Positions 1 through 64,000 of a DNA stretch of 64,000 nucleotides are shown piece after piece. The stretch is taken from positions 29,449 through 93,448 of the forward strand of contig NZ_QOLB01000137.1 in NCBI RefSeq assembly GCF_003333265.1. The letters are read 5' to 3'. The position numbers were made by a program, and so were the translations under genes. How positions within the stretch are numbered: the stretch's first letter is position 1; each line of letters starts with the position of its first letter. The DNA comes from Candidatus Halocynthiibacter alkanivorans. Its GTDB lineage: Bacteria > Pseudomonadota > Alphaproteobacteria > Rhodobacterales > Rhodobacteraceae. Under the pieces are notes generated by a model, which saw only the letters and a list, made by a program, of their open reading frames with translations, was not told the DNA's origin and searched no databases.

Positions 1-2989
1 GAAAGGCCATGGAATCGGCTTCTTCTTCCTGGTCGCCCTTCCATTCCCACTCAACACCCTGCGGCAATTCGACGGTCTGCAGCCAGGCCGTCAGCGTTTC
101 GATGCGTTCATTGGCGGTGACCGGAACCTGCGAAGCAAACCCGTCGGCTTCCAGTTGTGCCTGCAATTCGGTGTCCGTCTCGTAGCCCGCTGCGGCCACA
201 ATACGCGTCTCGCCGTCGCTTTCACGGGTGAGTATCACCAGGTCGCTGGCAACAGCGGCTTTGACGTCGAAATAGCGTTGCTGGTCCACCCGGCTGATCT
301 GTGCCAGCGACGGCACTGGTTCGCGCGAGATGAAGTTGGACAGCGGCACCAGTCCGCCACCGGTACGGACCTTGAGGGAGTCGAGTGTGGACAGTACCCG
401 GTATTCTTCCGGCAGGCGCACGCGGATTTCGATTTCCTCATCCGAGCTGTCCACCCGCATGGTGTCGAGCAAAATGCCGCGCGTCACGAGCTGAACCATC
501 GCTCCTACTGAGGCCACATTGGCGCCATACCGACCGGCTTTTTCCACGTCGACGTTAATCTGCCAGTCAATGCCCGGCAGCGGCAGGCTGTCTTCGACAT
601 CGATCAGCGCAGGCGTTTCGTCAAAGCGGGCGCGCATCATCAGAGTGGCTTCTTCCAGGCGGTCCCAAATGTCGCCTTTCAGGCGCAATTGCACCGGTTT
701 CGCCGACGCCGGGCCGTTGGACAGCTTGAGGATCTCGGCGTAAATGCCGGGCAGCGCTGCGAATTTTTCTTCCAATTGCGCCAGTACAAAATTGCCCTCG
801 TATTCCGGGTCCAGCCCGGAGCGCTCAAAAATCCACCAGTTGCCGTTGCTGACACTGGGGCGGTCGTCCCAGGGGATCAGTTCAACCTGGATCTGGCCAA
901 TGGAATCGTTCGGACCAGACGCGCCGCCGGTATTGGAGTTTAAGCCACCGTCGCCGGCAAAGCTGAAGGCGTTGGACACCCCTTTCTGGGCCAGAATGAT
1001 GTCTTCAACCTGGCGCACATAGCGATCTTTTTCCGTCAAAGACAGATTGCCGCGCGCCCGTACAAATACAATCGCCTGTTCCGGGTCACTGCCGCCGATA
1101 AACTCGGTGCCGTTGTTGTTCTCGCCGTAATAACCGAAGGTGGCGACAACCATGAAGATCACGGTGCCAATCGCCACCAGCGGCATCACCGGGTTGCCCG
1201 ATATCAGGTGAATGAACCAGCCAAATCTTGTGCGTCTGTAACCGGCTTTCACCGCTTTGGGTTTGCGTTTGATTTTGGCAGCACCCAGGGTGATGGAGCC
1301 CAGACAGGCGGAGATCACAAACATGATGGCGCCTGGGATCATACCTTTTGCGCCTTCGGCAATGGGTTCACCGCCAAACAAATAACCCGGATTGATGGTC
1401 TGCAGTGCGGAGGTGAAAATCAGGAAAAGCGACCCGATCGCCAGAAGAACCCGCACCAGCCAGGGCAGGCGTTGTTCCAGCACAGCTGAACTGCCCTCAA
1501 AAAACCGGCTCATCCGGCCGGCAACACCGCCCATAACCGGCACATAGATCAGCGCCACTATCATCGAGGCCGATAGCACAAAGATGATGGTGATCGGCAG
1601 CATTTTCATGAATTCGCCGGCGACACCGGGCCAGAACAGCATCGGCAAAAAGGCACAGAGCGTCGTCGCGGTTGACGAAACAACCGGCCAGAACATGCGT
1701 TTGGCGGCTTCCAGATAGGCGGACATCGGGCCGGCGCCCTCGCGGATACGGCGGTCGGCATATTCAACGATGACGATGGCGCCATCCACCAGCATGCCCA
1801 CCGCAAGGATCAGGCCGAACATCACCATATTGGAAATTGTAATGCCCATCGCCCCCAGCATGATAAAGCTCAACAGGAACGAGGTCGGGATCGAAAACCC
1901 CACCAGCAGCGCCGAGCGGCTGCCCAATGAGGCCAGCACCACCACCATCACCAGCGCAATCGCGGTCATCACTGCACCTTCAAGCTGACGCACCATGCTT
2001 TTGACCTGGGTGGACTGATCGTTGGACACGCCGGTCTGGACCGCCTGTTGCAGGTCAGAAGACCAGGTCGCGCGTTCCACTGACAGCGCTTCACGCACCG
2101 CAGCGGCGGTGTCGATGATGTTGTAGCCTTTGCGTTTGACCACCTGCAGCGCCACGGTGGTGACACCGTTGAACCGTGCGGTTCCGGCACGGTCTTCAAA
2201 CGTCAGCCGGATGTCCGCCAGATCCGAGAGCCGGATCACCCGGTCGCCGTTGACCTTGACCGGCAGCGCGTAAATATCTTCCAGCCCGTCAAAAGACGAG
2301 GGGATCTTGACGGCGAAACTGCCCTGTTCGGTTTCGATCTCACCCGCAGCAATCAACTGGTTATTGTTGCTGATCACGTCAATCAGCTCCACCGCAGTGA
2401 CGTCATAAGCCTCAAGCCGCAAGGGATCGATGGTCACCTCGACCATTTCATCGCGCTGCCCGGTCAGCGAGGCTTCCAGCACTGAATCCAACCCTTCAAG
2501 CCGGTCCTGAAGGTCTTTCGCCACCCGTACCAGGGTGCGTTCGGGCACTTCACCGGTCAGATTGACGATAACAATGGGAAAAGCAGAGAAATTCACCTCG
2601 TTGATCGAGTATTTATCGGCGCCGTCCGGGAAATCGGCCTCAACCGTATTCATCTTGTCGCGGGTATCAGCGAGGATTTTGGTTTTGTCCCAGCCAAATT
2701 CAAATTCCAGCTGGACCCCGGCGTAACCTTCGGCAGCAATGCCACCAATGGATTTCAAACCGTCAAGATCCGACAGTTCGGTTTCCATCGGTTTGGTCAG
2801 GAGTTTTTCCGCGTCTTCTGCCGAAATGCCGGGAAAGGGCACCGAGATGAACAACATCGGGATTTCGATATCCGGCTCACCCTCTTTGGGCAGGGTGATA
2901 TAGGTGGCAATCCCGGCGACCAGGGTCAGCGCAATAAAGGCAAGGACCATGCGCGCCCTGGTGCCAGCCCAGTCAATGATGCTGCTCAT
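1..2989 (-). CDS. RND-family efflux permease (3' end outside window)
   Basis: This is an inner-membrane pump of the resistance-nodulation-division superfamily, which exports substrates using the proton gradient. About 996 codons are visible; the C-terminus lies beyond position 1. The start is the ATG at 2989, which overlaps the TGA of the adaptor gene by four bases (ATGA), so the two are translationally coupled. The N-terminus has a membrane segment at residues 14-31, followed by a periplasmic porter region. A second hydrophobic block follows at about residues 345-480 and contains GMLVDGAIVIVE near residue 400, the transmembrane helix 4 region that carries the proton-relay acids. Only one Asp is present where AcrB has two, a pattern seen in other RND branches. 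Substrate is unknown. Confidence 0.93.
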   Translation of the reverse strand, partial: MSSIIDWAGTRARMVLAFIALTLVAGIATYITLPKEGEPDIEIPMLFISVPFPGISAEDAEKLLTKPMETELSDLDGLKSIGGIAAEGYAGVQLEFEFGWDKTKILADTRDKMNTVEADFPDGADKYSINEVNFSAFPIVIVNLTGEVPERTLVRVAKDLQDRLEGLDSVLEASLTGQRDEMVEVTIDPLRLEAYDVTAVELIDVISNNNQLIAAGEIETEQGSFAVKIPSSFDGLEDIYALPVKVNGDRVIRLSDLADIRLTFEDRAGTARFNGVTTVALQVVKRKGYNIIDTAAAVREALSVERATWSSDLQQAVQTGVSNDQSTQVKSMVRQLEGAVMTAIALVMVVVLASLGSRSALLVGFSIPTSFLLSFIMLGAMGITISNMVMFGLILAVGMLVDGAIVIVEYADRRIREGAGPMSAYLEAAKRMFWPVVSSTATTLCAFLPMLFWPGVAGEFMKMLPITIIFVLSASMIVALIYVPVMGGVAGRMSRFFEGSSAVLEQRLPWLVRVLLAIGSLFLIFTSALQTINPGYLFGGEPIAEGAKGMIPGAIMFVISACLGSITLGAAKIKRKPKAVKAGYRRTRFGWFIHLISGNPVMPLVAIGTVIFMVVATFGYYGENNNGTEFIGGSDPEQAIVFVRARGNLSLTEKDRYVRQVEDIILAQKGVSNAFSFAGDGGLNSNTGGASGPNDSIGQIQVELIPWDDRPSVSNGNWWIFERSGLDPEYEGNFVLAQLEEKFAALPGIYAEILKLSNGPASAKPVQLRLKGDIWDRLEEATLMMRARFDETPALIDVEDSLPLPGIDWQINVDVEKAGRYGANVASVGAMVQLVTRGILLDTMRVDSSDEEIEIRVRLPEEYRVLSTLDSLKVRTGGGLVPLSNFISREPVPSLAQISRVDQQRYFDVKAAVASDLVILTRESDGETRIVAAAGYETDTELQAQLEADGFASQVPVTANERIETLTAWLQTVELPQGVEWEWKGDQEEEADSMAF

Positions 2990-4104
2990 TGAGTCAGCTC
3001 CTGGTATGTGGGCAGTACTTTCACGCCCTGGGTGACGTATTCCTGACCCACTGTAATCACATCCGCTTCCGTGGGCAGACCTGAGATCCAGATACCTTCA
3101 GTGGTGTCGCGCAGCGCTTCAACCGGCACAAATTCCACGATATTACCCTCCGCTACGATGCGCACGCCCAATTCGCCCTCATTATTTAGGGTAAGCGCGG
3201 ACTGCGGCAACAAATGGGCCAGCTGCCCCTCAGCGGATATGGCGATTTCAGCGGTCAGACCGGCACGTACCGCCTGATCGGGATTGGCAACTTCGATCTC
3301 AACCCGGAAGGTGCGGGTGGCCTCATCTGAGGAGCGCGCCAGATAGGTGACTTCGCCAACAAGTTCGCGCCCGGACAGAAGCCGTCCGCCAGCGAGTGCA
3401 CCAGGGGTGACCCGGTCGACTTCTGATTCTGAGACAAATCCGACAATCCGGATCGGGTCCAGCTGAATGATCGAGGCACAGGTGCCACCGGTGCTGACAA
3501 ACTCACCAAGCTCGGCTGTGTCGGTATCCAGCAGACCCGCAAACGGCGCGGTGATGGTCAGACGCCCGATTTCCTGCTCGGCGGCTTTTACTGCGGCTAT
3601 GGCGCTTTCAAGGCCGGCGCGCGCCGTGATAACCCTTGTCTGGGAGGCATAACCGCCCTGTGACAGTTTCAGCGCCTGATCGACTTCGACCTGAGCGGCA
3701 GCACGCCGTGCGGTCGCTTCCAGCAATGCGGCAGCTCGGATGCCCGGGTCCAGCTCACACAGGATCTGCCCGGTGCTTACGTAGGTGCCTTTGGACAAGG
3801 GGCTGCTCACCACCCGCGCAGTGGTTTCGGCGCGCACAATGACCGAGCGTGCCGCTTCGGTCCGGCCGCGCAGCACCACCGCACCGTCGATCTGACGGGC
3901 CACAGATTTGCGGGCAACCACAGAGACCGCATCCGTGGCACTGTCTGCGGCAGGGACGCTGTCCGCTGTTTCAGAGAGCTGGGCGGTGGCGGCGGCGCCG
4001 TCGTCAGAGCCAGACGCGAATTCGATCAGGGCATCGCGTTGAAAGATAACAAAAAACAGCGTGGTGATGACCAGGGCAGCGGTCAGAACGGGGAAAATGC
4101 GCAT
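2986..4104 (-). CDS. RND efflux periplasmic adaptor (membrane fusion protein)
   Basis: This 372-residue adaptor would link the downstream RND permease to an outer-membrane channel. It has an N-terminal anchor at residues 5-22, a lipoyl-like segment at about residues 75-120 (GRTEAARSVIVRAETTARV), an alpha-helical hairpin rich in Ala and Glu, a second lipoyl half (LTITAPFAGLLDTDTAELGE), and beta-barrel and membrane-proximal domains. I chose the ATG at 4104, preceded by GAGG, because an upstream in-frame extension has no good ribosome site. The stop overlaps the permease start by four bases. No outer-membrane factor gene is visible, so TolC must be supplied from elsewhere or lie beyond the left edge. 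Confidence 0.9.
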   Translation of the reverse strand: MRIFPVLTAALVITTLFFVIFQRDALIEFASGSDDGAAATAQLSETADSVPAADSATDAVSVVARKSVARQIDGAVVLRGRTEAARSVIVRAETTARVVSSPLSKGTYVSTGQILCELDPGIRAAALLEATARRAAAQVEVDQALKLSQGGYASQTRVITARAGLESAIAAVKAAEQEIGRLTITAPFAGLLDTDTAELGEFVSTGGTCASIIQLDPIRIVGFVSESEVDRVTPGALAGGRLLSGRELVGEVTYLARSSDEATRTFRVEIEVANPDQAVRAGLTAEIAISAEGQLAHLLPQSALTLNNEGELGVRIVAEGNIVEFVPVEALRDTTEGIWISGLPTEADVITVGQEYVTQGVKVLPTYQELTQ

Positions 4105-4326
4105 TGTGGCCTCGACAGGACAGATTGGAAAAAGTGTAAATAGGCGTAACATTGGGCTACATAAGAAAGCTTTCAAAGCGATTCAAGGCTGTTGCCGGAT
4201 TTCGGACGTTCTGTCGCGAAAGCCGGCGCTTTATTTGTGAAGCACCAAGTCTGACGCAACGGACCCTTGGCAGGGGGGGTGCTTCACGTTATGACAGGCG
4301 TCGAAACAATTGCCATGAGGCCGATG

Positions 4327-4962
4327 ATGAGTAATCCGGAAAGCTTTATTGATGAGGTGAACGACGAGGTTCGCCGCGACAATCTCTATAAATCACTCCG
4401 CCGCTATGGTTGGATCGGCATTGTCGCCGTGGTTGCCCTTGTCGGGGGCGCCAGCTGGAATGAGTGGAACAAGTCCAATCAGGAGGCCGCGGCCCAGGCG
4501 CTGGGGGATGCGGTTCTGTCCGCAATGGACACCGAGGGCGCCGCCGGGCTTGAGGCTGTCGCGGCCGACGGGGCTGCGGCTTCGGTACTGGCTTTGCTTG
4601 CCGCCGCGCGGTCTGACGAAAGCGATGCTGCCGCTGCTGCCCGTGAGGCGCTCAGCGCCCTGGCCGCTGATCTGAACGCCGATGCGGTGTACCGCGATCT
4701 GGCCGCGCTGAAACTGGTGATGCTGACCGCAGGCGAAACACCCGCGTCCGAACGGATCACCGCACTGACGCCTCTCGCCGCACCCGGCGCGCCATACCGG
4801 CTGCTGGCAGAAGAGCAAATCGCCCTGGCTGAGGCAGAAGCCGGGGATGTTGAGGCAGCGATTTCCCGCCTCAATCTGCTCAACGATGACAGCGAAGCAA
4901 CAGCGGGCTTGCGCCAGCGCGCCAGCCAGTTGATTGTGGCGCTTGGCGGTTCGGTAGAATAA
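4327..4962 (+). CDS. YfgM-like membrane-anchored TPR protein
   Basis: The 211-residue protein has a cytoplasmic N-terminus, one membrane segment at residues 29-44 (WIGIVAVVALVGGASW) and an Ala-rich alpha-helical domain typical of the YfgM/TPR_21 family. In E. coli YfgM works with the SecYEG-PpiD periplasmic chaperone network and is encoded just upstream of bamB and der. The same order occurs here, which strengthens the call. The start at 4327 sits six bases after a GAGG ribosome site; the ATG at 4324 is an alternative. Family membership rests on topology, composition and synteny, since TPR-like helices have little sequence signature. Confidence 0.8.
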   Translation: MSNPESFIDEVNDEVRRDNLYKSLRRYGWIGIVAVVALVGGASWNEWNKSNQEAAAQALGDAVLSAMDTEGAAGLEAVAADGAAASVLALLAAARSDESDAAAAAREALSALAADLNADAVYRDLAALKLVMLTAGETPASERITALTPLAAPGAPYRLLAEEQIALAEAEAGDVEAAISRLNLLNDDSEATAGLRQRASQLIVALGGSVE

Positions 4963-5041
4963 CCAGGATTGGCGGCGCAATTGATCTGCGCAGCCAGCCC
5001 GTGCCATCGGCACAGGTACAGACGATGAATACGAGGGGGGC

Positions 5042-6361
5042 ATGCGAGTGTTGCAAAAGAAAACAGCCGGTGGACTGGCGCTGATTTTGCTGCTTGCGGC
5101 ATGTGGCGGCGCCAATCAGGAAGTTATCCTGCCCGGTGAACGGCTTGACCTGCGTGGCGGCGATGTGGCCGCGACCACCGTCGCCAGCAAAAGCCAGGCG
5201 ATCAGGCTGCCCAAACAAATCATCAATGATGCCTGGACCCACCGCGCCGGCAATCAGTCCCATTCCATTCAACACCCTGCTTTTGGCGAGACTGCAACGC
5301 TGGCCTGGAGCGCAGATATCGGCGAAGGCAACAGCCGCAAACAGCGCATTACTGCCGATCCGGTGGCAGAGGATGGCCGGATTTTCACCCTCGACGCTCA
5401 GGCCCGTGTCACCGCAACCTCGACATCCGGTCAGACGTTGTGGACCGCAGATCTGACCCCTCCCGGCGAAAGCGCCGGCGATGCGTCTGGCGGCGGCCTG
5501 GCAGTGCTGCATGGCAAGCTTTACATCACCACCGGGTTCGGTGCGCTCACCGCGCTTGACGCTGCCAGCGGCGAACTGATTTGGCGTCAGCAGCTTGAAT
5601 CTGCCGCATCCGGTGCGCCGACAGTCTATGAGGGCACCGTTTATGTGGTCTCTAATGACAGCCGCGCCTGGGCGATTGACACTGAGGACGGCCGGGTGCG
5701 CTGGCAGCGTCCCGGTGTGGCGTCTGCCGCCGGTGTTGTTGGCGGTGCCGGCCCGGCAGTGAACCGGCGCATTGTGGTCTTCCCGACCTCCTCTGGTGAG
5801 ATCGTGACCAGTTTCCGCAAAGGCGGCGTTCAGCTCTGGGCGGGCACGGTGTCCGGTCAGCGCAAAGGGCGCGCCTATGCCAATGTCTCAGACATCACCG
5901 CCGACCCGGTGATTATTGGCGATACCATCTATGCCGGCAATCAATCCGGTCGTGTTGTGGCGATGGATACCACCACTGGTGAACGCAAGTGGACCGCGCG
6001 CGAAGGCGCCTACAGCCCGCTGTGGATCACTGGCGGATCGGTATTCCTCGTATCCGATCAGGGTGAACTGGTGCGGCTGTCAGCCCGCACGGGTGAACGT
6101 ATCTGGGGCACGCAACTGCCTTATTTCGAGACCGCAAAAATCAAAAAACGCAAAGCGATCTATGCCAACTTTGGTCCGGTTTTGGCCGGTGGTCAGCTTT
6201 GGGTGGCGTCTTCTGACGGGATGCTGCGGGCGTTTTCACCGGAAGACGGCGCGTTGAGCCAGCAAAGCGATCTGCCTGGTGGGGCCAGCACCAATCCGAT
6301 TGTTGTCGATCAGGTGCTCTATGTGGTCAGCGCTGACGGTAAACTGCTCGCCTACCGCTGA
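5042..6361 (+). CDS. bamB: Outer-membrane assembly lipoprotein BamB
   Basis: BamB is a beta-propeller lipoprotein of the BAM complex that helps fold outer-membrane beta-barrels. The 439-residue product starts with a lipoprotein signal whose lipobox LLAAC ends at Cys21. PQQ-like propeller repeats follow, with recurring patterns such as LTALDAASGELIWRQQL, AWAIDTEDGRVRWQRP and VVAMDTTTGERKWTA. Length is slightly above the usual 380-400 because of an N-terminal linker. A strong ribosome site (GAGGGGGG) lies just before the ATG. It follows the yfgM-like gene by 79 bases and precedes der, the standard proteobacterial order. Confidence 0.95.
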   Translation: MRVLQKKTAGGLALILLLAACGGANQEVILPGERLDLRGGDVAATTVASKSQAIRLPKQIINDAWTHRAGNQSHSIQHPAFGETATLAWSADIGEGNSRKQRITADPVAEDGRIFTLDAQARVTATSTSGQTLWTADLTPPGESAGDASGGGLAVLHGKLYITTGFGALTALDAASGELIWRQQLESAASGAPTVYEGTVYVVSNDSRAWAIDTEDGRVRWQRPGVASAAGVVGGAGPAVNRRIVVFPTSSGEIVTSFRKGGVQLWAGTVSGQRKGRAYANVSDITADPVIIGDTIYAGNQSGRVVAMDTTTGERKWTAREGAYSPLWITGGSVFLVSDQGELVRLSARTGERIWGTQLPYFETAKIKKRKAIYANFGPVLAGGQLWVASSDGMLRAFSPEDGALSQQSDLPGGASTNPIVVDQVLYVVSADGKLLAYR

Positions 6362-6386
6362 GAGCGGACGACAATTTCAACAATAT

Positions 6387-6417
6387 GACGGTTCGCCCTT
6401 TCCGGCGGGCCGTCTTT
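6387..6417 (+). terminator. Possible weak terminator or attenuator between bamB and der
   Basis: GACGG and CCGTC arms, with an inner CGCC/GGCG pair and a mismatched internal loop, form a hairpin followed by only three T residues. It may attenuate read-through from bamB into der or simply be a stable RNA structure. The short T-run argues against an efficient terminator. Confidence 0.3.
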
Positions 6418-6457
6418 GGTGTATCTGCGCGTCTTCAACTGCGCGCCTGAGGGTATC

Positions 6458-7936
6458 ATGAGCTTTACACTTGCCATCGTGGGACGCCCGAATGTGGGCA
6501 AATCCACTCTGTTCAACCGTCTGGTTGGCAAAAAACTTGCCCTGGTCGATGACCAGCCAGGTGTCACCCGCGATCTGCGCGAAGGTGAGGCCCGTCTGGG
6601 CGATCTGCGATTCACTGTGATTGACAGCGCCGGGCTGGAAGAGGCCACCGATGAAAGCCTGCAGGGCCGGATGCGGATTCTGACCGAACGCGCCGTCGAA
6701 ATGGCCGATGTCTGTCTGTTTCTGATCGATGCCCGCGATGGCGTTCTTGCCACTGACGAAGTCTTTGCCGATATCTTGCGCAAGAAAAACGCCAATGTGA
6801 TCCTCGCGGCCAACAAAGCCGAAGGCCGTGCCGCTGACGGCGGTGTGATCGAAGCCTGGGGCCTGGGCCTCGGCGAGCCGATCCGCCTTTCTGCCGAACA
6901 TGGTGAAGGTCTGAACGATCTCTATTCGATCCTGATGCCGCTGGCGGACAAGTTTGCTGAGCGCGCCAAACGGGACGCGCCCGACGTGGACGTGGCGGTG
7001 CATGATGATGATGATTTTGACGGCCCGCGCGTGCCCACCAAAGAAAAGCCACTTCAGGTAGCTGTTGTCGGCCGTCCCAACGCTGGTAAATCCACCCTGG
7101 TGAACCAGCTGCTGGGCGAAGAGCGCCTGTTGACCGGGCCTGAGGCCGGCATCACCCGCGACGCCATTTCGGTGATGATGGACTGGGAAGGCGTACCGGT
7201 GCGTTTCTTTGATACCGCCGGTATCCGCAAACGGGCCAAGGTTCAGGAAAAGCTGGAAAAACTGTCGGTTTCTGACGGGTTGCGCGCAGTGAAATTCGCT
7301 GAGGTCGTGGTCATCCTGCTGGATGTGGAAATTCCGTTTGAACAGCAGGATCTGCGGCTCGCCGATCTGGCTGAACGCGAAGGCCGCGCTGTGGTCATTG
7401 CGGTGAATAAATGGGATCTGGAAGACGATAAAAACGCCAAGATCCGGATGCTGCGGGAAGAATTTGAGCGTCTGCTGCCCCAATTGCGCGGCGCGCCGCT
7501 GGTGACCGTGTCGGCCCGCACAGGGCGCGGCATGGACCGGCTGCAAGAGGCGGTGATGAAAGCGCATGAAGTGTGGAACCGCCGGATCACCACTGCCAAG
7601 CTGAACCAGTGGCTCGCCGGCATGATTGAGGCGCATCCGCCGCCCGCACCGGGGGGCAAGCGCATCAAGCTGCGCTACATGACCCAGGCCAAAACCCGTC
7701 CACCAGGATTTGTGGCAATGTGTTCCCATCCTGACAAGCTGTCGGAAAGCTATAAACGCTATCTGATCAACGGGATGCGGGTGGACTTTGACATGCCTGG
7801 CACTCCAATCCGGCTGTATTTCCGAGACCAGAGCGACGCCAACCCGTTCAAGAACCGCAAAAAATCGACACCGTCGAGATTGCGCAAACACCTGGGAAAA
7901 CGGCCACATGGCGTAAAACCCGGCGAAAAGTTTTAG
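6458..7936 (+). CDS. der: Ribosome-assembly GTPase Der (EngA)
   Basis: Der is an essential GTPase with two tandem G domains that acts in 50S ribosomal subunit maturation. The 492-residue product has a first P-loop GRPNVGKS at residues 9-16 and a second, GRPNAGKS, at about 205-212. The NKWD base-recognition motif of the second domain is at 317-320, and a C-terminal KH-like domain is followed by a basic tail ([19 protein letters not shown]). The first domain's specificity motif reads NKAE rather than the common NKxD, as is usual in Der. The ATG at 6458 follows a TGAGGG ribosome site. A strong terminator follows the stop immediately. Confidence 0.97.
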
Positions 7937-7941
7937 AATTA

Positions 7942-7973
7942 CGGGCGTCCTCATTGCTGAGGGCGCCCGTTTT
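7942..7973 (+). terminator. Rho-independent terminator of the bamB-der unit
   Basis: An 11-bp stem with one G-T wobble (CGGGCGTCCTC / GAGGGCGCCCG), a six-base loop and a TTTT run start six bases after the der stop codon. Confidence 0.82.
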
Positions 7974-8040
7974 CGTTGGACCTGTGCGAAAATTCTGTTG
8001 GTTGGCTCAGAGACCCAGGCAGTGGACCAGAAACGGGGGC

Positions 8041-8134
8041 GCGCCTGACTTTGGGGAGGCGAGAAGCGCCCTTCCGGGGGGGAAGGTCAGGCGCGGCCCG
8101 GCGCTGCCGGGCCAAATAAATCTCATCCGTCAGC
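8041..8134. repeat. Dispersed intergenic hairpin repeat, copy A
   Basis: This copy lies between the convergent genes der and xthA. It holds an outer inverted repeat (GCGCCTGAC at 8041-8049 with GTCAGGCGC at 8086-8094), an inner hairpin with GGGGAGGCG-GAA-CGCC, and a second hairpin GCCCGG-CGCTG-CCGGGC. The inner and second parts recur at 28161-28310. No protein-coding signal is seen here. Confidence 0.6.
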
Positions 8135-8205
8135 TGTGCCCGTCATCGCCAACCAACAGGATAAGCGTCCGTAGCGAACTTAAACTGTAGTCTTGATGAC
8201 GCGCT

Positions 8206-8985
8206 TTACGCGTCCAGTTCGACCCAGACCGGCACATGGTCAGACGGTTTTTCCCGCCCTCGTGCATAGGTGTCGATCTGGCAATCGAGCAGCAGATCAG
8301 CGCATTGCGGCGTCAGCAGAAAGTGGTCAATGCGGATGCCGTTGTTCCGGTTCCACGCCCCGGCCTGATAATCCCAGAAGCTGTAATGATCCGGCCCCTG
8401 AACGCGGGCCCGAAACGCTTCGGTAAAGCCCAGGTTCAGGATTCGCCGCCAGGCCGCATGGCTTTCGGGGCGGAAGGCCGCATCGCCGACCCAGTCGTCC
8501 GGGTTCCTTGCGTCTTCGCGCTGGGGAATTATGTTGTAATCCCCGGCCATCAAAACGGTTTCTTCACTGGCCATGATCTCTTTGGCGCGGGCATAAAGCC
8601 GTTCCATCCAGGCCAGTTTGTAGTCGTATTTCGGCCCCGGTACCGGATTTCCATTGGGCAGGTACAAGCCACAAACCCGTACCGGGGTCTTGCCCATGAC
8701 GGTGGCTTCGATCCAGCGTGCCTGTTCGTCTTCTGCGTCACCGGGCAGACCACGGGTCACATCTTCGAGCGGCAGCTTTGACAGAATCGCCACGCCGTTG
8801 AAGCCTTTTTGCCCATGGGTTTCAACGATATAGCCCATGTCTTCAAAGTGCTCGCGCGGAAAACCTTCATCGACGGATTTGATCTCCTGAAGCAAGGCCA
8901 CGTCCGGCTCTGCTTCTTTCAGCCAGTCCGTCAGAGCGTTGATCCGGGCTTTGATCCCGTTGATATTATAGGTGGCGATTTTCAT
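8206..8985 (-). CDS. xthA: Exodeoxyribonuclease III
   Basis: This is a Mg-dependent 3'-5' exonuclease and AP endonuclease of base-excision repair. The 259-residue length is normal for the family. The endonuclease/exonuclease/phosphatase fold is marked by NINGIKAR at residues 7-14, the metal-binding Glu34 in LLQEIKS, GLYLPNGNP near residue 109, AGDYNIIP near residue 150, the WDYQAGAWNRNNGIRIDH segment, and the terminal SDHVPVWVELD with the catalytic Asp-His pair. The start codon context is ordinary. The gene is transcribed away from the DUF2807 gene; the two start codons are about 145 bases apart, with a palindrome between them. Confidence 0.95.
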   Translation of the reverse strand: MKIATYNINGIKARINALTDWLKEAEPDVALLQEIKSVDEGFPREHFEDMGYIVETHGQKGFNGVAILSKLPLEDVTRGLPGDAEDEQARWIEATVMGKTPVRVCGLYLPNGNPVPGPKYDYKLAWMERLYARAKEIMASEETVLMAGDYNIIPQREDARNPDDWVGDAAFRPESHAAWRRILNLGFTEAFRARVQGPDHYSFWDYQAGAWNRNNGIRIDHFLLTPQCADLLLDCQIDTYARGREKPSDHVPVWVELDA

Positions 8986-9062
8986 GCGCGTTCTCCTTGT
9001 CCCTCCCTAACTATCGGGCGCGGGCGGGCAGGGGCAAGACAGAAAATCCCCTCGCGCCTCCT

Positions 9063-9087
9063 TGTATGTTAATCGAGTTTACATACA
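9063..9087. promoter_or_regulatory. 25-bp palindrome, probable repressor operator
   Basis: Arms TGTATGTTAA and TTTACATACA (nine of ten positions complementary) flank a five-base centre, TCGAG. The element lies 43 bases upstream of the DUF2807 start and 77 bases upstream of the divergent xthA start. Size and symmetry fit a TetR-like dimer site. No regulator gene lies beside it. Confidence 0.5.
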
Positions 9088-9130
9088 TGTAGTGCACCGG
9101 GACAGATCCGGCGCAACAAGGGACGGTCAG

Positions 9131-9832
9131 ATGCTCAGACAACTTGGAATTGGCACGGTCGCTGTTTTGGCAACATTTTCCGCGGCTGAGGCCGGTGAAA
9201 AAACATTCCCGCTCAGCGGATTTGAAAAGGTTGAAATCAAGCAGGGTGTGAAAGCGACGATCACCTCCGGCACAGAGTTTTTTGTGCGGGCGACAGGGGC
9301 TTTCGGGGCTGAAGACCGGTTGCAAGTCAAGGTTCGCGACGGCGTTTTGAGTGTGGGTCAGAAAAGCAAAGGCCTGCTTGGCCTGTCGCCGATCCTGAAC
9401 ATGATGAGCGATCTGGAGGTCGAAATCGGCCTGCCGGTGACCCGGGCTGTATCGGTCTCATCGGGCGCCCGGGCCGAGCTTGGTGGCTGGTTTGAACAAC
9501 CGCTGGTGCTGCGCGCCTCCAGCGGCGCGGATCTGGAGTTTTTTGGCGAGGACGTGCCGGCGATGTCGCTGAACGTCAGTTCCGGCGCTGAAATCGAGGC
9601 ACGCGGCAGCTGCGGCTCCGTCACCCTGAACGCCTCCAGCGGCGCCGAAATTTCCGCCAGTCAATTGAAATGCATCTCCGCAGATGCCAGCGCTTCCAGC
9701 GGTGCTGATATCGAACTTTTCGCCCGCGATGTGGTGGCACGTGCTTCCAGCGGCGGTGACATTGAGGTCAATGGCGCCACTAATATCTCGGCCTCCGACA
9801 GCAGCGGCGGCGACGTGCATCAGGTGAATTGA
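9131..9832 (+). CDS. Secreted DUF2807 (GIN-domain) beta-helical protein
   Basis: The 233-residue product has a Sec signal peptide (cleavage after AEA, about residue 21) and a repetitive body in which the motif SSGA/SSGG recurs seven times, each followed by an acidic or hydrophobic strand (SSGADLEF, SSGAEIEA, SSGADIEL, SSGGDIEV). This matches the DUF2807 putative autotransporter-adhesin head domain, a right-handed beta-helix. Function is unknown; envelope or surface location is likely. The ATG at 9131 gives the signal peptide directly, and earlier in-frame codons would bury it. A strong palindrome lies upstream, suggesting regulated expression. Confidence 0.82.
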   Translation: MLRQLGIGTVAVLATFSAAEAGEKTFPLSGFEKVEIKQGVKATITSGTEFFVRATGAFGAEDRLQVKVRDGVLSVGQKSKGLLGLSPILNMMSDLEVEIGLPVTRAVSVSSGARAELGGWFEQPLVLRASSGADLEFFGEDVPAMSLNVSSGAEIEARGSCGSVTLNASSGAEISASQLKCISADASASSGADIELFARDVVARASSGGDIEVNGATNISASDSSGGDVHQVN

Positions 9833-9847
9833 CCGCAGTGCCAGACT

Positions 9848-11041
9848 TCAGCCCCGGGTGGCGATGGCGGTGCCCGCCGCCCAGCCCGAGGACCAGGCCC
9901 ACTGGAAATTGAAGCCTCCAAGCCAGCCGGTGACATCAACCACTTCGCCGATGAAATACAGCCCGGGCACCGATTTCGCCTCCATGGTCCTAGAGTTCAG
10001 ACTGTCCGTGTCAATGCCGCCCAGAGTGACCTCGGCGGTGCGGTAGCCTTCTGAACTGACCGGGGTCATCGCGAAGGCGGACAACTGCCCTGCGAGCTCC
10101 CCCAGGCGTTTGTCGGACCAGTCGGCAATGTTGCCATCAAGTTTCAACTGCTCCACCAGAGTCTGCGCGACCCGATTGGGCAACAGATCCGCCAGCACAG
10201 TGGACAGGTTTCGCCGGCCCGACTCGCGGCGTTTTGCCTGCAGCACGGCCAGAATATCGGCTCCCGGCAGGAAATTGACCGCGATCTGATCGCCCTCGCG
10301 CCAGAAACTGGAAATTTGCAGAATCGCCGGGCCGGACAAGCCGCGATGGGTGAACAGCAAAGCTTCTTCAAACCCGGTGTTGTTGCAGGAGACGACAGAG
10401 GGCAGGGCGGCGCCGGCCAACGGCCTCAGCCACGCGAGTTCCTGTTCCGCAAAGGTCAGCGGCACGAGGCCAGGCCGGGTGTCCACCTGTTTCATGCCGA
10501 ACTGTTCGCCAATCTGATAGCCGATCCCGGTCGCGCCCATTTTGGGGATGGATTTGCCGCCGGTCGCCACCACCAGATTGTCAGCGGACACTTTGCACTG
10601 GCTCTGATCCCGGCTCAGACGCAGCTGAAAGCAGCCGTCATGGCGGACTTCATCCACCGAGGTCGAGGTGCGGATCTCGGCCCTGCGCGCCTCGTGTAAC
10701 AACATGTCGATAATTGCCTGGGATTTACCGTCACAAAACAGCTGGCCCAGGGTTTTTTCGTGATAGGCGATGCCGTGACCTGCGACCAGTTCGATAAAAT
10801 CCCACTGGCTGTAACGCGCCAGTGCGGATTTGGCGAAATGGGGGTTTGAGGACAGGAAATTTCCTGGCGCTGCGTACATGTTGGTGAAATTACAGCGGCC
10901 GCCGCCGGAAATGCGGATTTTATCGCCCACACGTTTGGCATGATCCACCAGCAGAACACGGCCGCCGGCTTTGGATGCATGGGTGGCACACATAAGCCCG
11001 GCGGCGCCAGCGCCAAGAATGATTGTATCGTAATGAGTCAT
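9848..11041 (-). CDS. FAD-dependent oxidoreductase, HI0933/BaiN-like
   Basis: The 397-residue flavoprotein has an N-terminal Rossmann FAD motif (GAGAAGLMCA, residues 9-18), the family signature SGGGRCNFTN at about residues 46-55, and a C-terminal FAD-contacting segment (LYFIGEVVDVTGWLGGFNFQ). These features mark the HI0933/YhiN/BaiN family of aminoacetone-oxidase-like or predicted dehydrogenase flavoproteins, whose physiological substrate is mostly unresolved. Length is typical. It is convergent with the DUF2807 gene, with stop codons 15 bases apart. No operon partner is evident. Confidence 0.88.
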   Translation of the reverse strand: MTHYDTIILGAGAAGLMCATHASKAGGRVLLVDHAKRVGDKIRISGGGRCNFTNMYAAPGNFLSSNPHFAKSALARYSQWDFIELVAGHGIAYHEKTLGQLFCDGKSQAIIDMLLHEARRAEIRTSTSVDEVRHDGCFQLRLSRDQSQCKVSADNLVVATGGKSIPKMGATGIGYQIGEQFGMKQVDTRPGLVPLTFAEQELAWLRPLAGAALPSVVSCNNTGFEEALLFTHRGLSGPAILQISSFWREGDQIAVNFLPGADILAVLQAKRRESGRRNLSTVLADLLPNRVAQTLVEQLKLDGNIADWSDKRLGELAGQLSAFAMTPVSSEGYRTAEVTLGGIDTDSLNSRTMEAKSVPGLYFIGEVVDVTGWLGGFNFQWAWSSGWAAGTAIATRG

Positions 11042-11174
11042 GGCCCCATATGCGCAGGCGCAGCGCGCAAGGCAAGGGGCTCAATAACAAGAGGGGCTGC
11101 GACGTTAAAAACCGCCGCAGCCCTCCGGTTCTGAATGTTCTGATGACAGGGTCAGAACCTGCTCGGACCAGAGA

Positions 11175-11534
11175 TCAAAAGTTGTCGATATCGATTTCTT
11201 CAATGTCGACAATATTGCCGGCGCTGTCGCGCAGAATCACCGCCACATCACTTGAGGACGGCAATGTATTGAAGTGAATAAACACGTCTTTATTGGCGCC
11301 AGCGCGCACAGGAGTCGTGCCCAGGCTGTCGCCCATCGCGCCACCGATCATTTCAACGACTTCTACAGTGCCGCCAGTTTCAGAACGCACAAGATCCACT
11401 TCTATGCGATTGTTGGTGCGCTGCTCATAATCGTCGAAAAAGAGATTGTTAAAGCCCTCGCCGGCGGAGGCTGCCGAAGCTGCACCAAAGAAAACGGTTG
11501 CAACGATGGCGGTCTTGAGTGCGAAATTATTCAC
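11175..11534 (-). CDS. Small secreted hypothetical protein
   Basis: The product is 119 residues with a clear signal peptide: ALKTAIVATVFFGAASAASA, then cleavage before GEGF. The mature part of about 95 residues is acidic with no Cys, and ends in DIEEIDIDNF. I chose the GTG at 11534 because AAAGGAC lies eight bases upstream and the signal peptide then begins at the N-terminus; a longer in-frame extension to 11789 lacks support. I do not recognise the family. A periplasmic or extracellular structural role is possible but unsupported. Confidence 0.68.
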   Translation of the reverse strand: MNNFALKTAIVATVFFGAASAASAGEGFNNLFFDDYEQRTNNRIEVDLVRSETGGTVEVVEMIGGAMGDSLGTTPVRAGANKDVFIHFNTLPSSSDVAVILRDSAGNIVDIEEIDIDNF

Positions 11535-12028
11535 GGTATGTCCTTTCGGGTCTTTATGTGATTTCGGGAACAACAGCGGTTGGCCCTTTGTGCCCGTTTC
11601 GATAATTAAGAGATACACCTGTGGGAGGGTATTGGTAAAGTGCTGAAAGTACACAATAAAAAGATCGATAATTGACATTTTCGTGTGTGCATTAATGCAG
11701 AGGCGGCTGTGCGTCCCGGCGGAATTTTGATTGGGACGCGGGGCGCGCAGTGGCCGGGACCCGGGTCTGTTATTGGTATGGTCGGACAAACTGTTCTGAA
11801 CGCAGCTTTTTTTTAACCGGTTTCAACAACGCGCCGTGACCAGAGGCGTCCGAGTTGAGCCTTTTATGTGTTCACCAGTTATCACGGTTGCAGGCACAAT
11901 CTGGTGAGATCGCGCTCACGACGGTCACGAAAGCTGTGATCCGGGCTGAAACGCACCAATAAATGCGATGAAAAAAAGTCAAAACCGGCCAAAAATAGCC
12001 GGTTTTTCAACTGTGTGATCACAAAATG
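11535..12028. other. 494-base non-coding region upstream of the small secreted gene
   Basis: This region is AT-richer than its surroundings and shows no convincing gene. It holds the leader of the small secreted gene, a TCACCAG/CTGGTGA inverted pair with a 22-base loop around 11874-11909, and the erpA terminator at its right end. A promoter for the minus-strand gene should lie here but no clear -35/-10 pair stands out. Confidence 0.5.
11971..12006 (-). terminator. Terminator downstream of erpA
   Basis: A perfect nine-base stem (AAAACCGGC / GCCGGTTTT) with an eight-base loop is followed on the minus strand by a T-run (complement of AAAAAAA at 11971-11977). It begins 22 bases after the erpA stop. 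The A/T-flanked stem may also work on the plus strand. Confidence 0.78.
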
Positions 12029-12361
12029 TCAGATGGAGAAGGAGGTGCCGCAGCCACAGGACGCGGTGGCATTGGGATTTTCGACGGTGAATTTCGCCCC
12101 GATCAGCTCATCGCTGAAGTCAATCACCGCATTGGTCAGAAACGGCAGCGACACTTCATCCACCACCACTCGCTGGCCGCCGCCGGCCAGTACCAGATCC
12201 TCAGAGGTCGGCTCGTCCAGGGTGATATTATACTGAAACCCGGAGCAACCGCCGCCCTCGACCGCCACGCGCAGCGCTTTCGGGCTGTCGGCATCGGCGT
12301 TGATCTCGGCCAGGCGGGCAAAGGCCCGTTCCGTAACTTTAGGGGGGAGTGTCAGATCCAT
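12029..12361 (-). CDS. erpA: Iron-sulfur cluster insertion protein ErpA
   Basis: ErpA is an A-type carrier that delivers Fe-S clusters to apo-proteins. The 110-residue product carries the three invariant cysteines: Cys39 in GGGCSGFQY, and Cys102 and Cys104 in SCGCGTSF at the C-terminus. It could also be called IscA/HesB-like; the solitary location away from isc/suf genes and the N-terminal sequence favour ErpA. It is divergent from the dGTPase gene across a 76-base intergenic region. Confidence 0.9.
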   Translation of the reverse strand: MDLTLPPKVTERAFARLAEINADADSPKALRVAVEGGGCSGFQYNITLDEPTSEDLVLAGGGQRVVVDEVSLPFLTNAVIDFSDELIGAKFTVENPNATASCGCGTSFSI

Positions 12362-12437
12362 GTGAGTTCCATCTGTCGCGTTGTTAGATATTTGAATATA
12401 AGAGGCACAACAGATGCCGACAAGGACGAGCAGAATT

Positions 12438-13574
12438 ATGTTGAAAACTTATGCGTCTCAGCCCGGCGAAACCCGCGGTCGCCTGCATCCCGAAACCATG
12501 AGCACATTTCGCTCGCCGTTTCAGCGCGACCGGGACCGGATCATTCACGCGTCAGCCTTTCGCCGGCTGAAACACAAGACCCAGGTCTTTGTGGAACATG
12601 AAGGCGATTATTACCGCACCCGGCTGACCCATTCGATTGAAGTGGCGCAAGTGGCCCGCACGATTGCCGGCGCGCTGGGGCTGAACGAAAACCTCGCTGA
12701 AGCGGTGGCGCTGGCGCATGATCTGGGCCATCCGCCCTTTGGGCATACCGGCGAAGACGCGCTGGCGGTGTTGATGGAGCCCTATGGCGGGTTTGATCAC
12801 AACGCCCAGGCCATCCGCATCGTCACAAAGCTTGAAAAACACTATGCCGGTTTTGACGGGCTGAACCTGACCTGGGAAAGCCTTGAGGGTATCGCCAAAC
12901 ACAACGGGCCGGTCACCGGCGATCTGCCCTATGCGCTGGTCGATTTTAACGACGAATATGACCTGGAGCTCAGCACCCATGCCAGCGCCGAAGCCCAGGT
13001 GGCGGCGGTCGCCGATGACATTGCTTATAATCACCACGACCTGCATGACGGCTTGCGCGCCGGGCTGTTCACGGATGCGGACCTGATGGAGCTGCCATTG
13101 ACGGGACCCGCCTATGAAGCCGTGGACAAGCTTTACCCCGGTCTTGACCCGATGCGGCGGCGCTATGAGGCGCTGCGGCGGATTTTTGGAGTGATGGTCG
13201 AAGATGTCATCCACATCGCCGACAACCGGCTGGCGGCGGCGCAACCCAAATCGGTGCACGACATCCGTCATCTGGGCCAGCCGGTGATCCGCTTCTCCAA
13301 ACCACTGTTCATGGAGCTGAAGACCATCAAGAGTTTCCTGTTCCGGCGCATGTACCGCGCGCCCTCAGTAATTGTCATGCGCCAGCAGGTGACCTCAATG
13401 GTGGAAGACCTGTTCCCGCTGTTCATGAAACAGCCCGAACTGTTGCCAGCTGACTGGGAAGTTGATGTTGCGGCGGCGACCAGCGACACCGAACTGGCGC
13501 GCATCATTCTGGACTATGTGGCGGGCATGACCGATCGCTTTGCGATCCAGGAACATGAGCGCCTGTGCGGCTGA
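12438..13574 (+). CDS. dgt: Deoxyguanosinetriphosphate triphosphohydrolase-like protein
   Basis: This is an HD-domain dNTPase that hydrolyses dNTPs to nucleoside and triphosphate. The 378-residue protein belongs to the shorter type-2 dGTPase-like group. It has the N-terminal signature RSPFQRDRDRIIH near residues 25-37, HKTQVF near 46-51, and metal ligands in THSIEVAQVAR (His65) and AHDLGHPPFGH (His94, Asp95, His98). The start at 12438 follows AAGGACGAG at seven-base spacing; an ATG eight codons earlier lacks this site. The gene is adjacent to and co-directional with argS, a common alphaproteobacterial pairing. Confidence 0.93.
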   Translation: MLKTYASQPGETRGRLHPETMSTFRSPFQRDRDRIIHASAFRRLKHKTQVFVEHEGDYYRTRLTHSIEVAQVARTIAGALGLNENLAEAVALAHDLGHPPFGHTGEDALAVLMEPYGGFDHNAQAIRIVTKLEKHYAGFDGLNLTWESLEGIAKHNGPVTGDLPYALVDFNDEYDLELSTHASAEAQVAAVADDIAYNHHDLHDGLRAGLFTDADLMELPLTGPAYEAVDKLYPGLDPMRRRYEALRRIFGVMVEDVIHIADNRLAAAQPKSVHDIRHLGQPVIRFSKPLFMELKTIKSFLFRRMYRAPSVIVMRQQVTSMVEDLFPLFMKQPELLPADWEVDVAAATSDTELARIILDYVAGMTDRFAIQEHERLCG

Positions 13575-13623
13575 CAACGGCCTGTGCGCCCATTGCGTGC
13601 GAATCCGGTTCGAAATACCCTGA

Positions 13624-13648
13624 AACTGCGGTAATTAGCGCCGCAGTT
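13624..13648 (+). terminator. Hairpin between dgt and argS
   Basis: An eight-base perfect stem (AACTGCGG / CCGCAGTT) with a nine-base loop lies 50 bases after the dgt stop. It lacks a T-run, so it may be a Rho-assisted or RNA-stability element rather than an intrinsic terminator. Confidence 0.35.
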
Positions 13649-13714
13649 CTCAACCATCATTGATTGTCGCGCCAATCCTGTTACACCGCGCGCAACAGAT
13701 CTGGGAAGACCGAC

Positions 13715-15433
13715 ATGAATTTATTTTCTGATATTCGCTCGCTGGTACTCGACACTCTTGACGCTCTGGTCGCGGACGGCGTTTTGCCCGAAGGGCTGAG
13801 CTTTGACAATGTGGCGGTCGAGCCGCCCCGCGATGCGCTTCATGGCGATATGGCGACCAATGCCGCAATGGTGCTGGCCAAACCGGCCAAAATGAAACCG
13901 CGCGACATTGCCGAGGCGCTGGCGGCAAAGCTTCAGACCGACGGGCGTATTGTGAGCGCCGAAGTTGCCGGACCGGGTTTTCTCAACTTGCGGCTGGACG
14001 CCGCGCTCTGGGGCGGCCTGGTTGGCGCGATCCTGAAAGACAGCGGATATGGCCGCTCTCTCGTGGGCACCGGCGAACGCATCAACGTCGAATATGTCTC
14101 CGCCAACCCGACCGGTCCGCTGCATGTGGGCCATACCCGTGGCGCGGTGTTCGGCGATGCGCTGGCCTCGCTGCTGGACTTTGCCGGTTATGATGTGACG
14201 CGGGAATATTACATCAACGATGGCGGTGCTCAGGTCGATGTACTGGCACGTTCGGTCTACCTGCGTTACCTCGAAGCCAACGGCCAGGAGGTCGCCTTTG
14301 AAGACGGCACCTATCCCGGTGATTACCTGATCCCGGTGGGGCAGGCGCTGGCGACGGCCTTTGGTGACAAGCTGGTCGGTAAACCCGAATCTGAGTGGCT
14401 GGATGATATTCGTGAATATGCCACCGACGCGATGATGCACTTGATCCGCGAAGATCTGGCATCCCTCGGTGTCGAGATGGACGTGTTCTACAGCGAAAAA
14501 TCGCTTTACGGCACTGGTCAGATCGAAAATGCGCTGGCGGCACTGGAAAACAAGGGCCTGATCTATGAGGGCGTGCTTGAGCCGCCCAAAGGCAAGAAAC
14601 CCGACGATTGGGAGCCGCGCCAGCAAACGCTGTTCAAATCCACCGAACATGGCGACGATGTTGACCGGCCGGTGAAGAAATCCGACGGTGCCTGGACCTA
14701 TTTCGCCCCGGATATCGCCTATCACTATGACAAGGTCGAACGCGGCTTTGACACCGTGATCGACATTTTTGGCGCCGACCACGGCGGTTATGTCAAACGG
14801 ATGAAAGCCGCCGTTTCGGCGCTCTCTGACGGCCAGGTTGGCTGTGACATCAAACTGGTGCAACTGGTGAAACTGTTCAAGAACGGCGAACCGTTTAAAA
14901 TGTCCAAACGCGCCGGCACTTTTGTCATGCTGCGCGACCTGGTCGAGCAGGTCGGCCCGGATGTGACCCGCTTCCACATGCTGACCCGCAAGAACGACGC
15001 GCCGCTTGATTTTGATTTTGACAAGGTTCTGGAGCAGTCCAAGGACAATCCGGTGTTCTATGTGCAATACGCCCACGCGCGTATCTGTTCCGTGCTGCGC
15101 AAGGCTGATGAGGCCGGCATCGCTCTCACCGACTCCGCCAGCCTGACGGATGTCGCCGAGATCACCCTGGCCAAAAAGCTTGCCGAATGGCCGCGTCTGG
15201 TGGAAATCGCCGCCAAAGGCCATGAGCCGCACCGCATTGCGTTCTACCTGTACGATCTGGCGTCGGACTTCCACAGCCTGTGGAACAAAGGCAACGACAA
15301 GCCCGAATTGCGCTTCTTGCAAGATGATTTGGCCGCTTCGGCGGCGAAAATTGCCCTTCCACGTGCCGTGGCCGTTGTTATTTCTGCAGGTCTTGGTATC
15401 CTGGGCGTGACTCCGGCTGACGAGATGCGCTGA
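13715..15433 (+). CDS. argS: Arginyl-tRNA synthetase
   Basis: This is a class I aminoacyl-tRNA synthetase charging tRNA-Arg. The 572-residue length is normal. The N-terminal additional domain (about residues 1-115) is followed by the HIGH-type motif PTGPLHVGH ending at His140 and a KMSKR loop at residues 395-399 ([10 protein letters not shown]). The C-terminal DALR anticodon-binding domain includes [16 protein letters not shown]. The ATG at 13715 matches the family N-terminus. The SPOR-domain gene follows 80 bases downstream. Confidence 0.98.
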
Positions 15434-15513
15434 TAAAAGCCGCACCGCAGGGATTTCCGGGGGTCGGGCAGTAGGTTTGATCTCCGGATTCAATCGGGGG
15501 CGGTGAGGCAAAA

Positions 15514-16635
15514 ATGGCGAATCTCGATTACGGTACTCAATACGGGTATGGCGACGCACAGGATGCGGCTGCCGGCTATTGGCCGGAGCAGGGCGCAGCG
15601 CCGCAACAAGACATTTATACCCCTCAAAACAATCAGACGGCGCCGGGCGGTGGCGGTGGCGGACGCGGCCGGCTGGTCAGCCTCGCAGGCGCAGCTGTAT
15701 CGCTGCTGCTGATCGGCGGCCTGGCGGTCTGGGGCTATCAACTGGTGATGCGGGACGTGTCCGGGGTGCCGGTGGTCCGTGCGCTGGAAGGGCCCATGCG
15801 CGTGGCGCCTGAAGATCCCGGTGGCCAGTTTGCCAGCCACATGGGCCTGGCGGTGAATGCGATCGCAGCGGTGGGCGAGGCTGCAGCCCCGGCGGACCAG
15901 CTGACCCTGGCACCGCGCCCGCTTGAACTGTCCGCCGATGATCTGCCGATGTCTGATCTGCAACCGCTGACGTTGCCCGCGGCAACAGGATCAGCCGCGC
16001 CCGGCGCCGCGAATGGCGGTCTCTCCGGCGCGGTGCAGGACGTGTTGCGCACGCTGCAGCCGTCTGAGCTGTTGCAAACAGAAACAAACCCGGTCTCTGG
16101 CGCAGCCTCTGATAACGTGCCGCACGACACTGCGCCGTCAGATGTATCTCCGTCCGGCGCTGAGACCTCAGAAACCGCCCCCTCTGCCATTGAGGCCATG
16201 CCGCAAGTTGCAGAAGCAGCCACACCAGTTGCAGGCGGGCTGAGGCGCTCCAGCACCCCCCGTCTGCGTCCGGCCAGTCTGGTCAGCCGCAGCGCTGGTG
16301 CCACAGATATCGCCGTTGGCGCCGCGGCCAGCATTCTGGCGGCGGTGACCGGCGTCACCGAGGTTGAAGCCGCAACCGTCCCGGCCGGAAGCACTCTGGT
16401 CCAGCTCGGCGCCTTTGGCAGTTCTGATCTGGCGCGCGCCGCCTGGGAGACCCTGGCGCTGCGGTTTGAAGATGAAGTGCCCGGCAAACAGCGTGTCATC
16501 CAGGAAGCGCGCTCAGGCGGTAAAACCTTTTACCGGTTGCGGGCGATGGGGTTTGTCGATCTCGCGGACAGCCGCCGTTTTTGCGCCACTCTGGTGTCGG
16601 CAAACAGCGAGTGTGTGCCGGTTACAACCCGATGA
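15514..16635 (+). CDS. SPOR-domain protein, single-pass membrane
   Basis: The 373-residue protein has a Gln/Gly-rich cytoplasmic N-terminus, a membrane segment at residues 54-76 (LVSLAGAAVSLLLIGGLAVW), a long Pro/Ala/Ser-rich periplasmic linker, and a C-terminal SPOR domain at about residues 293-373 (STLVQLGAFGSSDLARAAWE through YRLRAMGFVDLADSRRFC). SPOR domains bind denuded septal peptidoglycan glycan strands, so a role at the division site is likely. The stop codon overlaps the nagZ start (ATGA), linking it to peptidoglycan recycling. This argS-SPOR-nagZ-scpAB order is recalled as common in Rhodobacterales. Confidence 0.88.
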   Translation: MANLDYGTQYGYGDAQDAAAGYWPEQGAAPQQDIYTPQNNQTAPGGGGGGRGRLVSLAGAAVSLLLIGGLAVWGYQLVMRDVSGVPVVRALEGPMRVAPEDPGGQFASHMGLAVNAIAAVGEAAAPADQLTLAPRPLELSADDLPMSDLQPLTLPAATGSAAPGAANGGLSGAVQDVLRTLQPSELLQTETNPVSGAASDNVPHDTAPSDVSPSGAETSETAPSAIEAMPQVAEAATPVAGGLRRSSTPRLRPASLVSRSAGATDIAVGAAASILAAVTGVTEVEAATVPAGSTLVQLGAFGSSDLARAAWETLALRFEDEVPGKQRVIQEARSGGKTFYRLRAMGFVDLADSRRFCATLVSANSECVPVTTR

Positions 16636-17639
16636 ACCGGTGTAGCGCCGCCATTCTGGGCGTTGAGGGGCCCGTTCTTACCTCTGCCGAGGCAGATTTT
16701 TTCCGCACGGCAAATCCCTGGGGATTTATCCTGTTTGCCCGCAATGTCATTGACCCGGCGCAGCTGCGCCAGCTGACTTCCGACCTGCGCGGCTCTGTCG
16801 GGCGCAATGCCCCGATCCTGATTGATCAGGAGGGAGGCCGGGTTCAGCGCCTGACCGCCCCGCACTGGCATCAGCATCTGCCGCCGCTGGATCAGGCCGA
16901 ATGGGCCGGAGCCGCAGCGCAGCGCGCCATGTGGCTGCGCGGCCGGCTGATCGCACATGAGCTGCGGGGCTGCGGCATTGACGTGAACTGTGCGCCTTGC
17001 GCCGATCTGGCCAGCGACACCACCCATGTGTTTCTGCGCAACCGCTGTTATGGCTCCGACGTGGCCACCGTGGTGAAAAACGCCCGTGCCATGGCCGACG
17101 GCCAGTTCTCCGGCGGTGTGCTGCCGGTGCTGAAACATATCCCGGGCCACGGGCGCGCCACTGTGGACAGCCACAAAAACCTGCCACGTGTCTCCGCCAG
17201 CCGTCAGACCCTGAAGGAGACAGATTTCGCCAGTTTCCGGGCGCTGTCTGACCTGCCGATGGCGATGACCGCCCATATCGTATTTGAAGACATCGACCCG
17301 GCGCATCCGGCCACTCAAAGCGCGGTTATGACGGATTTGATCCGCAATGAGATTGGCTTTGGCGGGTTGCTGATCAGCGATGATATTTCCATGCAGGCGC
17401 TCAGCGGTGACGTGGCGACGCGCAGCCGGGCCTCAATTGCTGCGGGCTGTGATCTGGTACTGCACTGCAATGGTGATCTGGCGGAAATGAAATTGGTGGT
17501 CGAGGCTGCAGGTGATATGAGCGACGCGGCAGAAACGCGGGCACAAAAGGCGCTTCTGCTGCGTCAGGTGCCAGACCCCATTGACATAAAGGCCGCCCGG
17601 GCGGAACTTCAAAGTCTGAGTATGGCAAAACAGGGCTGA
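16632..17639 (+). CDS. nagZ: Beta-N-acetylhexosaminidase NagZ
   Basis: NagZ is a cytoplasmic GH3 enzyme that removes GlcNAc from 1,6-anhydro-muropeptides during peptidoglycan recycling. The 335-residue protein has the NagZ signatures LIDQEGGRVQRL near residue 62, KHIPGHGRATVDSH at about 168-181 (with the flexible catalytic His/Asp loop) and the nucleophile loop SDDISMQAL with Asp250. There is no signal peptide, as expected. The ATG at 16632 overlaps the SPOR stop by four bases, and its own stop is one base before scpA, so the three genes form one operon. Confidence 0.95.
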   Translation: MNRCSAAILGVEGPVLTSAEADFFRTANPWGFILFARNVIDPAQLRQLTSDLRGSVGRNAPILIDQEGGRVQRLTAPHWHQHLPPLDQAEWAGAAAQRAMWLRGRLIAHELRGCGIDVNCAPCADLASDTTHVFLRNRCYGSDVATVVKNARAMADGQFSGGVLPVLKHIPGHGRATVDSHKNLPRVSASRQTLKETDFASFRALSDLPMAMTAHIVFEDIDPAHPATQSAVMTDLIRNEIGFGGLLISDDISMQALSGDVATRSRASIAAGCDLVLHCNGDLAEMKLVVEAAGDMSDAAETRAQKALLLRQVPDPIDIKAARAELQSLSMAKQG

Positions 17640-17640
17640 A

Positions 17641-18426
17641 ATGGCCGGCGAGCAGGAACTGGATTTCGGAGATAAAGTTGAAGCACGGCTGGCGGCCGAG
17701 GCTTTGATCATTGATGTCGACGGGTTTGAAGGCCCGCTCGACCTGTTGCTGACCCTGTCGCGCACCCAGAAAGTCGATCTGCGGCGGATCTCGGTGCTGG
17801 ATCTTGCGGTGCAATATCTCGGGTTTGTCGAAAAGGCCAAAGAGCTGCGCATTGAACTGGCGGCGGATTACCTGGTGATGGCGGCCTGGCTGGCCTTTCT
17901 TAAATCACGGCTGCTGCTACCACCTGATCCCTCTGACGAAGGCCCGTCCGGCGAAGAACTGGCGGCACACCTGGCCTTTCAGCTTGAACGGCTGGAGGGC
18001 ATGCGCAAAGCGGCGGCGCGTTTGATGGCGCGCGATCAGAAAGGGCGCGACTTTTTTGCCCGCGGCATGTCCGAAAATGTCAGCCGGGTGCGCAAGGTCA
18101 CTTATGGCGCCACGTTGCTGGACCTGATGCAGGGTTATGCCCGCATCCGTACCAAAGACGACTTCCGCCCTTTTGTGCTGGACCGGGAGTCAATTCTGAC
18201 TATGGAGCAGGCGCTGGAGCGAATGCGTGCGCTGATCGGCTATACCGGCGACTGGACCGATATCGTGACCTATCTACCTGATGGCTGGATCGGGGACCCA
18301 AAACGCCGGCGCTCGGCTACGGCGGCTACCTTTGCAGCCTCACTTGAGCTGGTGAAAGCGGGCCGCGCTGAAATCCGCCAGCAGGAACTGTATGCACCGA
18401 TCGAAATACGCAGGAAATCCAGATGA
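17641..18426 (+). CDS. scpA: Segregation and condensation protein A
   Basis: ScpA is the kleisin subunit that bridges SMC heads and ScpB in the chromosome-condensing complex. The 261-residue protein has the family opening IIDVDGFEGPLDLLLTLSR (residues 22-40), a helical SMC-neck binding region (YLVMAAWLAFLKSRLLLPP) and a C-terminal winged-helix cap (TFAASLELVKAGRAEIRQ). It begins one base after nagZ and its stop overlaps the scpB start (ATGA), indicating tight coupling. Confidence 0.95.
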   Translation: MAGEQELDFGDKVEARLAAEALIIDVDGFEGPLDLLLTLSRTQKVDLRRISVLDLAVQYLGFVEKAKELRIELAADYLVMAAWLAFLKSRLLLPPDPSDEGPSGEELAAHLAFQLERLEGMRKAAARLMARDQKGRDFFARGMSENVSRVRKVTYGATLLDLMQGYARIRTKDDFRPFVLDRESILTMEQALERMRALIGYTGDWTDIVTYLPDGWIGDPKRRRSATAATFAASLELVKAGRAEIRQQELYAPIEIRRKSR

Positions 18427-19061
18427 GTGAGAGTGAAGAACAAAGCCTGTTTGAAGCGCCACCGGTCGGGGACCAGGAGCGCATGGTTGAAGCGATCCTG
18501 TTTGCCAGCAAAGAGGCGGTGACAGTGGCCGATCTGAACGCCCGTATGCCCCATGGGGCGGACGCTGCGGTGGCGCTGCAACATCTGCGCAAACGTTATG
18601 AGGGCCGGGGCGTCCGGCTGTGCCGGGTGGGCGACAGCTGGGCGATCCGCACCGCGCCTGACCTTGGTTTTCTGATGCAACGGGAAACAGTGGAACACCG
18701 CAAATTGTCACGCGCCGCGATCGAAACCCTGGCAATTGTCGCCTATCACCAACCGGTCACCCGTGCCGAGATCGAAGAAATCCGCGGGGTTTCTGTATCG
18801 CGCGGCACTGTGGATCTGCTGATCGATCTGGAGTGGATCCGCTTTGGACGCCGGCGTATGACACCGGGCCGCCCGGTGACTTTTGTGGTGACGGCCGAGT
18901 TCCTCGACCACTTTGGCCTTGAAAGCGCGCGCGACCTGCCAGGGCTGCGGGAATTGCGCGCCGCCGGCCTGCTGGAGAACCGGCCTGCGCCGGGATATGT
19001 CTCTGAGGAGGACGACCCGGAAAGCACGGATGAGCAGACAGATATGTTCGAAAGCGAATAA
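18423..19061 (+). CDS. scpB: Segregation and condensation protein B
   Basis: ScpB is the dimeric winged-helix (kite) partner of ScpA. The 212-residue protein shows the two winged-helix domains: MVEAILFASKEAVTVADL near residue 20, and AAIETLAIVAYHQPVTRAEI followed by EEIRGVSVSRGTVDLLIDL near residues 98-140. It ends in an acidic tail. The start overlaps scpA by four bases. A hairpin overlaps and follows its stop codon. Confidence 0.95.
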   Translation: MSESEEQSLFEAPPVGDQERMVEAILFASKEAVTVADLNARMPHGADAAVALQHLRKRYEGRGVRLCRVGDSWAIRTAPDLGFLMQRETVEHRKLSRAAIETLAIVAYHQPVTRAEIEEIRGVSVSRGTVDLLIDLEWIRFGRRRMTPGRPVTFVVTAEFLDHFGLESARDLPGLRELRAAGLLENRPAPGYVSEEDDPESTDEQTDMFESE

Positions 19062-19083
19062 TTGCTGCTTTTTTCAGCAATTT
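19060..19083 (+). terminator. Terminator-like hairpin at the end of scpB
   Basis: An eight-base perfect stem (AATTGCTG / CAGCAATT) with a T-rich loop begins at the scpB stop codon. Its downstream T-run is weak (TTCTGT), so efficiency is uncertain. Confidence 0.5.
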
Positions 19084-19456
19084 CTGTAATATTCCACCAA
19101 GTACCGGGGGAAATTGGATGCGGTATAATTTTATTTTAGGATTAGGTTTCAGGGTTTTGAAGGGGTTCCTCGTTAAACGTGGGGCAGGGGGTAAGACTTT
19201 GCAACAGAGCCGAACCGCAGAAAAGATTGCGAAAAACGCTCAGAAAACGCTCCGGTTGAGCCGTAGATTGTTTAAGTAGACCAGACATAGATACTTTGGG
19301 CTCAGATAGCCTAAGCTTTTTGATTTTATTCAGAAAATTGCGTGTACAGGCCATTTGCCAATGCGTAAAGAAATTTAAGGACCAGGATATTAGAATGCCC
19401 TTTGGTTGGGGGTAAATTGCGATTTTGGGGGATGAGATTTTGCCGGGGATGAGATT
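19062..19456. other. 395-base AT-rich intergenic region
   Basis: Base composition is clearly lower in GC than the flanking genes. No gene is supported; an open frame on the minus strand crosses into the diguanylate cyclase and has no family resemblance. It contains the scpB hairpin, T- and A-rich tracts likely to hold the promoter of the next gene, and a 17-bp direct repeat at its right end. Confidence 0.5.
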
Positions 19457-19459
19457 TTG
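19428..19459 (+). repeat. Two 15-base direct repeats with 17-bp period
   Basis: GGGGATGAGATTTTG occurs at 19428-19442 and again at 19445-19459. The second copy supplies the GGGG that is the best ribosome site for the diguanylate cyclase and overlaps its proposed TTG start. Confidence 0.7.
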
Positions 19460-20911
19460 GAACGTGGCGTGAATGGGAGCTGGTCGGTATCCTATCCTCT
19501 TGTCCGGCAAGTGCATTTGGTGCGTCAGAGCCTCGTCGTGGCTGTTCTGATTCTTTCCACAGTCGTCTGGGGGGAGTATATTCTGGGGTCCCTTCGCCAG
19601 AGCAGTGCTGTTGGATTGCGATTGGAAACCCACGGTCTGAGCCTGCTTGTCATAAGCATGCTGGCGCTGGCGCTGGTGAAATATAAGACCAACTGGCGGC
19701 TGTATTTTGTCACCCGGGTCCTGTCACTGTTATCTGTCATATTGATTCTTGCGGGCATAGAACTGCACCATGGGGGTAATATTCCCGTTGAGATTCAGGG
19801 CTGGTTCAGCAGTTGGATGCCGGACCACTCCCACAGTTCACCCTGGCTGACGCTGTCGACAGAAATTGCGCTGCTTTGCATCTCTCTTGGCATCCTGTTG
19901 CGCCACAAGGTGGTCGGCGCCGGGCTTGTTTCCGCCGCGCTGGCGCTCTGGCTGCCGCTCATCTCGCTGATCGGATATTCTTACGGGCACAATAGTTTCT
20001 TTGGAGCGATGTCGCCAACGTCGATTGTTTTGGTCGCACCGTTGGCGCTTGCCACATTGTCACTTTATGCTCATCACGGCTATGTACGCCCGTTCCTGAG
20101 CAACCGGGTATCGGGCCGGGTTTTGCGCACTCAGATCTTGTTGGCGATGCTGGTGCCCTGGGCTGTCGGCTTTCTTCTGTTGCGGGATGCCCACCCGGAA
20201 AGCCAGCAGACCGGGCCGCTGTTTGTCGCGCTGGTGACCTGGTTTATCTGGTTCATGGTCTACGCTTCCGCCAGAACGCTGGAGAAAATGGACCGCAATC
20301 GCCGCACGGCCGAGCGGCGCTATGCCCGCCAGGCTCTGTGTGATCCTCTGACCGGTGCCCGCAACCGTCGGGGCGCCTTGCTGGAAACACAAGTGGCGCT
20401 GGGGGATGCCCAGGCGGGTGGCAGTATCATGGCGCTGATCATGGTGGATCTGGATGAGTTCAAGAAGGTCAATGATCAGTTCGGTCATCAGGTCGGTGAT
20501 GAAGTGCTGGTCCGGGTCAGCCGGTTGCTGTCAAAATCTCTGCGCCCCACTGACATACTGGCCCGTTGGGGTGGGGAGGAGTTTCTGATCCTTTTGCCGG
20601 AAACCCGCCTGAATATGGCGGTGGAGATCGCTGAGCGGCTGCGCGCCACGCTGGAGAGTGACATGCGGCTTAATGCTGAGGGGGGCACGTTTGACATCAC
20701 CGCCTCCTTTGGTGTTGCCGAAGTGGGCCAGGGCGAAGTTGGCCTGTATGAAGGACTCATCTGTGCCGATCAGGCGCTGTACCGTGCCAAAGATCAGGGC
20801 CGCAATATGGTTGCAGAATTTGACGGGGTTGAAGCGGAGGACCTGCGCGAACAGCTTGAAGGCCAGGCGCGTGAGATGGCGGCGCGGGAGCCGCTGCCGT
20901 TCAGCGCCTGA
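19457..20911 (+). CDS. Membrane diguanylate cyclase (GGDEF)
   Basis: The 484-residue protein has a polytopic N-terminal half (about eight hydrophobic segments between residues 22 and 280) and a C-terminal GGDEF domain that makes cyclic di-GMP from two GTP. The active site reads GGEEF at residues 372-376. An inhibitory I-site RPTD (363-366) lies exactly five residues upstream, so product feedback is expected. LTGARNRRG and MVDLDEFKKVNDQFGH are intact, so the enzyme should be active. The membrane region may be a MASE-type sensor, but I cannot name the ligand. Start is uncertain: TTG at 19457 has a GGGG site; GTG at 19469 is an alternative. There is no EAL domain. Confidence 0.9.
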   Translation: MERGVNGSWSVSYPLVRQVHLVRQSLVVAVLILSTVVWGEYILGSLRQSSAVGLRLETHGLSLLVISMLALALVKYKTNWRLYFVTRVLSLLSVILILAGIELHHGGNIPVEIQGWFSSWMPDHSHSSPWLTLSTEIALLCISLGILLRHKVVGAGLVSAALALWLPLISLIGYSYGHNSFFGAMSPTSIVLVAPLALATLSLYAHHGYVRPFLSNRVSGRVLRTQILLAMLVPWAVGFLLLRDAHPESQQTGPLFVALVTWFIWFMVYASARTLEKMDRNRRTAERRYARQALCDPLTGARNRRGALLETQVALGDAQAGGSIMALIMVDLDEFKKVNDQFGHQVGDEVLVRVSRLLSKSLRPTDILARWGGEEFLILLPETRLNMAVEIAERLRATLESDMRLNAEGGTFDITASFGVAEVGQGEVGLYEGLICADQALYRAKDQGRNMVAEFDGVEAEDLREQLEGQAREMAAREPLPFSA

Positions 20912-20936
20912 GCGGCGGCCAGGCCGCCCGCCGCTA

Positions 20937-22016
20937 TCAGCGGAAATGTTTCGACAGTTTCAATCCCTGGCCCTGGTAGTTTGACGATATACCGGCGCCA
21001 TAGAGTGTTTCAGGCTCCGCAGCCATCTGCTCATACACCAGCCGGCCGACAACCTGCCCGTGTTCCAGCACAAAAGGCGCCTCGTGGCAGCGCACCTCCA
21101 GCACGCCGCGTGAGCCGGTGCCACCGGCGGCACCATGGCCGAAACCAGGGTCAAAAAAGCCAGCATAATGGACGCGGAACTCGCCGACCATCGCCAGATA
21201 GGGCGCCATTTCTGCCGCATATTGCGGCGGGATATGCACCGCTTCCCGGCTGACCAGAATATAAAATGCGCCGGGATCCAGGATGATTCGCCCCTCGGTG
21301 CTGTGGATGGGTTCCCAGTACTCTGCCGGGTCATAATGGGCGATACGGTCCAGATCGATCACCCCGGTGTGGGGCTTGGCGCGATAGCCGACAAGCGTGC
21401 CTTCGCTGGGGGAGAGATCCACCGAAAAGCCCAGCCCGTCGGAAATCAATGCCTCTCCGGACACCAGGCGTTCGTCCGCGTGCAACTGCTTCAGCTCGGC
21501 ATCTGACAGCACCGCCTGGCCCTGGCGAAAGCGGATCTGGTTAAGCCGCATGCCCGGGCGCACCAGCACGGAAAAACTGCGCGGGCAGATCTCGGCATAA
21601 AGCGGGCCGGTATAGCCTGGAGCGATACGGTCAAATTCAACGCCACCATCGGTGATGGTGCGGGTCAGAAGATCCAGCCGTCCGGTGGAGGATTTGGCAT
21701 TGGCCACCGCCTGGATTGTGTCTGGCAGATCCAGATGTTCCATCAGCGGCACCACGTAAACGCAGCCCTTTTCCAGCACAGCGCCAGCGCTCAGATCAAT
21801 GCGGTGCATTTCAAACTCAGCGAGGCGCTCGGCCACGGTGGCGCCTTCGCCGGTCAGGAAAGAGGCGCGCACCCGGTAAGCCACAGTGCCAAGGCGCAGG
21901 TCAAGGGAGGCCGGCTGGATCTGTGCTTCGGTGATGTCCGGGCTGCCGGTCAGTATGCCATCTGAAATCAGCTGTCTCAGAACCTGGCTGGGCAAAACGC
22001 CGGTCATTGCACTCAT
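20937..22016 (-). CDS. dcd: 2'-deoxycytidine 5'-triphosphate deaminase, two-domain type
   Basis: This enzyme deaminates dCTP to dUTP for thymidylate synthesis. The 359-residue product is nearly twice the length of E. coli Dcd (about 190) and corresponds to the tandem-domain form found in alphaproteobacteria. The N-terminal half carries IQPASLDLRLG (residues 33-43), AKSSTGRLDLLTRT and GYTGPLYAEI; the C-terminal half has a second dUTPase-like fold (FRVHYAGFFDPGFGHG, VLEVRCHEAPFVLEHGQ). It is convergent with the diguanylate cyclase gene. The tRNA-Pro gene and its terminator lie just upstream. Confidence 0.92.
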   Translation of the reverse strand: MSAMTGVLPSQVLRQLISDGILTGSPDITEAQIQPASLDLRLGTVAYRVRASFLTGEGATVAERLAEFEMHRIDLSAGAVLEKGCVYVVPLMEHLDLPDTIQAVANAKSSTGRLDLLTRTITDGGVEFDRIAPGYTGPLYAEICPRSFSVLVRPGMRLNQIRFRQGQAVLSDAELKQLHADERLVSGEALISDGLGFSVDLSPSEGTLVGYRAKPHTGVIDLDRIAHYDPAEYWEPIHSTEGRIILDPGAFYILVSREAVHIPPQYAAEMAPYLAMVGEFRVHYAGFFDPGFGHGAAGGTGSRGVLEVRCHEAPFVLEHGQVVGRLVYEQMAAEPETLYGAGISSNYQGQGLKLSKHFR

Positions 22017-22093
22017 CTTGTTTCTCCCTGACTGTTGTTCGTCAGCCTATGCGATTGGCGCCGAATTTACAGTGAAATCAGGGCGCTGGTTGC

Positions 22094-22124
22094 AAAAAAG
22101 CCCGCAACCATTGCTGGTGCGGGC
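22094..22124 (-). terminator. Terminator of tRNA-Pro (probably bidirectional)
   Basis: GCCCGCACCA and TGGTTGCGGGC form a stem with a four-base loop and one bulged base, followed on the minus strand by TTTTTT. It starts nine bases after the tRNA 3' end. The plus strand also has TTTTT after the stem. Confidence 0.82.
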
Positions 22125-22132
22125 GTTTTTGT

Positions 22133-22209
22133 TGGTCGGGCTAGCAGGACTCGAACCTGCGACCTTCCGTCCCCCAGACGGACGCGCTACCAGACTGCGC
22201 TATAGCCCG
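22133..22209 (-). tRNA. tRNA-Pro (anticodon GGG)
   Basis: The 77-base gene folds as a full cloverleaf. The acceptor stem is CGGGCTA/TAGCCCG, the anticodon stem TCCGT/ACGGA encloses the loop CTGGGGG (anticodon GGG, reading CCC and CCU), and the T arm contains GGTTCGAGTCC. The 3' CCA is encoded. An intrinsic terminator follows. Confidence 0.97.
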
Positions 22210-22319
22210 ACGTGAGAGTGTTCATACTATCTTTTGGGTCAGCTGCAAGAGAGGAATCGAAATCGGTGGCAGAAATTTCCGGCTGCTCGGCGCTCCGGCC
22301 TCAAATATTTGCCCGGGGC

Positions 22320-23906
22320 TTACAGCCGTTCGCGCAGTGATCTCAACCGGTGGTAAATTTTGCTGACCTGCTGGCGTGACGCCGAGAGATCCGGCTTGCG
22401 ACGCAGAGAGGCAAGCACACCGCTCTCAGAGACAAAAGTAAGATCGTCGTCCAGTGGATCCGACTGATTTGCGTCACCGGTTGATGTCGCAAGCACCAGA
22501 TGTGGCAGATCACCGCCGGTTTTTGGCTCTGGCGCCGGGGCTGTGATCGGAGTCGTCGTCATTTCGGGCAGGAGGGCGGCTGCTTCCGGCTCTGAAAAAT
22601 CTGCATCGGAAACGGTCACTTCGACAGCAGGCGCGTCGGCAACCGGCGTTTCGGAATAGGGCGTTTCAGCAACAGGGTCTGCGACAAACGGCGCTTCTGC
22701 CGGTACCGGTTCAGTCCCGGGCAGGTCACTGGTGGGCACCGCAACACCCGGGGCGGAAAACTCCGGGATGTCATCTGCAGCGGCATCTGCAGCCGCGTCG
22801 GTGTCAAAGTCGGCAAAACCTTTCAAATCCGGGCCGCTGTCTGCAACGCTGTCAGCATCTGAGGTCGCAGTCTCTGCTGCCACCGCTGTGAATTCGTCAG
22901 CGGCGCTCGCTTCTGCTGCGGATGGCAGGACGACGTCAACAGGCGCGTCGCGGGCCTCTGACGCGCTCGCCAGCTCTGGCGTCTCCACTGGGGGTGGTGA
23001 TAGGTCTTCCCCTGTGCCTGGTTCATTATCCTGGATTTCAGTGGCGTCAATAAATGGCGTATCCGGTTCCGGAGCGGGGATCCCGGTTTCCGGGGCTGGT
23101 ATCTCAAACGCTGTGTCAGGCTGCGCAGTCTCTTCCGCGGGCTCTTCTGAGGGCAACGAAGGGGCAGGGGCCAGATCCATGTCGCTCTGAACTAGCTCTT
23201 CGCCTGCAATCCATGCTGAGTTGTCCGCTGCTGCGTCGCCTGGTACCGGGGCACCTGGCGCAGCATCTGCCGGTGCCGTGGCGTCAAATTCCGGCGCGCC
23301 TTCAGCGACCGGAGAGAGGGGTGCGACAGGCTTTGTCTGAAGACCTGAGTCGACCGGCTCAAGACTGATGTCAGATACCGGAGGGATGCCGGTCGCCTTG
23401 CCAGGATCGTAACTCCGACCGGCGGTGCCAGAATCGTTCTCATCCGCGTCAACACCGGTTTCAGACGCCAGGATGCTGTCGCCCGGTGTTTCCTGGCCGG
23501 GGTCTTTTGCCGCCAGGCTTTCCTCGTCGGGCCGTTGCATCCTCACAACATTGTCCACAACCGGCTCCAGTGGCACGTCTTCGGCCATCGGTGCCTCAGG
23601 CACGACGTCAGCGGTGCTCTCCAGATCCGGATCCAGTGCGGTGGACAGGGCGGAGACATATTTTACCCCCTCTTCGCGCAGCAGTTTCTGCACGCCGCGG
23701 ATGGTCATGCCATTCTCATGCAGCAGCTTCTTGATACCCCCCAGAAGCCGCATATCGGCCGGTCGGTAATAGCGTCGCCCACCGGCCCGCTTCACCGGTT
23801 TGATCTGGGTAAACCGGCTTTCCCAGAAGCGCAGTACATGCGCAGGGGTTTCGAGCCATTCAGCGACTTCGCTGATGGTACGGAAGGCCTCTTTGGATTT
23901 ATCCAT
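22320..23906 (-). CDS. MerR-family regulator with long acidic tail
   Basis: Residues 8-75 form a MerR winged-helix domain ([20 protein letters not shown], then [20 protein letters not shown]) with [20 protein letters not shown] following. The remaining 430 or so residues are Ala/Pro/Glu/Asp-rich, of low complexity and probably disordered (repeats such as [16 protein letters not shown]), ending in a short basic helix ([12 protein letters not shown]). Ordinary MerR proteins are 110-280 residues, so at 528 this is very long. A MerR gene directly after ihfA is typical of alphaproteobacteria. No effector-binding Cys cluster is seen. Target genes are unknown. Confidence 0.88.
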
Positions 23907-23918
23907 GACGGCGTGACC

Positions 23919-24221
23919 TTATTTTTTGTTGCCGGCGGCCACACGGTCTTTCATCAGATGCGAAGGGCGGAACGTCAGGACTTTGCGCGGCAGGATCGGA
24001 ACTTCGTCGCCGGTCTTGGGATTGCGGCCGATCCGTGCCGCTTTGGCGCGGACGGAAAATGTCCCGAAGGACGAGATCTTCACGCTTTCGCCGGAGACCA
24101 GCGCGTCAGACATGTGTCCAAGCACGCTTTCAACCAGCTGCGCGGATTCATTGCGGCTCAGGCCGACCTCACGAAACACGGCCTCGCTGAGATCCATACG
24201 GGTCAAAGTTTTTTCGCTCAT
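23919..24221 (-). CDS. ihfA: Integration host factor, alpha subunit
   Basis: IhfA pairs with IhfB to bend DNA at specific sites in recombination, replication and sigma-54 transcription. The 100-residue protein has the DNABII signature [23 protein letters not shown] near residues 64-86, including the intercalating Pro in the beta-arm. The start at 24221 is preceded by GGGAGAAATC. The stop is 12 bases from the MerR gene start, so the two are co-transcribed; a 90-base gap separates it from fabH upstream. Confidence 0.95.
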
Positions 24222-24311
24222 GATTTCTCCCTTCACAGATTAGTGACAGTGTGGAACGCCGGTATTTCTAAGTCAACATCAACAGCTTGCGCCAAGGGTG
24301 CAGAGTGATGA

Positions 24312-25286
24312 TTACCAGCGTAAAACCACAGAACCCCAGGCCAGACCACCACCAATTGCTTCGGTGACGAGCAGATCGCCCGGTTTTATCTGGCCTTTGT
24401 CACGGCCGACAGACAGGGCCAGGGGAATCGATGCGGCAGAAGTATTGCCATGGTCCTGCACGGTGACCACAACCCGATCCATCGATACGCCCATTTTTTT
24501 GGCTGTGCCCTGGATGATGCGGATGTTGGCCTGATGCGGCACGATCCAATCGACATCGTCTGCGCCGAGCCCGGCTTTCTCCAGCGCGTGATGGGCCGTG
24601 GAGGCCAGTTTGCCAACCGCCTGGCGGAACAGCGGGTTGCCCTGCATACGCAGTTTGCCCGAAGTGCCGGTGCTGGAGACACCGCCGTCCACATAAAGCA
24701 TATCAAGATACTGGCCGTCTGAATTCAGGTCGGCCGACAGGATGCCGCGGTCGTCTGAACTGCCATCACCGTCACTGGCTTCCAGAATGACAGCGCCGGC
24801 ACCGTCGCCAAACAGCACACAGGTGGAGCGGTCGCTCCAGTCCATGATGCGGCTGAAGGTTTCAGCGCCAATGACCAGAACCCGTTTTGCCTGACCCGAC
24901 AGGATCAGCGCATTGGCGTTGGTCAGGGCAAAAACGAACCCGGCGCACACGGCCTGGACATCAAAACCAAAACCACGCTTCATGCCGAGCTTGTGCTGCA
25001 CCATAGTGGCGACAGACGGGAATGTCAGATCCGGAGTGGAGGTGGCCACAATGACAGCATCCAGATCATCGACGCTCATGCCGGCGTCTTTCAACGCAGC
25101 TGCGGAGGCGTTGACTGCGAGATCGGATGTGGTCTGGCCTTCGGCGGCAATGTGGCGGCGTTCGATGCCCGATCGGGTGCGGATCCATTCATCCGTTGTG
25201 TCCAGGCTTTCCTCAAACTCAGCGTTTTCTACAATACGCTCAGGAAGATAATGCCCGACGCCCCGGATAACCGATCGAATTGTCAT
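24312..25286 (-). CDS. fabH: 3-oxoacyl-ACP synthase III
   Basis: FabH condenses acetyl-CoA with malonyl-ACP to start fatty-acid synthesis. The 324-residue thiolase-fold enzyme has the complete Cys-His-Asn triad: Cys114 in AVCAGFVFAL, His251 in VPHQANIRI and Asn281 in HGNTSAASIP. Length is typical. Its ATG overlaps the plsX stop by four bases, placing it in the rpmF-plsX-fabH operon that couples ribosome and phospholipid synthesis. Confidence 0.97.
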   Translation of the reverse strand: MTIRSVIRGVGHYLPERIVENAEFEESLDTTDEWIRTRSGIERRHIAAEGQTTSDLAVNASAAALKDAGMSVDDLDAVIVATSTPDLTFPSVATMVQHKLGMKRGFGFDVQAVCAGFVFALTNANALILSGQAKRVLVIGAETFSRIMDWSDRSTCVLFGDGAGAVILEASDGDGSSDDRGILSADLNSDGQYLDMLYVDGGVSSTGTSGKLRMQGNPLFRQAVGKLASTAHHALEKAGLGADDVDWIVPHQANIRIIQGTAKKMGVSMDRVVVTVQDHGNTSAASIPLALSVGRDKGQIKPGDLLVTEAIGGGLAWGSVVLRW

Positions 25287-26389
25287 GTGTTTTCTGTGCC
25301 TTTTTCACCCGCAGAGGGCGCATCTTTACGCGAGGTCGCAGCAGATGCAACCCGTGCCGCCAGCCGGTCAGAAAATCCGGACTTTGCCAGGGTAAAGGAA
25401 AGTTTGATTGCGGCGGAGACACCAGTGGCATCGGCAGAGCCGTGGGACTTGACCACAGTGCCGTTCAGCCCGAGGAAAACGCCGCCGTTCACCCGGCGCG
25501 GATCGATCCGCCCGGACAGTCGTTTCAGCGATGGCAGCGCCAGAAGCGCGGCAAATTTGGACAGCAAGTTGGCCCGAAACGCCTGTTTGAGCAGATCCCC
25601 AACCAGCCTGGCGGTGCCCTCACCGGTCTTCAGGGCGATATTGCCGGTATAGCCGTCGGTCACAATCACATCGACCGAATCACCAGGGATATCGCCGCCT
25701 TCAACGAATCCGACAAATTCGAACTCACCGGCTTTGGCATTTTCAGAAATCAGATCATGGGCCAGCTTCAGTTCAGAGCGGCCTTTGTGTTCTTCGGTGC
25801 CGACATTCAACAGACCAATACGCGGTCGCGCCAGACCCAGACCATTGCGGGCATAAGAGGTGCCCATCATCGCATATTGCAGCAGGTCGTTTTCATCGGC
25901 GCGAATATCAGCACCAACATCAAGCATCACATTAAAGCCGCCCGGGTTCTGTGAGGGCCACAGGCAGGCGATGGCCGGACGGTTGACACCAGGAAGCTTG
26001 CGCAGACGGATCATCGACACCGCCATAAGCGCGCCGGTATTGCCACAGCTGACAATTGCATCGGCGTCGCCATTGCGCACTGCATCAACGGCGGACCACA
26101 TAGAAGTGCCCTTGCCACGTCGCATGACCTGACTGGGTTTGTCCTGCATCGAAACAATATCGTCACAATTGTGGATTTCACAGCGGCCCTGCAGCGATTT
26201 GTGCTGCGCCACCAGTGTCTTCAGTTCCGGTTCCGGACCATGAAGAAGAAACAGAATTTCAGAATTCTGCCTGGCAGAATGTGCACAGCCGGCGACAACA
26301 GTCGCCGGCCCCCGGTCGCCGCCCATGGCGTCAACCGAAATTGTAATGCGCCGGGCGCCCGTCTGTGTAGCTTGCGAACTCGCTGACAT
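25283..26389 (-). CDS. plsX: Phosphate acyltransferase PlsX
   Basis: PlsX makes acyl-phosphate from acyl-ACP for phosphatidic-acid synthesis. The 368-residue protein has the family opening ISVDAMGGDRGPATVV near residues 16-31, then CGNTGALMAVS and VGTEEHKG, and the C-terminal GGVFLGLNGTVVKSHGSAD. I chose the ATG at 26389, which leaves a 22-base gap to rpmF; an upstream extension would run into rpmF. The first 12 residues (MSASSQATQTGA) are a nonconserved tail, so a slightly later start is possible. Confidence 0.95.
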   Translation of the reverse strand: MSASSQATQTGARRITISVDAMGGDRGPATVVAGCAHSARQNSEILFLLHGPEPELKTLVAQHKSLQGRCEIHNCDDIVSMQDKPSQVMRRGKGTSMWSAVDAVRNGDADAIVSCGNTGALMAVSMIRLRKLPGVNRPAIACLWPSQNPGGFNVMLDVGADIRADENDLLQYAMMGTSYARNGLGLARPRIGLLNVGTEEHKGRSELKLAHDLISENAKAGEFEFVGFVEGGDIPGDSVDVIVTDGYTGNIALKTGEGTARLVGDLLKQAFRANLLSKFAALLALPSLKRLSGRIDPRRVNGGVFLGLNGTVVKSHGSADATGVSAAIKLSFTLAKSGFSDRLAARVASAATSRKDAPSAGEKGTENT

Positions 26390-26411
26390 ACCTGCGGGTG
26401 CCCCGGATAGC

Positions 26412-26618
26412 TTATGCTGCGTCTTCGTCGAGATCGGTCTCGTCAGCTTGTGCGACGACTTCACGATCGTCGTATTTGCCACAGGCGCCACAGACGTGGT
26501 GCGGACGCTTCAGCTCACCGCAGTTCGGGCATTCGGATGGGTTGCTGGCCACGAGTGCATCGTGGGAGCGGCGCATGTTGCGCTTGGAGCGTGTCTTTTT
26601 ATTCTTTTGGACGGCCAT
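26412..26618 (-). CDS. rpmF: 50S ribosomal protein L32
   Basis: The 68-residue protein begins with the characteristic [20 protein letters not shown] and carries a zinc-ribbon of two CxxC pairs (Cys30/Cys33 and Cys43/Cys46). An acidic C-terminal tail ([11 protein letters not shown]) is an alphaproteobacterial extension. It heads the rpmF-plsX-fabH operon, the conserved bacterial arrangement. Confidence 0.98.
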
Positions 26619-26925
26619 GTCTCAACCTTCGGCGTTCAGGGGGGCAGATGCCCCGTTATCTCTGGGTTACGGCGTCTGATGCGTTCACCGCGCCGAAGTT
26701 GAACCCAACTTGTACTCGAGCCCGGGAACATAGTCGGATTCCGGATCGGCGCAACCAGAATTCTGGTGCACCGGATATGACGGGCCTTTTGCGTGTTTGT
26801 GGCAGGTAATTCAAGGAAAAACCGCGCCCTTATACAAACCTTTATCAAAAAACATTGCAAACGCCAGTATTTGTTCGGAAATCAGAGCGCCAGCCGACCG
26901 CCGGGGCCGGCCGGGCCCGGCGATT
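26619..26925. other. 307-base region between yceD and rpmF
   Basis: No gene is supported here. The half near yceD is AT-rich on a GC-rich background and contains a promoter-like pair on the minus strand (26832-26860). The rest would be a roughly 200-base leader for rpmF, with an ACCAGAATTCTGGT palindrome at 26752-26765. Confidence 0.5.
26832..26860 (-). promoter_or_regulatory. Candidate promoter of the rpmF-plsX-fabH operon
   Basis: On the minus strand TTGCAA (26855-26860) and TTGTAT (26832-26837) are 17 bases apart in an AT-rich stretch, fitting a housekeeping promoter with an imperfect -10. The implied leader before rpmF is about 205 bases. Confidence 0.35.
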
Positions 26926-27489
26926 TTATTTTTCCTGCAACTTGTTGCGCAAAGCGGCCAGACCCGCAAATGGCTTGGTATCCTCATCGGTCATGGGCGT
27001 TACACCTTCTTTGCTGAAAGTGGCCTCGCTCATTTCCGCACCTTCTGCCCTCGGGTAATCCGGTATTGCCAGTTCCAGCGCTTCAATCATCACTTCGCCA
27101 AGATCAAGCCACGCGCCCAGGCGGTCTACCGAATCGTCATCGGGCATTTCGATTTCTTCGCCCTGCTCAGTGTCGTCTTCCGGAATCATTGCCAGATAGG
27201 TACGCAACATTTTTTCATCTATGCGGGTGCTGACTGGCGTGAGAGTGACCACACAGGGTTGGGTCACCGTAGCGCCCAGATCGGCCTTCAGTTGCCAGTC
27301 GGCCTTGCCACTGGCTTGCAGGGTACCCGTAAAACGCAGCTTTTTAAGCCCATGCAGCCCAAGTTCTCTGGCGATCGCCGCGCGCGTGGGCGCATCGGGG
27401 ATCAGCGAGAACTGAGTCGCAGTACGGTTGGGCAGATCGGCGATCCGCAGTGGATGTGCCCAGGCAAGGGGCGGGGTATTGGCGCTCAT
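26926..27489 (-). CDS. yceD: YceD/DUF177 family protein
   Basis: The 187-residue protein matches the DUF177 family, known from plants and E. coli to be needed for 23S rRNA accumulation and usually encoded next to rpmF. Visible family features are the mid-protein LGATVTQPCVVTLTPV, with its conserved Cys, and an acidic loop followed by LDLGEVMIEALELAIPDYPRAEGA. The start at 27489 is 81 bases from the divergent bamE start. It lies upstream of rpmF on the same strand, the usual pairing, though 307 bases separate them. Confidence 0.88.
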   Translation of the reverse strand: MSANTPPLAWAHPLRIADLPNRTATQFSLIPDAPTRAAIARELGLHGLKKLRFTGTLQASGKADWQLKADLGATVTQPCVVTLTPVSTRIDEKMLRTYLAMIPEDDTEQGEEIEMPDDDSVDRLGAWLDLGEVMIEALELAIPDYPRAEGAEMSEATFSKEGVTPMTDEDTKPFAGLAALRNKLQEK

Positions 27490-27570
27490 CGGTTGCGCTC
27501 CGTCTTGATCAGATGTGAAACCTTCTGTAAGCCGATACGAGGCAAGACCAGGCAAGGCAAGAGGGACAGT

Positions 27571-28026
27571 ATGCAGAAAATGTCGACACGGGTCCGTTTG
27601 GGCATTTTTGCAATGGCTTTTGTCACGTTGTCGGCCTGTGCCGCACAATACCGCAATACCGGCTATGTTCCCAGACAAGAACAACTTGCGGATCTGACCG
27701 TGGGCTTTGACACCCGCGAAAGCCTTGCCACCTCCATTGGTGCGCCAACGGCGCAGGGCATGCAAAAAGATGGCACCTGGTATTATGTCGGCAGCCGGTT
27801 CCGCCAGTTTGCCTGGCAGGAAGCCAGGGAAGTCGACCGCCAGGTGGTTGCGCTCAGCTTTGATTCGCGTGGTGTGCTGTCCAATGTTGAACGCTTCGGA
27901 CTGGACGACGGCCGGGTCGTTGCTCTGTCGCGCCGGGTGACCGACGACAATATCAAAGGCGTAACCTTCCTGCAGCAACTGCTCGGCGGGCTGGGACAAA
28001 TTTCGGCCGATCAACTGATCCAGTAA
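27571..28026 (+). CDS. bamE: BamE/SmpA-OmlA family outer-membrane lipoprotein
   Basis: The 151-residue lipoprotein has a signal ending in lipobox LSAC at Cys23 and the SmpA/OmlA fold (GFDTRESLATSIGAPTAQGMQ, then GTWYYVGSRFRQFAW, then VVALSFDSRGVLSNVERF). BamE stabilises BamA-BamD contacts in outer-membrane protein assembly. The ATG at 27571 follows an AGAGGGA ribosome site. The gene is divergent from yceD and is followed by a hairpin and T-runs. Confidence 0.9.
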   Translation: MQKMSTRVRLGIFAMAFVTLSACAAQYRNTGYVPRQEQLADLTVGFDTRESLATSIGAPTAQGMQKDGTWYYVGSRFRQFAWQEAREVDRQVVALSFDSRGVLSNVERFGLDDGRVVALSRRVTDDNIKGVTFLQQLLGGLGQISADQLIQ

Positions 28027-28051
28027 CGCGGTCCGATATCTGGAATGAAAA

Positions 28052-28090
28052 GCGCGGCCCGCCGGAAGCACCGGGGCTGCGTTTTTGTTT
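28052..28090 (+). terminator. Terminator of bamE
   Basis: An imperfect GC-rich hairpin (GCGCGGCCCGCCGG with CCGGGGCTGCG) is followed by TTTTTGTTTTTG, 26 bases after the bamE stop. Confidence 0.55.
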
Positions 28091-28160
28091 TTGGGGGAGG
28101 TCCGCAGATCGGGCTGCCGGTGTTGAACTCCGGACGGACGCCAGAATACAGCGCAGTGCC

Positions 28161-28310
28161 AGACCTTGGGGAGGCGTGAAACGCCTTGCCGTGGGGAGTG
28201 AGAACCGTCTCGGAAATGATCTGGGGGACCATTTCAGGTTTGAACGGGCGGAGCCCTGAAACAGGCGTTGCCCGGTGGTGCCGGGCAAAGGAACTTAATC
28301 CCCGGTCAGC
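28161..28310. repeat. Dispersed intergenic hairpin repeat, copy B
   Basis: The left part (CCTTGGGGAGGCG-TGAA-ACGCC) and right part (CAGGCGTTGCCCGG-TGGTG-CCGGGCAA, ending GGTCAGC) match copy A at 8041-8134 at roughly 70-85 percent by eye. They are separated by about 75 extra bases relative to copy A. Both copies lie between convergent genes. Confidence 0.55.
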
Positions 28311-28453
28311 CTGCCAGGCGGGCCAGAAAAAACTGCTTCTGAGGCGTGGATCTTCTCATTTGAAATCCGCGGCCTCCGCAGGCTCAGGCGCTGCCCTTTA
28401 TCCTGACGTTTGGTCAAAGTTCCAATCCGTCCAGTACACTGAGCGGACAGGGC

Positions 28454-28849
28454 TTACTTCTTCTCTTTGAAATCCAGCGACACGCCATTGATGCAATAGC
28501 GCAGCCCGCCCGGACCAGGGCCGTCGGGGAAGACATGTCCCAGATGGGCAGCACATTTGTCGCAATGCACCTCGGTGCGGCGCATACCAAAGCTCAGATC
28601 ATGTGTCTCACCGACCGGCGCGCCGTCTTTGGGCGCGGAAAATGAAGGCCAGCCACAACCGCTTTCAAACTTTTCACTCTGTTCAAACAGTTCTGCACCA
28701 CAGCAGCTGCAATGGAAGACCCCTTCAGACTTCGGGAACCCGGGATGGGAAAAAGCCCGTTCGGTGCCGGCCTGGCGCGTCACCCGATAGGTCTCCGCAT
28801 CCAGCATCTCGCGCCACTCTTCATCAGACCGGATATTTTTGTCACTCAT
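28454..28849 (-). CDS. msrB: Peptide-methionine (R)-S-oxide reductase MsrB
   Basis: MsrB repairs methionine-R-sulfoxide in oxidised proteins. The 131-residue protein has the four zinc cysteines (Cys47, Cys50, Cys96, Cys99), catalytic Cys119 in RYCINGVSL and a likely resolving Cys65 in FESGCGWPSF. It is cytoplasmic, with no signal. The ATG at 28849 is preceded by GGAG at nine bases; a 15-codon upstream extension is unlike the family. It is divergent from the acyltransferase gene. Confidence 0.96.
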   Translation of the reverse strand: MSDKNIRSDEEWREMLDAETYRVTRQAGTERAFSHPGFPKSEGVFHCSCCGAELFEQSEKFESGCGWPSFSAPKDGAPVGETHDLSFGMRRTEVHCDKCAAHLGHVFPDGPGPGGLRYCINGVSLDFKEKK

Positions 28850-28954
28850 CGTGCTGGCTCCCCATGTTGCCGCCCTGGCCCCACCTTGCGGCACCCGGGC
28901 TTTCCCCCTTACTTATAGGTCGGGCCCCGGTCTGCAAATCACAATGGAGATATT

Positions 28955-29809
28955 ATGCTGCTTTTGCGCAAAGGGCGCTACCAGGCGCGGCTCGCGGAGA
29001 GCCCTGCGGATATCGACGCGGCGCAGCGGCTGCGCCATCTGGCTTTTGTGGCAGGTCGCAGCACAGAGGGGCACTCAGAGGGGCACTCAGAGGGTCGCAC
29101 AGAGAAGCACACAGAGAGGCACACAGAAAATCATTCGGCGGGGTGCTCATCGGATCAGGCTGCAGTCCGGGCGGACGGGCGCGATGCCGACCGGTTTGAT
29201 GCGCTGTGCAAACATGTGCTGGTGAAGGATGTCGCAACCGGCGCCCTGGTCTGTTGTTTCCGGCTGCTGCCGCTGGCGTCGGGCGCAGACATTTCCCAGA
29301 GCTATTCGGCGCAGTTTTATAATCTCTCAAAACTGGCGGCCTTCCCCGGTCCGATGCTGGAAATGGGTCGTTTCTGTATCCATCCGGCCTGGTTTGACCC
29401 CGATATTATGCGCCTGGCCTGGCTGGCGCTGACGCGCTTTGTCGATGAGGCCGGCGTGGCGCTGCTGTTTGGCTGCAGTTCCTTTCAGGGCACCGATGCC
29501 GGCACCTGTGCGGATGCGTTTGCCTGGCTCAGAGCCCGCCACCTTGCGCCAGAGAGCCAGGCACCGGGCATCAAAGCGTCGGAGGTGGTTCCTTTTCCCC
29601 CGCAGGAGGGGAATGAACCCGACCTGCGGCGCGCTATGGCGCAGATACCGCCTTTATTGCGCAGCTATCTGATGATGGGGGGGTGGGTCAGCGATCATGC
29701 GGTGGTGGACCGGCAGCTGAACACGCTGCATGTGTTCACGGGGCTGGAAATCAAAACCATCCCGCCAGCACGGGCGCGTCTGCTGCGCAGCGCCGCCGGA
29801 CAGGCGTAA
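28955..29809 (+). CDS. GNAT-like N-acyltransferase (OlsB-related) with tandem-repeat insert
   Basis: The 284-residue protein resembles the OlsB/acyl-ACP N-acyltransferase family, which makes lyso-ornithine lipid: RLRHLAFVAG near residues 26-35, DRFDALCKHVLVKD near 79-92, GALVCCFRLLPL, then the core LEMGRFCIHPAWFDPDIM and the LLFGCSSFQGTD signature. Residues 37-60 are six tetrapeptides of the form T/S-E-x-H/R (TEGH, SEGH, SEGR, TEKH, TERH, TENH), a His-rich insertion between the first helix and the core. No acyl-glycerol-phosphate acyltransferase (OlsA) gene adjoins it, so the ornithine-lipid assignment is tentative. GGAG lies before the ATG. Confidence 0.75.
   Translation: MLLLRKGRYQARLAESPADIDAAQRLRHLAFVAGRSTEGHSEGHSEGRTEKHTERHTENHSAGCSSDQAAVRADGRDADRFDALCKHVLVKDVATGALVCCFRLLPLASGADISQSYSAQFYNLSKLAAFPGPMLEMGRFCIHPAWFDPDIMRLAWLALTRFVDEAGVALLFGCSSFQGTDAGTCADAFAWLRARHLAPESQAPGIKASEVVPFPPQEGNEPDLRRAMAQIPPLLRSYLMMGGWVSDHAVVDRQLNTLHVFTGLEIKTIPPARARLLRSAAGQA
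29063..29134 (+). repeat. In-frame 12-bp tandem repeat inside the acyltransferase gene
   Basis: Six 12-base units (first unit ACAGAGGGGCAC, later units drifting) encode the six tetrapeptides at residues 37-60. The first three are almost identical, so the array may change in copy number without shifting the frame. Confidence 0.85.
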
Positions 29810-29975
29810 CGCCTGATTGCGGCCCCGCTAGCCCGTTGGCCCACAGTTGATTTGCCAACAGCAGCTTTGTAGGTCGCTGCAATCGCCGGGCAGGCGTGTC
29901 GCCTGATGTCCACGCTGCCGCGTCAGCGCACCGGGCCTAAAAGTGATTTGCCAACAGCAGTTTTGCACGTAACTG
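29801..29975. repeat. Imperfect tandem duplication of about 90-96 bp
   Basis: CAGGCGTAACGCCTGAT (29801) and CAGGCGTGTCGCCTGAT (29891) begin two units. Each carries TGATTTGCCAACAGCAG (29848-29864 and 29944-29960), followed by TTTTG or CTTTG and a CTGC end. Each unit starts with a small hairpin. The first unit includes the acyltransferase stop codon. The rest of the 276-base gap up to the ABC-F gene shows nothing else. Confidence 0.75.
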
Positions 29976-30085
29976 CTGCCGCCGGAGCACCACACCGGTC
30001 AGTTCTCTGGCTGAAACGGCGCGTTGCATGGCCCGAACCGTCGCTTGGCATTGACGCGCCCGCCGCCGGGCGTTAGCTGAGCGTT

Positions 30086-31900
30086 ATGGCACGCGCACCC
30101 TTACTCCAGCTCTCCGATATCTCGCTTACTTTTGGCGGTGATCCTGTATTTAACGGCCTCGATCTGGTGGTCCAGCAAGGCGATCATGTCGCACTTGTTG
30201 GCCGCAACGGCTCGGGCAAATCAACCCTGATGAAAGTCATGGCCTCGCTGGTGGAGGCGGACAGCGGCAGTCGTATCATCCGCCCCGGTACCGCGGTGGG
30301 CTATATGGATCAGCACCCGGACATCTCCGGATTTGACACGCTGGGCGAATTTGCCGCCAGTGGTCTCGCTGCGGGCGAAGAATACAAAGTGGCGATGGCC
30401 GCCGAAGGGCTGAAATTCGACCCGGATGGCAAGACCGCCACAGCCTCGGGCGGCGAGCGTCGCCGCGCGGCACTGGCCAAACTGCTGGCCGAAGCACCCG
30501 GGCTGATGCTGCTGGACGAGCCGACCAACCACCTGGACATCGAAGCCATCGCCTGGCTGGAAGACCAGCTGAAGAACACCCGCGCCGCTTTTGTGCTGAT
30601 TTCCCACGACCGGGCATTCCTGCGCGCCCTGACCAAAGCCACCCTGTGGATCGACCGGGGCGCGGTGCGTCGTCAGGAACAGGGGTTTGACGCTTTTGAG
30701 GCCTGGCGCGACAAGACCTGGGAAGAAGAAGACATCAACCGCCACAAGCTCGACCGCAAAATCAAATCTGAGGCCCGCTGGGCGGTGGAAGGCATTTCTG
30801 CGCGGCGCAAACGCAACCAGGGCCGGGTGCGCGCCCTTGGTGATTTGCGCGCGGAACGCGGCAATATGATCCGCCGCCAGGGCGCTGCTGCCATGGCTTT
30901 GGATTCGGGGCAGAAATCCGGCAAACGAGTGGTGGAAGCCTTCGGTATTTCCAAAACCTTTGACGGCAAAACCATCTGCCGCGATTTTTCGATCAAAATC
31001 GCCCGTGGCGACCGGATCGCCTTTGTCGGTCCCAACGGGGTTGGCAAAACCACGCTGTTGAAAATGCTCACCGGCGAGCTGGCGCCTGACGGTGGCGAGG
31101 TCAAACTGGGCACACGGCTTGAAATGGCAGTGTTTGATCAGAACCGCTCCAAACTCGACCCGGATCTCAGCCTGTGGGACAGCATGACCTCAGAAGAGGG
31201 CATGCGCGTTTCCGGCAAGGCCGATCAGGTGATGGTGCGCGGACAACCCAAACACGTGGTTGGCTATCTGAAAGAATTTCTGTTTGACGAAAGCCAGGTC
31301 CGCGCCCCGGTGCGCAGCCTCTCAGGCGGCGAAAAAGCCCGGCTGCTGCTGGCCAAAATCATGGCGCGCGAATCCAATGTGCTGGTGCTCGATGAACCGA
31401 CCAACGATCTCGATGTGGAAACACTCGATCTGCTGCAGGAACTGCTGACCGATTTTGACGGAACTGTTCTGCTGGTCAGCCACGACCGCGACTTTATCGA
31501 CCGGGTGGCGACGATGACCGTGGCGATGGAGGGCGATGGCGATGCCACGCTCTATCCCGGCGGCTGGAGCGATTATCAGGATCAGCGCCAGGAGCGACTC
31601 GGTATTGACGTCACAGTCAAACCCTCGCGGCAAAACGGGGGGAAATCTGCGGCTGCAGAGAAAAAACCCGCCGGCGCGCTGAGCTATACGGAACAACACC
31701 GCCTGGAAGAGCTGCCCGGCATCATGGAACGGCTGGAAGCGGAGATCGTCAAAGTCACCGATTTCATGTCGGACCCGGATCTGTTCACCAAAGAGCCGCT
31801 GAAATTCCAGAAAGCCACCGATGCGCTGCTGGAACGTCAGGCCGCGCTGGACGCTGCCGAAGAAGAGTGGATGGCGCTGGAAGATCGGGCGGCGAAATAA
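30086..31900 (+). CDS. ABC-F family ATPase (Uup/EttA-type)
   Basis: ABC-F proteins are soluble tandem ATPases acting at the ribosome. The 604-residue protein has two ABC domains: Walker A GRNGSGKST (39-47) and GPNGVGKTT (315-323), signatures SGGERRR and SGGEKAR, and Walker B LLDEPTNHLD and VLDEPTNDLD. Between them is a charged linker, and the C-terminus has a coiled-coil extension (RLEELPGIMERLEAEIVKV onwards) resembling that of Uup. There are no membrane segments. The ribosome site is weak. The Uup branch is favoured by the C-terminal coiled coil but not certain. Confidence 0.92.
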   Translation: MARAPLLQLSDISLTFGGDPVFNGLDLVVQQGDHVALVGRNGSGKSTLMKVMASLVEADSGSRIIRPGTAVGYMDQHPDISGFDTLGEFAASGLAAGEEYKVAMAAEGLKFDPDGKTATASGGERRRAALAKLLAEAPGLMLLDEPTNHLDIEAIAWLEDQLKNTRAAFVLISHDRAFLRALTKATLWIDRGAVRRQEQGFDAFEAWRDKTWEEEDINRHKLDRKIKSEARWAVEGISARRKRNQGRVRALGDLRAERGNMIRRQGAAAMALDSGQKSGKRVVEAFGISKTFDGKTICRDFSIKIARGDRIAFVGPNGVGKTTLLKMLTGELAPDGGEVKLGTRLEMAVFDQNRSKLDPDLSLWDSMTSEEGMRVSGKADQVMVRGQPKHVVGYLKEFLFDESQVRAPVRSLSGGEKARLLLAKIMARESNVLVLDEPTNDLDVETLDLLQELLTDFDGTVLLVSHDRDFIDRVATMTVAMEGDGDATLYPGGWSDYQDQRQERLGIDVTVKPSRQNGGKSAAAEKKPAGALSYTEQHRLEELPGIMERLEAEIVKVTDFMSDPDLFTKEPLKFQKATDALLERQAALDAAEEEWMALEDRAAK

Positions 31901-31995
31901 CTGACGTCACGCAACCTGTTGGTTTGCATAGCTGTTCACGCTAGATATTTTGTGGACAGGCGGGGGCAGGGCGCTCCCTGACAGGTGGTTCAGAT

Positions 31996-32454
31996 ATGAT
32001 GACTCTGGTGCAAATTCTGCTGTTGAGTGTTGCGGTGCTCATTGGCGGCGCTGCGGCCTGGGTGCGCTTTGCCCCCAGCGATCCGGAACTCTGGCATGTG
32101 GCGCCGCTGCGAGCGGCTGATCCGGGCCGGGCAGGATATCTGTTGATGGCGTCCAGTGCCGACAACCCGGTTCTTGAGGCAGATACAAGCGAAGTGCTGC
32201 GCGCGCTGGACGGGATTGCCCGCGCCACGGCGCGCACCAAAGTGCTGACCGGATCTGTTGCTGAAGGCCGCATCACCTATATCACCCGCAGCCGTTTCTG
32301 GGGTTTTCCCGATTACACCTCCGTGACCGCGACAGACGTGACTGGCGGCAGCCAACTGGTGATTTTCGCCCGCCTGCGCTTCGGGCGCTCTGATCTGGGC
32401 GTGAACAAGGCGCGCGTGTTGAGCTGGATGGCACAGTTGCGCCAGGCGCTTTAA
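31996..32454 (+). CDS. DUF1499 family protein
   Basis: The 152-residue protein has an N-terminal membrane segment (LVQILLLSVAVLIGGAAAWV) and a DUF1499 domain (VLRALDGIARATARTKVLTG, then ITYITRSRFWGFPDYTSVTA, then RFGRSDLGVNKARVLSWMAQL). The family is widespread and uncharacterised. It stands alone, 95 bases after the ABC-F gene. Location is probably the periplasmic face of the inner membrane. No function can be assigned. Confidence 0.85.
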   Translation: MMTLVQILLLSVAVLIGGAAAWVRFAPSDPELWHVAPLRAADPGRAGYLLMASSADNPVLEADTSEVLRALDGIARATARTKVLTGSVAEGRITYITRSRFWGFPDYTSVTATDVTGGSQLVIFARLRFGRSDLGVNKARVLSWMAQLRQAL

Positions 32455-32664
32455 CCTTCGCACGGTCTGCCGATCTGCTGATCGGTAAAATATTCTTCCG
32501 CTCAAGTGATTGGTTTTACTGAATAACCACGCGGGCGCGACGATAACCTGGTCTTTTTTGCTCCTTGTGTGACAAACTCACCGAACTCGCCAGCGGGTTG
32601 AAGTAGGGTTTGCAAAAAGGAAACGCACAAATGAATATTTCGAAACTCAAAAGGGAGCGTGGTC

Positions 32665-33096
32665 GTGGTCACTGAATTCACCCCCTGGGCCTCACTGATC
32701 GGCGGCATACTGATCGGGCTCGCCGCGGTTCTGCTGATGTTGCTGCGCGGACGCGTCTTTGGCGCCACCGGCATCCTCGCAGGTGTCCTGAGCCCTTCCG
32801 GCAGCTCTGACTGGACCTGGCGGGCGCAGCTGCTGGCCGGCATGGTCACCGGGCCGCTGCTGTATTCACTGCTGTTTGGTCAGATGCCGGTGATCCAGGT
32901 GCCGGTCTCTACCCCGATGATGGTAATCGGAGGCGTGATCGTTGGTATCGGCGTCACCTTTGGCTCCGGCTGTACTTCGGGCCACGGCGTTTGCGGCATG
33001 GCCCGCCTGTCGCCGCGCTCCATCGTCGCCACTGCAGTATTCATGCTGTTCACCTTCCTGACGGTCTATGTGGTCCGTCATGTTCTTGGCCTGTGA
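32665..33096 (+). CDS. YeeE/YedE half-transporter, first subunit
   Basis: This 143-residue membrane protein of the YeeE/YedE (DUF395) family probably imports thiosulfate or a related sulfur compound. It has about four hydrophobic segments and the family loop [17 protein letters not shown], whose cysteines relay the substrate in characterised YeeE. The GTG at 32665 is seven bases from GGGAG; a GTG two codons earlier is also possible. Together with the next gene it makes a split two-gene version of the full-length transporter. Confidence 0.88.
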
Positions 33097-33106
33097 GGAA
33101 CGTCTG

Positions 33107-33529
33107 ATGAAACATGTACTTACCTTTTTGACGGGGCTGGTGTTCGGGCTGGGTATCGTGATGTCCGGCATGTCCAACCCTGCGAAAGTGATTAACTTTT
33201 TCGACATCGCCGGCAGCTGGGACCCCAGTCTGGCCTTTGTCATGGGCGGCGCGGTGGTGGTGACGTTCATTGGTTACCGCTTTGTGCTGAAACGACCCGC
33301 GCCAATGATGGACACAGCGTTTAACGTGCCTTCCAGCCGTTTGATCGACCGCAGGCTTGTCGGCGGTTCCGCCCTGTTTGGCATTGGCTGGGGCATTGCC
33401 GGGTTCTGCCCGGGTGGCGCATTGCCGGCGCTTGGCACGCTGAACCCGGACGTGCTGATCTTTGTTGCCTCTCTGGTGACCGGAATTTTTGCCGCCAAAA
33501 CCATGATGAATAAGACTGCAACAATCTGA
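33107..33529 (+). CDS. YeeE/YedE half-transporter, second subunit
   Basis: The 140-residue partner has four hydrophobic segments and the conserved motif GIGWGIAGFCPGGALPALG, which carries the essential Cys of the second half of YeeE. GAGG precedes the ATG at 33107, ten bases after the first subunit ends. The pair is commonly found with a metallo-beta-lactamase-fold persulfide dioxygenase, as here. Confidence 0.9.
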   Translation: MKHVLTFLTGLVFGLGIVMSGMSNPAKVINFFDIAGSWDPSLAFVMGGAVVVTFIGYRFVLKRPAPMMDTAFNVPSSRLIDRRLVGGSALFGIGWGIAGFCPGGALPALGTLNPDVLIFVASLVTGIFAAKTMMNKTATI

Positions 33530-33563
33530 CAATGAGTGTCCGGCAGCATATACGGAGAAAGAG

Positions 33564-34454
33564 ATGTCTGTGAATTATCCAGCCGATATGAATGTGTCCC
33601 CCGAGGTCACCGCGTTTTTTGACGAGGCGTCCAACACTATCAGCTACGTGGTGAAGGACCCGGCGTCCACTTCCTGCGCCATTATCGACCCGGTGATGGA
33701 TATTGATTATGCTGCCGGCCGCATCACCTGTGATCACGCCGACGAGTTGATCGCCTTTGTCACCGGCAATGGTCTGAGCCTTGAATGGCTGATTGAAACC
33801 CATGTTCACGCCGATCACCTGTCTGCCGCGCCCTATATCCAGGGCAAGCTTGGCGGCAAGATCGGCGTTGGCGAAAACATCACTGTAATCCAGGAGGTCT
33901 TCGGCAAAGTCTTTAACGAGGGCACCGAATTTCAACGCGACGGCTCGCAGTTTGACAAGCTGTTTGCCGATGCTGATATCTACATGGTGGGCGAAATGCG
34001 CTGCTTTGCCATGGCGACGCCGGGCCATACCCCGGCCTGCATGACCCATACGATGGGCAATGCGACTTTTGTCGGGGATACGCTGTTCATGCCTGACGGC
34101 GGCTCGGCGCGCGCCGATTTTCCAGGCGGAGACGCCGGGGAACTCTATGACAGTATTCAGAAAGTGCTGAACCTGCCCGATGAGATGAAATTGTATATGT
34201 GCCACGACTACGCCCCCAACGGGCGCGACATTGCCTGGGAAACCACTGTTGTTGAGCAAAAGGCGCATAACATTCACGTGGGCGGCGGCAAAAACAAAGA
34301 CGAGTTCGTGGCCTTCCGCACCGAGCGTGACGCGCAGTTGGGCATGCCAAAGCTGATCATCCCCTCGCTGCAGGTCAATATGCGCGGCGGCGAACTGCCA
34401 CCCGCCGATGCGCAGGGCACAACCTTCCTGAAAGTGCCGGTCAACCTGCTTTGA
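33564..34454 (+). CDS. Metallo-beta-lactamase-fold hydrolase, persulfide-dioxygenase-like
   Basis: The 296-residue protein has the metal site HVHADHL (His80, His82, Asp84, His85), TPGHTPACM, FVGDTLFM and a late His in MCHDY. The C-terminal VGGGKNKDEFVAFRTERDAQL and PPADAQGTTFLKVP resemble ETHE1/Blh-type persulfide dioxygenases, which oxidise glutathione persulfide to sulfite. It lies between the sulfur transporters and a rhodanese-like gene, so sulfide detoxification is the likely role. AGAAAGAG precedes the ATG. Sub-family assignment is inference. Confidence 0.88.
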   Translation: MSVNYPADMNVSPEVTAFFDEASNTISYVVKDPASTSCAIIDPVMDIDYAAGRITCDHADELIAFVTGNGLSLEWLIETHVHADHLSAAPYIQGKLGGKIGVGENITVIQEVFGKVFNEGTEFQRDGSQFDKLFADADIYMVGEMRCFAMATPGHTPACMTHTMGNATFVGDTLFMPDGGSARADFPGGDAGELYDSIQKVLNLPDEMKLYMCHDYAPNGRDIAWETTVVEQKAHNIHVGGGKNKDEFVAFRTERDAQLGMPKLIIPSLQVNMRGGELPPADAQGTTFLKVPVNLL

Positions 34455-34522
34455 TTTCCGATAAATCCTATTAGCGGCGGCTGGCGACAGGCCCCGTTGC
34501 AAAACCTGAACGATGGAGAGTC

Positions 34523-34861
34523 ATGATGGACATCAGTAAACTCAGCCCTGCCTTTTCGGTCTGCGGGCAGATCCACCCGGATGATATGTCCGAAATCGGG
34601 GCCAGCGGCTTTCGCGCCGTCATCTGTAATCGCCCAGATGCAGAAGTGCCCGGACAGCCGCCAGTGCAGGTCATTCGCAACGCGGCGGAAAAAGCCGGAC
34701 TTGAGCTGCGCTACATTCCGGTGACCCATACGGAACTGACGGCAGATAAAGCTGCAGAAATACAAGCCGCTTTGCGCGAACTTCCTGAGCCGGTTCTGGC
34801 CTACTGTGCTTCCGGCAGACGCTCCGCCATGCTTTGGACGATGCTGAACCCCGGCAGATAA
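34523..34861 (+). CDS. Rhodanese/phosphatase-like protein (TIGR01244 type)
   Basis: The 112-residue protein matches the TIGR01244/DUF442 family that accompanies, or is fused to, Blh-type persulfide dioxygenases. The active loop CASGRRS (Cys95 to Arg100) fits the rhodanese-like CxxGxR pattern, and the domain starts with LSPAFSVCGQIHPDDM. A sulfurtransferase role on persulfides is likely. GGAGAG lies just upstream; the second ATG at 34526 may be the real start. Confidence 0.85.
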   Translation: MMDISKLSPAFSVCGQIHPDDMSEIGASGFRAVICNRPDAEVPGQPPVQVIRNAAEKAGLELRYIPVTHTELTADKAAEIQAALRELPEPVLAYCASGRRSAMLWTMLNPGR

Positions 34862-35014
34862 ACACCCAGGTCCGGCGCCAGGCCGGGGCGTGTCGGAACG
34901 TATTGGCTCATCCTGGGACATGCCAGCACAAGCATCAAGAACCACGACAGCACTTCAGCGTGTCAACAACACGGCGCCCGCAAACTGGTGCCGTAAAGAA
35001 AAAGGATAACGCTG

Positions 35015-36790
35015 TTGCGTATCAATTCAGAAAAACTGCGCGGCTATTTTCCGATCCTCGACTGGGGCTCGCGCTACAACCGTGACCGGCTGAGCAATGA
35101 CCTGGTGGCAGCCCTCATCGTGACCATCATGCTGATCCCGCAGTCGCTGGCCTATGCGTTGCTGGCCGGTCTGCCGGCAGAGATGGGCCTTTACGCCTCG
35201 ATCGCCCCGCTGCTGGCATATGCGGTGTTTGGCACGTCGCGCGTACTTGCGGTGGGGCCGGTGGCGGTGGTGTCGCTGATGACCGCGGCGGCGGTGGGCA
35301 ATCTGGCACTGCAAGGCACCGCAGAATACGCCGCGGCGGCGATCACGCTGGCGTTTATTTCCGGGCTGATCCTGCTGGTGATGGGCCTGTTCCGTCTTGG
35401 TTTTCTGGCCAATTTCCTGTCTCACCCGGTGATTGCCGGTTTTATCACCGCTTCGGGCATTCTGATCGCCACCTCGCAGCTGAAACATATATTTGGCGTC
35501 CAGGCTCAGGGCCACACTTTGCCGCAGATCCTCGGCTCACTGCTGTCAAACCTGGGGGATTTCAACTGGATTACCCTGATGGTTGGCGTTTCTACTACTG
35601 CATTTTTGTTCTGGGTTCGCAAAGGCTTAAAACCTCTTCTTCTGGCGACGGGCCTGGGCCCGCGCATGGCTGAAATCCTCGCCAAAGCCGGGCCGGTGGC
35701 CGCGGTGGCGCTGACCACAATTGCCGCCTGGACATTTGGATTTGAAGCGCGCGGCGTCGCACTTGTCGGTGAGGTGCCAAGCGGCTTGCCACCGCTGACA
35801 TTGCCTGGGTTTTCGCCCCAGGTCTGGAGCAGCCTGTTTGGTTCCGCGCTGTTGATTTCCGTTATTGGTTTTGTGGAATCGGTGTCGGTGGCGCAAACCC
35901 TGGCAGCCAAAAAACGTCAGCGCATCGTGCCCAATCAGGAACTCATCGGCCTGGGCGCCTCCAATGTGGCCTCGGCGATCTCGGGCGGCTTTCCGGTCAC
36001 CGGTGGGTTTTCCCGCTCGGTGGTGAATTTTGACGCCGGTGCAGAAACTCCCGCCGCCGGTGCTTTTACCGCCGTGGGCATCATGCTTGCGGCCGTGTTC
36101 CTGACGCCGCTGCTGTTCTTTTTACCCAAGGCCACGCTCGCCGCCACCATCATCGTCGCGGTGCTCAGCCTGGTGGATCTGTCGATCCTGCGCACCACAT
36201 GGACCTATGCGCGCTCCGATTTCGCGGCGGTGTCTGCGACGGTGGTGCTAACTCTTGGATTTGGAGTCGAGGTCGGCGTCTCCTCAGGCGTGCTGCTCTC
36301 CATCCTGCTGCATCTCTACAAAACCTCACGCCCCCATGTGGCCGAAGTCGGGCTGGTTCCCGGCACCGAGCATTTCCGCAATATCGACCGCCACGACGTG
36401 CTGACCCGGGACCATCTGGTCACCATCCGGGTGGATGAAAGCCTATATTTCGCCAATGCACGGTTTCTGGAAGATCTGATCTATGACCGAGTCACCAAAG
36501 ATTGTCCGGTCACCGATGTGGTGTTGATGTGTCCGGCAGTGAACGACATTGATGCGTCGGCGCTGGAAAGTCTCGAAGCGATCAATCACCGTCTTCAGGA
36601 TATGGGTATCCGGCTGCACCTGTCCGAGGTCAAAGGCCCGGTGATGGATAAACTGCAACGGGTTGATTTTGTGGGTGATCTCAGCGGTCAGGTGTTCCTG
36701 TCGCAATATGAGGCGATGCGGGCGCTTGCGGATGTGGGCGATCAGACGGTCAAACTTCCGGGTGCGTCTCAAGTCAAAACTCAGGCCTGA
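35015..36790 (+). CDS. SulP-family anion transporter with STAS domain
   Basis: The 591-residue protein has a membrane domain of 10-14 helices at about residues 25-430, with SulP signatures (IPQSLAYALLAGLPAEMGLYA, then GFVESVSVAQTLAAKKRQR, then FPVTGGFSRSVVNFDAGA) and a cytoplasmic STAS domain at about 440-560 (VTDVVLMCPAVNDIDASALE). The family moves sulfate, bicarbonate or other anions. The TTG at 35015 is preceded by AAGGA at eight bases and no suitable ATG exists nearby. Position after sulfur-oxidation genes suggests sulfite or sulfate as substrate. Confidence 0.92.
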   Translation: MRINSEKLRGYFPILDWGSRYNRDRLSNDLVAALIVTIMLIPQSLAYALLAGLPAEMGLYASIAPLLAYAVFGTSRVLAVGPVAVVSLMTAAAVGNLALQGTAEYAAAAITLAFISGLILLVMGLFRLGFLANFLSHPVIAGFITASGILIATSQLKHIFGVQAQGHTLPQILGSLLSNLGDFNWITLMVGVSTTAFLFWVRKGLKPLLLATGLGPRMAEILAKAGPVAAVALTTIAAWTFGFEARGVALVGEVPSGLPPLTLPGFSPQVWSSLFGSALLISVIGFVESVSVAQTLAAKKRQRIVPNQELIGLGASNVASAISGGFPVTGGFSRSVVNFDAGAETPAAGAFTAVGIMLAAVFLTPLLFFLPKATLAATIIVAVLSLVDLSILRTTWTYARSDFAAVSATVVLTLGFGVEVGVSSGVLLSILLHLYKTSRPHVAEVGLVPGTEHFRNIDRHDVLTRDHLVTIRVDESLYFANARFLEDLIYDRVTKDCPVTDVVLMCPAVNDIDASALESLEAINHRLQDMGIRLHLSEVKGPVMDKLQRVDFVGDLSGQVFLSQYEAMRALADVGDQTVKLPGASQVKTQA

Positions 36791-36866
36791 GACGCGGCGC
36801 AGATGAGCTGTACCCTCCGGATTTCTGTTGCCTGAACAGACCGGGGGGCGCTAGTCTCTGCTCAAC

Positions 36867-36880
36867 TGAACGTTTGTTCA
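36867..36880. promoter_or_regulatory. Palindrome TGAACGTTTGTTCA upstream of the SDR gene
   Basis: Perfect five-base arms (TGAAC/GTTCA) around GTTT lie 21 bases before the SDR start. Position and symmetry suggest a repressor site, possibly of a TetR-type acyl-CoA regulator. Confidence 0.4.
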
Positions 36881-36901
36881 TTTCGCGCATGAGGAGAGAC
36901 C

Positions 36902-37666
36902 ATGAAAATTGAAGCAGGAATGCAGGCGGTTGTCACCGGAGCGGCCTCTGGTCTGGGTGCTGCCGTGGCCAAAACCCTGGCGGATGCCGGCGCTCTGGTC
37001 ACGATATTTGACATGAATGCAGAGGCGGGCAACGCCACCGCTGCTGATCTCAACGGGCATTTCGAGGCGGTGGATGTCAGCGATCCTGCCAGTGTCGCGG
37101 CTGGGTTTGAAAATGTTGCCCAGCGTGGCGGCCTGCGCATCGTGATCAATTGCGCCGGTCTGGCACCTGCCGCCAAGACCGTGTCCCGCGGTGTCGCCCA
37201 CAATCCGGAAATGTTTTCCAAAGTGATCAGCGTCAATCTGATCGGCAGCTTTAACGTTGCCAGTCAGGGCGCGGCGCTGATGGCGGCCTCTGAGCCGGTG
37301 AATGAAGACGGCGAACGTGGTGTGATCATCAACACCGCCTCGGTTGCCGCCTATGAAGGCCAGGTGGGACAGCTGGCCTATGCCGCGTCCAAAGGCGGCA
37401 TCGTTTCGATGACGCTGCCGATGGCGCGCGATCTGGCTCAGGCCGGGATTCGCGTCTGTGCCATTGCGCCGGGCATTATGCAGACGCCGATGCTGGCCGG
37501 GCTGCCACAAGAGGTTCAGGACAGTTTGGGTCAGCAGGTGCCGTTTCCGTCGCGCCTGGGCAAGGCCGGCGAATACGCCTCGCTTGTGGCGCATATTATC
37601 GACAATCCGATGTTAAACGGTGAGGTGATCCGGCTGGACGGTGCGATCCGGATGGCCCCGCGCTAA
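36902..37666 (+). CDS. SDR dehydrogenase, 3-hydroxyacyl-CoA type
   Basis: The 254-residue short-chain dehydrogenase has the NAD-binding TGAASGLG (12-19), NCAG, Asn112, and catalytic Ser147, Tyr160 and Lys164 (YAASK). The overall pattern (VIINTASVAAYEGQVGQLAYAA, then APGIMQTPML) is like the HSD17B10 type-2 3-hydroxyacyl-CoA or 2-methyl-3-hydroxybutyryl-CoA dehydrogenases of fatty-acid and isoleucine degradation. AGGAGAG precedes the ATG. It is a single-gene unit behind a palindrome. Substrate is inferred from family resemblance only. Confidence 0.9.
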   Translation: MKIEAGMQAVVTGAASGLGAAVAKTLADAGALVTIFDMNAEAGNATAADLNGHFEAVDVSDPASVAAGFENVAQRGGLRIVINCAGLAPAAKTVSRGVAHNPEMFSKVISVNLIGSFNVASQGAALMAASEPVNEDGERGVIINTASVAAYEGQVGQLAYAASKGGIVSMTLPMARDLAQAGIRVCAIAPGIMQTPMLAGLPQEVQDSLGQQVPFPSRLGKAGEYASLVAHIIDNPMLNGEVIRLDGAIRMAPR

Positions 37667-38025
37667 AGACAAAAAAAACCACCCTGTCCAAAGGGCAGGG
37701 TGGCGCACTCGTTACACAGTTAACAAGGCGGGCCGCAGACGGCACTCGCCGTATAGGTGTATTGAGCGCCGAATTTGTTGATAAAACATTAAATGCAAAA
37801 GCATCTTTTTTAGCCTCGTATTCGCCGGCCTGGACATCCTCCCCGGTTCTGATGAAAAAACGGGCTGTTTCAGCTGCAAATGCCTGTTCAGTGGACCAGT
37901 TGTCTTTCCACGCAGCCAGGCAGGCGGCGGCCATGGCATTACCCACTATTCTCGGCTATCTCTGAATGCGACAACGCCCACCGCAACTGCGCCGGACCCT
38001 CCGGCGCCACAGCAGAAAGCCCGGC
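37667..38025. other. 359-base region with a minus-strand terminator and unclear coding
   Basis: No plus-strand gene is supported. The terminator at 37671-37703 is oriented for minus-strand transcription. A minus-strand frame from 37946 looks protein-like for its first 65 or so codons (AAWKDNWSTEQAFAAETARF) but runs through the terminator to 37596. Another minus-strand frame stops at 37712, just before the hairpin. This could be a small gene, a frameshifted remnant or an RNA. Confidence 0.45.
37671..37703 (-). terminator. Intrinsic terminator on the minus strand
   Basis: CCACCCTGCCC and GGACAGGGTGG form an 11-base stem (one G-T pair) with a three-base loop, followed on the minus strand by TTTTTTTT. 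On the plus strand the stem is followed by CGCACTC, so it is not the SDR terminator. Confidence 0.68.
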
Positions 38026-39009
38026 ATGGAATTCAGCAGTTATGTTCGCACCCTGGGCCGCGGCCCCGGACGCTCCCGCGCGCTGACCCAGGAGGAGGCG
38101 CAGGATGCAATGCGCCAGATCCTTGCCGGCACGCCGGCGCCCGAAGCGGTCGGGGCGCTGTTGATGCTGCTGCGCTACCGCGGTGAAAGCGCCGCTGAAA
38201 TTGCCGGTTTTGTTGAGGCGGTGCGCGCGGATTTTGCGCCCTGGAGCGGCGCGCGCCCGGCGTTGGACTGGCCCAGTTATGCGGCCGGGCGCACACGGGG
38301 CGTGGCCTGGTTCCTGCTTGCCGCGCGCCTGGTTGCCGGCGCCGGTTATCCGGTTCTACTGCATGGTTGGAACTCGCACCAGAATCCGCTGGCGTCAGTG
38401 CGCGCAGCGCTGCCCGCCGCTGCCATCCCCGAGGCCAGCAGTATCGAACAGGCCTCAACCCTGCTGCAATCCCACAACATTGCCTATCTGCCGCTTGAAC
38501 TTTTTGCCCCCAAAGTGCTGGACCTGCTGAAGTTGCGCGACGTGCTGGGGCTGCGCTCGGCAATGAACACCGTCTGCCGCATGCTCAACCCGGGCCTGGC
38601 CCCGGCCTCGGTGCAGGGAGTGTTTCATCCGTCCTACCGGGAACTTCAGGCCGATGCGGGCGCATTGCTCGGGCAATCTGCCCTCAGCGTAATCAAAGGC
38701 GGTGGCGGTGAGTTTGAACGCCACCCCTCCAAAGAGATCGCCGTGTTTGGCCTGCGTCAGGGTGCGCCCTGGCAGGATCAGGGCCAGCCTTTGTCCGGTG
38801 AGGCCCGCCGGCTCGGCGACGGCGACTATCAGGTTACGGATCTTGCCCGGCTCTGGAGCGGCGATTTGCAAGACGAGTTTGCCCTCGCAGTGGTCACTGG
38901 CACAGCAGCGCTCGCGTTGCACAGCCTGGGCGCTGCCGACAGCGTCTCTGCGGCGGGTGAGCTTGCCAACACCCTCTGGGGCGACCGTAATAAGACAGGT
39001 GCAGTATGA
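38026..39009 (+). CDS. ybiB: Glycosyltransferase-family-3 protein (YbiB/TrpD2-like)
   Basis: The 327-residue protein resembles YbiB/TrpD2, relatives of anthranilate phosphoribosyltransferase that bind nucleic acid and lack a known reaction. Visible features are the N-terminal helical domain (LTQEEAQDAMRQILAGTPAPEAVGALLMLLRYRGESA), a phosphorylase-like core with LHGWNSHQNP, AYLPLELFAPKVLDLLKLRDVLGLRSAMNT and a late GGGGEFERHP. The ATG at 38026 has only a weak ribosome site. Its stop overlaps the siroheme synthase start by four bases, which suggests shared use in nitrogen or sulfur assimilation. Confidence 0.82.
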   Translation: MEFSSYVRTLGRGPGRSRALTQEEAQDAMRQILAGTPAPEAVGALLMLLRYRGESAAEIAGFVEAVRADFAPWSGARPALDWPSYAAGRTRGVAWFLLAARLVAGAGYPVLLHGWNSHQNPLASVRAALPAAAIPEASSIEQASTLLQSHNIAYLPLELFAPKVLDLLKLRDVLGLRSAMNTVCRMLNPGLAPASVQGVFHPSYRELQADAGALLGQSALSVIKGGGGEFERHPSKEIAVFGLRQGAPWQDQGQPLSGEARRLGDGDYQVTDLARLWSGDLQDEFALAVVTGTAALALHSLGAADSVSAAGELANTLWGDRNKTGAV

Positions 39010-40004
39010 AATATTTCCCGATGTTTCTGCGCGTCGCCGATCAGGATGTCTTCATCATTGGCGGCGGCGAACAGTCGGCACAAAAAGCACGGCTGATGTT
39101 AAAGACGGAAGCCCGCATCACCCTGGTGGCGCCGGAGCTTGACGAAGAGCTTTCTGCGCTGGTTTCAGAGGGTGCTGCCAAATGGCGTGGCGACCGGGCG
39201 ACCGCAGACAGTGTGCGCGGCGCGGCACTGGTGTTCATCTGCACCGGCGACAGCGCTCAGGATGCGGAGATCTGCAGCGAGCTGCGCCCCTCAGGCGCCA
39301 TGATCAACGTGGTGGATCAACCCGAGCTGTGTGACGCCACCACGCCCTCGATTGTGGACCGTGATCCGCTGGTGATTGCCATAGGTACCGAAGGCGCGGC
39401 CCCGGTGCTGGCGCGCCAGATCAAAACCCGCATTGAGGAGACACTGGAACCCCGCCTTGGCGAATTGGTGGCGCTTGCAGCCCGTCTGCGGCTCTCCGCT
39501 GCCCAGCATGTGGCGTCCGAGCGGCGGCGCGGCTTGTGGCGCTGGGTGTTTGGCGGTGCGCCGCGCCGGCTCCATGCCCGTGGCGCGGAACGCGAGGCCG
39601 CCAGTCTGCTGAAAGAGGCGATTGCTGCCGGGGGTGCGCCGGACGACGCCGGGCACGGGGCGCTTACCCTGATCGGGGCAGGGCCGGGGCCGGTTGATCT
39701 GCTGACCCTGCGCGCGGTGCAGCGCCTGCAGGAAGCCGATATCGTGTTTTACCCCGATGCCAGCAGCGCCGCAGTGCTGGAACTGGCGCGACGGGATTGC
39801 ACCCGGATCTGCATTGGCAAAACTCAGGTCACAGCGGCCTGGACCGAGGCTGCAATTGCAGAACGGGTGATGGCGGAGCTGGCGCTCGGGCGGCGGGTGC
39901 TGCGCATCCTGCCCGGCGCGGGCAATCAACAGGTGGCGGAACTGGACCTTGCTGTGGCCGCAAAGTTTGACGTGGAGCGGGTGCCAGGCCTGAAACAGGG
40001 CTGA
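39006..40004 (+). CDS. cysG: Siroheme synthase with half-length methyltransferase domain
   Basis: Residues 1-205 form the precorrin-2 dehydrogenase/ferrochelatase module (IIGGGEQSAQKARLMLK near 18-34; NVVDQPELCDATTPSIVDRD near 106-125). Residues 218-332 start as a uroporphyrinogen-III methyltransferase (LTLIGAGPGPVDLLTLRAVQ) but end at VERVPGLKQG, about half the normal 240 residues. The GGDPFVFGRGG-type motif is replaced by LPGAGNQQVAEL. The methyltransferase half is therefore probably inactive, and a separate CobA would be needed. The start overlaps ybiB by four bases. Confidence 0.85.
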   Translation: MKYFPMFLRVADQDVFIIGGGEQSAQKARLMLKTEARITLVAPELDEELSALVSEGAAKWRGDRATADSVRGAALVFICTGDSAQDAEICSELRPSGAMINVVDQPELCDATTPSIVDRDPLVIAIGTEGAAPVLARQIKTRIEETLEPRLGELVALAARLRLSAAQHVASERRRGLWRWVFGGAPRRLHARGAEREAASLLKEAIAAGGAPDDAGHGALTLIGAGPGPVDLLTLRAVQRLQEADIVFYPDASSAAVLELARRDCTRICIGKTQVTAAWTEAAIAERVMAELALGRRVLRILPGAGNQQVAELDLAVAAKFDVERVPGLKQG

Positions 40005-40146
40005 CGGCCCGGGTACTGATGCCTGTCGCTGGGGCCCGTCCCGGTCTCCGGACCAAGGGCCGCTTCGCATATCCGGGCGCAGAGGCCACCAAAGGTTCGG
40101 AATTACCGGAGTTACAGCGCCCTGGCCGCTCGGTCTCCCCGGGCCG

Positions 40147-40992
40147 CTATCTGGCAAAGCGCAGCAGTGCCGCGCCGACAAGCGTGGCCATGGTCGAAAA
40201 CACTTTTGCCAGGTCCATGCGCTCTTTCATAAAGAACACGCCGATCAGCAGGGCAAACACAATGCTGCTCTCGCGCAAAGCGGTGACCAGCGCGATGGGC
40301 GCCTGGGTAAAGGCCCAGATCACCAGCGCGTAGGCGACAAAAGACGCGCCACCGCCAAAGACAAACACCGGCAAGGCCGAGGTGAACACCGTTTTGAAAC
40401 GCCGCGGCGCGGTGAGCGCGGTGTAGATGGCGATCAGCACCACATTGCCCAACGCCAGCCAGCTGTAAAACCCAAGCGACGTGCCCGCCAGCCGCGCCCC
40501 CATCCCGTCCACTATCGAATAGGCGGCGATGAAACAGCCGGTGACAAAGGCAAGCTTTGCTGCTTTCAGATTGCGCTGCCCGTCACTGCGGCGCACCAGG
40601 CTCATGCTCAGGATGCCGGCCCCGATGATGCCGACGGCCAGCAGTTCCAGCGGTTGCAGCACCACCCCAAGAAACAGCACCGACACCAGCGCCACCAGCA
40701 AGGGCGCGCTGCCCCGGGCAATGGGATAGACCTGGGTCAGATCCCCTGCGCGATAAGAATGCAGCAGGAACAGCTGATAGCCCGCATGCAGCGCGATACC
40801 TGTGATCAGCCAGGGCAGGCTGGCAACGGACGGGGCGGGTACAAACAGCAGGCTCAGCGCCGCAAGCGGCATGTGCCCCATTACGACAGCGGTCATACTG
40901 GTGTATTTGTCGGCACCGTTTTTAACCAGCGCATTCCAGGTCGCGTGCAGCAAAGCGGCGGCGATCACCGCGCCAAATACCAAAGCGCTCAT
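40147..40992 (-). CDS. EamA/DMT-family transporter
   Basis: The 281-residue inner-membrane protein has about ten hydrophobic helices in two EamA repeats (HATWNALVKNGADKYTSM near the start, IALVTALRESSIVFALLIGV near the end). The drug/metabolite transporter superfamily exports amino acids, metabolites or drugs; substrate is unknown here. The ATG at 40992 follows GGGGGA. It is convergent with the siroheme synthase gene. The 142-base gap between them shows nothing else. Confidence 0.9.
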   Translation of the reverse strand: MSALVFGAVIAAALLHATWNALVKNGADKYTSMTAVVMGHMPLAALSLLFVPAPSVASLPWLITGIALHAGYQLFLLHSYRAGDLTQVYPIARGSAPLLVALVSVLFLGVVLQPLELLAVGIIGAGILSMSLVRRSDGQRNLKAAKLAFVTGCFIAAYSIVDGMGARLAGTSLGFYSWLALGNVVLIAIYTALTAPRRFKTVFTSALPVFVFGGGASFVAYALVIWAFTQAPIALVTALRESSIVFALLIGVFFMKERMDLAKVFSTMATLVGAALLRFAR

Positions 40993-41134
40993 TCCGGTCC
41001 CCCGTAGATTTCGTACTGTACAGCCGCTGCAGGTGCCGGATGGCGGGCGCAGCGACCCCTTTTGTTCAACTTCGTGCCGGTGTCGCCAATACACACTTAT
41101 AGCGGATGCCGGTGTCGCGGCTGCCGGACCGGCC

Positions 41135-43534
41135 TCATTTCTTTTTCATCGCATCCAGAAGCGCGGCGCCAAAAGCCCCGGTTTCCGCCGCTTTTGGCGC
41201 CGGTTTCTGGCCCTGATTTGGCGTGTGCTGGTTTTTACCGTGCTTGTGCTGACCCTGTTTTGACTGGCCCTGGAATTTACCACCAGCGCCACCGCCAGGC
41301 TTACTACCGCCCCTGCGATCCTGGTCCCGCGTCCCGGCTGCGCCGCCACGCCCGGCGTCCTGCTGGCCCGCGTTGTCTTTGCGCATGGTCAACCCGATGC
41401 GTTTGCGTGGGATATCCACCTCGACCACCCGTACTTTGACCACATCGCCGGCCTTGACCACCTCATGGGGGTCTTTGACAAACCGGTCGGCCAGTTGTGA
41501 CACATGCACCAACCCGTCCTGATGCACCCCCACATCGATAAAGGCACCAAAGGCCGCCACATTTGTGACCGTGCCCTCCAGCGACATGCCCGGTTTCAGG
41601 TCTTTGATATCCTCAACGCCATCAGTGAAACTGGCGGTGACAAATTCGGGACGCGGATCGCGCCCGGGTTTTTCCAGCTCCGCCAGAATGTCGCGCACTG
41701 TCGGCAGGCCGAATTTCTCGTCGACAAAATCCTCAGCCGCAATATTCGCGAGCAGCGCCGGCTCTGTGCGCAACGCACGCAGATCGCGGCCACAGGCCTT
41801 GATGATCCTGCGCGCCAAACGATAGGCTTCGGGGTGGACCGCAGAGCCATCCAGCGGCTCTTTACTGTCAGCAATGCGCAGAAATCCGGCGCATTGCTCA
41901 AAGGTCCGGCTGCCAAGCCGCGGCACTTCCATCAGCGCCTTGCGGCTTTCAAAGGCACCATTTTCATCGCGATAGGCCACAATGCTTTCCGCCAGCGCCG
42001 GGCTGAGACCGGAGACATGCGCCAGCAACGGTGCCGAAGCCATGTTCAGATCCACTCCGACCGCGTTCACCGCATCTTCCACCACCGCTTCAAGCGATCG
42101 GCCAAGGCGGAACTGGTCCACATCATGCTGATACTGGCCAACACCGATGGATTTTGGCTCGATCTTCACCAGTTCCGCCAACGGGTCCTGCAGACGCCGC
42201 GCAATCGACACTGCACCGCGCAGCGACACGTCGAGATCAGGGAATTCTTTCGCCGCAAGCTCAGAGGCAGAATAAACCGAGGCACCGGCCTCGGACACAA
42301 TCACCTTGGTGGGTTTGGGCGTCGGCAGCGCCTGCAATACATCGGCAATCAGCCGCTCGGATTCGCGGCTGGCGGTGCCATTGCCGATCGCGATCAGATC
42401 GACGCCATGTTTGCGGATCAGACCCGCAATCGTTGCCATCGAACCCTGAATGTCTTTGCGTGGCTGGAACGGGTACACCGTCGCTGTGTCTAATACCTTG
42501 CCAGTGGCATCTACCACTGCGATTTTGCAGCCGGTGCGGATGCCCGGGTCCAGCCCGAGCGTGGCGCGCGGTCCGGCGGGCGCGGCCAGCAGCAGGTCCT
42601 TGAGATTGCGGGCAAACACCCGGATCGCCTCGTCATGGGAGCGCCGGCGCAGATCTGCCATCAGATCCAGCGTCATCGACAGGCTCAACTTGATGCGCCA
42701 GGCCCAGGACGCCTGGGTGCGCAACCAGAGATCGCCCGGCTGCTGGCCGCTGACCTGCAGCGCGCCGCAGATCATCGCTTCGACCGGCGCGGTGTCATTT
42801 TCCGCCCCCGGCGTAATCTCCAGCGTCAGAACCTGCTCCTTGCTGGCCCGCAACATCGCCAGAGCCCGGTGACCCGGCACCACAGACCAACGCTCGCTAT
42901 GGGCAAAATAGTCGGAAAATTTGGCGCCCTTGTCCTCTTCGCCCTTGATCACCGTGGCGTTCATCCAGGCGTTTTTCTGCATATAGTCGCGCAGCCGCCC
43001 GATCAGCGTGGCGTCTTCCACCAGCCCTTCCACAATAATGTCCCGCGCCCCCATCAGAGCCGCTTTCACATCGACCACAGCGTCGGTGTTATAGGCAGTG
43101 GCCAGCCGCTGCGGATCGGCGGCACGGTTGGCGCGGATCGCATCCGCCAGCGGCTCCAGCCCGTTTTCCCGCGCGATGGTCGCCTTGGTGCGACGCTTGG
43201 TTTTATAGGGCAGGTAGATGTCTTCCAGCACCGCTTTGGTACTGGCGCCATTGATGGATTTCTCCAGCATATCCGTCATCTTGCCCTGGTCCCGGATCGT
43301 TTGCAGGATCACCCCGCGCCGCTGTTCCAGTTCGCGCAGATAGACCAGCCGCTCCGCCAGGTTGCGCAATTGGGTGTCGTCCAGCCCGCCGGTTGCCTCT
43401 TTGCGGTAACGCGCCACAAACGGCACGGTCGATCCTTCGTCCAACAGGGACACCGCAGCCACAACCTGATCGGGGCGGGCGCTGATTTCGGTGGCAATGG
43501 TGCTGGCGATACGGCGGGAGGTCTCGGGAGTCAT
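41135..43534 (-). CDS. tex: Transcription accessory protein Tex
   Basis: Tex is an RNA-binding protein related to eukaryotic Spt6, with roles in transcription and RNA metabolism. The 799-residue protein has an N-terminal helical region (VPFVARYRKEATGGLDDTQL near residue 40), a YqgF/RNase-H-like domain (LGLDPGIRTGCKIAVVD), helix-hairpin-helix motifs, and an S1 domain at about 649-720 (GTVTNVAAFGAFIDVGVHQD). The last 75 residues are a Gly/Gln/Lys-rich basic tail. The ATG at 43534 follows AGGACG; an upstream extension of 49 codons is Pro/Arg-rich and unlike the family. Confidence 0.95.
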   Translation of the reverse strand: MTPETSRRIASTIATEISARPDQVVAAVSLLDEGSTVPFVARYRKEATGGLDDTQLRNLAERLVYLRELEQRRGVILQTIRDQGKMTDMLEKSINGASTKAVLEDIYLPYKTKRRTKATIARENGLEPLADAIRANRAADPQRLATAYNTDAVVDVKAALMGARDIIVEGLVEDATLIGRLRDYMQKNAWMNATVIKGEEDKGAKFSDYFAHSERWSVVPGHRALAMLRASKEQVLTLEITPGAENDTAPVEAMICGALQVSGQQPGDLWLRTQASWAWRIKLSLSMTLDLMADLRRRSHDEAIRVFARNLKDLLLAAPAGPRATLGLDPGIRTGCKIAVVDATGKVLDTATVYPFQPRKDIQGSMATIAGLIRKHGVDLIAIGNGTASRESERLIADVLQALPTPKPTKVIVSEAGASVYSASELAAKEFPDLDVSLRGAVSIARRLQDPLAELVKIEPKSIGVGQYQHDVDQFRLGRSLEAVVEDAVNAVGVDLNMASAPLLAHVSGLSPALAESIVAYRDENGAFESRKALMEVPRLGSRTFEQCAGFLRIADSKEPLDGSAVHPEAYRLARRIIKACGRDLRALRTEPALLANIAAEDFVDEKFGLPTVRDILAELEKPGRDPRPEFVTASFTDGVEDIKDLKPGMSLEGTVTNVAAFGAFIDVGVHQDGLVHVSQLADRFVKDPHEVVKAGDVVKVRVVEVDIPRKRIGLTMRKDNAGQQDAGRGGAAGTRDQDRRGGSKPGGGAGGKFQGQSKQGQHKHGKNQHTPNQGQKPAPKAAETGAFGAALLDAMKKK

Positions 43535-43751
43535 ATGCGTCCTGGGCATGGGGATCGGGAGCGCCAGCATAGCCGGGCAACCCCGCCGGGCCAAGGGCGG
43601 GCGGGGGCCAAATGCGGGCTTTTTCGCCGGGGCCGGAATGCAGTCGAAAACAGCCCGAACGTGTGTCCGCCGCTGCAGCAATCAATGCACGCCGCAACGA
43701 GCTGTTACCGTTGCGCCTGCCTTGTGCCGTCTCTGTGCTGGCTTTGAGCCG

Positions 43752-45263
43752 TCAGTGCCTGGACAGCAACCGGTGCAGCTGATCCAGTGCCGGTTGCATT
43801 TCCGCCTCGCTGAAAGCGCAGAACCCCAGCAGCAGGCCATTGATATCGCGATTGTCGCTGCAATAGCCCGACAGTGCCTGGGTGCTCAGGCCCAGTTCCG
43901 TGGCGGCGATGGAAATCTTCCGGTCGTCAAAACGCGCCTGCAGATGAAAGGCGATCTGCATACCGGCCTGATGATCGCTGAAGCTGCCAAACGTGGCAAA
44001 ATCCGCCGCCAGCCGCGTGGTCAGGAACCGGCGGCGCTCGCCATAGATCCGCCGCACCCGGCGCAGGTGACGGTAAAACTCGCCACTGGCAATGAAATCC
44101 GCCAGCGGCTGTTGCGCTATCACCGACCCATTGCTGCCAAACCGCTCCAGGCTGCGCTGAAACTGGTCGCACAAACTGTCCGGGATGATCAAATACCCCA
44201 GCCGCAGAGAATTGGAGAAGATCTTGGAAAAACTGCCGATGTAAATGCTGCGCTGTAACGCGTCAAAACCCGCCATCGCCGGGATCGGCCGGCCCGCGTA
44301 ACGGAACTCACTGTCATAATCATCCTCAATGATCCAGCTGTCACGCGCTTGGGCCTGGTGCAGGAAAGCCTGCCGGCGCTGGGGTGACATCGCGCCTCCC
44401 AGGGGAAACTGATGGGAAGGTGTCAAAACCACCAACCGCGCCTCGTTTTGTCCTGGCACAGCGCCCTGGTCGTCGTTTCTCAAGGATTGCGGCACCAGCC
44501 CCAGCGCGCCTGCGTGCGCGCGTATGGGCAGAAAGCCCGGATCTTCCAGCGCGATGGTCTCGCCGGGACGGGCGAGAGTGCGCATACAGAGTTCAAGCGC
44601 ATCGGTGGCGCCGGCGGTGATGATGATCTGTGCCGGCGTTGCCTGCAGCCCGCGCCATTCCGAGACATGGCGCGCCACCGCCTGGCGCAGCTCCGGGTTT
44701 CCGAACGGGCCATGCCCTTGCAAAAGCCCGGCTGGATTGCTCCGGCACAGCCGCGCCAGAGCCCTGGCCCACTGGCGATGGGGAAACAGTCGCATGTCGG
44801 GCACGCCTGCGTGAAACGGGCGTGGACGGGGCCGTGTCTGGGGTTCGCTGCGCGCTGCTTTGGCGGGCCCGGGTGCAGCGCCGGGTGCAGCGCCGGGTGC
44901 AGCGCCGGGGGCACGCTCCGGTGTTGTCAATTCTGGTGCTGGCGGTTCAGACAGCGGATGGGTCTTTGGCAACTCAACCGCTCCGACCGGGCACAGCGTA
45001 TACCCTGAACCCGGCAGGCTGCTCAGATAGCCTTCTGCCACCAATTGTTCGTAGGCGCTGACCACGGTGGAGCGCGACACGCCGAGTTCAACGGCCCAGG
45101 CCCGGGTCGGCGGCAGGCTGGCCCCGGCCGCCATGGCACCGGAACGTGCGCGTTCCCGCACCGCAGCGCAGATTTGTTCAAACACCGGCACCTTTGAGGC
45201 GCGGTCAATAAAAATGGCCAGGCCAGAGGGCTGTGGCTTGGGCTGTGGCACGGGTTGCTTCAT
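43752..45263 (-). CDS. MocR/PdxR-type GntR-aminotransferase regulator
   Basis: Residues 20-95 form a GntR winged helix (ICAAVRERARSGAMAAGASL, then GVSRSTVVSAYEQLVAEGYL). From about residue 150 onward it is a class-I aminotransferase-like domain with PLP-binding Lys347 in IGSFSKIFSNSLRLGY. This is the MocR family, often regulating vitamin B6, amino-acid or taurine metabolism. The linker contains four APGA-type tetrapeptides (residues 118-133). The regulated gene is not obvious; the nearest are tex and the molybdopterin oxidoreductase, all on the same strand. Confidence 0.92.
   Translation of the reverse strand: MKQPVPQPKPQPSGLAIFIDRASKVPVFEQICAAVRERARSGAMAAGASLPPTRAWAVELGVSRSTVVSAYEQLVAEGYLSSLPGSGYTLCPVGAVELPKTHPLSEPPAPELTTPERAPGAAPGAAPGAAPGPAKAARSEPQTRPRPRPFHAGVPDMRLFPHRQWARALARLCRSNPAGLLQGHGPFGNPELRQAVARHVSEWRGLQATPAQIIITAGATDALELCMRTLARPGETIALEDPGFLPIRAHAGALGLVPQSLRNDDQGAVPGQNEARLVVLTPSHQFPLGGAMSPQRRQAFLHQAQARDSWIIEDDYDSEFRYAGRPIPAMAGFDALQRSIYIGSFSKIFSNSLRLGYLIIPDSLCDQFQRSLERFGSNGSVIAQQPLADFIASGEFYRHLRRVRRIYGERRRFLTTRLAADFATFGSFSDHQAGMQIAFHLQARFDDRKISIAATELGLSTQALSGYCSDNRDINGLLLGFCAFSEAEMQPALDQLHRLLSRH
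44865..44912 (-). repeat. In-frame 12-bp tandem repeat in the MocR linker
   Basis: About four copies of a 12-base unit (plus-strand GGTGCAGCGCCG) encode APGAAPGAAPGAAPGP in the linker between the DNA-binding and aminotransferase domains. Confidence 0.85.
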
Positions 45264-45410
45264 CGGGATATCTCTGCCTCAACTGGTGATATCAGCACCA
45301 TAAGAGCGCATCACAGGCGCGACAACTGCCCCACAGTCCCTCCGCGGTGCAGTCCCCCGCAGTGCGCTGTCCCATCACCTTGCCAGTCCGTAACCCCAGC
45401 AGACTGGACC

Positions 45411-47459
45411 TCACTGCAGCTCAACCTCAACAAAGGTTTCGTTGTAACAAGCGCCGTCCTCGATATCGGTGCGGATGTCAGACGGGATTAGCGCATTGGC
45501 GGTCAAATCCGTGTCACTCGAGTGTCGCCAGGTCCCTTTAGGGCTGTAGAGCACGCCAGGCCGGGTCGCATCGGTCACCGCCAGCACAAACGTCACCCGG
45601 CCGCGCGCGTTCCAGGCCACCACCTTGGCGCCATTGAGCAGGCCACGACTGTCAGCGTCTTCCGGGTGCATCTCCACCACCTCAGCCCCAAGAGAGCTGG
45701 CACAGCCGCCAAAAGTCGCGTTGGTGCGTTTGCTGGAAGACGGCGTGATCAGGACCAGCGGCAGATCACGTGCCACCGGCTCATAGCGCGGCAGACCATA
45801 GCCATACTGTTCCTGCAACTCCTGGGAAAACAGCTCAATACACCCGCTTTTGGTGCCGGGTTTCACTGTTTTACACAGGATCAGATCCTCGCCGCCCGGC
45901 GCGCGCATTTCGATCGCCTGGTCCAATGCAATCTGGCTTGGGCGTACCCCGTCAAAACGCACATCATCACCATCCATCGCCTGATCCATCAGATCGGCAT
46001 CACTGTCGCTAAACATTGGCTCATCAAAGCCAAACCGCGCCGCCAGCCGCCGGAAGATCTCGGTATTGGGCAGCGCTTCGCCAACACAAGGGATCACCGG
46101 CGCCGCCCGTTGCACATAGTTCTGCCCATAGGCGCCATAAATGTCGTCTATTTCGAAATGGCTGGCAGCAGGCAGGATCACATCGGCAAACTTCATACTG
46201 TCGGTCATCACCACATCGCAGCCGGCAATAAACAGATCATCCCGCATCAGCCCCTGGATCAGCCGCGCTTGATCGGGGTGCGTGGCCACTGGGTTGTGGT
46301 TATAGATCATCATCGCTTTGACCGGTATCTTCATGTTTTTGTTCAGTAGTTTCGCGGCGACATCGACGATATTGAAGGTGCGCGTGCCCGCAGGCACCAG
46401 ATCGCTGCGTTGCAGACGCTCCTGAGTCTTGGGCGCGGCCAGTCCCGGTTTGGCCAGCACCCCGGCACCAAGGCGGCCGTGATTGCCGGTCAGCGCCTGC
46501 AATGCCATCGCCGCGCGCAGGCCCGAGCCGCCGCTGTGGCCACGCTCAATGCCGTTGCCAAATGACGCCGCCACATTGTCCCGGCTGACATAGAGATCTG
46601 CCAGTTGGTGGAACTGATCCGCAGTGACACCACAGATGCGTTCCACGTCAGAGACGGAATACTGCCGCGCCGCGCTGATGTAGGGCTCAAAGCCCTCAAC
46701 CCACTGTTTGATAAACGCGTGATCCAACGCGCCCCGCCGTTCCACCTCCGCCGCCAGCGCCAGCGCCAGCACCACATCGGTGCCGGGCCGGATCTGGATA
46801 AACAGGTCACTCTGCTCGGCAACTTTGGTCCGCTTGGGGTCAATCACCACCAGCAGCGCGCCCTGGCTGCGCGCCCGTTTGATCACCCGCATCAGATGCA
46901 AGTTGGACACGGTGACATTGTTGCCCCAGATCAGGATCAGATCGCTGTGTTCCGCCTGTTCCGGCGGCATGCCTGGCGCAGCGCCAAACAGGCTGCTGTA
47001 GGCGCGTCCCCGCACCGCGCCACACAGAGGCCCGCGGTTCAGCTGTGTCGCACCCAGCCGGTGAAAGAACCGCCGGTCCATCGACGCAGCGGCCAATTCG
47101 CCATGGGGGCCGGCATAGTTGAACGGCATCACTGACTGGGGGCCATGGGCGTCGATCGCGCGGGTGAAACCGACGTGAATCAGATCAAGCGCCTCTGCCC
47201 AGCTGATACGCGCGTACTGACCGCTGTCGCGCGGCCCGGTCCGTTTCATCGGATGGGTCAGCCGTGCTTCCCCGTGCACAAACTCGGGATAGGAGCGCAT
47301 GACCTTGTTGCAGACCACCCCAGCGGTGAACGGATTGGCCTCTGAGCCCCTGATGCCGCTGATCTTACCCCCGGTCACTTCCACATTCAGGCTGCAGGTG
47401 TCGGGGCAATCCAGCGGACATACGCTGGGCAGGATCTGGGTCTTGGCACTGATATTCAT
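45411..47459 (-). CDS. Molybdopterin-dependent oxidoreductase, BisC-like
   Basis: The 682-residue enzyme has an N-terminal 4Fe-4S site (Cys14, Cys18, Cys22, Cys50; CPLDCPDTC), bis-MGD binding regions (LILIWGNNVTVSNLHLM, then IDPKRTKVAEQSDLFIQIRPG, then GNGIERGHSGG) and the C-terminal molydopterin dinucleotide-binding domain (LVLITPSSSKRTNATFGG). A Cys in RGPLCGAVRG (Cys146) is at the place expected for a metal ligand. There is no TAT signal, so it is cytoplasmic. Substrate is unknown. GGGGAATT precedes the ATG. It is divergent from the tungstate transporter across a 643-base gap. Confidence 0.88.
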   Translation of the reverse strand: MNISAKTQILPSVCPLDCPDTCSLNVEVTGGKISGIRGSEANPFTAGVVCNKVMRSYPEFVHGEARLTHPMKRTGPRDSGQYARISWAEALDLIHVGFTRAIDAHGPQSVMPFNYAGPHGELAAASMDRRFFHRLGATQLNRGPLCGAVRGRAYSSLFGAAPGMPPEQAEHSDLILIWGNNVTVSNLHLMRVIKRARSQGALLVVIDPKRTKVAEQSDLFIQIRPGTDVVLALALAAEVERRGALDHAFIKQWVEGFEPYISAARQYSVSDVERICGVTADQFHQLADLYVSRDNVAASFGNGIERGHSGGSGLRAAMALQALTGNHGRLGAGVLAKPGLAAPKTQERLQRSDLVPAGTRTFNIVDVAAKLLNKNMKIPVKAMMIYNHNPVATHPDQARLIQGLMRDDLFIAGCDVVMTDSMKFADVILPAASHFEIDDIYGAYGQNYVQRAAPVIPCVGEALPNTEIFRRLAARFGFDEPMFSDSDADLMDQAMDGDDVRFDGVRPSQIALDQAIEMRAPGGEDLILCKTVKPGTKSGCIELFSQELQEQYGYGLPRYEPVARDLPLVLITPSSSKRTNATFGGCASSLGAEVVEMHPEDADSRGLLNGAKVVAWNARGRVTFVLAVTDATRPGVLYSPKGTWRHSSDTDLTANALIPSDIRTDIEDGACYNETFVEVELQ

Positions 47460-48102
47460 CGGAATTCCCCGTATTCACCGGAAAACCGGTTGCTGGTGAG
47501 CTGTCTGGTCAAAGCCTATCAGGGTAATGGTAGTATAAAAATGTCCAAAATTGCACAAAGCATGCATACCAATTTTGCACAACTTTGCCACTGCGCGCTG
47601 GGCCTGGATTGCAGAGCAGCCCCCCGCGGGCAGCGATTGATTCTCTGGGCTACGATGCCGGTAAATCTGTCGCTCTCTGTGCCGTCAAAGCGCCACAACT
47701 CGCCCGGGCTACCGGCGTACCGCAGGTTTCCGGCCCGGCAAAGCGGTGCCGTCTGCCTGGAATGCCAATCGCAACCCGCGAATACGGAAAGCCTCTGCCC
47801 GCTGCTCCGCTTTGTCGGGCGCAGGATTGGATACCCTCCTATGTCATTGATATTGCGCGCTGCTCTGTATTGATCAGGCCTGCATATATAAGTACGCAGA
47901 TCGCCGCCTCGGAGCCGCCGCCGGGCCAGATCTGCTGGACAAACTGATCTCACTTGCCTGGGGTCCGGACTTATCGCGGCCAATTTGTCCGAAATGGTGC
48001 ACGCGAGGTTTTCACGATTGAATATTTTCGGGGCGCGTGGAATCTTTAGGGCCTTAGCAGCCACGGCAATTCCGGGCTGGAGGCAGCAGGCGGAACCCGG
48101 CC
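47460..48102. other. 643-base intergenic region between the oxidoreductase and tupB
   Basis: No gene is supported; the frames of about 120-180 codons on both strands have no family resemblance. The left side, near the oxidoreductase start, is AT-rich and holds two direct repeats TTGCACAA (47551-47558 and 47575-47582). An AT-rich TGCATATATAAG lies near 47880. A GC hairpin surrounds the tupB ribosome site at the right end. Confidence 0.5.
48072..48100 (+). promoter_or_regulatory. Hairpin enclosing the tupB ribosome-binding region
   Basis: CCGGG (48072-48076) can pair with CCCGG (48096-48100), extended by a T-A pair, leaving GGAGG and AGGCGG in the loop two to twenty bases before the tupB ATG. 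It may modulate translation. It does not match what I remember of the Moco/Tuco riboswitch consensus. Confidence 0.3.
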
Positions 48103-48807
48103 ATGAACGAAATTCTTGAAGGTCTTAAGGCGGCCTCCTGGCTGGTGCTGACTTTTGATTCTGACCTGGTTGAGATTACCCTGCGCTCGCTTCAGGTGAC
48201 GCTGACCGCCGTCGCCATCGCTTCACTCATCGGACTGCCGCTTGGCGCCTGGCTGGCAGTGCACCGGTTTCGCCACCGCCGCGCCACCATCGCGCTGCTG
48301 AACGCGCTGATGGGGCTGCCACCGGTGGTGGTCGGGCTGGTGGTCTATCTGCTGCTGTCGCGCGCCGGCCCGTTTGGCGTGCTTGATCTGTTGTTCACTC
48401 CCACGGCCATGATCCTGGCACAGATTGTGATTGTCACCCCGCTGATTGCTTCGATCTCGCATCAGGCGATGCGCGATCTCTGGGCCAGCTATCATGATCT
48501 GCTGATCTCGATCAGCACCCGCAAACGCCAGCGCATCGCCACCCTGTTGTGGGACGGCAGGCGGGCGCTGATCACAGCGGCACTGGCCGGGTTTGGCCGC
48601 GCCATCGGCGAAGTCGGCGCCATTATGATTGTCGGTGGCAATATCGAACACGCTACGAGGGTTCTGACCACCGCCATTGCACTTGAAACCGGCAAGGGCA
48701 ACTTTGATTTGGCGCTGGGGCTTGGTTTTGTGCTGATCGCGCTGGCGATCCTGGTCAACGTGACAACTCATATGATCGGGCGCACGGAAAGTGAGGGCAA
48801 GTGGTGA
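48103..48807 (+). CDS. tupB: Tungstate ABC transporter permease
   Basis: The 234-residue permease has about five or six membrane helices and the ABC permease loop AALAGFGRAIGEVGAIMIVGGN near residues 163-184, which in this EVGAIMIVGGN form is typical of TupB/WtpB. It partners TupC and TupA to import tungstate. The gene starts the tupBCA operon; its stop overlaps the tupC start. Distinguishing tungstate from molybdate rests mainly on the TupA protein. Confidence 0.9.
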   Translation: MNEILEGLKAASWLVLTFDSDLVEITLRSLQVTLTAVAIASLIGLPLGAWLAVHRFRHRRATIALLNALMGLPPVVVGLVVYLLLSRAGPFGVLDLLFTPTAMILAQIVIVTPLIASISHQAMRDLWASYHDLLISISTRKRQRIATLLWDGRRALITAALAGFGRAIGEVGAIMIVGGNIEHATRVLTTAIALETGKGNFDLALGLGFVLIALAILVNVTTHMIGRTESEGKW

Positions 48808-49517
48808 CTTCCATTCTTCCTCTGACGCTCAGCGGTGCCACGGTGAAACGTGGCAAAAAGACCTTGTTGGGCCCTGTTGATATGACGGTGTCGCCCCGGG
48901 GCTTTACCATCATCCTCGGTCCCAACGGGGCGGGGAAAACCACCCTGTTGCGGGCGCTGCACGGGCTGGAACATCTTGATTCCGGCTCGGCGCGCTGGCA
49001 GGTGCCCCTGCGGGATGCGCGCAGCCGCCAGGGTTTTGTCTTTCAGGCGCCGGTGATGATGCGGCGCAATGTGCGGGACAGCCTCGCTTATCCGCTGATC
49101 GTGCATGGTGTGCGGCGCAAAGAGGCCCGCCAACGCGCCGGGCTCTGGGCGGAGAAAATCGGCCTGGGGGACATGCTGGATCAGGCCGCCAGCCAGCTTT
49201 CGGGCGGTGAAAAGCAAAAACTGGCGCTCGCCCGTGCGCTGATCCGCGACCCGGAGATCCTGTTTCTGGACGAGCCATGCGCCAATCTGGACGGGCGCGC
49301 CACCCGCGAAATCGAGGCCATTCTGCAAACCGCCCAGGCCAATGGCACCCGCATTCTGATGTCGACCCATGACATCGGCCAGGCCCGGCGCCTCGCCAGC
49401 GATGTTGTCTTTCTGATGGGCGGCAGGATCATCGAAACCGGCCCTGCAACCACTTTTTTTCACACCCCGTCCACGCCTCAGGCTGTTGCGCTTCTGAACG
49501 GAGATATCGTCGAATGA
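48804..49517 (+). CDS. tupC: Tungstate ABC transporter ATPase
   Basis: The 237-residue ATPase has Walker A GPNGAGKTT near residues 39-47, signature LSGGEKQKLALARAL near 131-145 and Walker B ILFLDEPCANLDGRA, followed by STHDIGQARRLASDVVFL with the switch His. The GTG at 48804 overlaps the tupB TGA (GTGA) with GAGGG seven bases upstream; the adjacent GTG at 48801 is an alternative. The stop overlaps the tupA start by four bases. Confidence 0.9.
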   Translation: MTSILPLTLSGATVKRGKKTLLGPVDMTVSPRGFTIILGPNGAGKTTLLRALHGLEHLDSGSARWQVPLRDARSRQGFVFQAPVMMRRNVRDSLAYPLIVHGVRRKEARQRAGLWAEKIGLGDMLDQAASQLSGGEKQKLALARALIRDPEILFLDEPCANLDGRATREIEAILQTAQANGTRILMSTHDIGQARRLASDVVFLMGGRIIETGPATTFFHTPSTPQAVALLNGDIVE

Positions 49518-50329
49518 TCCGCGTTTTTGCCTTGATTTCAACTCTGTGTTTAACTTTGTTTGCCTCTGTTGCTCAGGCCCAGACGCTGAAACTCGCCGTC
49601 ACCACCTCCTTTAACAATTCAGGTCTTTCGGACGTCCTGCTACCAGCGATCAAACAGGACACCGGAATAGAAGTACAACTTTTGATCGTGGGCACTGGCC
49701 AGGCGTTGCGCCTGGGCAAAGCCGGCGATGTGGACGCAATTCTGGTGCATTCGCGCGCCGCCGAAGAAGCTTTTGTGGCAGAGGGCTACGGCACTTACCG
49801 CCGCGAAATTATGTATAATGATTTTGTTCTGATCGGCCCGGCAGAGGACCCGGCAGGCATTTCCGGCGCACCGACCGCCACGCAGGCGCTACAGCGCATA
49901 TTTGGACAACAAGCAGTCTTTGTCAGCCGTGGCGACGACAGCGGCACTCATAAAATGGAACGCACGCTCTGGACCGCCGCCGGGCTTGAACCCGACACGT
50001 TTAAAGGCTGGTACCGTCCGGTTGGCGCTGGCATGGGCGCGGCGCTGAACACGGCTTCTGGTATGAACGCCTATCTGATGGCGGACCGCGCAAGTTGGCT
50101 TAACTTCGCCAACAAAGGCGATCTGGCGCTGCTCTATGCCGGCGACCCGGTGCTGTTCAACCAATATGCCTTTATCCCGGTTGATCCCGCCCGTTTCCCC
50201 CATGTTAAAAACAATCTGGTGCAAAAACTGGAGAGCTGGCTGACCTCAGAGCGCGCCGCCGGGCTTATCAACGGGTATCAGATCAACGGCGAGACCCTTT
50301 TTACTTTCAATGCAAATCCGGTACCCTGA
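49514..50329 (+). CDS. tupA: Tungstate-binding periplasmic protein
   Basis: The 271-residue protein has a Sec signal (cleavage after Ala22) and then LKLAVTTSFNNSGLSDVLLP. The TTS motif at 30-32 is the oxyanion-binding signature of TupA proteins (TTTS in characterised members; the first T is replaced by V). Further features are DAILVHSRAAEEAFV, SRGDDSGTHKMERTLW and GAALNTASGMNAYLMADRASW, all standard for TupA. It captures tungstate in the periplasm. A tungstate importer beside a formate dehydrogenase fits a tungsten-dependent enzyme. Confidence 0.92.
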   Translation: MIRVFALISTLCLTLFASVAQAQTLKLAVTTSFNNSGLSDVLLPAIKQDTGIEVQLLIVGTGQALRLGKAGDVDAILVHSRAAEEAFVAEGYGTYRREIMYNDFVLIGPAEDPAGISGAPTATQALQRIFGQQAVFVSRGDDSGTHKMERTLWTAAGLEPDTFKGWYRPVGAGMGAALNTASGMNAYLMADRASWLNFANKGDLALLYAGDPVLFNQYAFIPVDPARFPHVKNNLVQKLESWLTSERAAGLINGYQINGETLFTFNANPVP

Positions 50330-50509
50330 CCGGTTCCTGCCGGGCACTGCTGCGGGCATGAATGCGCGGATCGGCCAAAGACCAGGCCAGCGCCCCGGCT
50401 GAAGTTGACCCGGTCCTTATCGCATACTTCAGGCCGCGCTGGCTCAGCGTTGGTCGGTAAACTGACCGGGATTGGCCGGCGTCAGATACCTCCGGGCCCG
50501 CAGCCGCCA

Positions 50510-51022
50510 CTAATGTGTGTGCGGCGCGTCGTCCAGAGAGCCATGTACCGCAAACTGATCCAGCTCCGCCTGCTGCGGTGCGATATTGCGATAGGCTTCT
50601 TTCACCCCGGCATCCGTTAGCTCCCGGCTTACGGTCAGCAATGTGTTGTCGTCATGGCCGTCACAGAGCTCAGCCATCTGCGCCAGCTCGCTCTCTGCGA
50701 CCCCACGCGCTGCCTCAAGTGAAGGCGCGCCGTAATGGCTGACAAAATGCGCCGCCAGCATCTCCACGAGCTCAGCGGTCTCGGAGGCTTCAACCCTGGT
50801 GACCGCCACAAAGGTCACCCGGCCGAAAGTCTCGAGCCCGAGCCAGCCATTGGCAAACGCCTGACGTGCCTTGCCGTTCAGATCGCCCTCAGACCAGTCA
50901 GAAAATTCAAACCCGCCGGAAATACACCACTCGCCGGTGCGGGCAGGAGTGTGAAAGATGTTCATATCACTTTCGTCAAAATGAATTGCACGCGCCAGCA
51001 GCGGTCTGTTCTCCGCGCTCAT
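50510..51022 (-). CDS. Uncharacterised protein, DUF6505-like, in FDH accessory block
   Basis: The 170-residue acidic protein has no signal or membrane segment. Visible features are LLARAIHFDESDMNIFHTPARTGEW near the start, FVAVTRVEASETAELVEMLA in the middle, and a His-rich end (LDDAPHTH). I recall this family as DUF6505, found beside formate dehydrogenase accessory genes in Roseobacters, but cannot confirm it. The start overlaps the preceding ligase-like gene's stop by four bases. It is the last gene of a four-gene minus-strand run and may help formate dehydrogenase maturation. Confidence 0.7.
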   Translation of the reverse strand: MSAENRPLLARAIHFDESDMNIFHTPARTGEWCISGGFEFSDWSEGDLNGKARQAFANGWLGLETFGRVTFVAVTRVEASETAELVEMLAAHFVSHYGAPSLEAARGVAESELAQMAELCDGHDDNTLLTVSRELTDAGVKEAYRNIAPQQAELDQFAVHGSLDDAPHTH

Positions 51023-51744
51023 GGTGTCGCCTCCAGTTGGGAACTTAACGGGATCAGGTGGGTGGTGCCGTCCTGATCGCGCAACAACATGCCGAAACGA
51101 TCATCCACCCCCAGAAAAGTGCCGCTGAGCCCGCCCTGGTTCGCCTCTTCGCCGATGCCCGGCACCAGGCCACGCCATTCATTGTGCAGCGGGCCTGTGC
51201 CTTCACCGGACCAGCGGTTGATCCACACCAGCGTATGGCGCGCCCAGCTTTCCAACAGGGCTTTGGCGTCCACATCGGCGCAGCCCTCGGCATAAAGCGC
51301 GGTTTCGCCCGGAGTGTCGCCCGGACGGTCGGATGCCGGCCCGTCTGAAGCCGGCCACAGCGGAAGTTCCAGCCCAATCACCAGCCAGTCGGGCACTTGC
51401 GCCGGATCTGAAGTTGAGCTGATTGCCCGCAGGTGGCCACAGCTGGCGCCGTTGATTTTTATGCCACCAGCCCAGTCCAGATGCACCGCCACTTCCGGTG
51501 GGGCCAGCGCCCCGAGCGCGTTCTGAAAACCGATGCCACAGGCCGGCAGCATCGCCATGGCGTCCTCCAGCGGCACTTCCGGCGCAAAGATGATGGAGGC
51601 GCGCAACTCGGACGCGCCCAGATTATAGACCACCAGCCCGGCATCACAGCCCAGCGCCGCCTGGGCGATCGCCGCGTCAAGCGGGTCAGATTCGCCCGCG
51701 ACAGGGTAGCCGCTCAGCAGCGGCGGAAAACTCGCGTCCCTCAT
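51019..51744 (-). CDS. Biotin/lipoate-protein-ligase-like protein
   Basis: The 241-residue protein resembles the biotin/lipoate A/B ligase fold with a C-terminal DUF4444-like domain. DWAGGIKINGASCGHLR (near residues 89-105) corresponds to the ligase strand with the substrate Lys, and EWRGLVPGIGEEANQGGLSGTFLGVDDRFGML to the C-terminal SH3-like part. The usual ATP-binding GRGRxGR loop is not seen, so it may not be a true ligase. It overlaps both neighbours by four bases, showing tight coupling with the Mrp ATPase and the DUF6505-like gene. Confidence 0.72.
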   Translation of the reverse strand: MRDASFPPLLSGYPVAGESDPLDAAIAQAALGCDAGLVVYNLGASELRASIIFAPEVPLEDAMAMLPACGIGFQNALGALAPPEVAVHLDWAGGIKINGASCGHLRAISSTSDPAQVPDWLVIGLELPLWPASDGPASDRPGDTPGETALYAEGCADVDAKALLESWARHTLVWINRWSGEGTGPLHNEWRGLVPGIGEEANQGGLSGTFLGVDDRFGMLLRDQDGTTHLIPLSSQLEATP

Positions 51745-52808
51745 AACGTCCCCTCTGCCATCAACCTGCGTGCCAGATTGCGGAACCCCAGTGCCTGGGC
51801 GCTTTCAGGGTCAGACACCACAATCGGTGCGCCGCCATCCGCCGCCAGCCTTATGTCCAGATGCAGCGGAATTTCTGCCAGCAACGGTACGCCCAGTTTT
51901 TCCGCTTCCTGCGCCACGCCGCCATGGCCAAAGATATGCTCCTCATGGCCACAGGCGGAACAAATATGGGTGCTCATATTCTCCACCATGCCGAGGATCG
52001 GGGTGCCCAGCTGATTGAACATATCAATGCCCTTGCGCGCATCCATCAATGCCACATCCTGCGGTGTCGAGACGATAATCGCCCCGTCCAGTCTGGTCTT
52101 TTGCGCCAGCGTCATCTGCACGTCTCCGGTGCCCGGCGGCAGATCCACCAGCAACACATCCAGCGCGCCCCATTGCACCTGCATCAGCATCTGCTGCAAC
52201 GCGCCCATCAGCATCGGTCCGCGCCAGACCACCGCCTGGTCGTCATTGGTCATCAGCCCAATCGACATCATGGTGACACCGTGATTGCGCAGCGGCAGGA
52301 TAGTTTTTCCATCAGGCGAAGCCGGCCGGCCGGACACGCCAAGCATGCGCGGCTGCGACGGCCCGTAGACATCAGCGTCCAGCAATCCGACCCGCTTGCC
52401 CTCAGCGGCCAGCGCGCAGGCCAGATTGGCCGCCACGGTGGATTTGCCGACGCCGCCTTTGCCCGAGGCAATTGCGATGATGTGGTCAATGCCGGGGATT
52501 TTTTCCGGACCTGCCGGCTCGGCCTTGCGGTGTGGTTTCAAGTCCGGTGGCGCCGCCGGGCTGCTGTGGGCGGTCATCAGCGCCGAGACTTTGCCAATGC
52601 CGGGCAACGCTTTCAGATCCGCTTCCGCCCGTGCCCGCACCGGCTCCATCACCGGGGCTGACGCGGCTGTGACTTCAAACACAAAGCGCACATTGCCCTC
52701 GTCCACTGACAGCGCCCGCACCAGACCTGCGGCCATAATATCCTGCTCAGACTGCGGGTCTGCAATACGTTTGAGAACCGCCAGTACTTCGTCCCTCGTG
52801 ACCGCCAT
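51741..52808 (-). CDS. mrp: Mrp/ApbC-family Fe-S carrier ATPase
   Basis: The 355-residue protein has an N-terminal DUF59/MIP18-like domain (VLAVLKRIADPQSEQDIMAAG, residues 8-28), a P-loop SGKGGVGKST near residue 120 of the deviant-Walker type, VDLPPGTGDVQMTL, and the bridging Fe-S motif MSTHICSACGHEEHIFG with a CxxC. Mrp proteins load Fe-S clusters onto target enzymes. Its place in this block suggests dedicated service to formate dehydrogenase, though it could be the general cellular copy. The ATG at 52808 is one base after the DUF6494-like gene. Confidence 0.93.
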   Translation of the reverse strand: MAVTRDEVLAVLKRIADPQSEQDIMAAGLVRALSVDEGNVRFVFEVTAASAPVMEPVRARAEADLKALPGIGKVSALMTAHSSPAAPPDLKPHRKAEPAGPEKIPGIDHIIAIASGKGGVGKSTVAANLACALAAEGKRVGLLDADVYGPSQPRMLGVSGRPASPDGKTILPLRNHGVTMMSIGLMTNDDQAVVWRGPMLMGALQQMLMQVQWGALDVLLVDLPPGTGDVQMTLAQKTRLDGAIIVSTPQDVALMDARKGIDMFNQLGTPILGMVENMSTHICSACGHEEHIFGHGGVAQEAEKLGVPLLAEIPLHLDIRLAADGGAPIVVSDPESAQALGFRNLARRLMAEGTL

Positions 52809-52809
52809 C

Positions 52810-53004
52810 TCAGCTGTCCGCTCCGGTAATGGTGCCGGTGACCATATGTTCCAGCGCCAGCCCATCAATGGTCAGCACCACTTTCGCCTCATAGGTTTTT
52901 GTGCCGCTGCCACTCTTGCGCATAGCCTGCTCAATGGCCTGCTGCGAGGTGACACCGACTTGTTTCAGAAATTTGCGCATCGACATATTAAATTCATCGC
53001 TCAT
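52810..53004 (-). CDS. Small DUF6494-like protein
   Basis: This 64-residue acidic-amphipathic protein (MSDEFNMSMRKFLKQVGVTS, then a VLTIDGLALEHMVTGTI strand) fits what I recall of DUF6494, a small family that travels with formate dehydrogenase and Mrp genes. The ATG at 53004 is eight bases after AGGAG; the frame also has a GTG three codons earlier, too close to that site. It is the first gene of the four-gene minus-strand run. No catalytic motif is visible. Confidence 0.75.
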   Translation of the reverse strand: MSDEFNMSMRKFLKQVGVTSQQAIEQAMRKSGSGTKTYEAKVVLTIDGLALEHMVTGTITGADS

Positions 53005-53096
53005 GTATTTCACTCCTGTTGGCTTTGGTCACAAGATTGACCTGAAGGCTGATCCGCCGCTAACACTGTCGGTATAAATTCATTTCCGGAGGTCGC

Positions 53097-53855
53097 ATGC
53101 GTATTTTGATCTGTGCATTTCTGGCTTGTTTCCTGATCCCGTCGGGCCTTGTCGCTCAGGAAAAAAGCTTCGTGCTGTCTGTGCCGCAAGCGCTTGAAAA
53201 CAGCGGATTTCTCGACTATCTGCTGCCCCGGTTTTCGCTGAAAACATCGGTCAGAATTCAGCGGGCCGCTCCAGGCGCTGCAGCAGATTTGCAGTTGAGC
53301 GCCAGCGGCAATGACAGCAACGGCGGGCCGGCAGTGTTTCAGGGCCCGCAGATACTCTGGCATATTGAACGTGTTTCGGACAGCCCTGCGGCCGCGCGCT
53401 TCCTGACCTGGCTCGCCTCTGACATCGGTCATCGGACCATCCTGGGCTATCAGCCTGATGGGGTGTCTCTGTTCACGCCGCCGACAGTTGAACGCGTCGC
53501 CACAGCGCCTGCAGGGGCGCCGGTGGACACCGCTGTCGGTGCAGGTCTGGCGCTGACCACCTGCGGCCGCTGCCATGTGGTGAATGAGAAAAACCGGATG
53601 AATTCCATCGGTTCGACCCCGTCTTTTGCTCTGCTCAGGACGTTTGACGACTGGGAAGAGCGGTTTCAGAGCTTCTATGCCCGTAAACCACATCCCGCCT
53701 ATACCCAGATCGAAGGCGTGACCGCGCCGTTTGATCCGGCACGCCCGCCGCCGATTGTGCCGCTCAGGCTGACGCCGGAGGAGCTCGACGCCATCACGGA
53801 TTACGTGGCAACCATCGCGCCGGCTGATCTTGGTGCTCCGTTGCAAGCTCAGTGA
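53097..53855 (+). CDS. Secreted hybrid: truncated TupA-like domain plus c-type cytochrome
   Basis: The 252-residue protein has a signal peptide (cleavage after LVA, residue 20). Residues 24-55 (FVLSVPQALENSGFLDYLLP) align with the start of mature TupA, and residues 98-128 (FLTWLASDIGHRTILGYQPD) align with the TupA C-terminus (LESWLTSERAAGLINGYQIN). The roughly 150-residue TupA middle is missing, and the TTS oxyanion motif is absent. Residues 150-245 carry a heme site CGRCH (156-160), a possible axial Met168 and a terminal cytochrome helix (TPEELDAITDYVATI). It is probably a periplasmic electron carrier linked to formate dehydrogenase. The stop overlaps the convergent ferredoxin gene by seven bases. 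Confidence 0.82.
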   Translation: MRILICAFLACFLIPSGLVAQEKSFVLSVPQALENSGFLDYLLPRFSLKTSVRIQRAAPGAAADLQLSASGNDSNGGPAVFQGPQILWHIERVSDSPAAARFLTWLASDIGHRTILGYQPDGVSLFTPPTVERVATAPAGAPVDTAVGAGLALTTCGRCHVVNEKNRMNSIGSTPSFALLRTFDDWEERFQSFYARKPHPAYTQIEGVTAPFDPARPPPIVPLRLTPEELDAITDYVATIAPADLGAPLQAQ

Positions 53856-55813
53856 TCCTTGCGCTTTGACAGGTAATCGTCAGTGGTGCGCACCCGCGGC
53901 CGTTCGCCACCTGCAAACGGGTTGTCCTGGGAATGATACTGGGCCTGAATGCGACAATTATCGCACATCTGGATCATCTTTGCAGTTTCCGGATTGGCGA
54001 ACATCGCGTGTTTTCCGGCCAGTTTTTCGGTGATCTTTTCCACCGTCGACTTCACCCCGAACAGGCTGCCGCATTCGATACATGCAAAGGGCTCCTCTTC
54101 ATGCAGCACCACCTGATTAAAGGCGGCGTCGCTCAGGTTTAAACGCGGTTCCAGCGTGATCGCCTTTTCCGGGCAGATATTGACGCAGAGCCCGCATTGC
54201 AGACAGGCGTCCTCCTGAAAGCGCAGCTGTGGTGCGTCCGGATTGTCGCCCAAAGCGCCGGAAGGGCACAGCGAGACACAGGACAGGCACAGGGTGCAGG
54301 CCGCGGTATCGACCAGCACAGCTCCATAAGGGGCGCTGTCGGGCAGGGCCAGGATAGCGTCTTTTGCCGCCAGCGCTTTGGCGGCGGTGCGGGTCACCTG
54401 ACGCCGGGTTCCCATCGGCAGGATTGGCGTGTCTACGGCGTCCGGGACCTCAGCGTCAAACAGGGCGTCCGACAGCGCATCCGGGTCTTCCAGCTCCAGC
54501 AGCCCGGTGGTGCGGGCACTGACCGCCTGCGCCAGCTCCGCCTCCCGCTGTAATGTATCGTGGTCTGATCCGGGGGAGACAAGCACATCAACAGCGGCAA
54601 ATCCAACCCCCAGCGTCGCCAAAATTTCCGCATGACCAAACGAAGCTAATGCGCTGATCTCAAACGGGATAACATCCGCCGGCAAACCGCGTCCCATGCG
54701 GGCGGACAGGGAAATCATCTCGCGCCCGTGGGTGTCATTATGCACCAGCAGGCGCGGCGCAGATCCTGCTTCTTTGCGATAAGTATCGGCCAGCACTCGC
54801 AGGCGCCGCAGCAGAGTCTCAACCGGCGGTGCGTCATAGCTGATCGCGCCCGACGGGCAGAGCGAGGAACAGGCGCCGCAGCCAGCACAGATCATCGGAT
54901 CGATGCTGACAAAATCGCCGGCCGTGGTAATGGCACCGGTCGGACAGGCGTCCAGGCAATTGGAACAGGCGGGCTGTCCGGCACGCGAATGGGCACAGAG
55001 CGCCGGCTCCAGCCGCACATACAGTGGCTTTTCGAAAGTGCCGGTCAGCTGTGAGGCTGCGAGTACCGCTTTGGCCACGGCGGCCGGGTGTTTCGGGTCG
55101 GCGCGCAGATAGCCTTCGCGTTTTTCCGGGGCTGGAAAAAGGGCAGGGGCGCCACTCAGGTCCAGGATGATATCGCATTGTGTGTGGGCGCCGTCGTTGG
55201 CGGGCCCAAACTCTGGCATTCCGCGGCCACCAGGCTCAATCTGCTGCAACCGGTCCAGTTGCAGTTCAAAGCCGCCAAGGGCGCCCTGCGCCTGTCGCAT
55301 TGCGCCGCGGATTACCTCAAAGGAGGCACCCACGGGCGGCGCGCTCATATCACTCAGCAGCACGGTGACACTTAAGATATCGCGCAGTTGTTCTGCGGCT
55401 TCCAGCGCCACTTCGCCGGGCCCGATGATCAGGCAGAGCCCTTCGGAGAGCACGTCCAGCGTCCGGACCCCGGTCAATTCGCCGCGCACCGGCAGGTTGG
55501 CCTCGGCAACAAGTGCGGCCATTTTGGGTAGTTTTGAAGCGCTGTCCGCGGACCAGCCCGCCCGGTCCCTCAGGTCGGTAAAACCTGCGATTTCGGCCTC
55601 CAGTTCACGTGCGAGTTCCTCGAAACGGGGGCGTTCCTGCTGGCAGGCAATCACGGTTTCCCCTGCGGCAATCAGGCGTGCAGCGCTGTCAATCTGAGTG
55701 GTGCACAGGCTGCTGTAGACGCGAGAGCACTGCATGTCTGTCGCCCGCTCCAACCCTTCGGCGTCCATCTGCTGGCTGCCCAAACAATCGCATAATATCA
55801 GTTTCTTAGACAT
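53849..55813 (-). CDS. Multi-cluster 4Fe-4S ferredoxin-like protein of the FDH locus
   Basis: The 654-residue soluble protein has two pairs of ferredoxin motifs: CSNCLDACPTGA and CAGCGACSSLCPSGA (about residues 280-320), and CTLCLSCVSLCPSGA and CLQCGLCVNICPEKA (about 505-550). CIECG near 577 and CDNCR near 616 are further ligand candidates. An N-terminal region with LILCDCLGSQQMDAEGLE also has cysteines. Similar proteins occur next to Roseobacter formate dehydrogenase genes; their exact role (electron transfer or maturation) is unknown. The ATG at 55813 fits the family start. It is divergent from the DUF3305 gene. Confidence 0.87.
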   Translation of the reverse strand: MSKKLILCDCLGSQQMDAEGLERATDMQCSRVYSSLCTTQIDSAARLIAAGETVIACQQERPRFEELARELEAEIAGFTDLRDRAGWSADSASKLPKMAALVAEANLPVRGELTGVRTLDVLSEGLCLIIGPGEVALEAAEQLRDILSVTVLLSDMSAPPVGASFEVIRGAMRQAQGALGGFELQLDRLQQIEPGGRGMPEFGPANDGAHTQCDIILDLSGAPALFPAPEKREGYLRADPKHPAAVAKAVLAASQLTGTFEKPLYVRLEPALCAHSRAGQPACSNCLDACPTGAITTAGDFVSIDPMICAGCGACSSLCPSGAISYDAPPVETLLRRLRVLADTYRKEAGSAPRLLVHNDTHGREMISLSARMGRGLPADVIPFEISALASFGHAEILATLGVGFAAVDVLVSPGSDHDTLQREAELAQAVSARTTGLLELEDPDALSDALFDAEVPDAVDTPILPMGTRRQVTRTAAKALAAKDAILALPDSAPYGAVLVDTAACTLCLSCVSLCPSGALGDNPDAPQLRFQEDACLQCGLCVNICPEKAITLEPRLNLSDAAFNQVVLHEEEPFACIECGSLFGVKSTVEKITEKLAGKHAMFANPETAKMIQMCDNCRIQAQYHSQDNPFAGGERPRVRTTDDYLSKRKDH

Positions 55814-56198
55814 GTATTCCTGCCCGCTATTGGTCAAAAATTGGCGACCGGTTTGTGCTGAATTCCTCCGAGTGTAGTCACGGAAAAGAGGGCGCGTAAA
55901 CAAAAAATCCGGTGCTTCTTGTGGGGGCAGGGCGACGCAAAGCGATTCGGATCAGGGTGGCAAGCACCGCCTGTGAAGCGCGTTTCAGGCGCATGGCGTG
56001 CCGCCCCAAGGGACAATTCGTCCCGGGTCGAACACCGTGGCCTGTCCACCGCCCCAAATTGTCCAGCTTCGCCGCAATTCGCTAAAATTCGTGCAAAATG
56101 GCTTTGTGATGCTGCGGGCCTGGGCCAGCGTTGCTTCCAGAGACTGCAACTCGGCTTTGGGAGGAGCTTTGATACATAATCCGCATCAGTATCAGACA
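55814..56198. other. 385-base divergent region between the ferredoxin and DUF3305 genes
   Basis: It holds the promoters for both arms of the FDH locus, but no clear -35/-10 pair is identifiable. A GGAGGAG near 56160 precedes an in-frame TTG at 56169 with only two bases spacing, so the DUF3305 start is slightly uncertain. GTGCAAAAT (56091-56099) is the reverse complement of ATTTTGCAC found at 47572-47580. Confidence 0.45.
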
Positions 56199-56741
56199 AT
56201 GCCGCTTGGTATTGTACTGCGCAAATCCCCGGGGGTAACCCGCTGGGCGCGCTGGACCTGGCAGGTCGTGGCCGTTTTGCCCGGTGCTGCCGAAGCCGAC
56301 TGGCACCTGTTGCGCCGCGATGGCGAGACCGCAGATTATCACATCTCCACCCCATTTCTGGAACTGCATGGTGCCGAAAGCGAAGCTTATCTCGCAGGAC
56401 TCTCTGACCGGATCCCGTCCATATTTACTGTGCTGCGCCAGACCGGGGATACACAAAAAGCCTGGGAGGTGCTTTTGGTGACCGCGTCGCCCTATGAGGC
56501 GCAGGATTACGCCGACAACGGCGAAGACCTGGTGGAAAAAATCCCGATGCCCGAGGGGCTGATCGCCTGGATCCGCGACTTTGCCCAAAAATACCACGAG
56601 CACGAGACCTTTGTGAAACGGCGCCGCGACCGCCAGCGGGTAGATACGGTTGAGGACGGTGTTGGGGATGCGCGTATCCCGCAGCTGACCGATGTCTACC
56701 GCGCCCCGCACAGGCCCGCCGGCAAAGAGGTGTTAAATTGA
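56199..56741 (+). CDS. DUF3305 protein of the FDH operon
   Basis: The 180-residue protein starts MPLGIVLRKSPGVTRWARWTWQVVAVLPGA, matching the DUF3305 family, which is found almost only beside formate dehydrogenase genes. No membrane segment or metal motif is seen; the end is basic (KRRRDRQRVDTVED). The ATG at 56199 fits the family opening although the ribosome site is poor. The stop overlaps the DUF3306 start by four bases. Likely a cytoplasmic assembly factor. Confidence 0.85.
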   Translation: MPLGIVLRKSPGVTRWARWTWQVVAVLPGAAEADWHLLRRDGETADYHISTPFLELHGAESEAYLAGLSDRIPSIFTVLRQTGDTQKAWEVLLVTASPYEAQDYADNGEDLVEKIPMPEGLIAWIRDFAQKYHEHETFVKRRRDRQRVDTVEDGVGDARIPQLTDVYRAPHRPAGKEVLN

Positions 56742-57454
56742 CCTCTGCAGCCCCGCCAGTCGATTTCTGGTCCCGGCGTAAAGCCCGGGTCGAGGCCGAA
56801 GCCCGCGCCGAAGTGCAAGCCGATCAGGCTGCGCTGGAGGCGTCAGAGCTGGCACTTCAGGAAGAAAAATCTGACGAAGAACTGTTGCTTGAACTGGAGC
56901 TGCCCGATCCCGATACGCTGCAGCCTGGCGACAACATTGCCGGGTTCATGGCCAAAGCCGTGCCCGAGCGCCTGCGCCGGCGCGCCTTGCGTCAGCTGTG
57001 GCGGCTCAATCCGGTATTGGCCAATGTGGACGGCCTGGTTGATTACGGTCAGGACTTTTCTGACAGTGCGCTGGCAGTGGAAAATTTGCAGACCGCCTAT
57101 CAGGTCGGAAAAGGCATGTTGAAACATGTGCAGGAAATGGCGCGCCAGGCGGAAGAAAAGGCCGCTGAACAAGCCAGGATGCAGATAGATACCGCCCCGG
57201 ACGCGCTTGCGCCGCTGCAGCCCGAACATTTCAAAGACATAACTGCTGACAGCGAAAAACCCTCTGAACCGACACCCTCTGCAGCTCCGGATCTGGCGGA
57301 TACGTCTGCTGATACCGATGCGGCGCCGGTATTGATTTCTCCATTGGCCGCGCCGGACACCTTTGCCGAGGCTCCTGTCGAGGAGCCGCCGCTGCCGCGC
57401 CGCCGCATGCAGTTTCATTTTACCCCCGATCCAACGCCGGAGATCCGAACATGA
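56738..57454 (+). CDS. DUF3306 protein of the FDH operon
   Basis: The 238-residue protein has the DUF3306 pattern: FWSRRKARVEAEAR near residue 10, then PDPDTLQPGDNIAGFMAKAVPERLRRRALRQLWR and NPVLANVDGLVDYGQDFSDS (about residues 56-110). The C-terminal half is disordered, rich in Ala, Pro and Glu. The TTG at 56738 is seven bases after AGAGG. It overlaps both neighbours by four bases. The family is restricted to FDH loci and is probably an assembly factor. Confidence 0.86.
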   Translation: MTSAAPPVDFWSRRKARVEAEARAEVQADQAALEASELALQEEKSDEELLLELELPDPDTLQPGDNIAGFMAKAVPERLRRRALRQLWRLNPVLANVDGLVDYGQDFSDSALAVENLQTAYQVGKGMLKHVQEMARQAEEKAAEQARMQIDTAPDALAPLQPEHFKDITADSEKPSEPTPSAAPDLADTSADTDAAPVLISPLAAPDTFAEAPVEEPPLPRRRMQFHFTPDPTPEIRT

Positions 57455-58158
57455 GCGCCACTGCAGACCCGACCGCAATTCAGACCGAAGGCCCGGCTTC
57501 TGATCAGACCTCTGTGCTCCCCGTGATCTCTGAAGACCGGTTGCGCGCCGATCTTTACAACTATCTTGGCCTGATGCTCTCGGGCCCGCCGGACCAGACA
57601 CTGCTGTTGCAGAGCGCCGCGTTGAGTGGGGACGCCAGCCCGTTGGGTCAGTCAATCTCAACCCTTGCGCGCGTGGCGAAGGTCTCAAAAGAAAAGGCGG
57701 TCATCAGCGAATTCAACGCTCTGTTTATTGGCCTGGGACGCGGCGAACTGCTGCCCTATGCCAGCTATTACCTGACCGGATTTCTCAACGAAAAACCGCT
57801 GGCCGCCTTGCGCGCCGATATGGCAGCACGCGGCGTGACCCGGGCCCCGAACGTGTTTGAACCCGAAGACAATATCGCCTCGCTGATGGAAATGATGGGC
57901 GGCATGATTGTCGGGCGTTTTGGCCGCAGCTCTGACCTGGAAAGCCAAAAAGTGTTTTTCAACAAACACATCGCACCCTGGGCGGCACATTTCTTTGCCG
58001 ATCTGGAAGCGGCGAAAAATTCTGTCCTCTACGCCTCTGTCGGTGCGGTGGGCAAAGCCTTTATCGACGTCGAACGCGAAGCGTTTCGCATGATCGCGGG
58101 CCCGGCCCGCACATTGGCGGCAACAGCCGCCACACACCAGAAGGGAGAAGTCAGATGA
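57451..58158 (+). CDS. TorD/DmsD-family redox-enzyme chaperone
   Basis: The 235-residue all-helical protein has the TorD-family signature EPEDNIASLMEMMGGMI (about residues 136-152), then SQKVFFNKHIAPWAAHFFADL. Such chaperones bind the twin-arginine leader or core of molybdo- or tungsto-enzymes until the cofactor is inserted. The target is almost certainly the FdhA product two genes downstream. Its start overlaps DUF3306, and its stop overlaps the TAT-leader gene, by four bases each. Confidence 0.9.
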   Translation: MSATADPTAIQTEGPASDQTSVLPVISEDRLRADLYNYLGLMLSGPPDQTLLLQSAALSGDASPLGQSISTLARVAKVSKEKAVISEFNALFIGLGRGELLPYASYYLTGFLNEKPLAALRADMAARGVTRAPNVFEPEDNIASLMEMMGGMIVGRFGRSSDLESQKVFFNKHIAPWAAHFFADLEAAKNSVLYASVGAVGKAFIDVEREAFRMIAGPARTLAATAATHQKGEVR

Positions 58159-58346
58159 CCAACAAGACTGACGATGGCACCAGCCGTCGCGATTTCCTGA
58201 AATTAGCGGCCACGACCGCGCCGGCTGCGGTGGCCGCTGTCGCCATTAGTGGCACTGCGGCTGAGGCCCAACCGGTGGATCTCACCTCGGACAAAATGCA
58301 GGACACCGCCCATACCCGCGCCTATTTCGACAGCGCCCGGTTTTAA
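58155..58346 (+). CDS. FDH-region twin-arginine leader protein (TIGR02811 type)
   Basis: The 63-residue product is almost only a TAT leader: SRRDFLK at residues 10-16, then a hydrophobic stretch ending AAEA, and a short mature tail (VDLTSDKMQDTAHTRAYFDS). It matches the small 'formate dehydrogenase region TAT target' family. Such proteins may escort an FDH subunit through the TAT pore. The start overlaps torD by four bases; FdhA follows after 113 bases. Confidence 0.88.
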   Translation: MTNKTDDGTSRRDFLKLAATTAPAAVAAVAISGTAAEAQPVDLTSDKMQDTAHTRAYFDSARF

Positions 58347-58459
58347 GACAAAGACGACATTAACTGACTTCGGACGACTGGTTGCGTGAGGCCCGACTGT
58401 CCGGAGATTTTGAAACCCAGCAAGCCCGGCCCCGCCGGTGCCAGCAAGGGAGAATTGAT

Positions 58460-61354
58460 ATGCTCAGGAAAAAGACCAACGGGGTTGCGCGACGCTCCCA
58501 GCGGACAAGTATCCTTTCTGACGCCCGCGAGACAGCGGTGGACCGCCGTGCCTTTCTGCGCGGTTCCGGTCTGGCCATCGGCGGGCTGACTGCCATTGCC
58601 GCAACTGGCGGTACCGTCACCGCCGCCAATGCCCAGAGCGCCGCCCGCATGGCGGTTGAAACGGTGAAATCGGTCTGTACCCACTGTTCCGTTGGCTGCA
58701 CGGTGATTGCCGAGGTCGACAATGGTGTGTGGACCGGCCAGGAACCCGGCTGGGACAGCCCGTTTAACCTGGGTGCCCATTGTGCCAAAGGTGCTTCGGT
58801 GCGCGAACACGCCCATGGCGAACGGCGGCTGAAATATCCGATGAAACGCGAAGGCGGTGAATGGAAACGCATCAGCTGGGAAACCGCGATCAACGAGATC
58901 GGCGACGGCATGATGAAGATCCGCGAAGAAAGCGGCCCGGATTCAGTTTATTGGCTCGGTTCGGCCAAACACAGCAATGAACAGGCCTATCTGTTCCGCA
59001 AATTCGCCGCCTACTGGGGCACCAACAATGTCGACCACCAGGCGCGTATCTGTCATTCCACCACCGTGGCCGGCGTGGCCAATACATGGGGCTACGGCGC
59101 CATGACCAACAGTTATAACGACATCCACAATTCCCGCGCCATTTTCCTGATCGGCGGCAACCCGGCCGAAGCGCATCCGGTGTCTCTGCTACATATCCTC
59201 AAGGCCAAGGAGCAGAACAACGCACCGCTGATCGTTTGTGATCCGCGCTTTACCCGCACCGCTGCGCATGCCGATGAATATGTGCGCCTGCGTCCCGGCA
59301 CTGATGTGGCGCTGATCTGGGGCTTGCTGTGGCATATTTTTGAAAACGGCTGGGAAGACAAAGAGTTCATCCGCACCCGTGTCTGGGGCATGGATCAGAT
59401 CCGGGAAGAGGTGAAACGCTGGACCCCGGAAGAGACCGAACGTGTCACCGGCGTGCCTGGCTCGCAGCTGCGCCGAGTGGCGCGCACGCTCGCCAACAAT
59501 CGTCCCGCCACCGTGATCTGGTGTATGGGCGGCACCCAGCACACCACCGGCAACAACAACACCCGCGCCTATTGCGTGCTTCAGCTGGCGCTCGGCAATA
59601 TGGGCACCTCTGGTGGCGGTACCAACATTTTCCGCGGCCATGACAATGTGCAGGGCGCCACCGACCTTGGTGTGCTCAGCCATACGCTGCCGGGCTATTA
59701 CGGGCTGTCGGCCGGGGCCTGGGCCCATTGGGGCCGTGTCTGGGGCGAAGATCTGGACTGGCTCAAAGCCCAGTTTGATGTTCTCAAAGGCGCCGACGGC
59801 AAAGACAAGAAGCTGATGAACAGCACCGGCATTCCGGTCAGCCGCTGGATCGATGGCGTGCTGGAAGATGTTGAGAACATGGACCAGCCCAACAAGGTGC
59901 GCGCCATGGTGCTCTGGGGCCATGCGCCCAACTCGCAGACCCGCGGCAAAGAGATGAAAACCGCGATGGAGCAGCTCGACATGCTGGTGGTGGTGGATCC
60001 TTATCCCACTGTATCCGCCGTGCTGCATGACCGCGAAGACGGGGTCTATCTGCTGCCGGCCTGTACCCAGTTTGAAACCCGGGGCTCGGTCACCGCGTCA
60101 AACCGCTCGATCCAGTGGCGCGACAAGGTGGTGGATCCGCTGTTTGAAAGCCTGCCGGACCATGTGATCATGGCCAAATTCGCCAATAAATTCGGCTGGG
60201 GGGACCGGTTCTTCCGCAACATTGAGATGGAAGACGATGAGACGCCGAATGTGGAAAGCGTCACCCGCGAAATCAACGCCGGCATGTGGACCGTTGGGTA
60301 TACCGGCCAGTCGCCGGAACGCATCAAACTGCATATGGCCAATCAGCACACCTTTGACCGCACCACGTTGCAGGCGATCGGCGGACCGGCTGACGGCGAT
60401 TATTACGGCATGCCATGGCCCTGCTGGGGCACAGCCGAAATGGGCCATCCCGGCACGCCCAACCTTTATGACATGTCTAAACCGGTGTCTGAAGGCGGGC
60501 TGACTTTCCGCGCCCGCTTTGGCGTGGAACGCGACGGAGACAACCTGCTGGCCGAGGGCGTCTATTCTGCTGGCTCTGAAATTCAGGATGGCTACCCTGA
60601 GTTCACTATGCAGATGCTGATGGATCTGGGCTGGGACGGCGATCTGACCGCTGAAGAACGCGCCGCGATTGATGCGGTGGCGGGGCCAAAAACCAACTGG
60701 AAAACCGATCTTTCCGGTGGCATCCAGCGGGTGGCGATCAAACATGAATGTGCGCCATTTGGGAATGCCAAAGCCCGCGCTGTGGTCTGGACCTTCCCCG
60801 ATCCGGTGCCGGTCCACAGAGAGCCGCTCTATACCAACCGGCGCGATCTGGTGGAGGATTATCCCACCTATGAAGACCGCAAATTTTACCGGTTGCCCAC
60901 CATGTATGCCTCGATCCAGAAGAACGACTTTTCAAAGGATTATCCAATGATCCTGACCTCTGGTCGTCTGGTGGAATATGAGGGTGGGGGTGACGAAAGC
61001 CGCTCCAACCGCTGGCTCGCTGAATTGCAGCAGGACATGTTTGTGGAAATCAACACCAGAGACGCCAACAACCTGGGCATCCGCGATGGTGCACAGGTCT
61101 GGGTCGAGGGCGCTGAAGGCGCAAAGGTCAAAGTGATGGCCATGGTTACCCAGCGGGTCGGCGAAGGTGTCGCCTTTATGCCGTTCCACTTTGGCGGCCA
61201 TTTTGAAGGCGAGGACCGGCGGCACAAATACCCTGACGGCGCCGATCCCTATGTGCTGGGGGAATCCTCCAACACCGCGCAGACCTATGGCTATGATTCA
61301 GTGACACAGATGCAAGAGACCAAAGCCACTCTTTGCAAAATCTGGTCAGCATAA
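58460..61354 (+). CDS. fdhA: Formate dehydrogenase, catalytic alpha subunit (Cys type)
   Basis: The 964-residue periplasmic enzyme oxidises formate to CO2 at a bis-MGD Mo/W centre. It has a TAT leader (DRRAFLRGSGLAIGGL, Arg29-Arg30), a 4Fe-4S site (Cys73, Cys76, Cys80, Cys108) and the active site ARICHSTTVAG with Cys198-His199, so Cys replaces the selenocysteine of E. coli FdnG/FdoG. The bis-MGD regions (FLIGGNPAEAHP, IWCMGGTQHTTGNNN) and C-terminal dinucleotide-binding domain are complete. AAGGGAG lies seven bases before the ATG. It is a single uninterrupted frame. The neighbouring tungstate importer suggests W rather than Mo. Confidence 0.96.
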   Translation: MLRKKTNGVARRSQRTSILSDARETAVDRRAFLRGSGLAIGGLTAIAATGGTVTAANAQSAARMAVETVKSVCTHCSVGCTVIAEVDNGVWTGQEPGWDSPFNLGAHCAKGASVREHAHGERRLKYPMKREGGEWKRISWETAINEIGDGMMKIREESGPDSVYWLGSAKHSNEQAYLFRKFAAYWGTNNVDHQARICHSTTVAGVANTWGYGAMTNSYNDIHNSRAIFLIGGNPAEAHPVSLLHILKAKEQNNAPLIVCDPRFTRTAAHADEYVRLRPGTDVALIWGLLWHIFENGWEDKEFIRTRVWGMDQIREEVKRWTPEETERVTGVPGSQLRRVARTLANNRPATVIWCMGGTQHTTGNNNTRAYCVLQLALGNMGTSGGGTNIFRGHDNVQGATDLGVLSHTLPGYYGLSAGAWAHWGRVWGEDLDWLKAQFDVLKGADGKDKKLMNSTGIPVSRWIDGVLEDVENMDQPNKVRAMVLWGHAPNSQTRGKEMKTAMEQLDMLVVVDPYPTVSAVLHDREDGVYLLPACTQFETRGSVTASNRSIQWRDKVVDPLFESLPDHVIMAKFANKFGWGDRFFRNIEMEDDETPNVESVTREINAGMWTVGYTGQSPERIKLHMANQHTFDRTTLQAIGGPADGDYYGMPWPCWGTAEMGHPGTPNLYDMSKPVSEGGLTFRARFGVERDGDNLLAEGVYSAGSEIQDGYPEFTMQMLMDLGWDGDLTAEERAAIDAVAGPKTNWKTDLSGGIQRVAIKHECAPFGNAKARAVVWTFPDPVPVHREPLYTNRRDLVEDYPTYEDRKFYRLPTMYASIQKNDFSKDYPMILTSGRLVEYEGGGDESRSNRWLAELQQDMFVEINTRDANNLGIRDGAQVWVEGAEGAKVKVMAMVTQRVGEGVAFMPFHFGGHFEGEDRRHKYPDGADPYVLGESSNTAQTYGYDSVTQMQETKATLCKIWSA

Positions 61355-61367
61355 GGAGGTATGATTG

Positions 61368-61961
61368 ATGGCAAGATCTAAGTTTCTCGTCGATGCTGAA
61401 CGCTGCATTGAATGCAATGCCTGCGTGACAGCCTGTAAAAACGAGCACGAGGTGCCCTGGGGCATCAACCGGCGCAAAGTGGTGACCATCAATGATGGCT
61501 CACCCGGTGAGCGCTCAATCTCGGTGGCGTGCATGCATTGTTCTGACGCGCCCTGTATGGCGGTCTGCCCGGTGGATTGTTTCTATCAGACCGACGAAGG
61601 TGTGGTGCTGCATTCCAAGGACCTGTGCATCGGCTGCGGGTATTGCTTCTACGCCTGTCCCTTTGGCGCTCCGCAATATCCCCAGGCCGGCAACTTTGGC
61701 TCCCGCGGTAAGATGGACAAATGCACCTTCTGCGCCGGTGGTCCGGAGGAAAACAACTCCGCCGCCGAATTCGCCAAATATGGCCGCAACCGGATCGCAG
61801 AGGGCAAACTGCCAATCTGTGCCGAGATGTGCGCTACCAAAGCCCTGCTTGCAGGGGATGGCGATGTGGTCTCGGGCATTTACCGCGAACGGGTTGTGGC
61901 GCGCGGCTTTGGCTCCGGCGCCTGGGGCTGGGGCACGGCCTATAACCAGAAGGGCGGCTAA
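61368..61961 (+). CDS. fdhB: Formate dehydrogenase, Fe-S beta subunit
   Basis: The 197-residue electron-transfer subunit carries four 4Fe-4S motifs, starting with CIECNACVTAC (Cys13, 16, 19, 23), then CMHCSDAPCMAVCPVD, CIGCGYCFYACPFG and a CTFC ... CAEMCATKA pair. Unlike E. coli FdnH it lacks a C-terminal membrane helix and has no signal, so it is exported with FdhA and held by FdhC. An ideal AAGGAGGT site is seven bases before the ATG at 61368. Confidence 0.95.
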   Translation: MARSKFLVDAERCIECNACVTACKNEHEVPWGINRRKVVTINDGSPGERSISVACMHCSDAPCMAVCPVDCFYQTDEGVVLHSKDLCIGCGYCFYACPFGAPQYPQAGNFGSRGKMDKCTFCAGGPEENNSAAEFAKYGRNRIAEGKLPICAEMCATKALLAGDGDVVSGIYRERVVARGFGSGAWGWGTAYNQKGG

Positions 61962-62007
61962 GCCGGACCTTGTTGCAGGCCACATTTGGGGCCTCATGTA
62001 ACACAGC

Positions 62008-62039
62008 AAGGGGCGGTTCTGACGGGCCGCCCTTTGTTT
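62008..62039 (+). terminator. Possible terminator or attenuator between fdhB and fdhC
   Basis: AAGGGGCGG and CCGCCCTT form a stem (one bulged G), followed by TGTTTC. It lies 46 bases after the fdhB stop and could reduce read-through into fdhC. Confidence 0.45.
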
Positions 62040-62068
62040 CCGACACCTGAAGTCTGGTTCTGAGCCGT

Positions 62069-62169
62069 GGACGCTTCCGCGCAACGGACGCTTCCACGCA
62101 ACGGACGCCTCTGTGCAACGGATACCCCGGCGCATCGGTGTCCCTGTGCAACGGATGTCTCTGTCCCGT
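62069..62169 (+). repeat. Six-unit 17-bp tandem array between fdhB and fdhC
   Basis: Units start at 62069, 62086, 62103, 62120, 62137 and 62153 (spacings 17, 17, 17, 17 and 16). The first is GGACGCTTCCGCGCAAC, the second differs at one base, and later units drift progressively. It is not coding in any convincing frame and ends 55 bases before the fdhC start. The 263-base gap holds only this, the hairpin and the fdhC ribosome site (AGGAG). Confidence 0.9.
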
Positions 62170-62224
62170 GGGTCCCGTGTCCCTTGGAGCCGTCTTCTCC
62201 CTTACCTTTTCTAGGAGCCCGCCA

Positions 62225-63448
62225 ATGGCCCGCGCCCTTTTTGCATTCCTGTCCGGCGTTTTACTGAGCCTGCTGCTAAGCTTGGCGGCTGTGGCGCAGG
62301 AAACCGGCGTGCCTGACCGCAGCGCAACCGGCGGCGCCCAGACGCTGTCGGATATCATGTCCCGTCAGCGTGGCGCGCAGATTGACGACAGTTTCCGCAG
62401 CGGTGCCACCGGCAATCCGGACAATGCGGCCGGCCTGGTTAACCCGCTTGGTACGCTGGGTGGTGTCTCTGATCCCGAACTCTGGCGCGCGCTGCGCTAT
62501 GGCTCAGCTGATGTGACGGTCTCTGCCCGGGGGCCGGCCGCAGGCGTGGTGATCCAGAACGAGGGCATCTGGTGGCTGAACTTCCGCGAGGGGCCCCTGA
62601 TGCGGGGCGGTGCCTGGCTGCTGGGCGGCACGCTGCTGGCGCTCGTGCTGTTTTACCTGATCCGCGGCCGCATCCGCATTGACGGTGAAAAAACCGGCAA
62701 CACGGTGACCCGTTTCAAAGCGGTGGAGCGCTTTGCCCACTGGCTGATGGGCGGCTCTTTCATTGTGCTGGCGCTGACCGGGCTGATCACGCTCTTTGGC
62801 CGTACGGTGCTGATCCCAATGTTTGGCCGCGACAGTTTTGCGCTGCTGGCCGGCAGTTCCAAATGGATCCATAACAATATCTCCTGGGCCTTCATCATCG
62901 GCCTCATCCTGGTGTTTTTTATGTGGGTGCTGCACAACCTTCCCAAACGCCACGATCTGACCTGGCTGGCCCAGGGCGGCGGCATTCTGAAAAAAGGCGT
63001 GCACCCGCCGGCGGGCAAATTCAACGCTGGCCAGAAACTGATTTTCTGGACGGTCATTCTGCTTGGCGCCTCGGTGTCGCTGTCGGGCCTGTCGCTTCTG
63101 TTCCCCTTTGAAATGCCGCTGTTTGCCAAAACTTTCGCCGTTCTGAACAGTTCTGGCCTGCCGCAATTGTTTGGTATTGGCGATTTGCCGCTGGCGCAGA
63201 CGCCGCACCAGGAAATGCAGTATTCCCAGATCGCCCATGCTTTGGTAGCATTCGTCCTGATGGCGATCGTGCTGGCGCATATTTATATCGGCTCGGTCGG
63301 CATGGAGGGCGCAATTGATGCGATGAGCAGCGGCGAAGTCGAAGAGCAGTGGGCGCGCGAGCATCACTCTCTCTGGCTTGATGAAATTTCATCTGAAGAC
63401 CGCCCGTCTGATTCTGCCCCTTCAGCTTCTGAGCCGACGGTTGAGTGA
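62225..63448 (+). CDS. fdhC: Formate dehydrogenase, cytochrome b gamma subunit
   Basis: The 407-residue inner-membrane subunit passes electrons from FdhB to quinone. An N-terminal hydrophobic segment (residues 3-24) is probably a signal peptide or first helix. A periplasmic stretch of about 120 residues follows, then four core helices with heme-b ligand candidates in RFAHWLMGG, WIHNNISWAF and IAHALVAFVLMAIVLAHIY. The long N-terminal periplasmic part is larger than in E. coli FdnI (about 217 residues). The C-terminus is acidic and Ser/Pro-rich. AGGAG precedes the ATG. Confidence 0.93.
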   Translation: MARALFAFLSGVLLSLLLSLAAVAQETGVPDRSATGGAQTLSDIMSRQRGAQIDDSFRSGATGNPDNAAGLVNPLGTLGGVSDPELWRALRYGSADVTVSARGPAAGVVIQNEGIWWLNFREGPLMRGGAWLLGGTLLALVLFYLIRGRIRIDGEKTGNTVTRFKAVERFAHWLMGGSFIVLALTGLITLFGRTVLIPMFGRDSFALLAGSSKWIHNNISWAFIIGLILVFFMWVLHNLPKRHDLTWLAQGGGILKKGVHPPAGKFNAGQKLIFWTVILLGASVSLSGLSLLFPFEMPLFAKTFAVLNSSGLPQLFGIGDLPLAQTPHQEMQYSQIAHALVAFVLMAIVLAHIYIGSVGMEGAIDAMSSGEVEEQWAREHHSLWLDEISSEDRPSDSAPSASEPTVE

Positions 63449-63486
63449 TTTCGACAAGAGAATGATTTCGTCATGGGGGATTTGAG

Positions 63487-63615
63487 ATGAAAACGATGTT
63501 GCTGGCCTTTGCCGCCATTGTGTTGATTACCATTACCGCAAATTTCGCGCTGCAAACGGCCGGCTTTTCGTCTCAGGAGCAAAACCTGGGTGCTGCCGTC
63601 AGGTTAGACCAATGA
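63487..63615 (+). CDS. 42-residue single-span small protein
   Basis: ATG at 63487 follows GGGGGA and encodes 42 residues with one hydrophobic span (MLLAFAAIVLITITANFALQ, residues 4-23) and a short polar tail. It is either a small membrane protein or a secreted peptide. It begins 38 bases after fdhC, and its stop overlaps the next gene's start (ATGA), so it is likely translated and coupled. I do not recognise a family. Confidence 0.6.
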   Translation: MKTMLLAFAAIVLITITANFALQTAGFSSQEQNLGAAVRLDQ

Positions 63616-64000
63616 ACCGGCACAGCCCGGCCGCCCGGATCCCCGCAACCCGGAGCCCTGTCTCTCAAGACGCTGATACCTATGGTGAAAGCCTGTTCCG
63701 CGCCTCGATCCTGATTGTAGATGACGAACCCGGGATGCGGAATTTCCTGCATAAAATTCTCGCGCCGCGCTGCAAGCGGGTGGAGCAGGCCGACAGTGCA
63801 ACGGCGGCGGCCAAACTGCTGGACGGCAATCATTTTGACCTGGTGATCCTCGACAATATCATGCCAGGTAAAACCGGGCTCGACTGGCTGCGCGAACAAC
63901 ACCGGGTCGGATTTTTTGCCGATGCGATCCTGATCACCGCCTATGCGGACCTGGAAACCGCGATCACCGCGCTGCGCGCCGGGGTTGCGGATTTTGTGTT
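63612..64000 (+). CDS. Response regulator, receiver domain (3' end outside window)
   Basis: The first 129 residues are visible. After a 30-residue lead they form a CheY-like receiver (ASILIVDDEPGMRNFL): acidic pair Asp37-Asp38, phosphoacceptor Asp81 in LVILDNIMPGKTG and Thr109 in ILITAYADLETAI. The YADLETAI segment and length of the lead are compatible with an NtrC-like sigma-54 activator, but the output domain is not in the window. The ATG overlaps the small peptide's stop (ATGA). Position after fdhC suggests control of the FDH locus. Confidence 0.9.
   Translation, partial: MNRHSPAARIPATRSPVSQDADTYGESLFRASILIVDDEPGMRNFLHKILAPRCKRVEQADSATAAAKLLDGNHFDLVILDNIMPGKTGLDWLREQHRVGFFADAILITAYADLETAITALRAGVADFV

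Follow-up and report, generated by a model that had tools for sequence, protein, structure and literature searches.

As read from its sequence, the product of one gene in the window (the whole stretch of 64,000 nucleotides that was analysed) is a two-part protein in which a TupA-like lobe and a c-type cytochrome domain are joined in a single chain. The gene is accompanied by formate dehydrogenase (FDH) genes, and we tentatively propose that this hybrid may act as an accessory electron carrier of the neighbouring FDH, a role to which we would give somewhat less than an even chance. The hybrid is predicted to be secreted, and its 252 residues comprise a hydrophobic leader, about 110 residues with no Pfam match and a Cytochrom_C part, in that order. 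The open reading frame, its coordinates and strand and the CGRCH motif are all as a first-pass annotation of the window had given them. The features of the hybrid are as follows.

53097..53855, + strand: hybrid protein, 252 aa (leader, TupA-like lobe and c-type cytochrome domain)
53097..53156, + strand: predicted Sec-type signal peptide, residues 1-20 (recognised by eye; helix at residues 2-13 in the structure model)
53160..53489, + strand: TupA lobe-A-like domain, residues 22-131
53226..53243, + strand: PRFSLK signature, residues 44-49 (R45 and F46 invariant in 87/87 hybrids)
53538..53816, + strand: cytochrome c domain (PF00034), residues 148-240, by Pfam match
53562..53576, + strand: CGRCH heme-binding motif, residues 156-160 (C156, C159 and H160 in 99/99 sequences)
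53691..53693, + strand: H199, candidate distal heme ligand (present in 99/99 sequences; ligation putative)

The hybrid is present in a single copy in its own genome (E up to 0.001). A protein search at E up to 0.001 returned 1854 homologues, and one CXXCH motif is found in each of the best 120 of the 1854. Proteins of Roseobacter denitrificans and Roseobacter litoralis, judging by their names, belong to these homologues. The number of homologues and the motif in each of these 120 indicate that the hybrid represents a family and not a lone damaged gene.

Several comparisons connected the region between leader and cytochrome domain with TupA. In BLASTP against the TupA encoded at 49514-50329, residues 19-72 of the hybrid were matched at E 6e-7 and residues 101-127 at E 0.001. 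The NCBIfam TupA model NF041772 matched residues 12-69 at E 0.0012; the 18.3 bits of the hybrid lie below the 400-bit cut-off of this model, which does not discriminate here, as the complete TupA of the window falls below it as well with 183.5 bits. A profile of 43 TupAs matched 81 of the 87 hybrids at E below 1e-3 and none of the same 87 sequences when they were reversed (0/87) or shuffled (0/87). Profile-profile comparison of TupA with the hybrid gave an E of 5.9e-13 over 122 columns and was collinear at both ends. When a 33-row profile of the hybrid family was searched against PDB sequences, the four best matches were 3muq, 3lr1, 5my5 and 3cvg, two of them reached by the N-terminal stretch and two by the C-terminal one. 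In L155, a fuller hybrid, the match extends over positions 12-102 and 233-267 of the TupA profile. The TupA-like match that the first-pass annotation had claimed for the two stretches is therefore above chance by BLASTP, profile and profile-profile comparison and by the reversed and shuffled controls, and the profile search that it had called for returned a significant match of the N-terminal region to TupA-like proteins.

Structure prediction, which had likewise been proposed, gave a confident half-PBP model. The best structural match of the lobe was TupA. This statement on the fold comes from VIA-align 2, applied as a second look to Foldseek's own list. Its rows covered residues 22-134, and the lack of a cytochrome among the 50 shown carries no information on that domain. 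Residues 22-131 are predicted by modelling to form a complete single TupA lobe, in place of the outer edges to which the earlier picture had reduced the binding protein. It could be argued that the resemblance to TupA reflects chance or an effect of the common leader peptide, as the single pairwise scores are modest, Pfam holds no family for residues 20-130, and Foldseek against the PDB alone gave no E at or below 0.001 and placed many maltose-binding-protein fusions among its top rows. We regard this as extremely improbable in view of a match that is collinear at both ends, of reversed and shuffled controls with zero matches, of TupA itself as the best structural match and of the more complete agreement of L155 with the TupA profile.

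Compared to TupA (NF041772; 5my5, 3lr1 and 3muq), the hybrid shares the collinear sequence and the predicted fold of lobe A; it lacks the second lobe, the TTS motif and the opposite ligand residues, and a heme domain has been added. Positions 92-204 of the TupA precursor have no counterpart in the hybrid by profile-profile comparison. The loss of the middle, as originally described, was thereby borne out, and its size was corrected from about 150 to about 113 TupA residues. The disappearance of the TTS oxyanion motif was likewise confirmed, the motif being found in 0/87 hybrids and in 43/43 TupAs. According to part of the published account of D. alaskensis TupA, residues 1-81, 82-188 and 189-236 were used as separate search pieces, and the TTTS motif lies in lobe A with R118, T124 and D170 opposite (PMC5517513). 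The gap in the hybrid corresponds approximately to the middle one of these pieces (82-188), so that the opposite ligand residues R118, T124 and D170 are absent from the hybrid.

A new signature was found in the retained lobe. The sequence P-R-F-x-L-K lies on the helix that follows the TTS position, with R45 and F46 present in 87/87 hybrids and K49 in 86/87; the corresponding columns are variable in TupA, so this is not a TupA feature. Collectively, the lobe fold, the loss of TTS and the gain of R45, F46 and K49 suggest a surface under new constraint, and the near-invariance of PRFxLK suggests that this surface may have been re-used for docking to a protein.

The second part of the hybrid, residues 148-240, matches Cytochrom_C with 22.9 bits against a gathering cut-off of 21.3. 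When 87 hybrids were compared together with 12 stand-alone cytochromes, C156, C159, H160, P198 and H199 proved invariant in 99/99. A distal methionine ligand is usual in c-type cytochromes of PF00034. No methionine column is conserved in the 99 sequences; the best is M168, which is present in 63/99 and lies 8 residues after H160. Bis-histidine ligation of the heme by H160 and H199 is probably the simplest reading of these columns, and a five-coordinate heme is a possible alternative. The cytochrome domain modelled alone with AlphaFold gave a poor model (mean pLDDT 67). The cytochrome parts of two hybrids, L006 and L168, are identical.

The hybrid gene is located between genes for tungstate transport, maturation-type functions and FDH, as listed below.

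48103..50329, + strand: tupB, tupC and tupA, a complete tungstate transporter (TupC and TupA by profile matches)
within 48103..50329, + strand: TupB, assigned from its position together with matches at other loci, no Pfam family having been found
50510..53004, - strand: divergent block of DUF6494, Mrp-type ATPase, biotin/lipoate-ligase-like protein with DUF4444, and DUF6505
53849..55903, - strand: polyferredoxin, 684 aa, four 4Fe-4S motifs; its gene and that of the hybrid are arranged tail-to-tail
55998..58158, + strand: DUF3305, DUF3306 and TorD-type chaperone genes
58382..63448, + strand: fdhA, fdhB and fdhC, the formate dehydrogenase subunits

Conservation of the hybrid beside fdh genes, anticipated in the first-pass annotation, was found in all 66 loci examined (60 from the 105 strong-match genomes described below and 6 others): polyferredoxin, DUF3305, DUF3306, TorD and FdhA accompany the hybrid in 66/66. 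In the same loci, Mrp was present in 63, the ligase-like protein in 65, DUF6505 in 65 and TupA in 24 (DUF6494 was uncounted). A set of 87 loci was formed by adding to these 66 the window, L124, L125 and 18 further loci; within 11 kb of the hybrid, polyferredoxin occurs in 84, FdhA in 82 and TupA in 32. Three hybrid loci have no polyferredoxin: the stretches of L153 and L154 are cut off by the end of a contig, which leaves L125 as the one genuine exception. The FDH beside the hybrid is predicted to be periplasmic. The block at 50510-53004 (-), with DUF6494, Mrp, the ligase-like protein and DUF6505, accompanies the FDH cluster and may be a maturation set of some kind.

The occurrence of the hybrid was surveyed in 295 sampled genomes of the bacterial family to which the window belongs, its own genome included, with the polyferredoxin at 53849-55903 (-) serving as marker of the FDH cluster. 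A hybrid match at E up to 0.001 was found in 119/295 genomes. A strong match (E below 1e-30) was found in 105, although in two of these, G004 and G054, it is confined to the cytochrome; 14 genomes with weak matches only were set aside. FDH-cluster polyferredoxin (scored at E up to 1e-60) is present in 103/105 strong-match genomes, and TupA (scored at E up to 1e-30) likewise in 103/105. TupA was found in 134/137 genomes with polyferredoxin and in 60/158 without it, suggesting that the FDH of these clusters is usually tungsten-dependent.

The hybrid is missing from a number of otherwise intact clusters. A strong hybrid match is lacking in 34 of the 137 polyferredoxin genomes, and the FDH is evidently not dependent on the hybrid. 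From these 34 genomes, 20 loci were inspected; in 17/20, no more than 306 bases separate polyferredoxin from the adjoining Mrp, which leaves no room for a hybrid gene, and in L148, L149 and L150 there is no Mrp beside polyferredoxin. Within 6 kb of these 17 clean absences, other CXXCH reading frames occur only in L136 and L137, where they are antisense to polyferredoxin or fdhB. In a FastTree polyferredoxin tree (84 loci with the hybrid and 20 without), its presence changes at least 17 times; this count cannot separate gain from loss, and the pattern is most simply explained by one gain and many losses. These clean absences from intact clusters indicate that the hybrid is an accessory. The idea of an obligatory FDH subunit was rejected on the basis of the 34/137 genomes, the 17/20 loci and the minimum of 17 presence changes.

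Correlates of presence were sought as well. Among residues of the FDH cluster, the best association with the hybrid had p 7e-5 in 10,355 tests, which is chance level; three FdhB columns among the ten best correlates give a weak hint only. Comparison of the 34 hybrid-negative genomes with 46 hybrid-positive ones (part of the 103 with both hybrid and polyferredoxin) revealed no link with the cbb3 oxidase (CcoO above cut-off in 31/34 negative and 44/46 positive genomes) or with NapA (6/34 and 11/46).

These occurrence data also bear on the suggestion that the hybrid is a sensor of redox or metal status, in which a half-TupA would touch the TupB permease or the FDH and report or gate according to the state of its heme. 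The lobe derives from a protein that docks to TupB, TupA occurs in 103/105 strong-match genomes, and an open heme site is possible because no methionine ligand is conserved. However, TupA is equally common among the polyferredoxin genomes (134/137), so that finding it alongside the hybrid is uninformative; only 32/87 hybrid loci have TupA within 11 kb, and the R45/F46/K49 signature is no feature of TupA. We consider such a sensor unlikely. Likewise unlikely, in our judgement, is a redox regulator in which an oxyanion-binding protein cut down to one lobe would serve as a docking head: its heme-bearing half-TupA would sit on the TupB permease or the FDH and, depending on the electron status of the periplasm, gate the supply of tungsten or the activity of the enzyme.

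The origin of the fusion was approached by a class-wide search of 385 genomes, from which 15 loci were fetched. By BLASTP, 10 of these encode a stand-alone cytochrome, 2 a hybrid (L124 and L125) and 3 neither. Seven of the 10 stand-alone loci contain FDH polyferredoxin or FdhA, with TupA also present in 5 of the 7, so the redox part is linked to FDH even without the lobe. In L122, a bare cytochrome lies between Mrp and polyferredoxin, just where the hybrid stands elsewhere. The stretches of L120, L121 and L127 contain stand-alone cytochromes without polyferredoxin, FdhA or TupA. The stand-alone cytochromes of FDH clusters in other Alphaproteobacteria (such as L116, L117, L119 and L122) share with the hybrid the cytochrome domain, the invariant H160 and H199 and often the gene cluster; unlike the hybrid, they have no TupA lobe. 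A quick cytochrome tree, built on 113 columns for 99 rows and with many forks open, placed 9/10 of the class-wide stand-alone cytochromes outside the hybrids; L122, L151 and L152 fell inside the hybrids, on unstarred branches. The latter two, at 9710-10141 (-) and 5310-5723 (-) of their stretches, are the stand-alone cytochromes of G004 and G054, and their stretches contain none of the sixteen cluster genes searched for.

A lobe tree (114 columns, some long branches, TupAs only from FDH-linked stretches, bootstrap not settled) placed 30 sampled hybrids of the 87 on one side of a branch and all 43 sampled TupAs apart (100/99), with the fuller hybrids L004, L085 and L155 nearest TupA. The likeness to the TupA encoded 3 kb away, on which the first-pass annotation had drawn, is not a special one in this tree. 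A recent local duplication of the neighbouring tupA is unsupported, the tree splitting the 30 hybrids from the 43 TupAs; an old origin from the TupA ancestor of the cluster could still be accommodated. The data would fit a single old fusion of lobe to cytochrome followed by a few later losses. One old fusion, and not a recent tupA copy, also agrees with the situation in other Alphaproteobacteria, where the cytochrome is encoded on its own and is often found near TupA in a cluster of this type.

The stand-alone relatives raise the further possibility that the hybrid carries electrons for another periplasmic enzyme, its linkage to FDH being merely historical. Relatives outside FDH clusters occur in 3/10 loci of other families and in G004 and G054. 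Such a role is hard to reconcile with FDH-cluster polyferredoxin in 103/105 strong-match genomes, and we find it improbable.

For an accessory electron carrier of the FDH, the following sequence of events can be envisaged. A cytochrome already associated with FDH would have acquired, by fusion, a lobe derived from TupA; with the second lobe and the ligand residues gone, ligand trapping would have ended; and the altered lobe would have become a docking module onto the FDH system. Through electron exchange, the heme could then connect the FDH side with further redox partners in the periplasm. This route would be a branch beside the quinone route that we take FdhC to provide in this FDH type, and would not replace FdhC. 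A carrier is preferred because of the synteny with FDH genes in 66/66 loci and the co-occurrence in 103/105 genomes, and because the cytochrome that takes up electrons from XoxF, XoxG, is joined in some Methylacidiphilum to the PBP-like XoxJ. The newly constrained surface of the lobe and the FDH linkage of the bare cytochrome in 7/10 stand-alone loci also speak for it. Against it, the maturation-type genes around the hybrid gene would suit a helper equally, FDH does without the hybrid in 34/137 genomes, no FDH residue (beyond chance), CcoO or NapA tracks its presence, and the cytochrome domain taken alone models poorly.

By analogy, the XoxG/J fusion of methanol dehydrogenase appears to be the closest relative in design, the likeness being one of architecture and not of sequence comparison; the neighbour of the hybrid is FDH and not XoxF, and the hybrid keeps one lobe, which is TupA-derived. 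XoxJ keeps both lobes. As far as the part of the literature consulted describes it, XoxG accepts the electrons of XoxF, XoxJ is a periplasmic binding protein proposed as XoxF activator, and XoxG and XoxJ form one fusion (cytochrome cGJ) in Methylacidiphilum SolV and Kam1. There, as in the hybrid, a single chain combines a c-type cytochrome with a PBP-like part and is linked to a one-carbon dehydrogenase of the periplasm (PMC8170126). According to part of another report, M. extorquens lacking xoxG or xoxJ is equivalent, in the presence of lanthanum, to M. extorquens lacking both XoxF (PMC7391723).

Because of this precedent, the main rival to an electron carrier is a periplasmic, XoxJ-like maturation or activation factor of FDH, whose lobe would hold the assembling subunit or site and whose heme would supply or remove electrons in the course of activation. 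The proposed activation of XoxF by the PBP-like XoxJ (PMC8170126, as seen in part) and the position of the hybrid gene between the Mrp/DUF block and the DUF3305/DUF3306/TorD-type chaperone block speak for it; however, the hybrid is lost with roughly the ease of an accessory, with about 17 presence changes, and the chaperone genes stay in the losing loci. We rate this role as somewhat unlikely.

PBP-cytochrome fusions beside a dehydrogenase are thus of a known kind, and the single remaining lobe is unusual. A literature search over titles and abstract openings, with most subscription journals outside its coverage, returned no account of a TupA-lobe/cytochrome hybrid. Published fdhGHI clusters resemble the present one in having DUF3305, DUF3306, TorD/DmsD and ferredoxin genes with FDH (PMC4464133, in part); the cluster description names no cytochrome c ('cytochrome c' occurs 0 times in its main text) and no TupA-like member (PMC4464133). 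FDH clusters of this type contain several helper genes without assigned function, and the anatomy of one helper can now be read. These results indicate that a binding protein of two lobes can persist as a fused module after one lobe and the ligand site have gone, fuller versions such as L155 surviving. If the hybrid is indeed a carrier, half a binding protein serving as accessory electron carrier would be a new use. The XoxG/J parallel suggests, by analogy, that one-carbon dehydrogenases may on more than one occasion have recruited a binding-protein scaffold as partner. R45, F46, K49 and H199 are offered as residues for testing.

Other features of the window were noted in passing. A second molybdopterin oxidoreductase of 682 aa is encoded at 45411-47459 (-), divergent from tupBCA. 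As called, fdhC (62138-63448, +) has about 190 residues before its cytochrome b561 domain, a possible extra periplasmic segment. At 63612-63998 (+), where the end of the contig coincides with the end of the window, a truncated reading frame resembles by eye a response-regulator receiver and may regulate the cluster.
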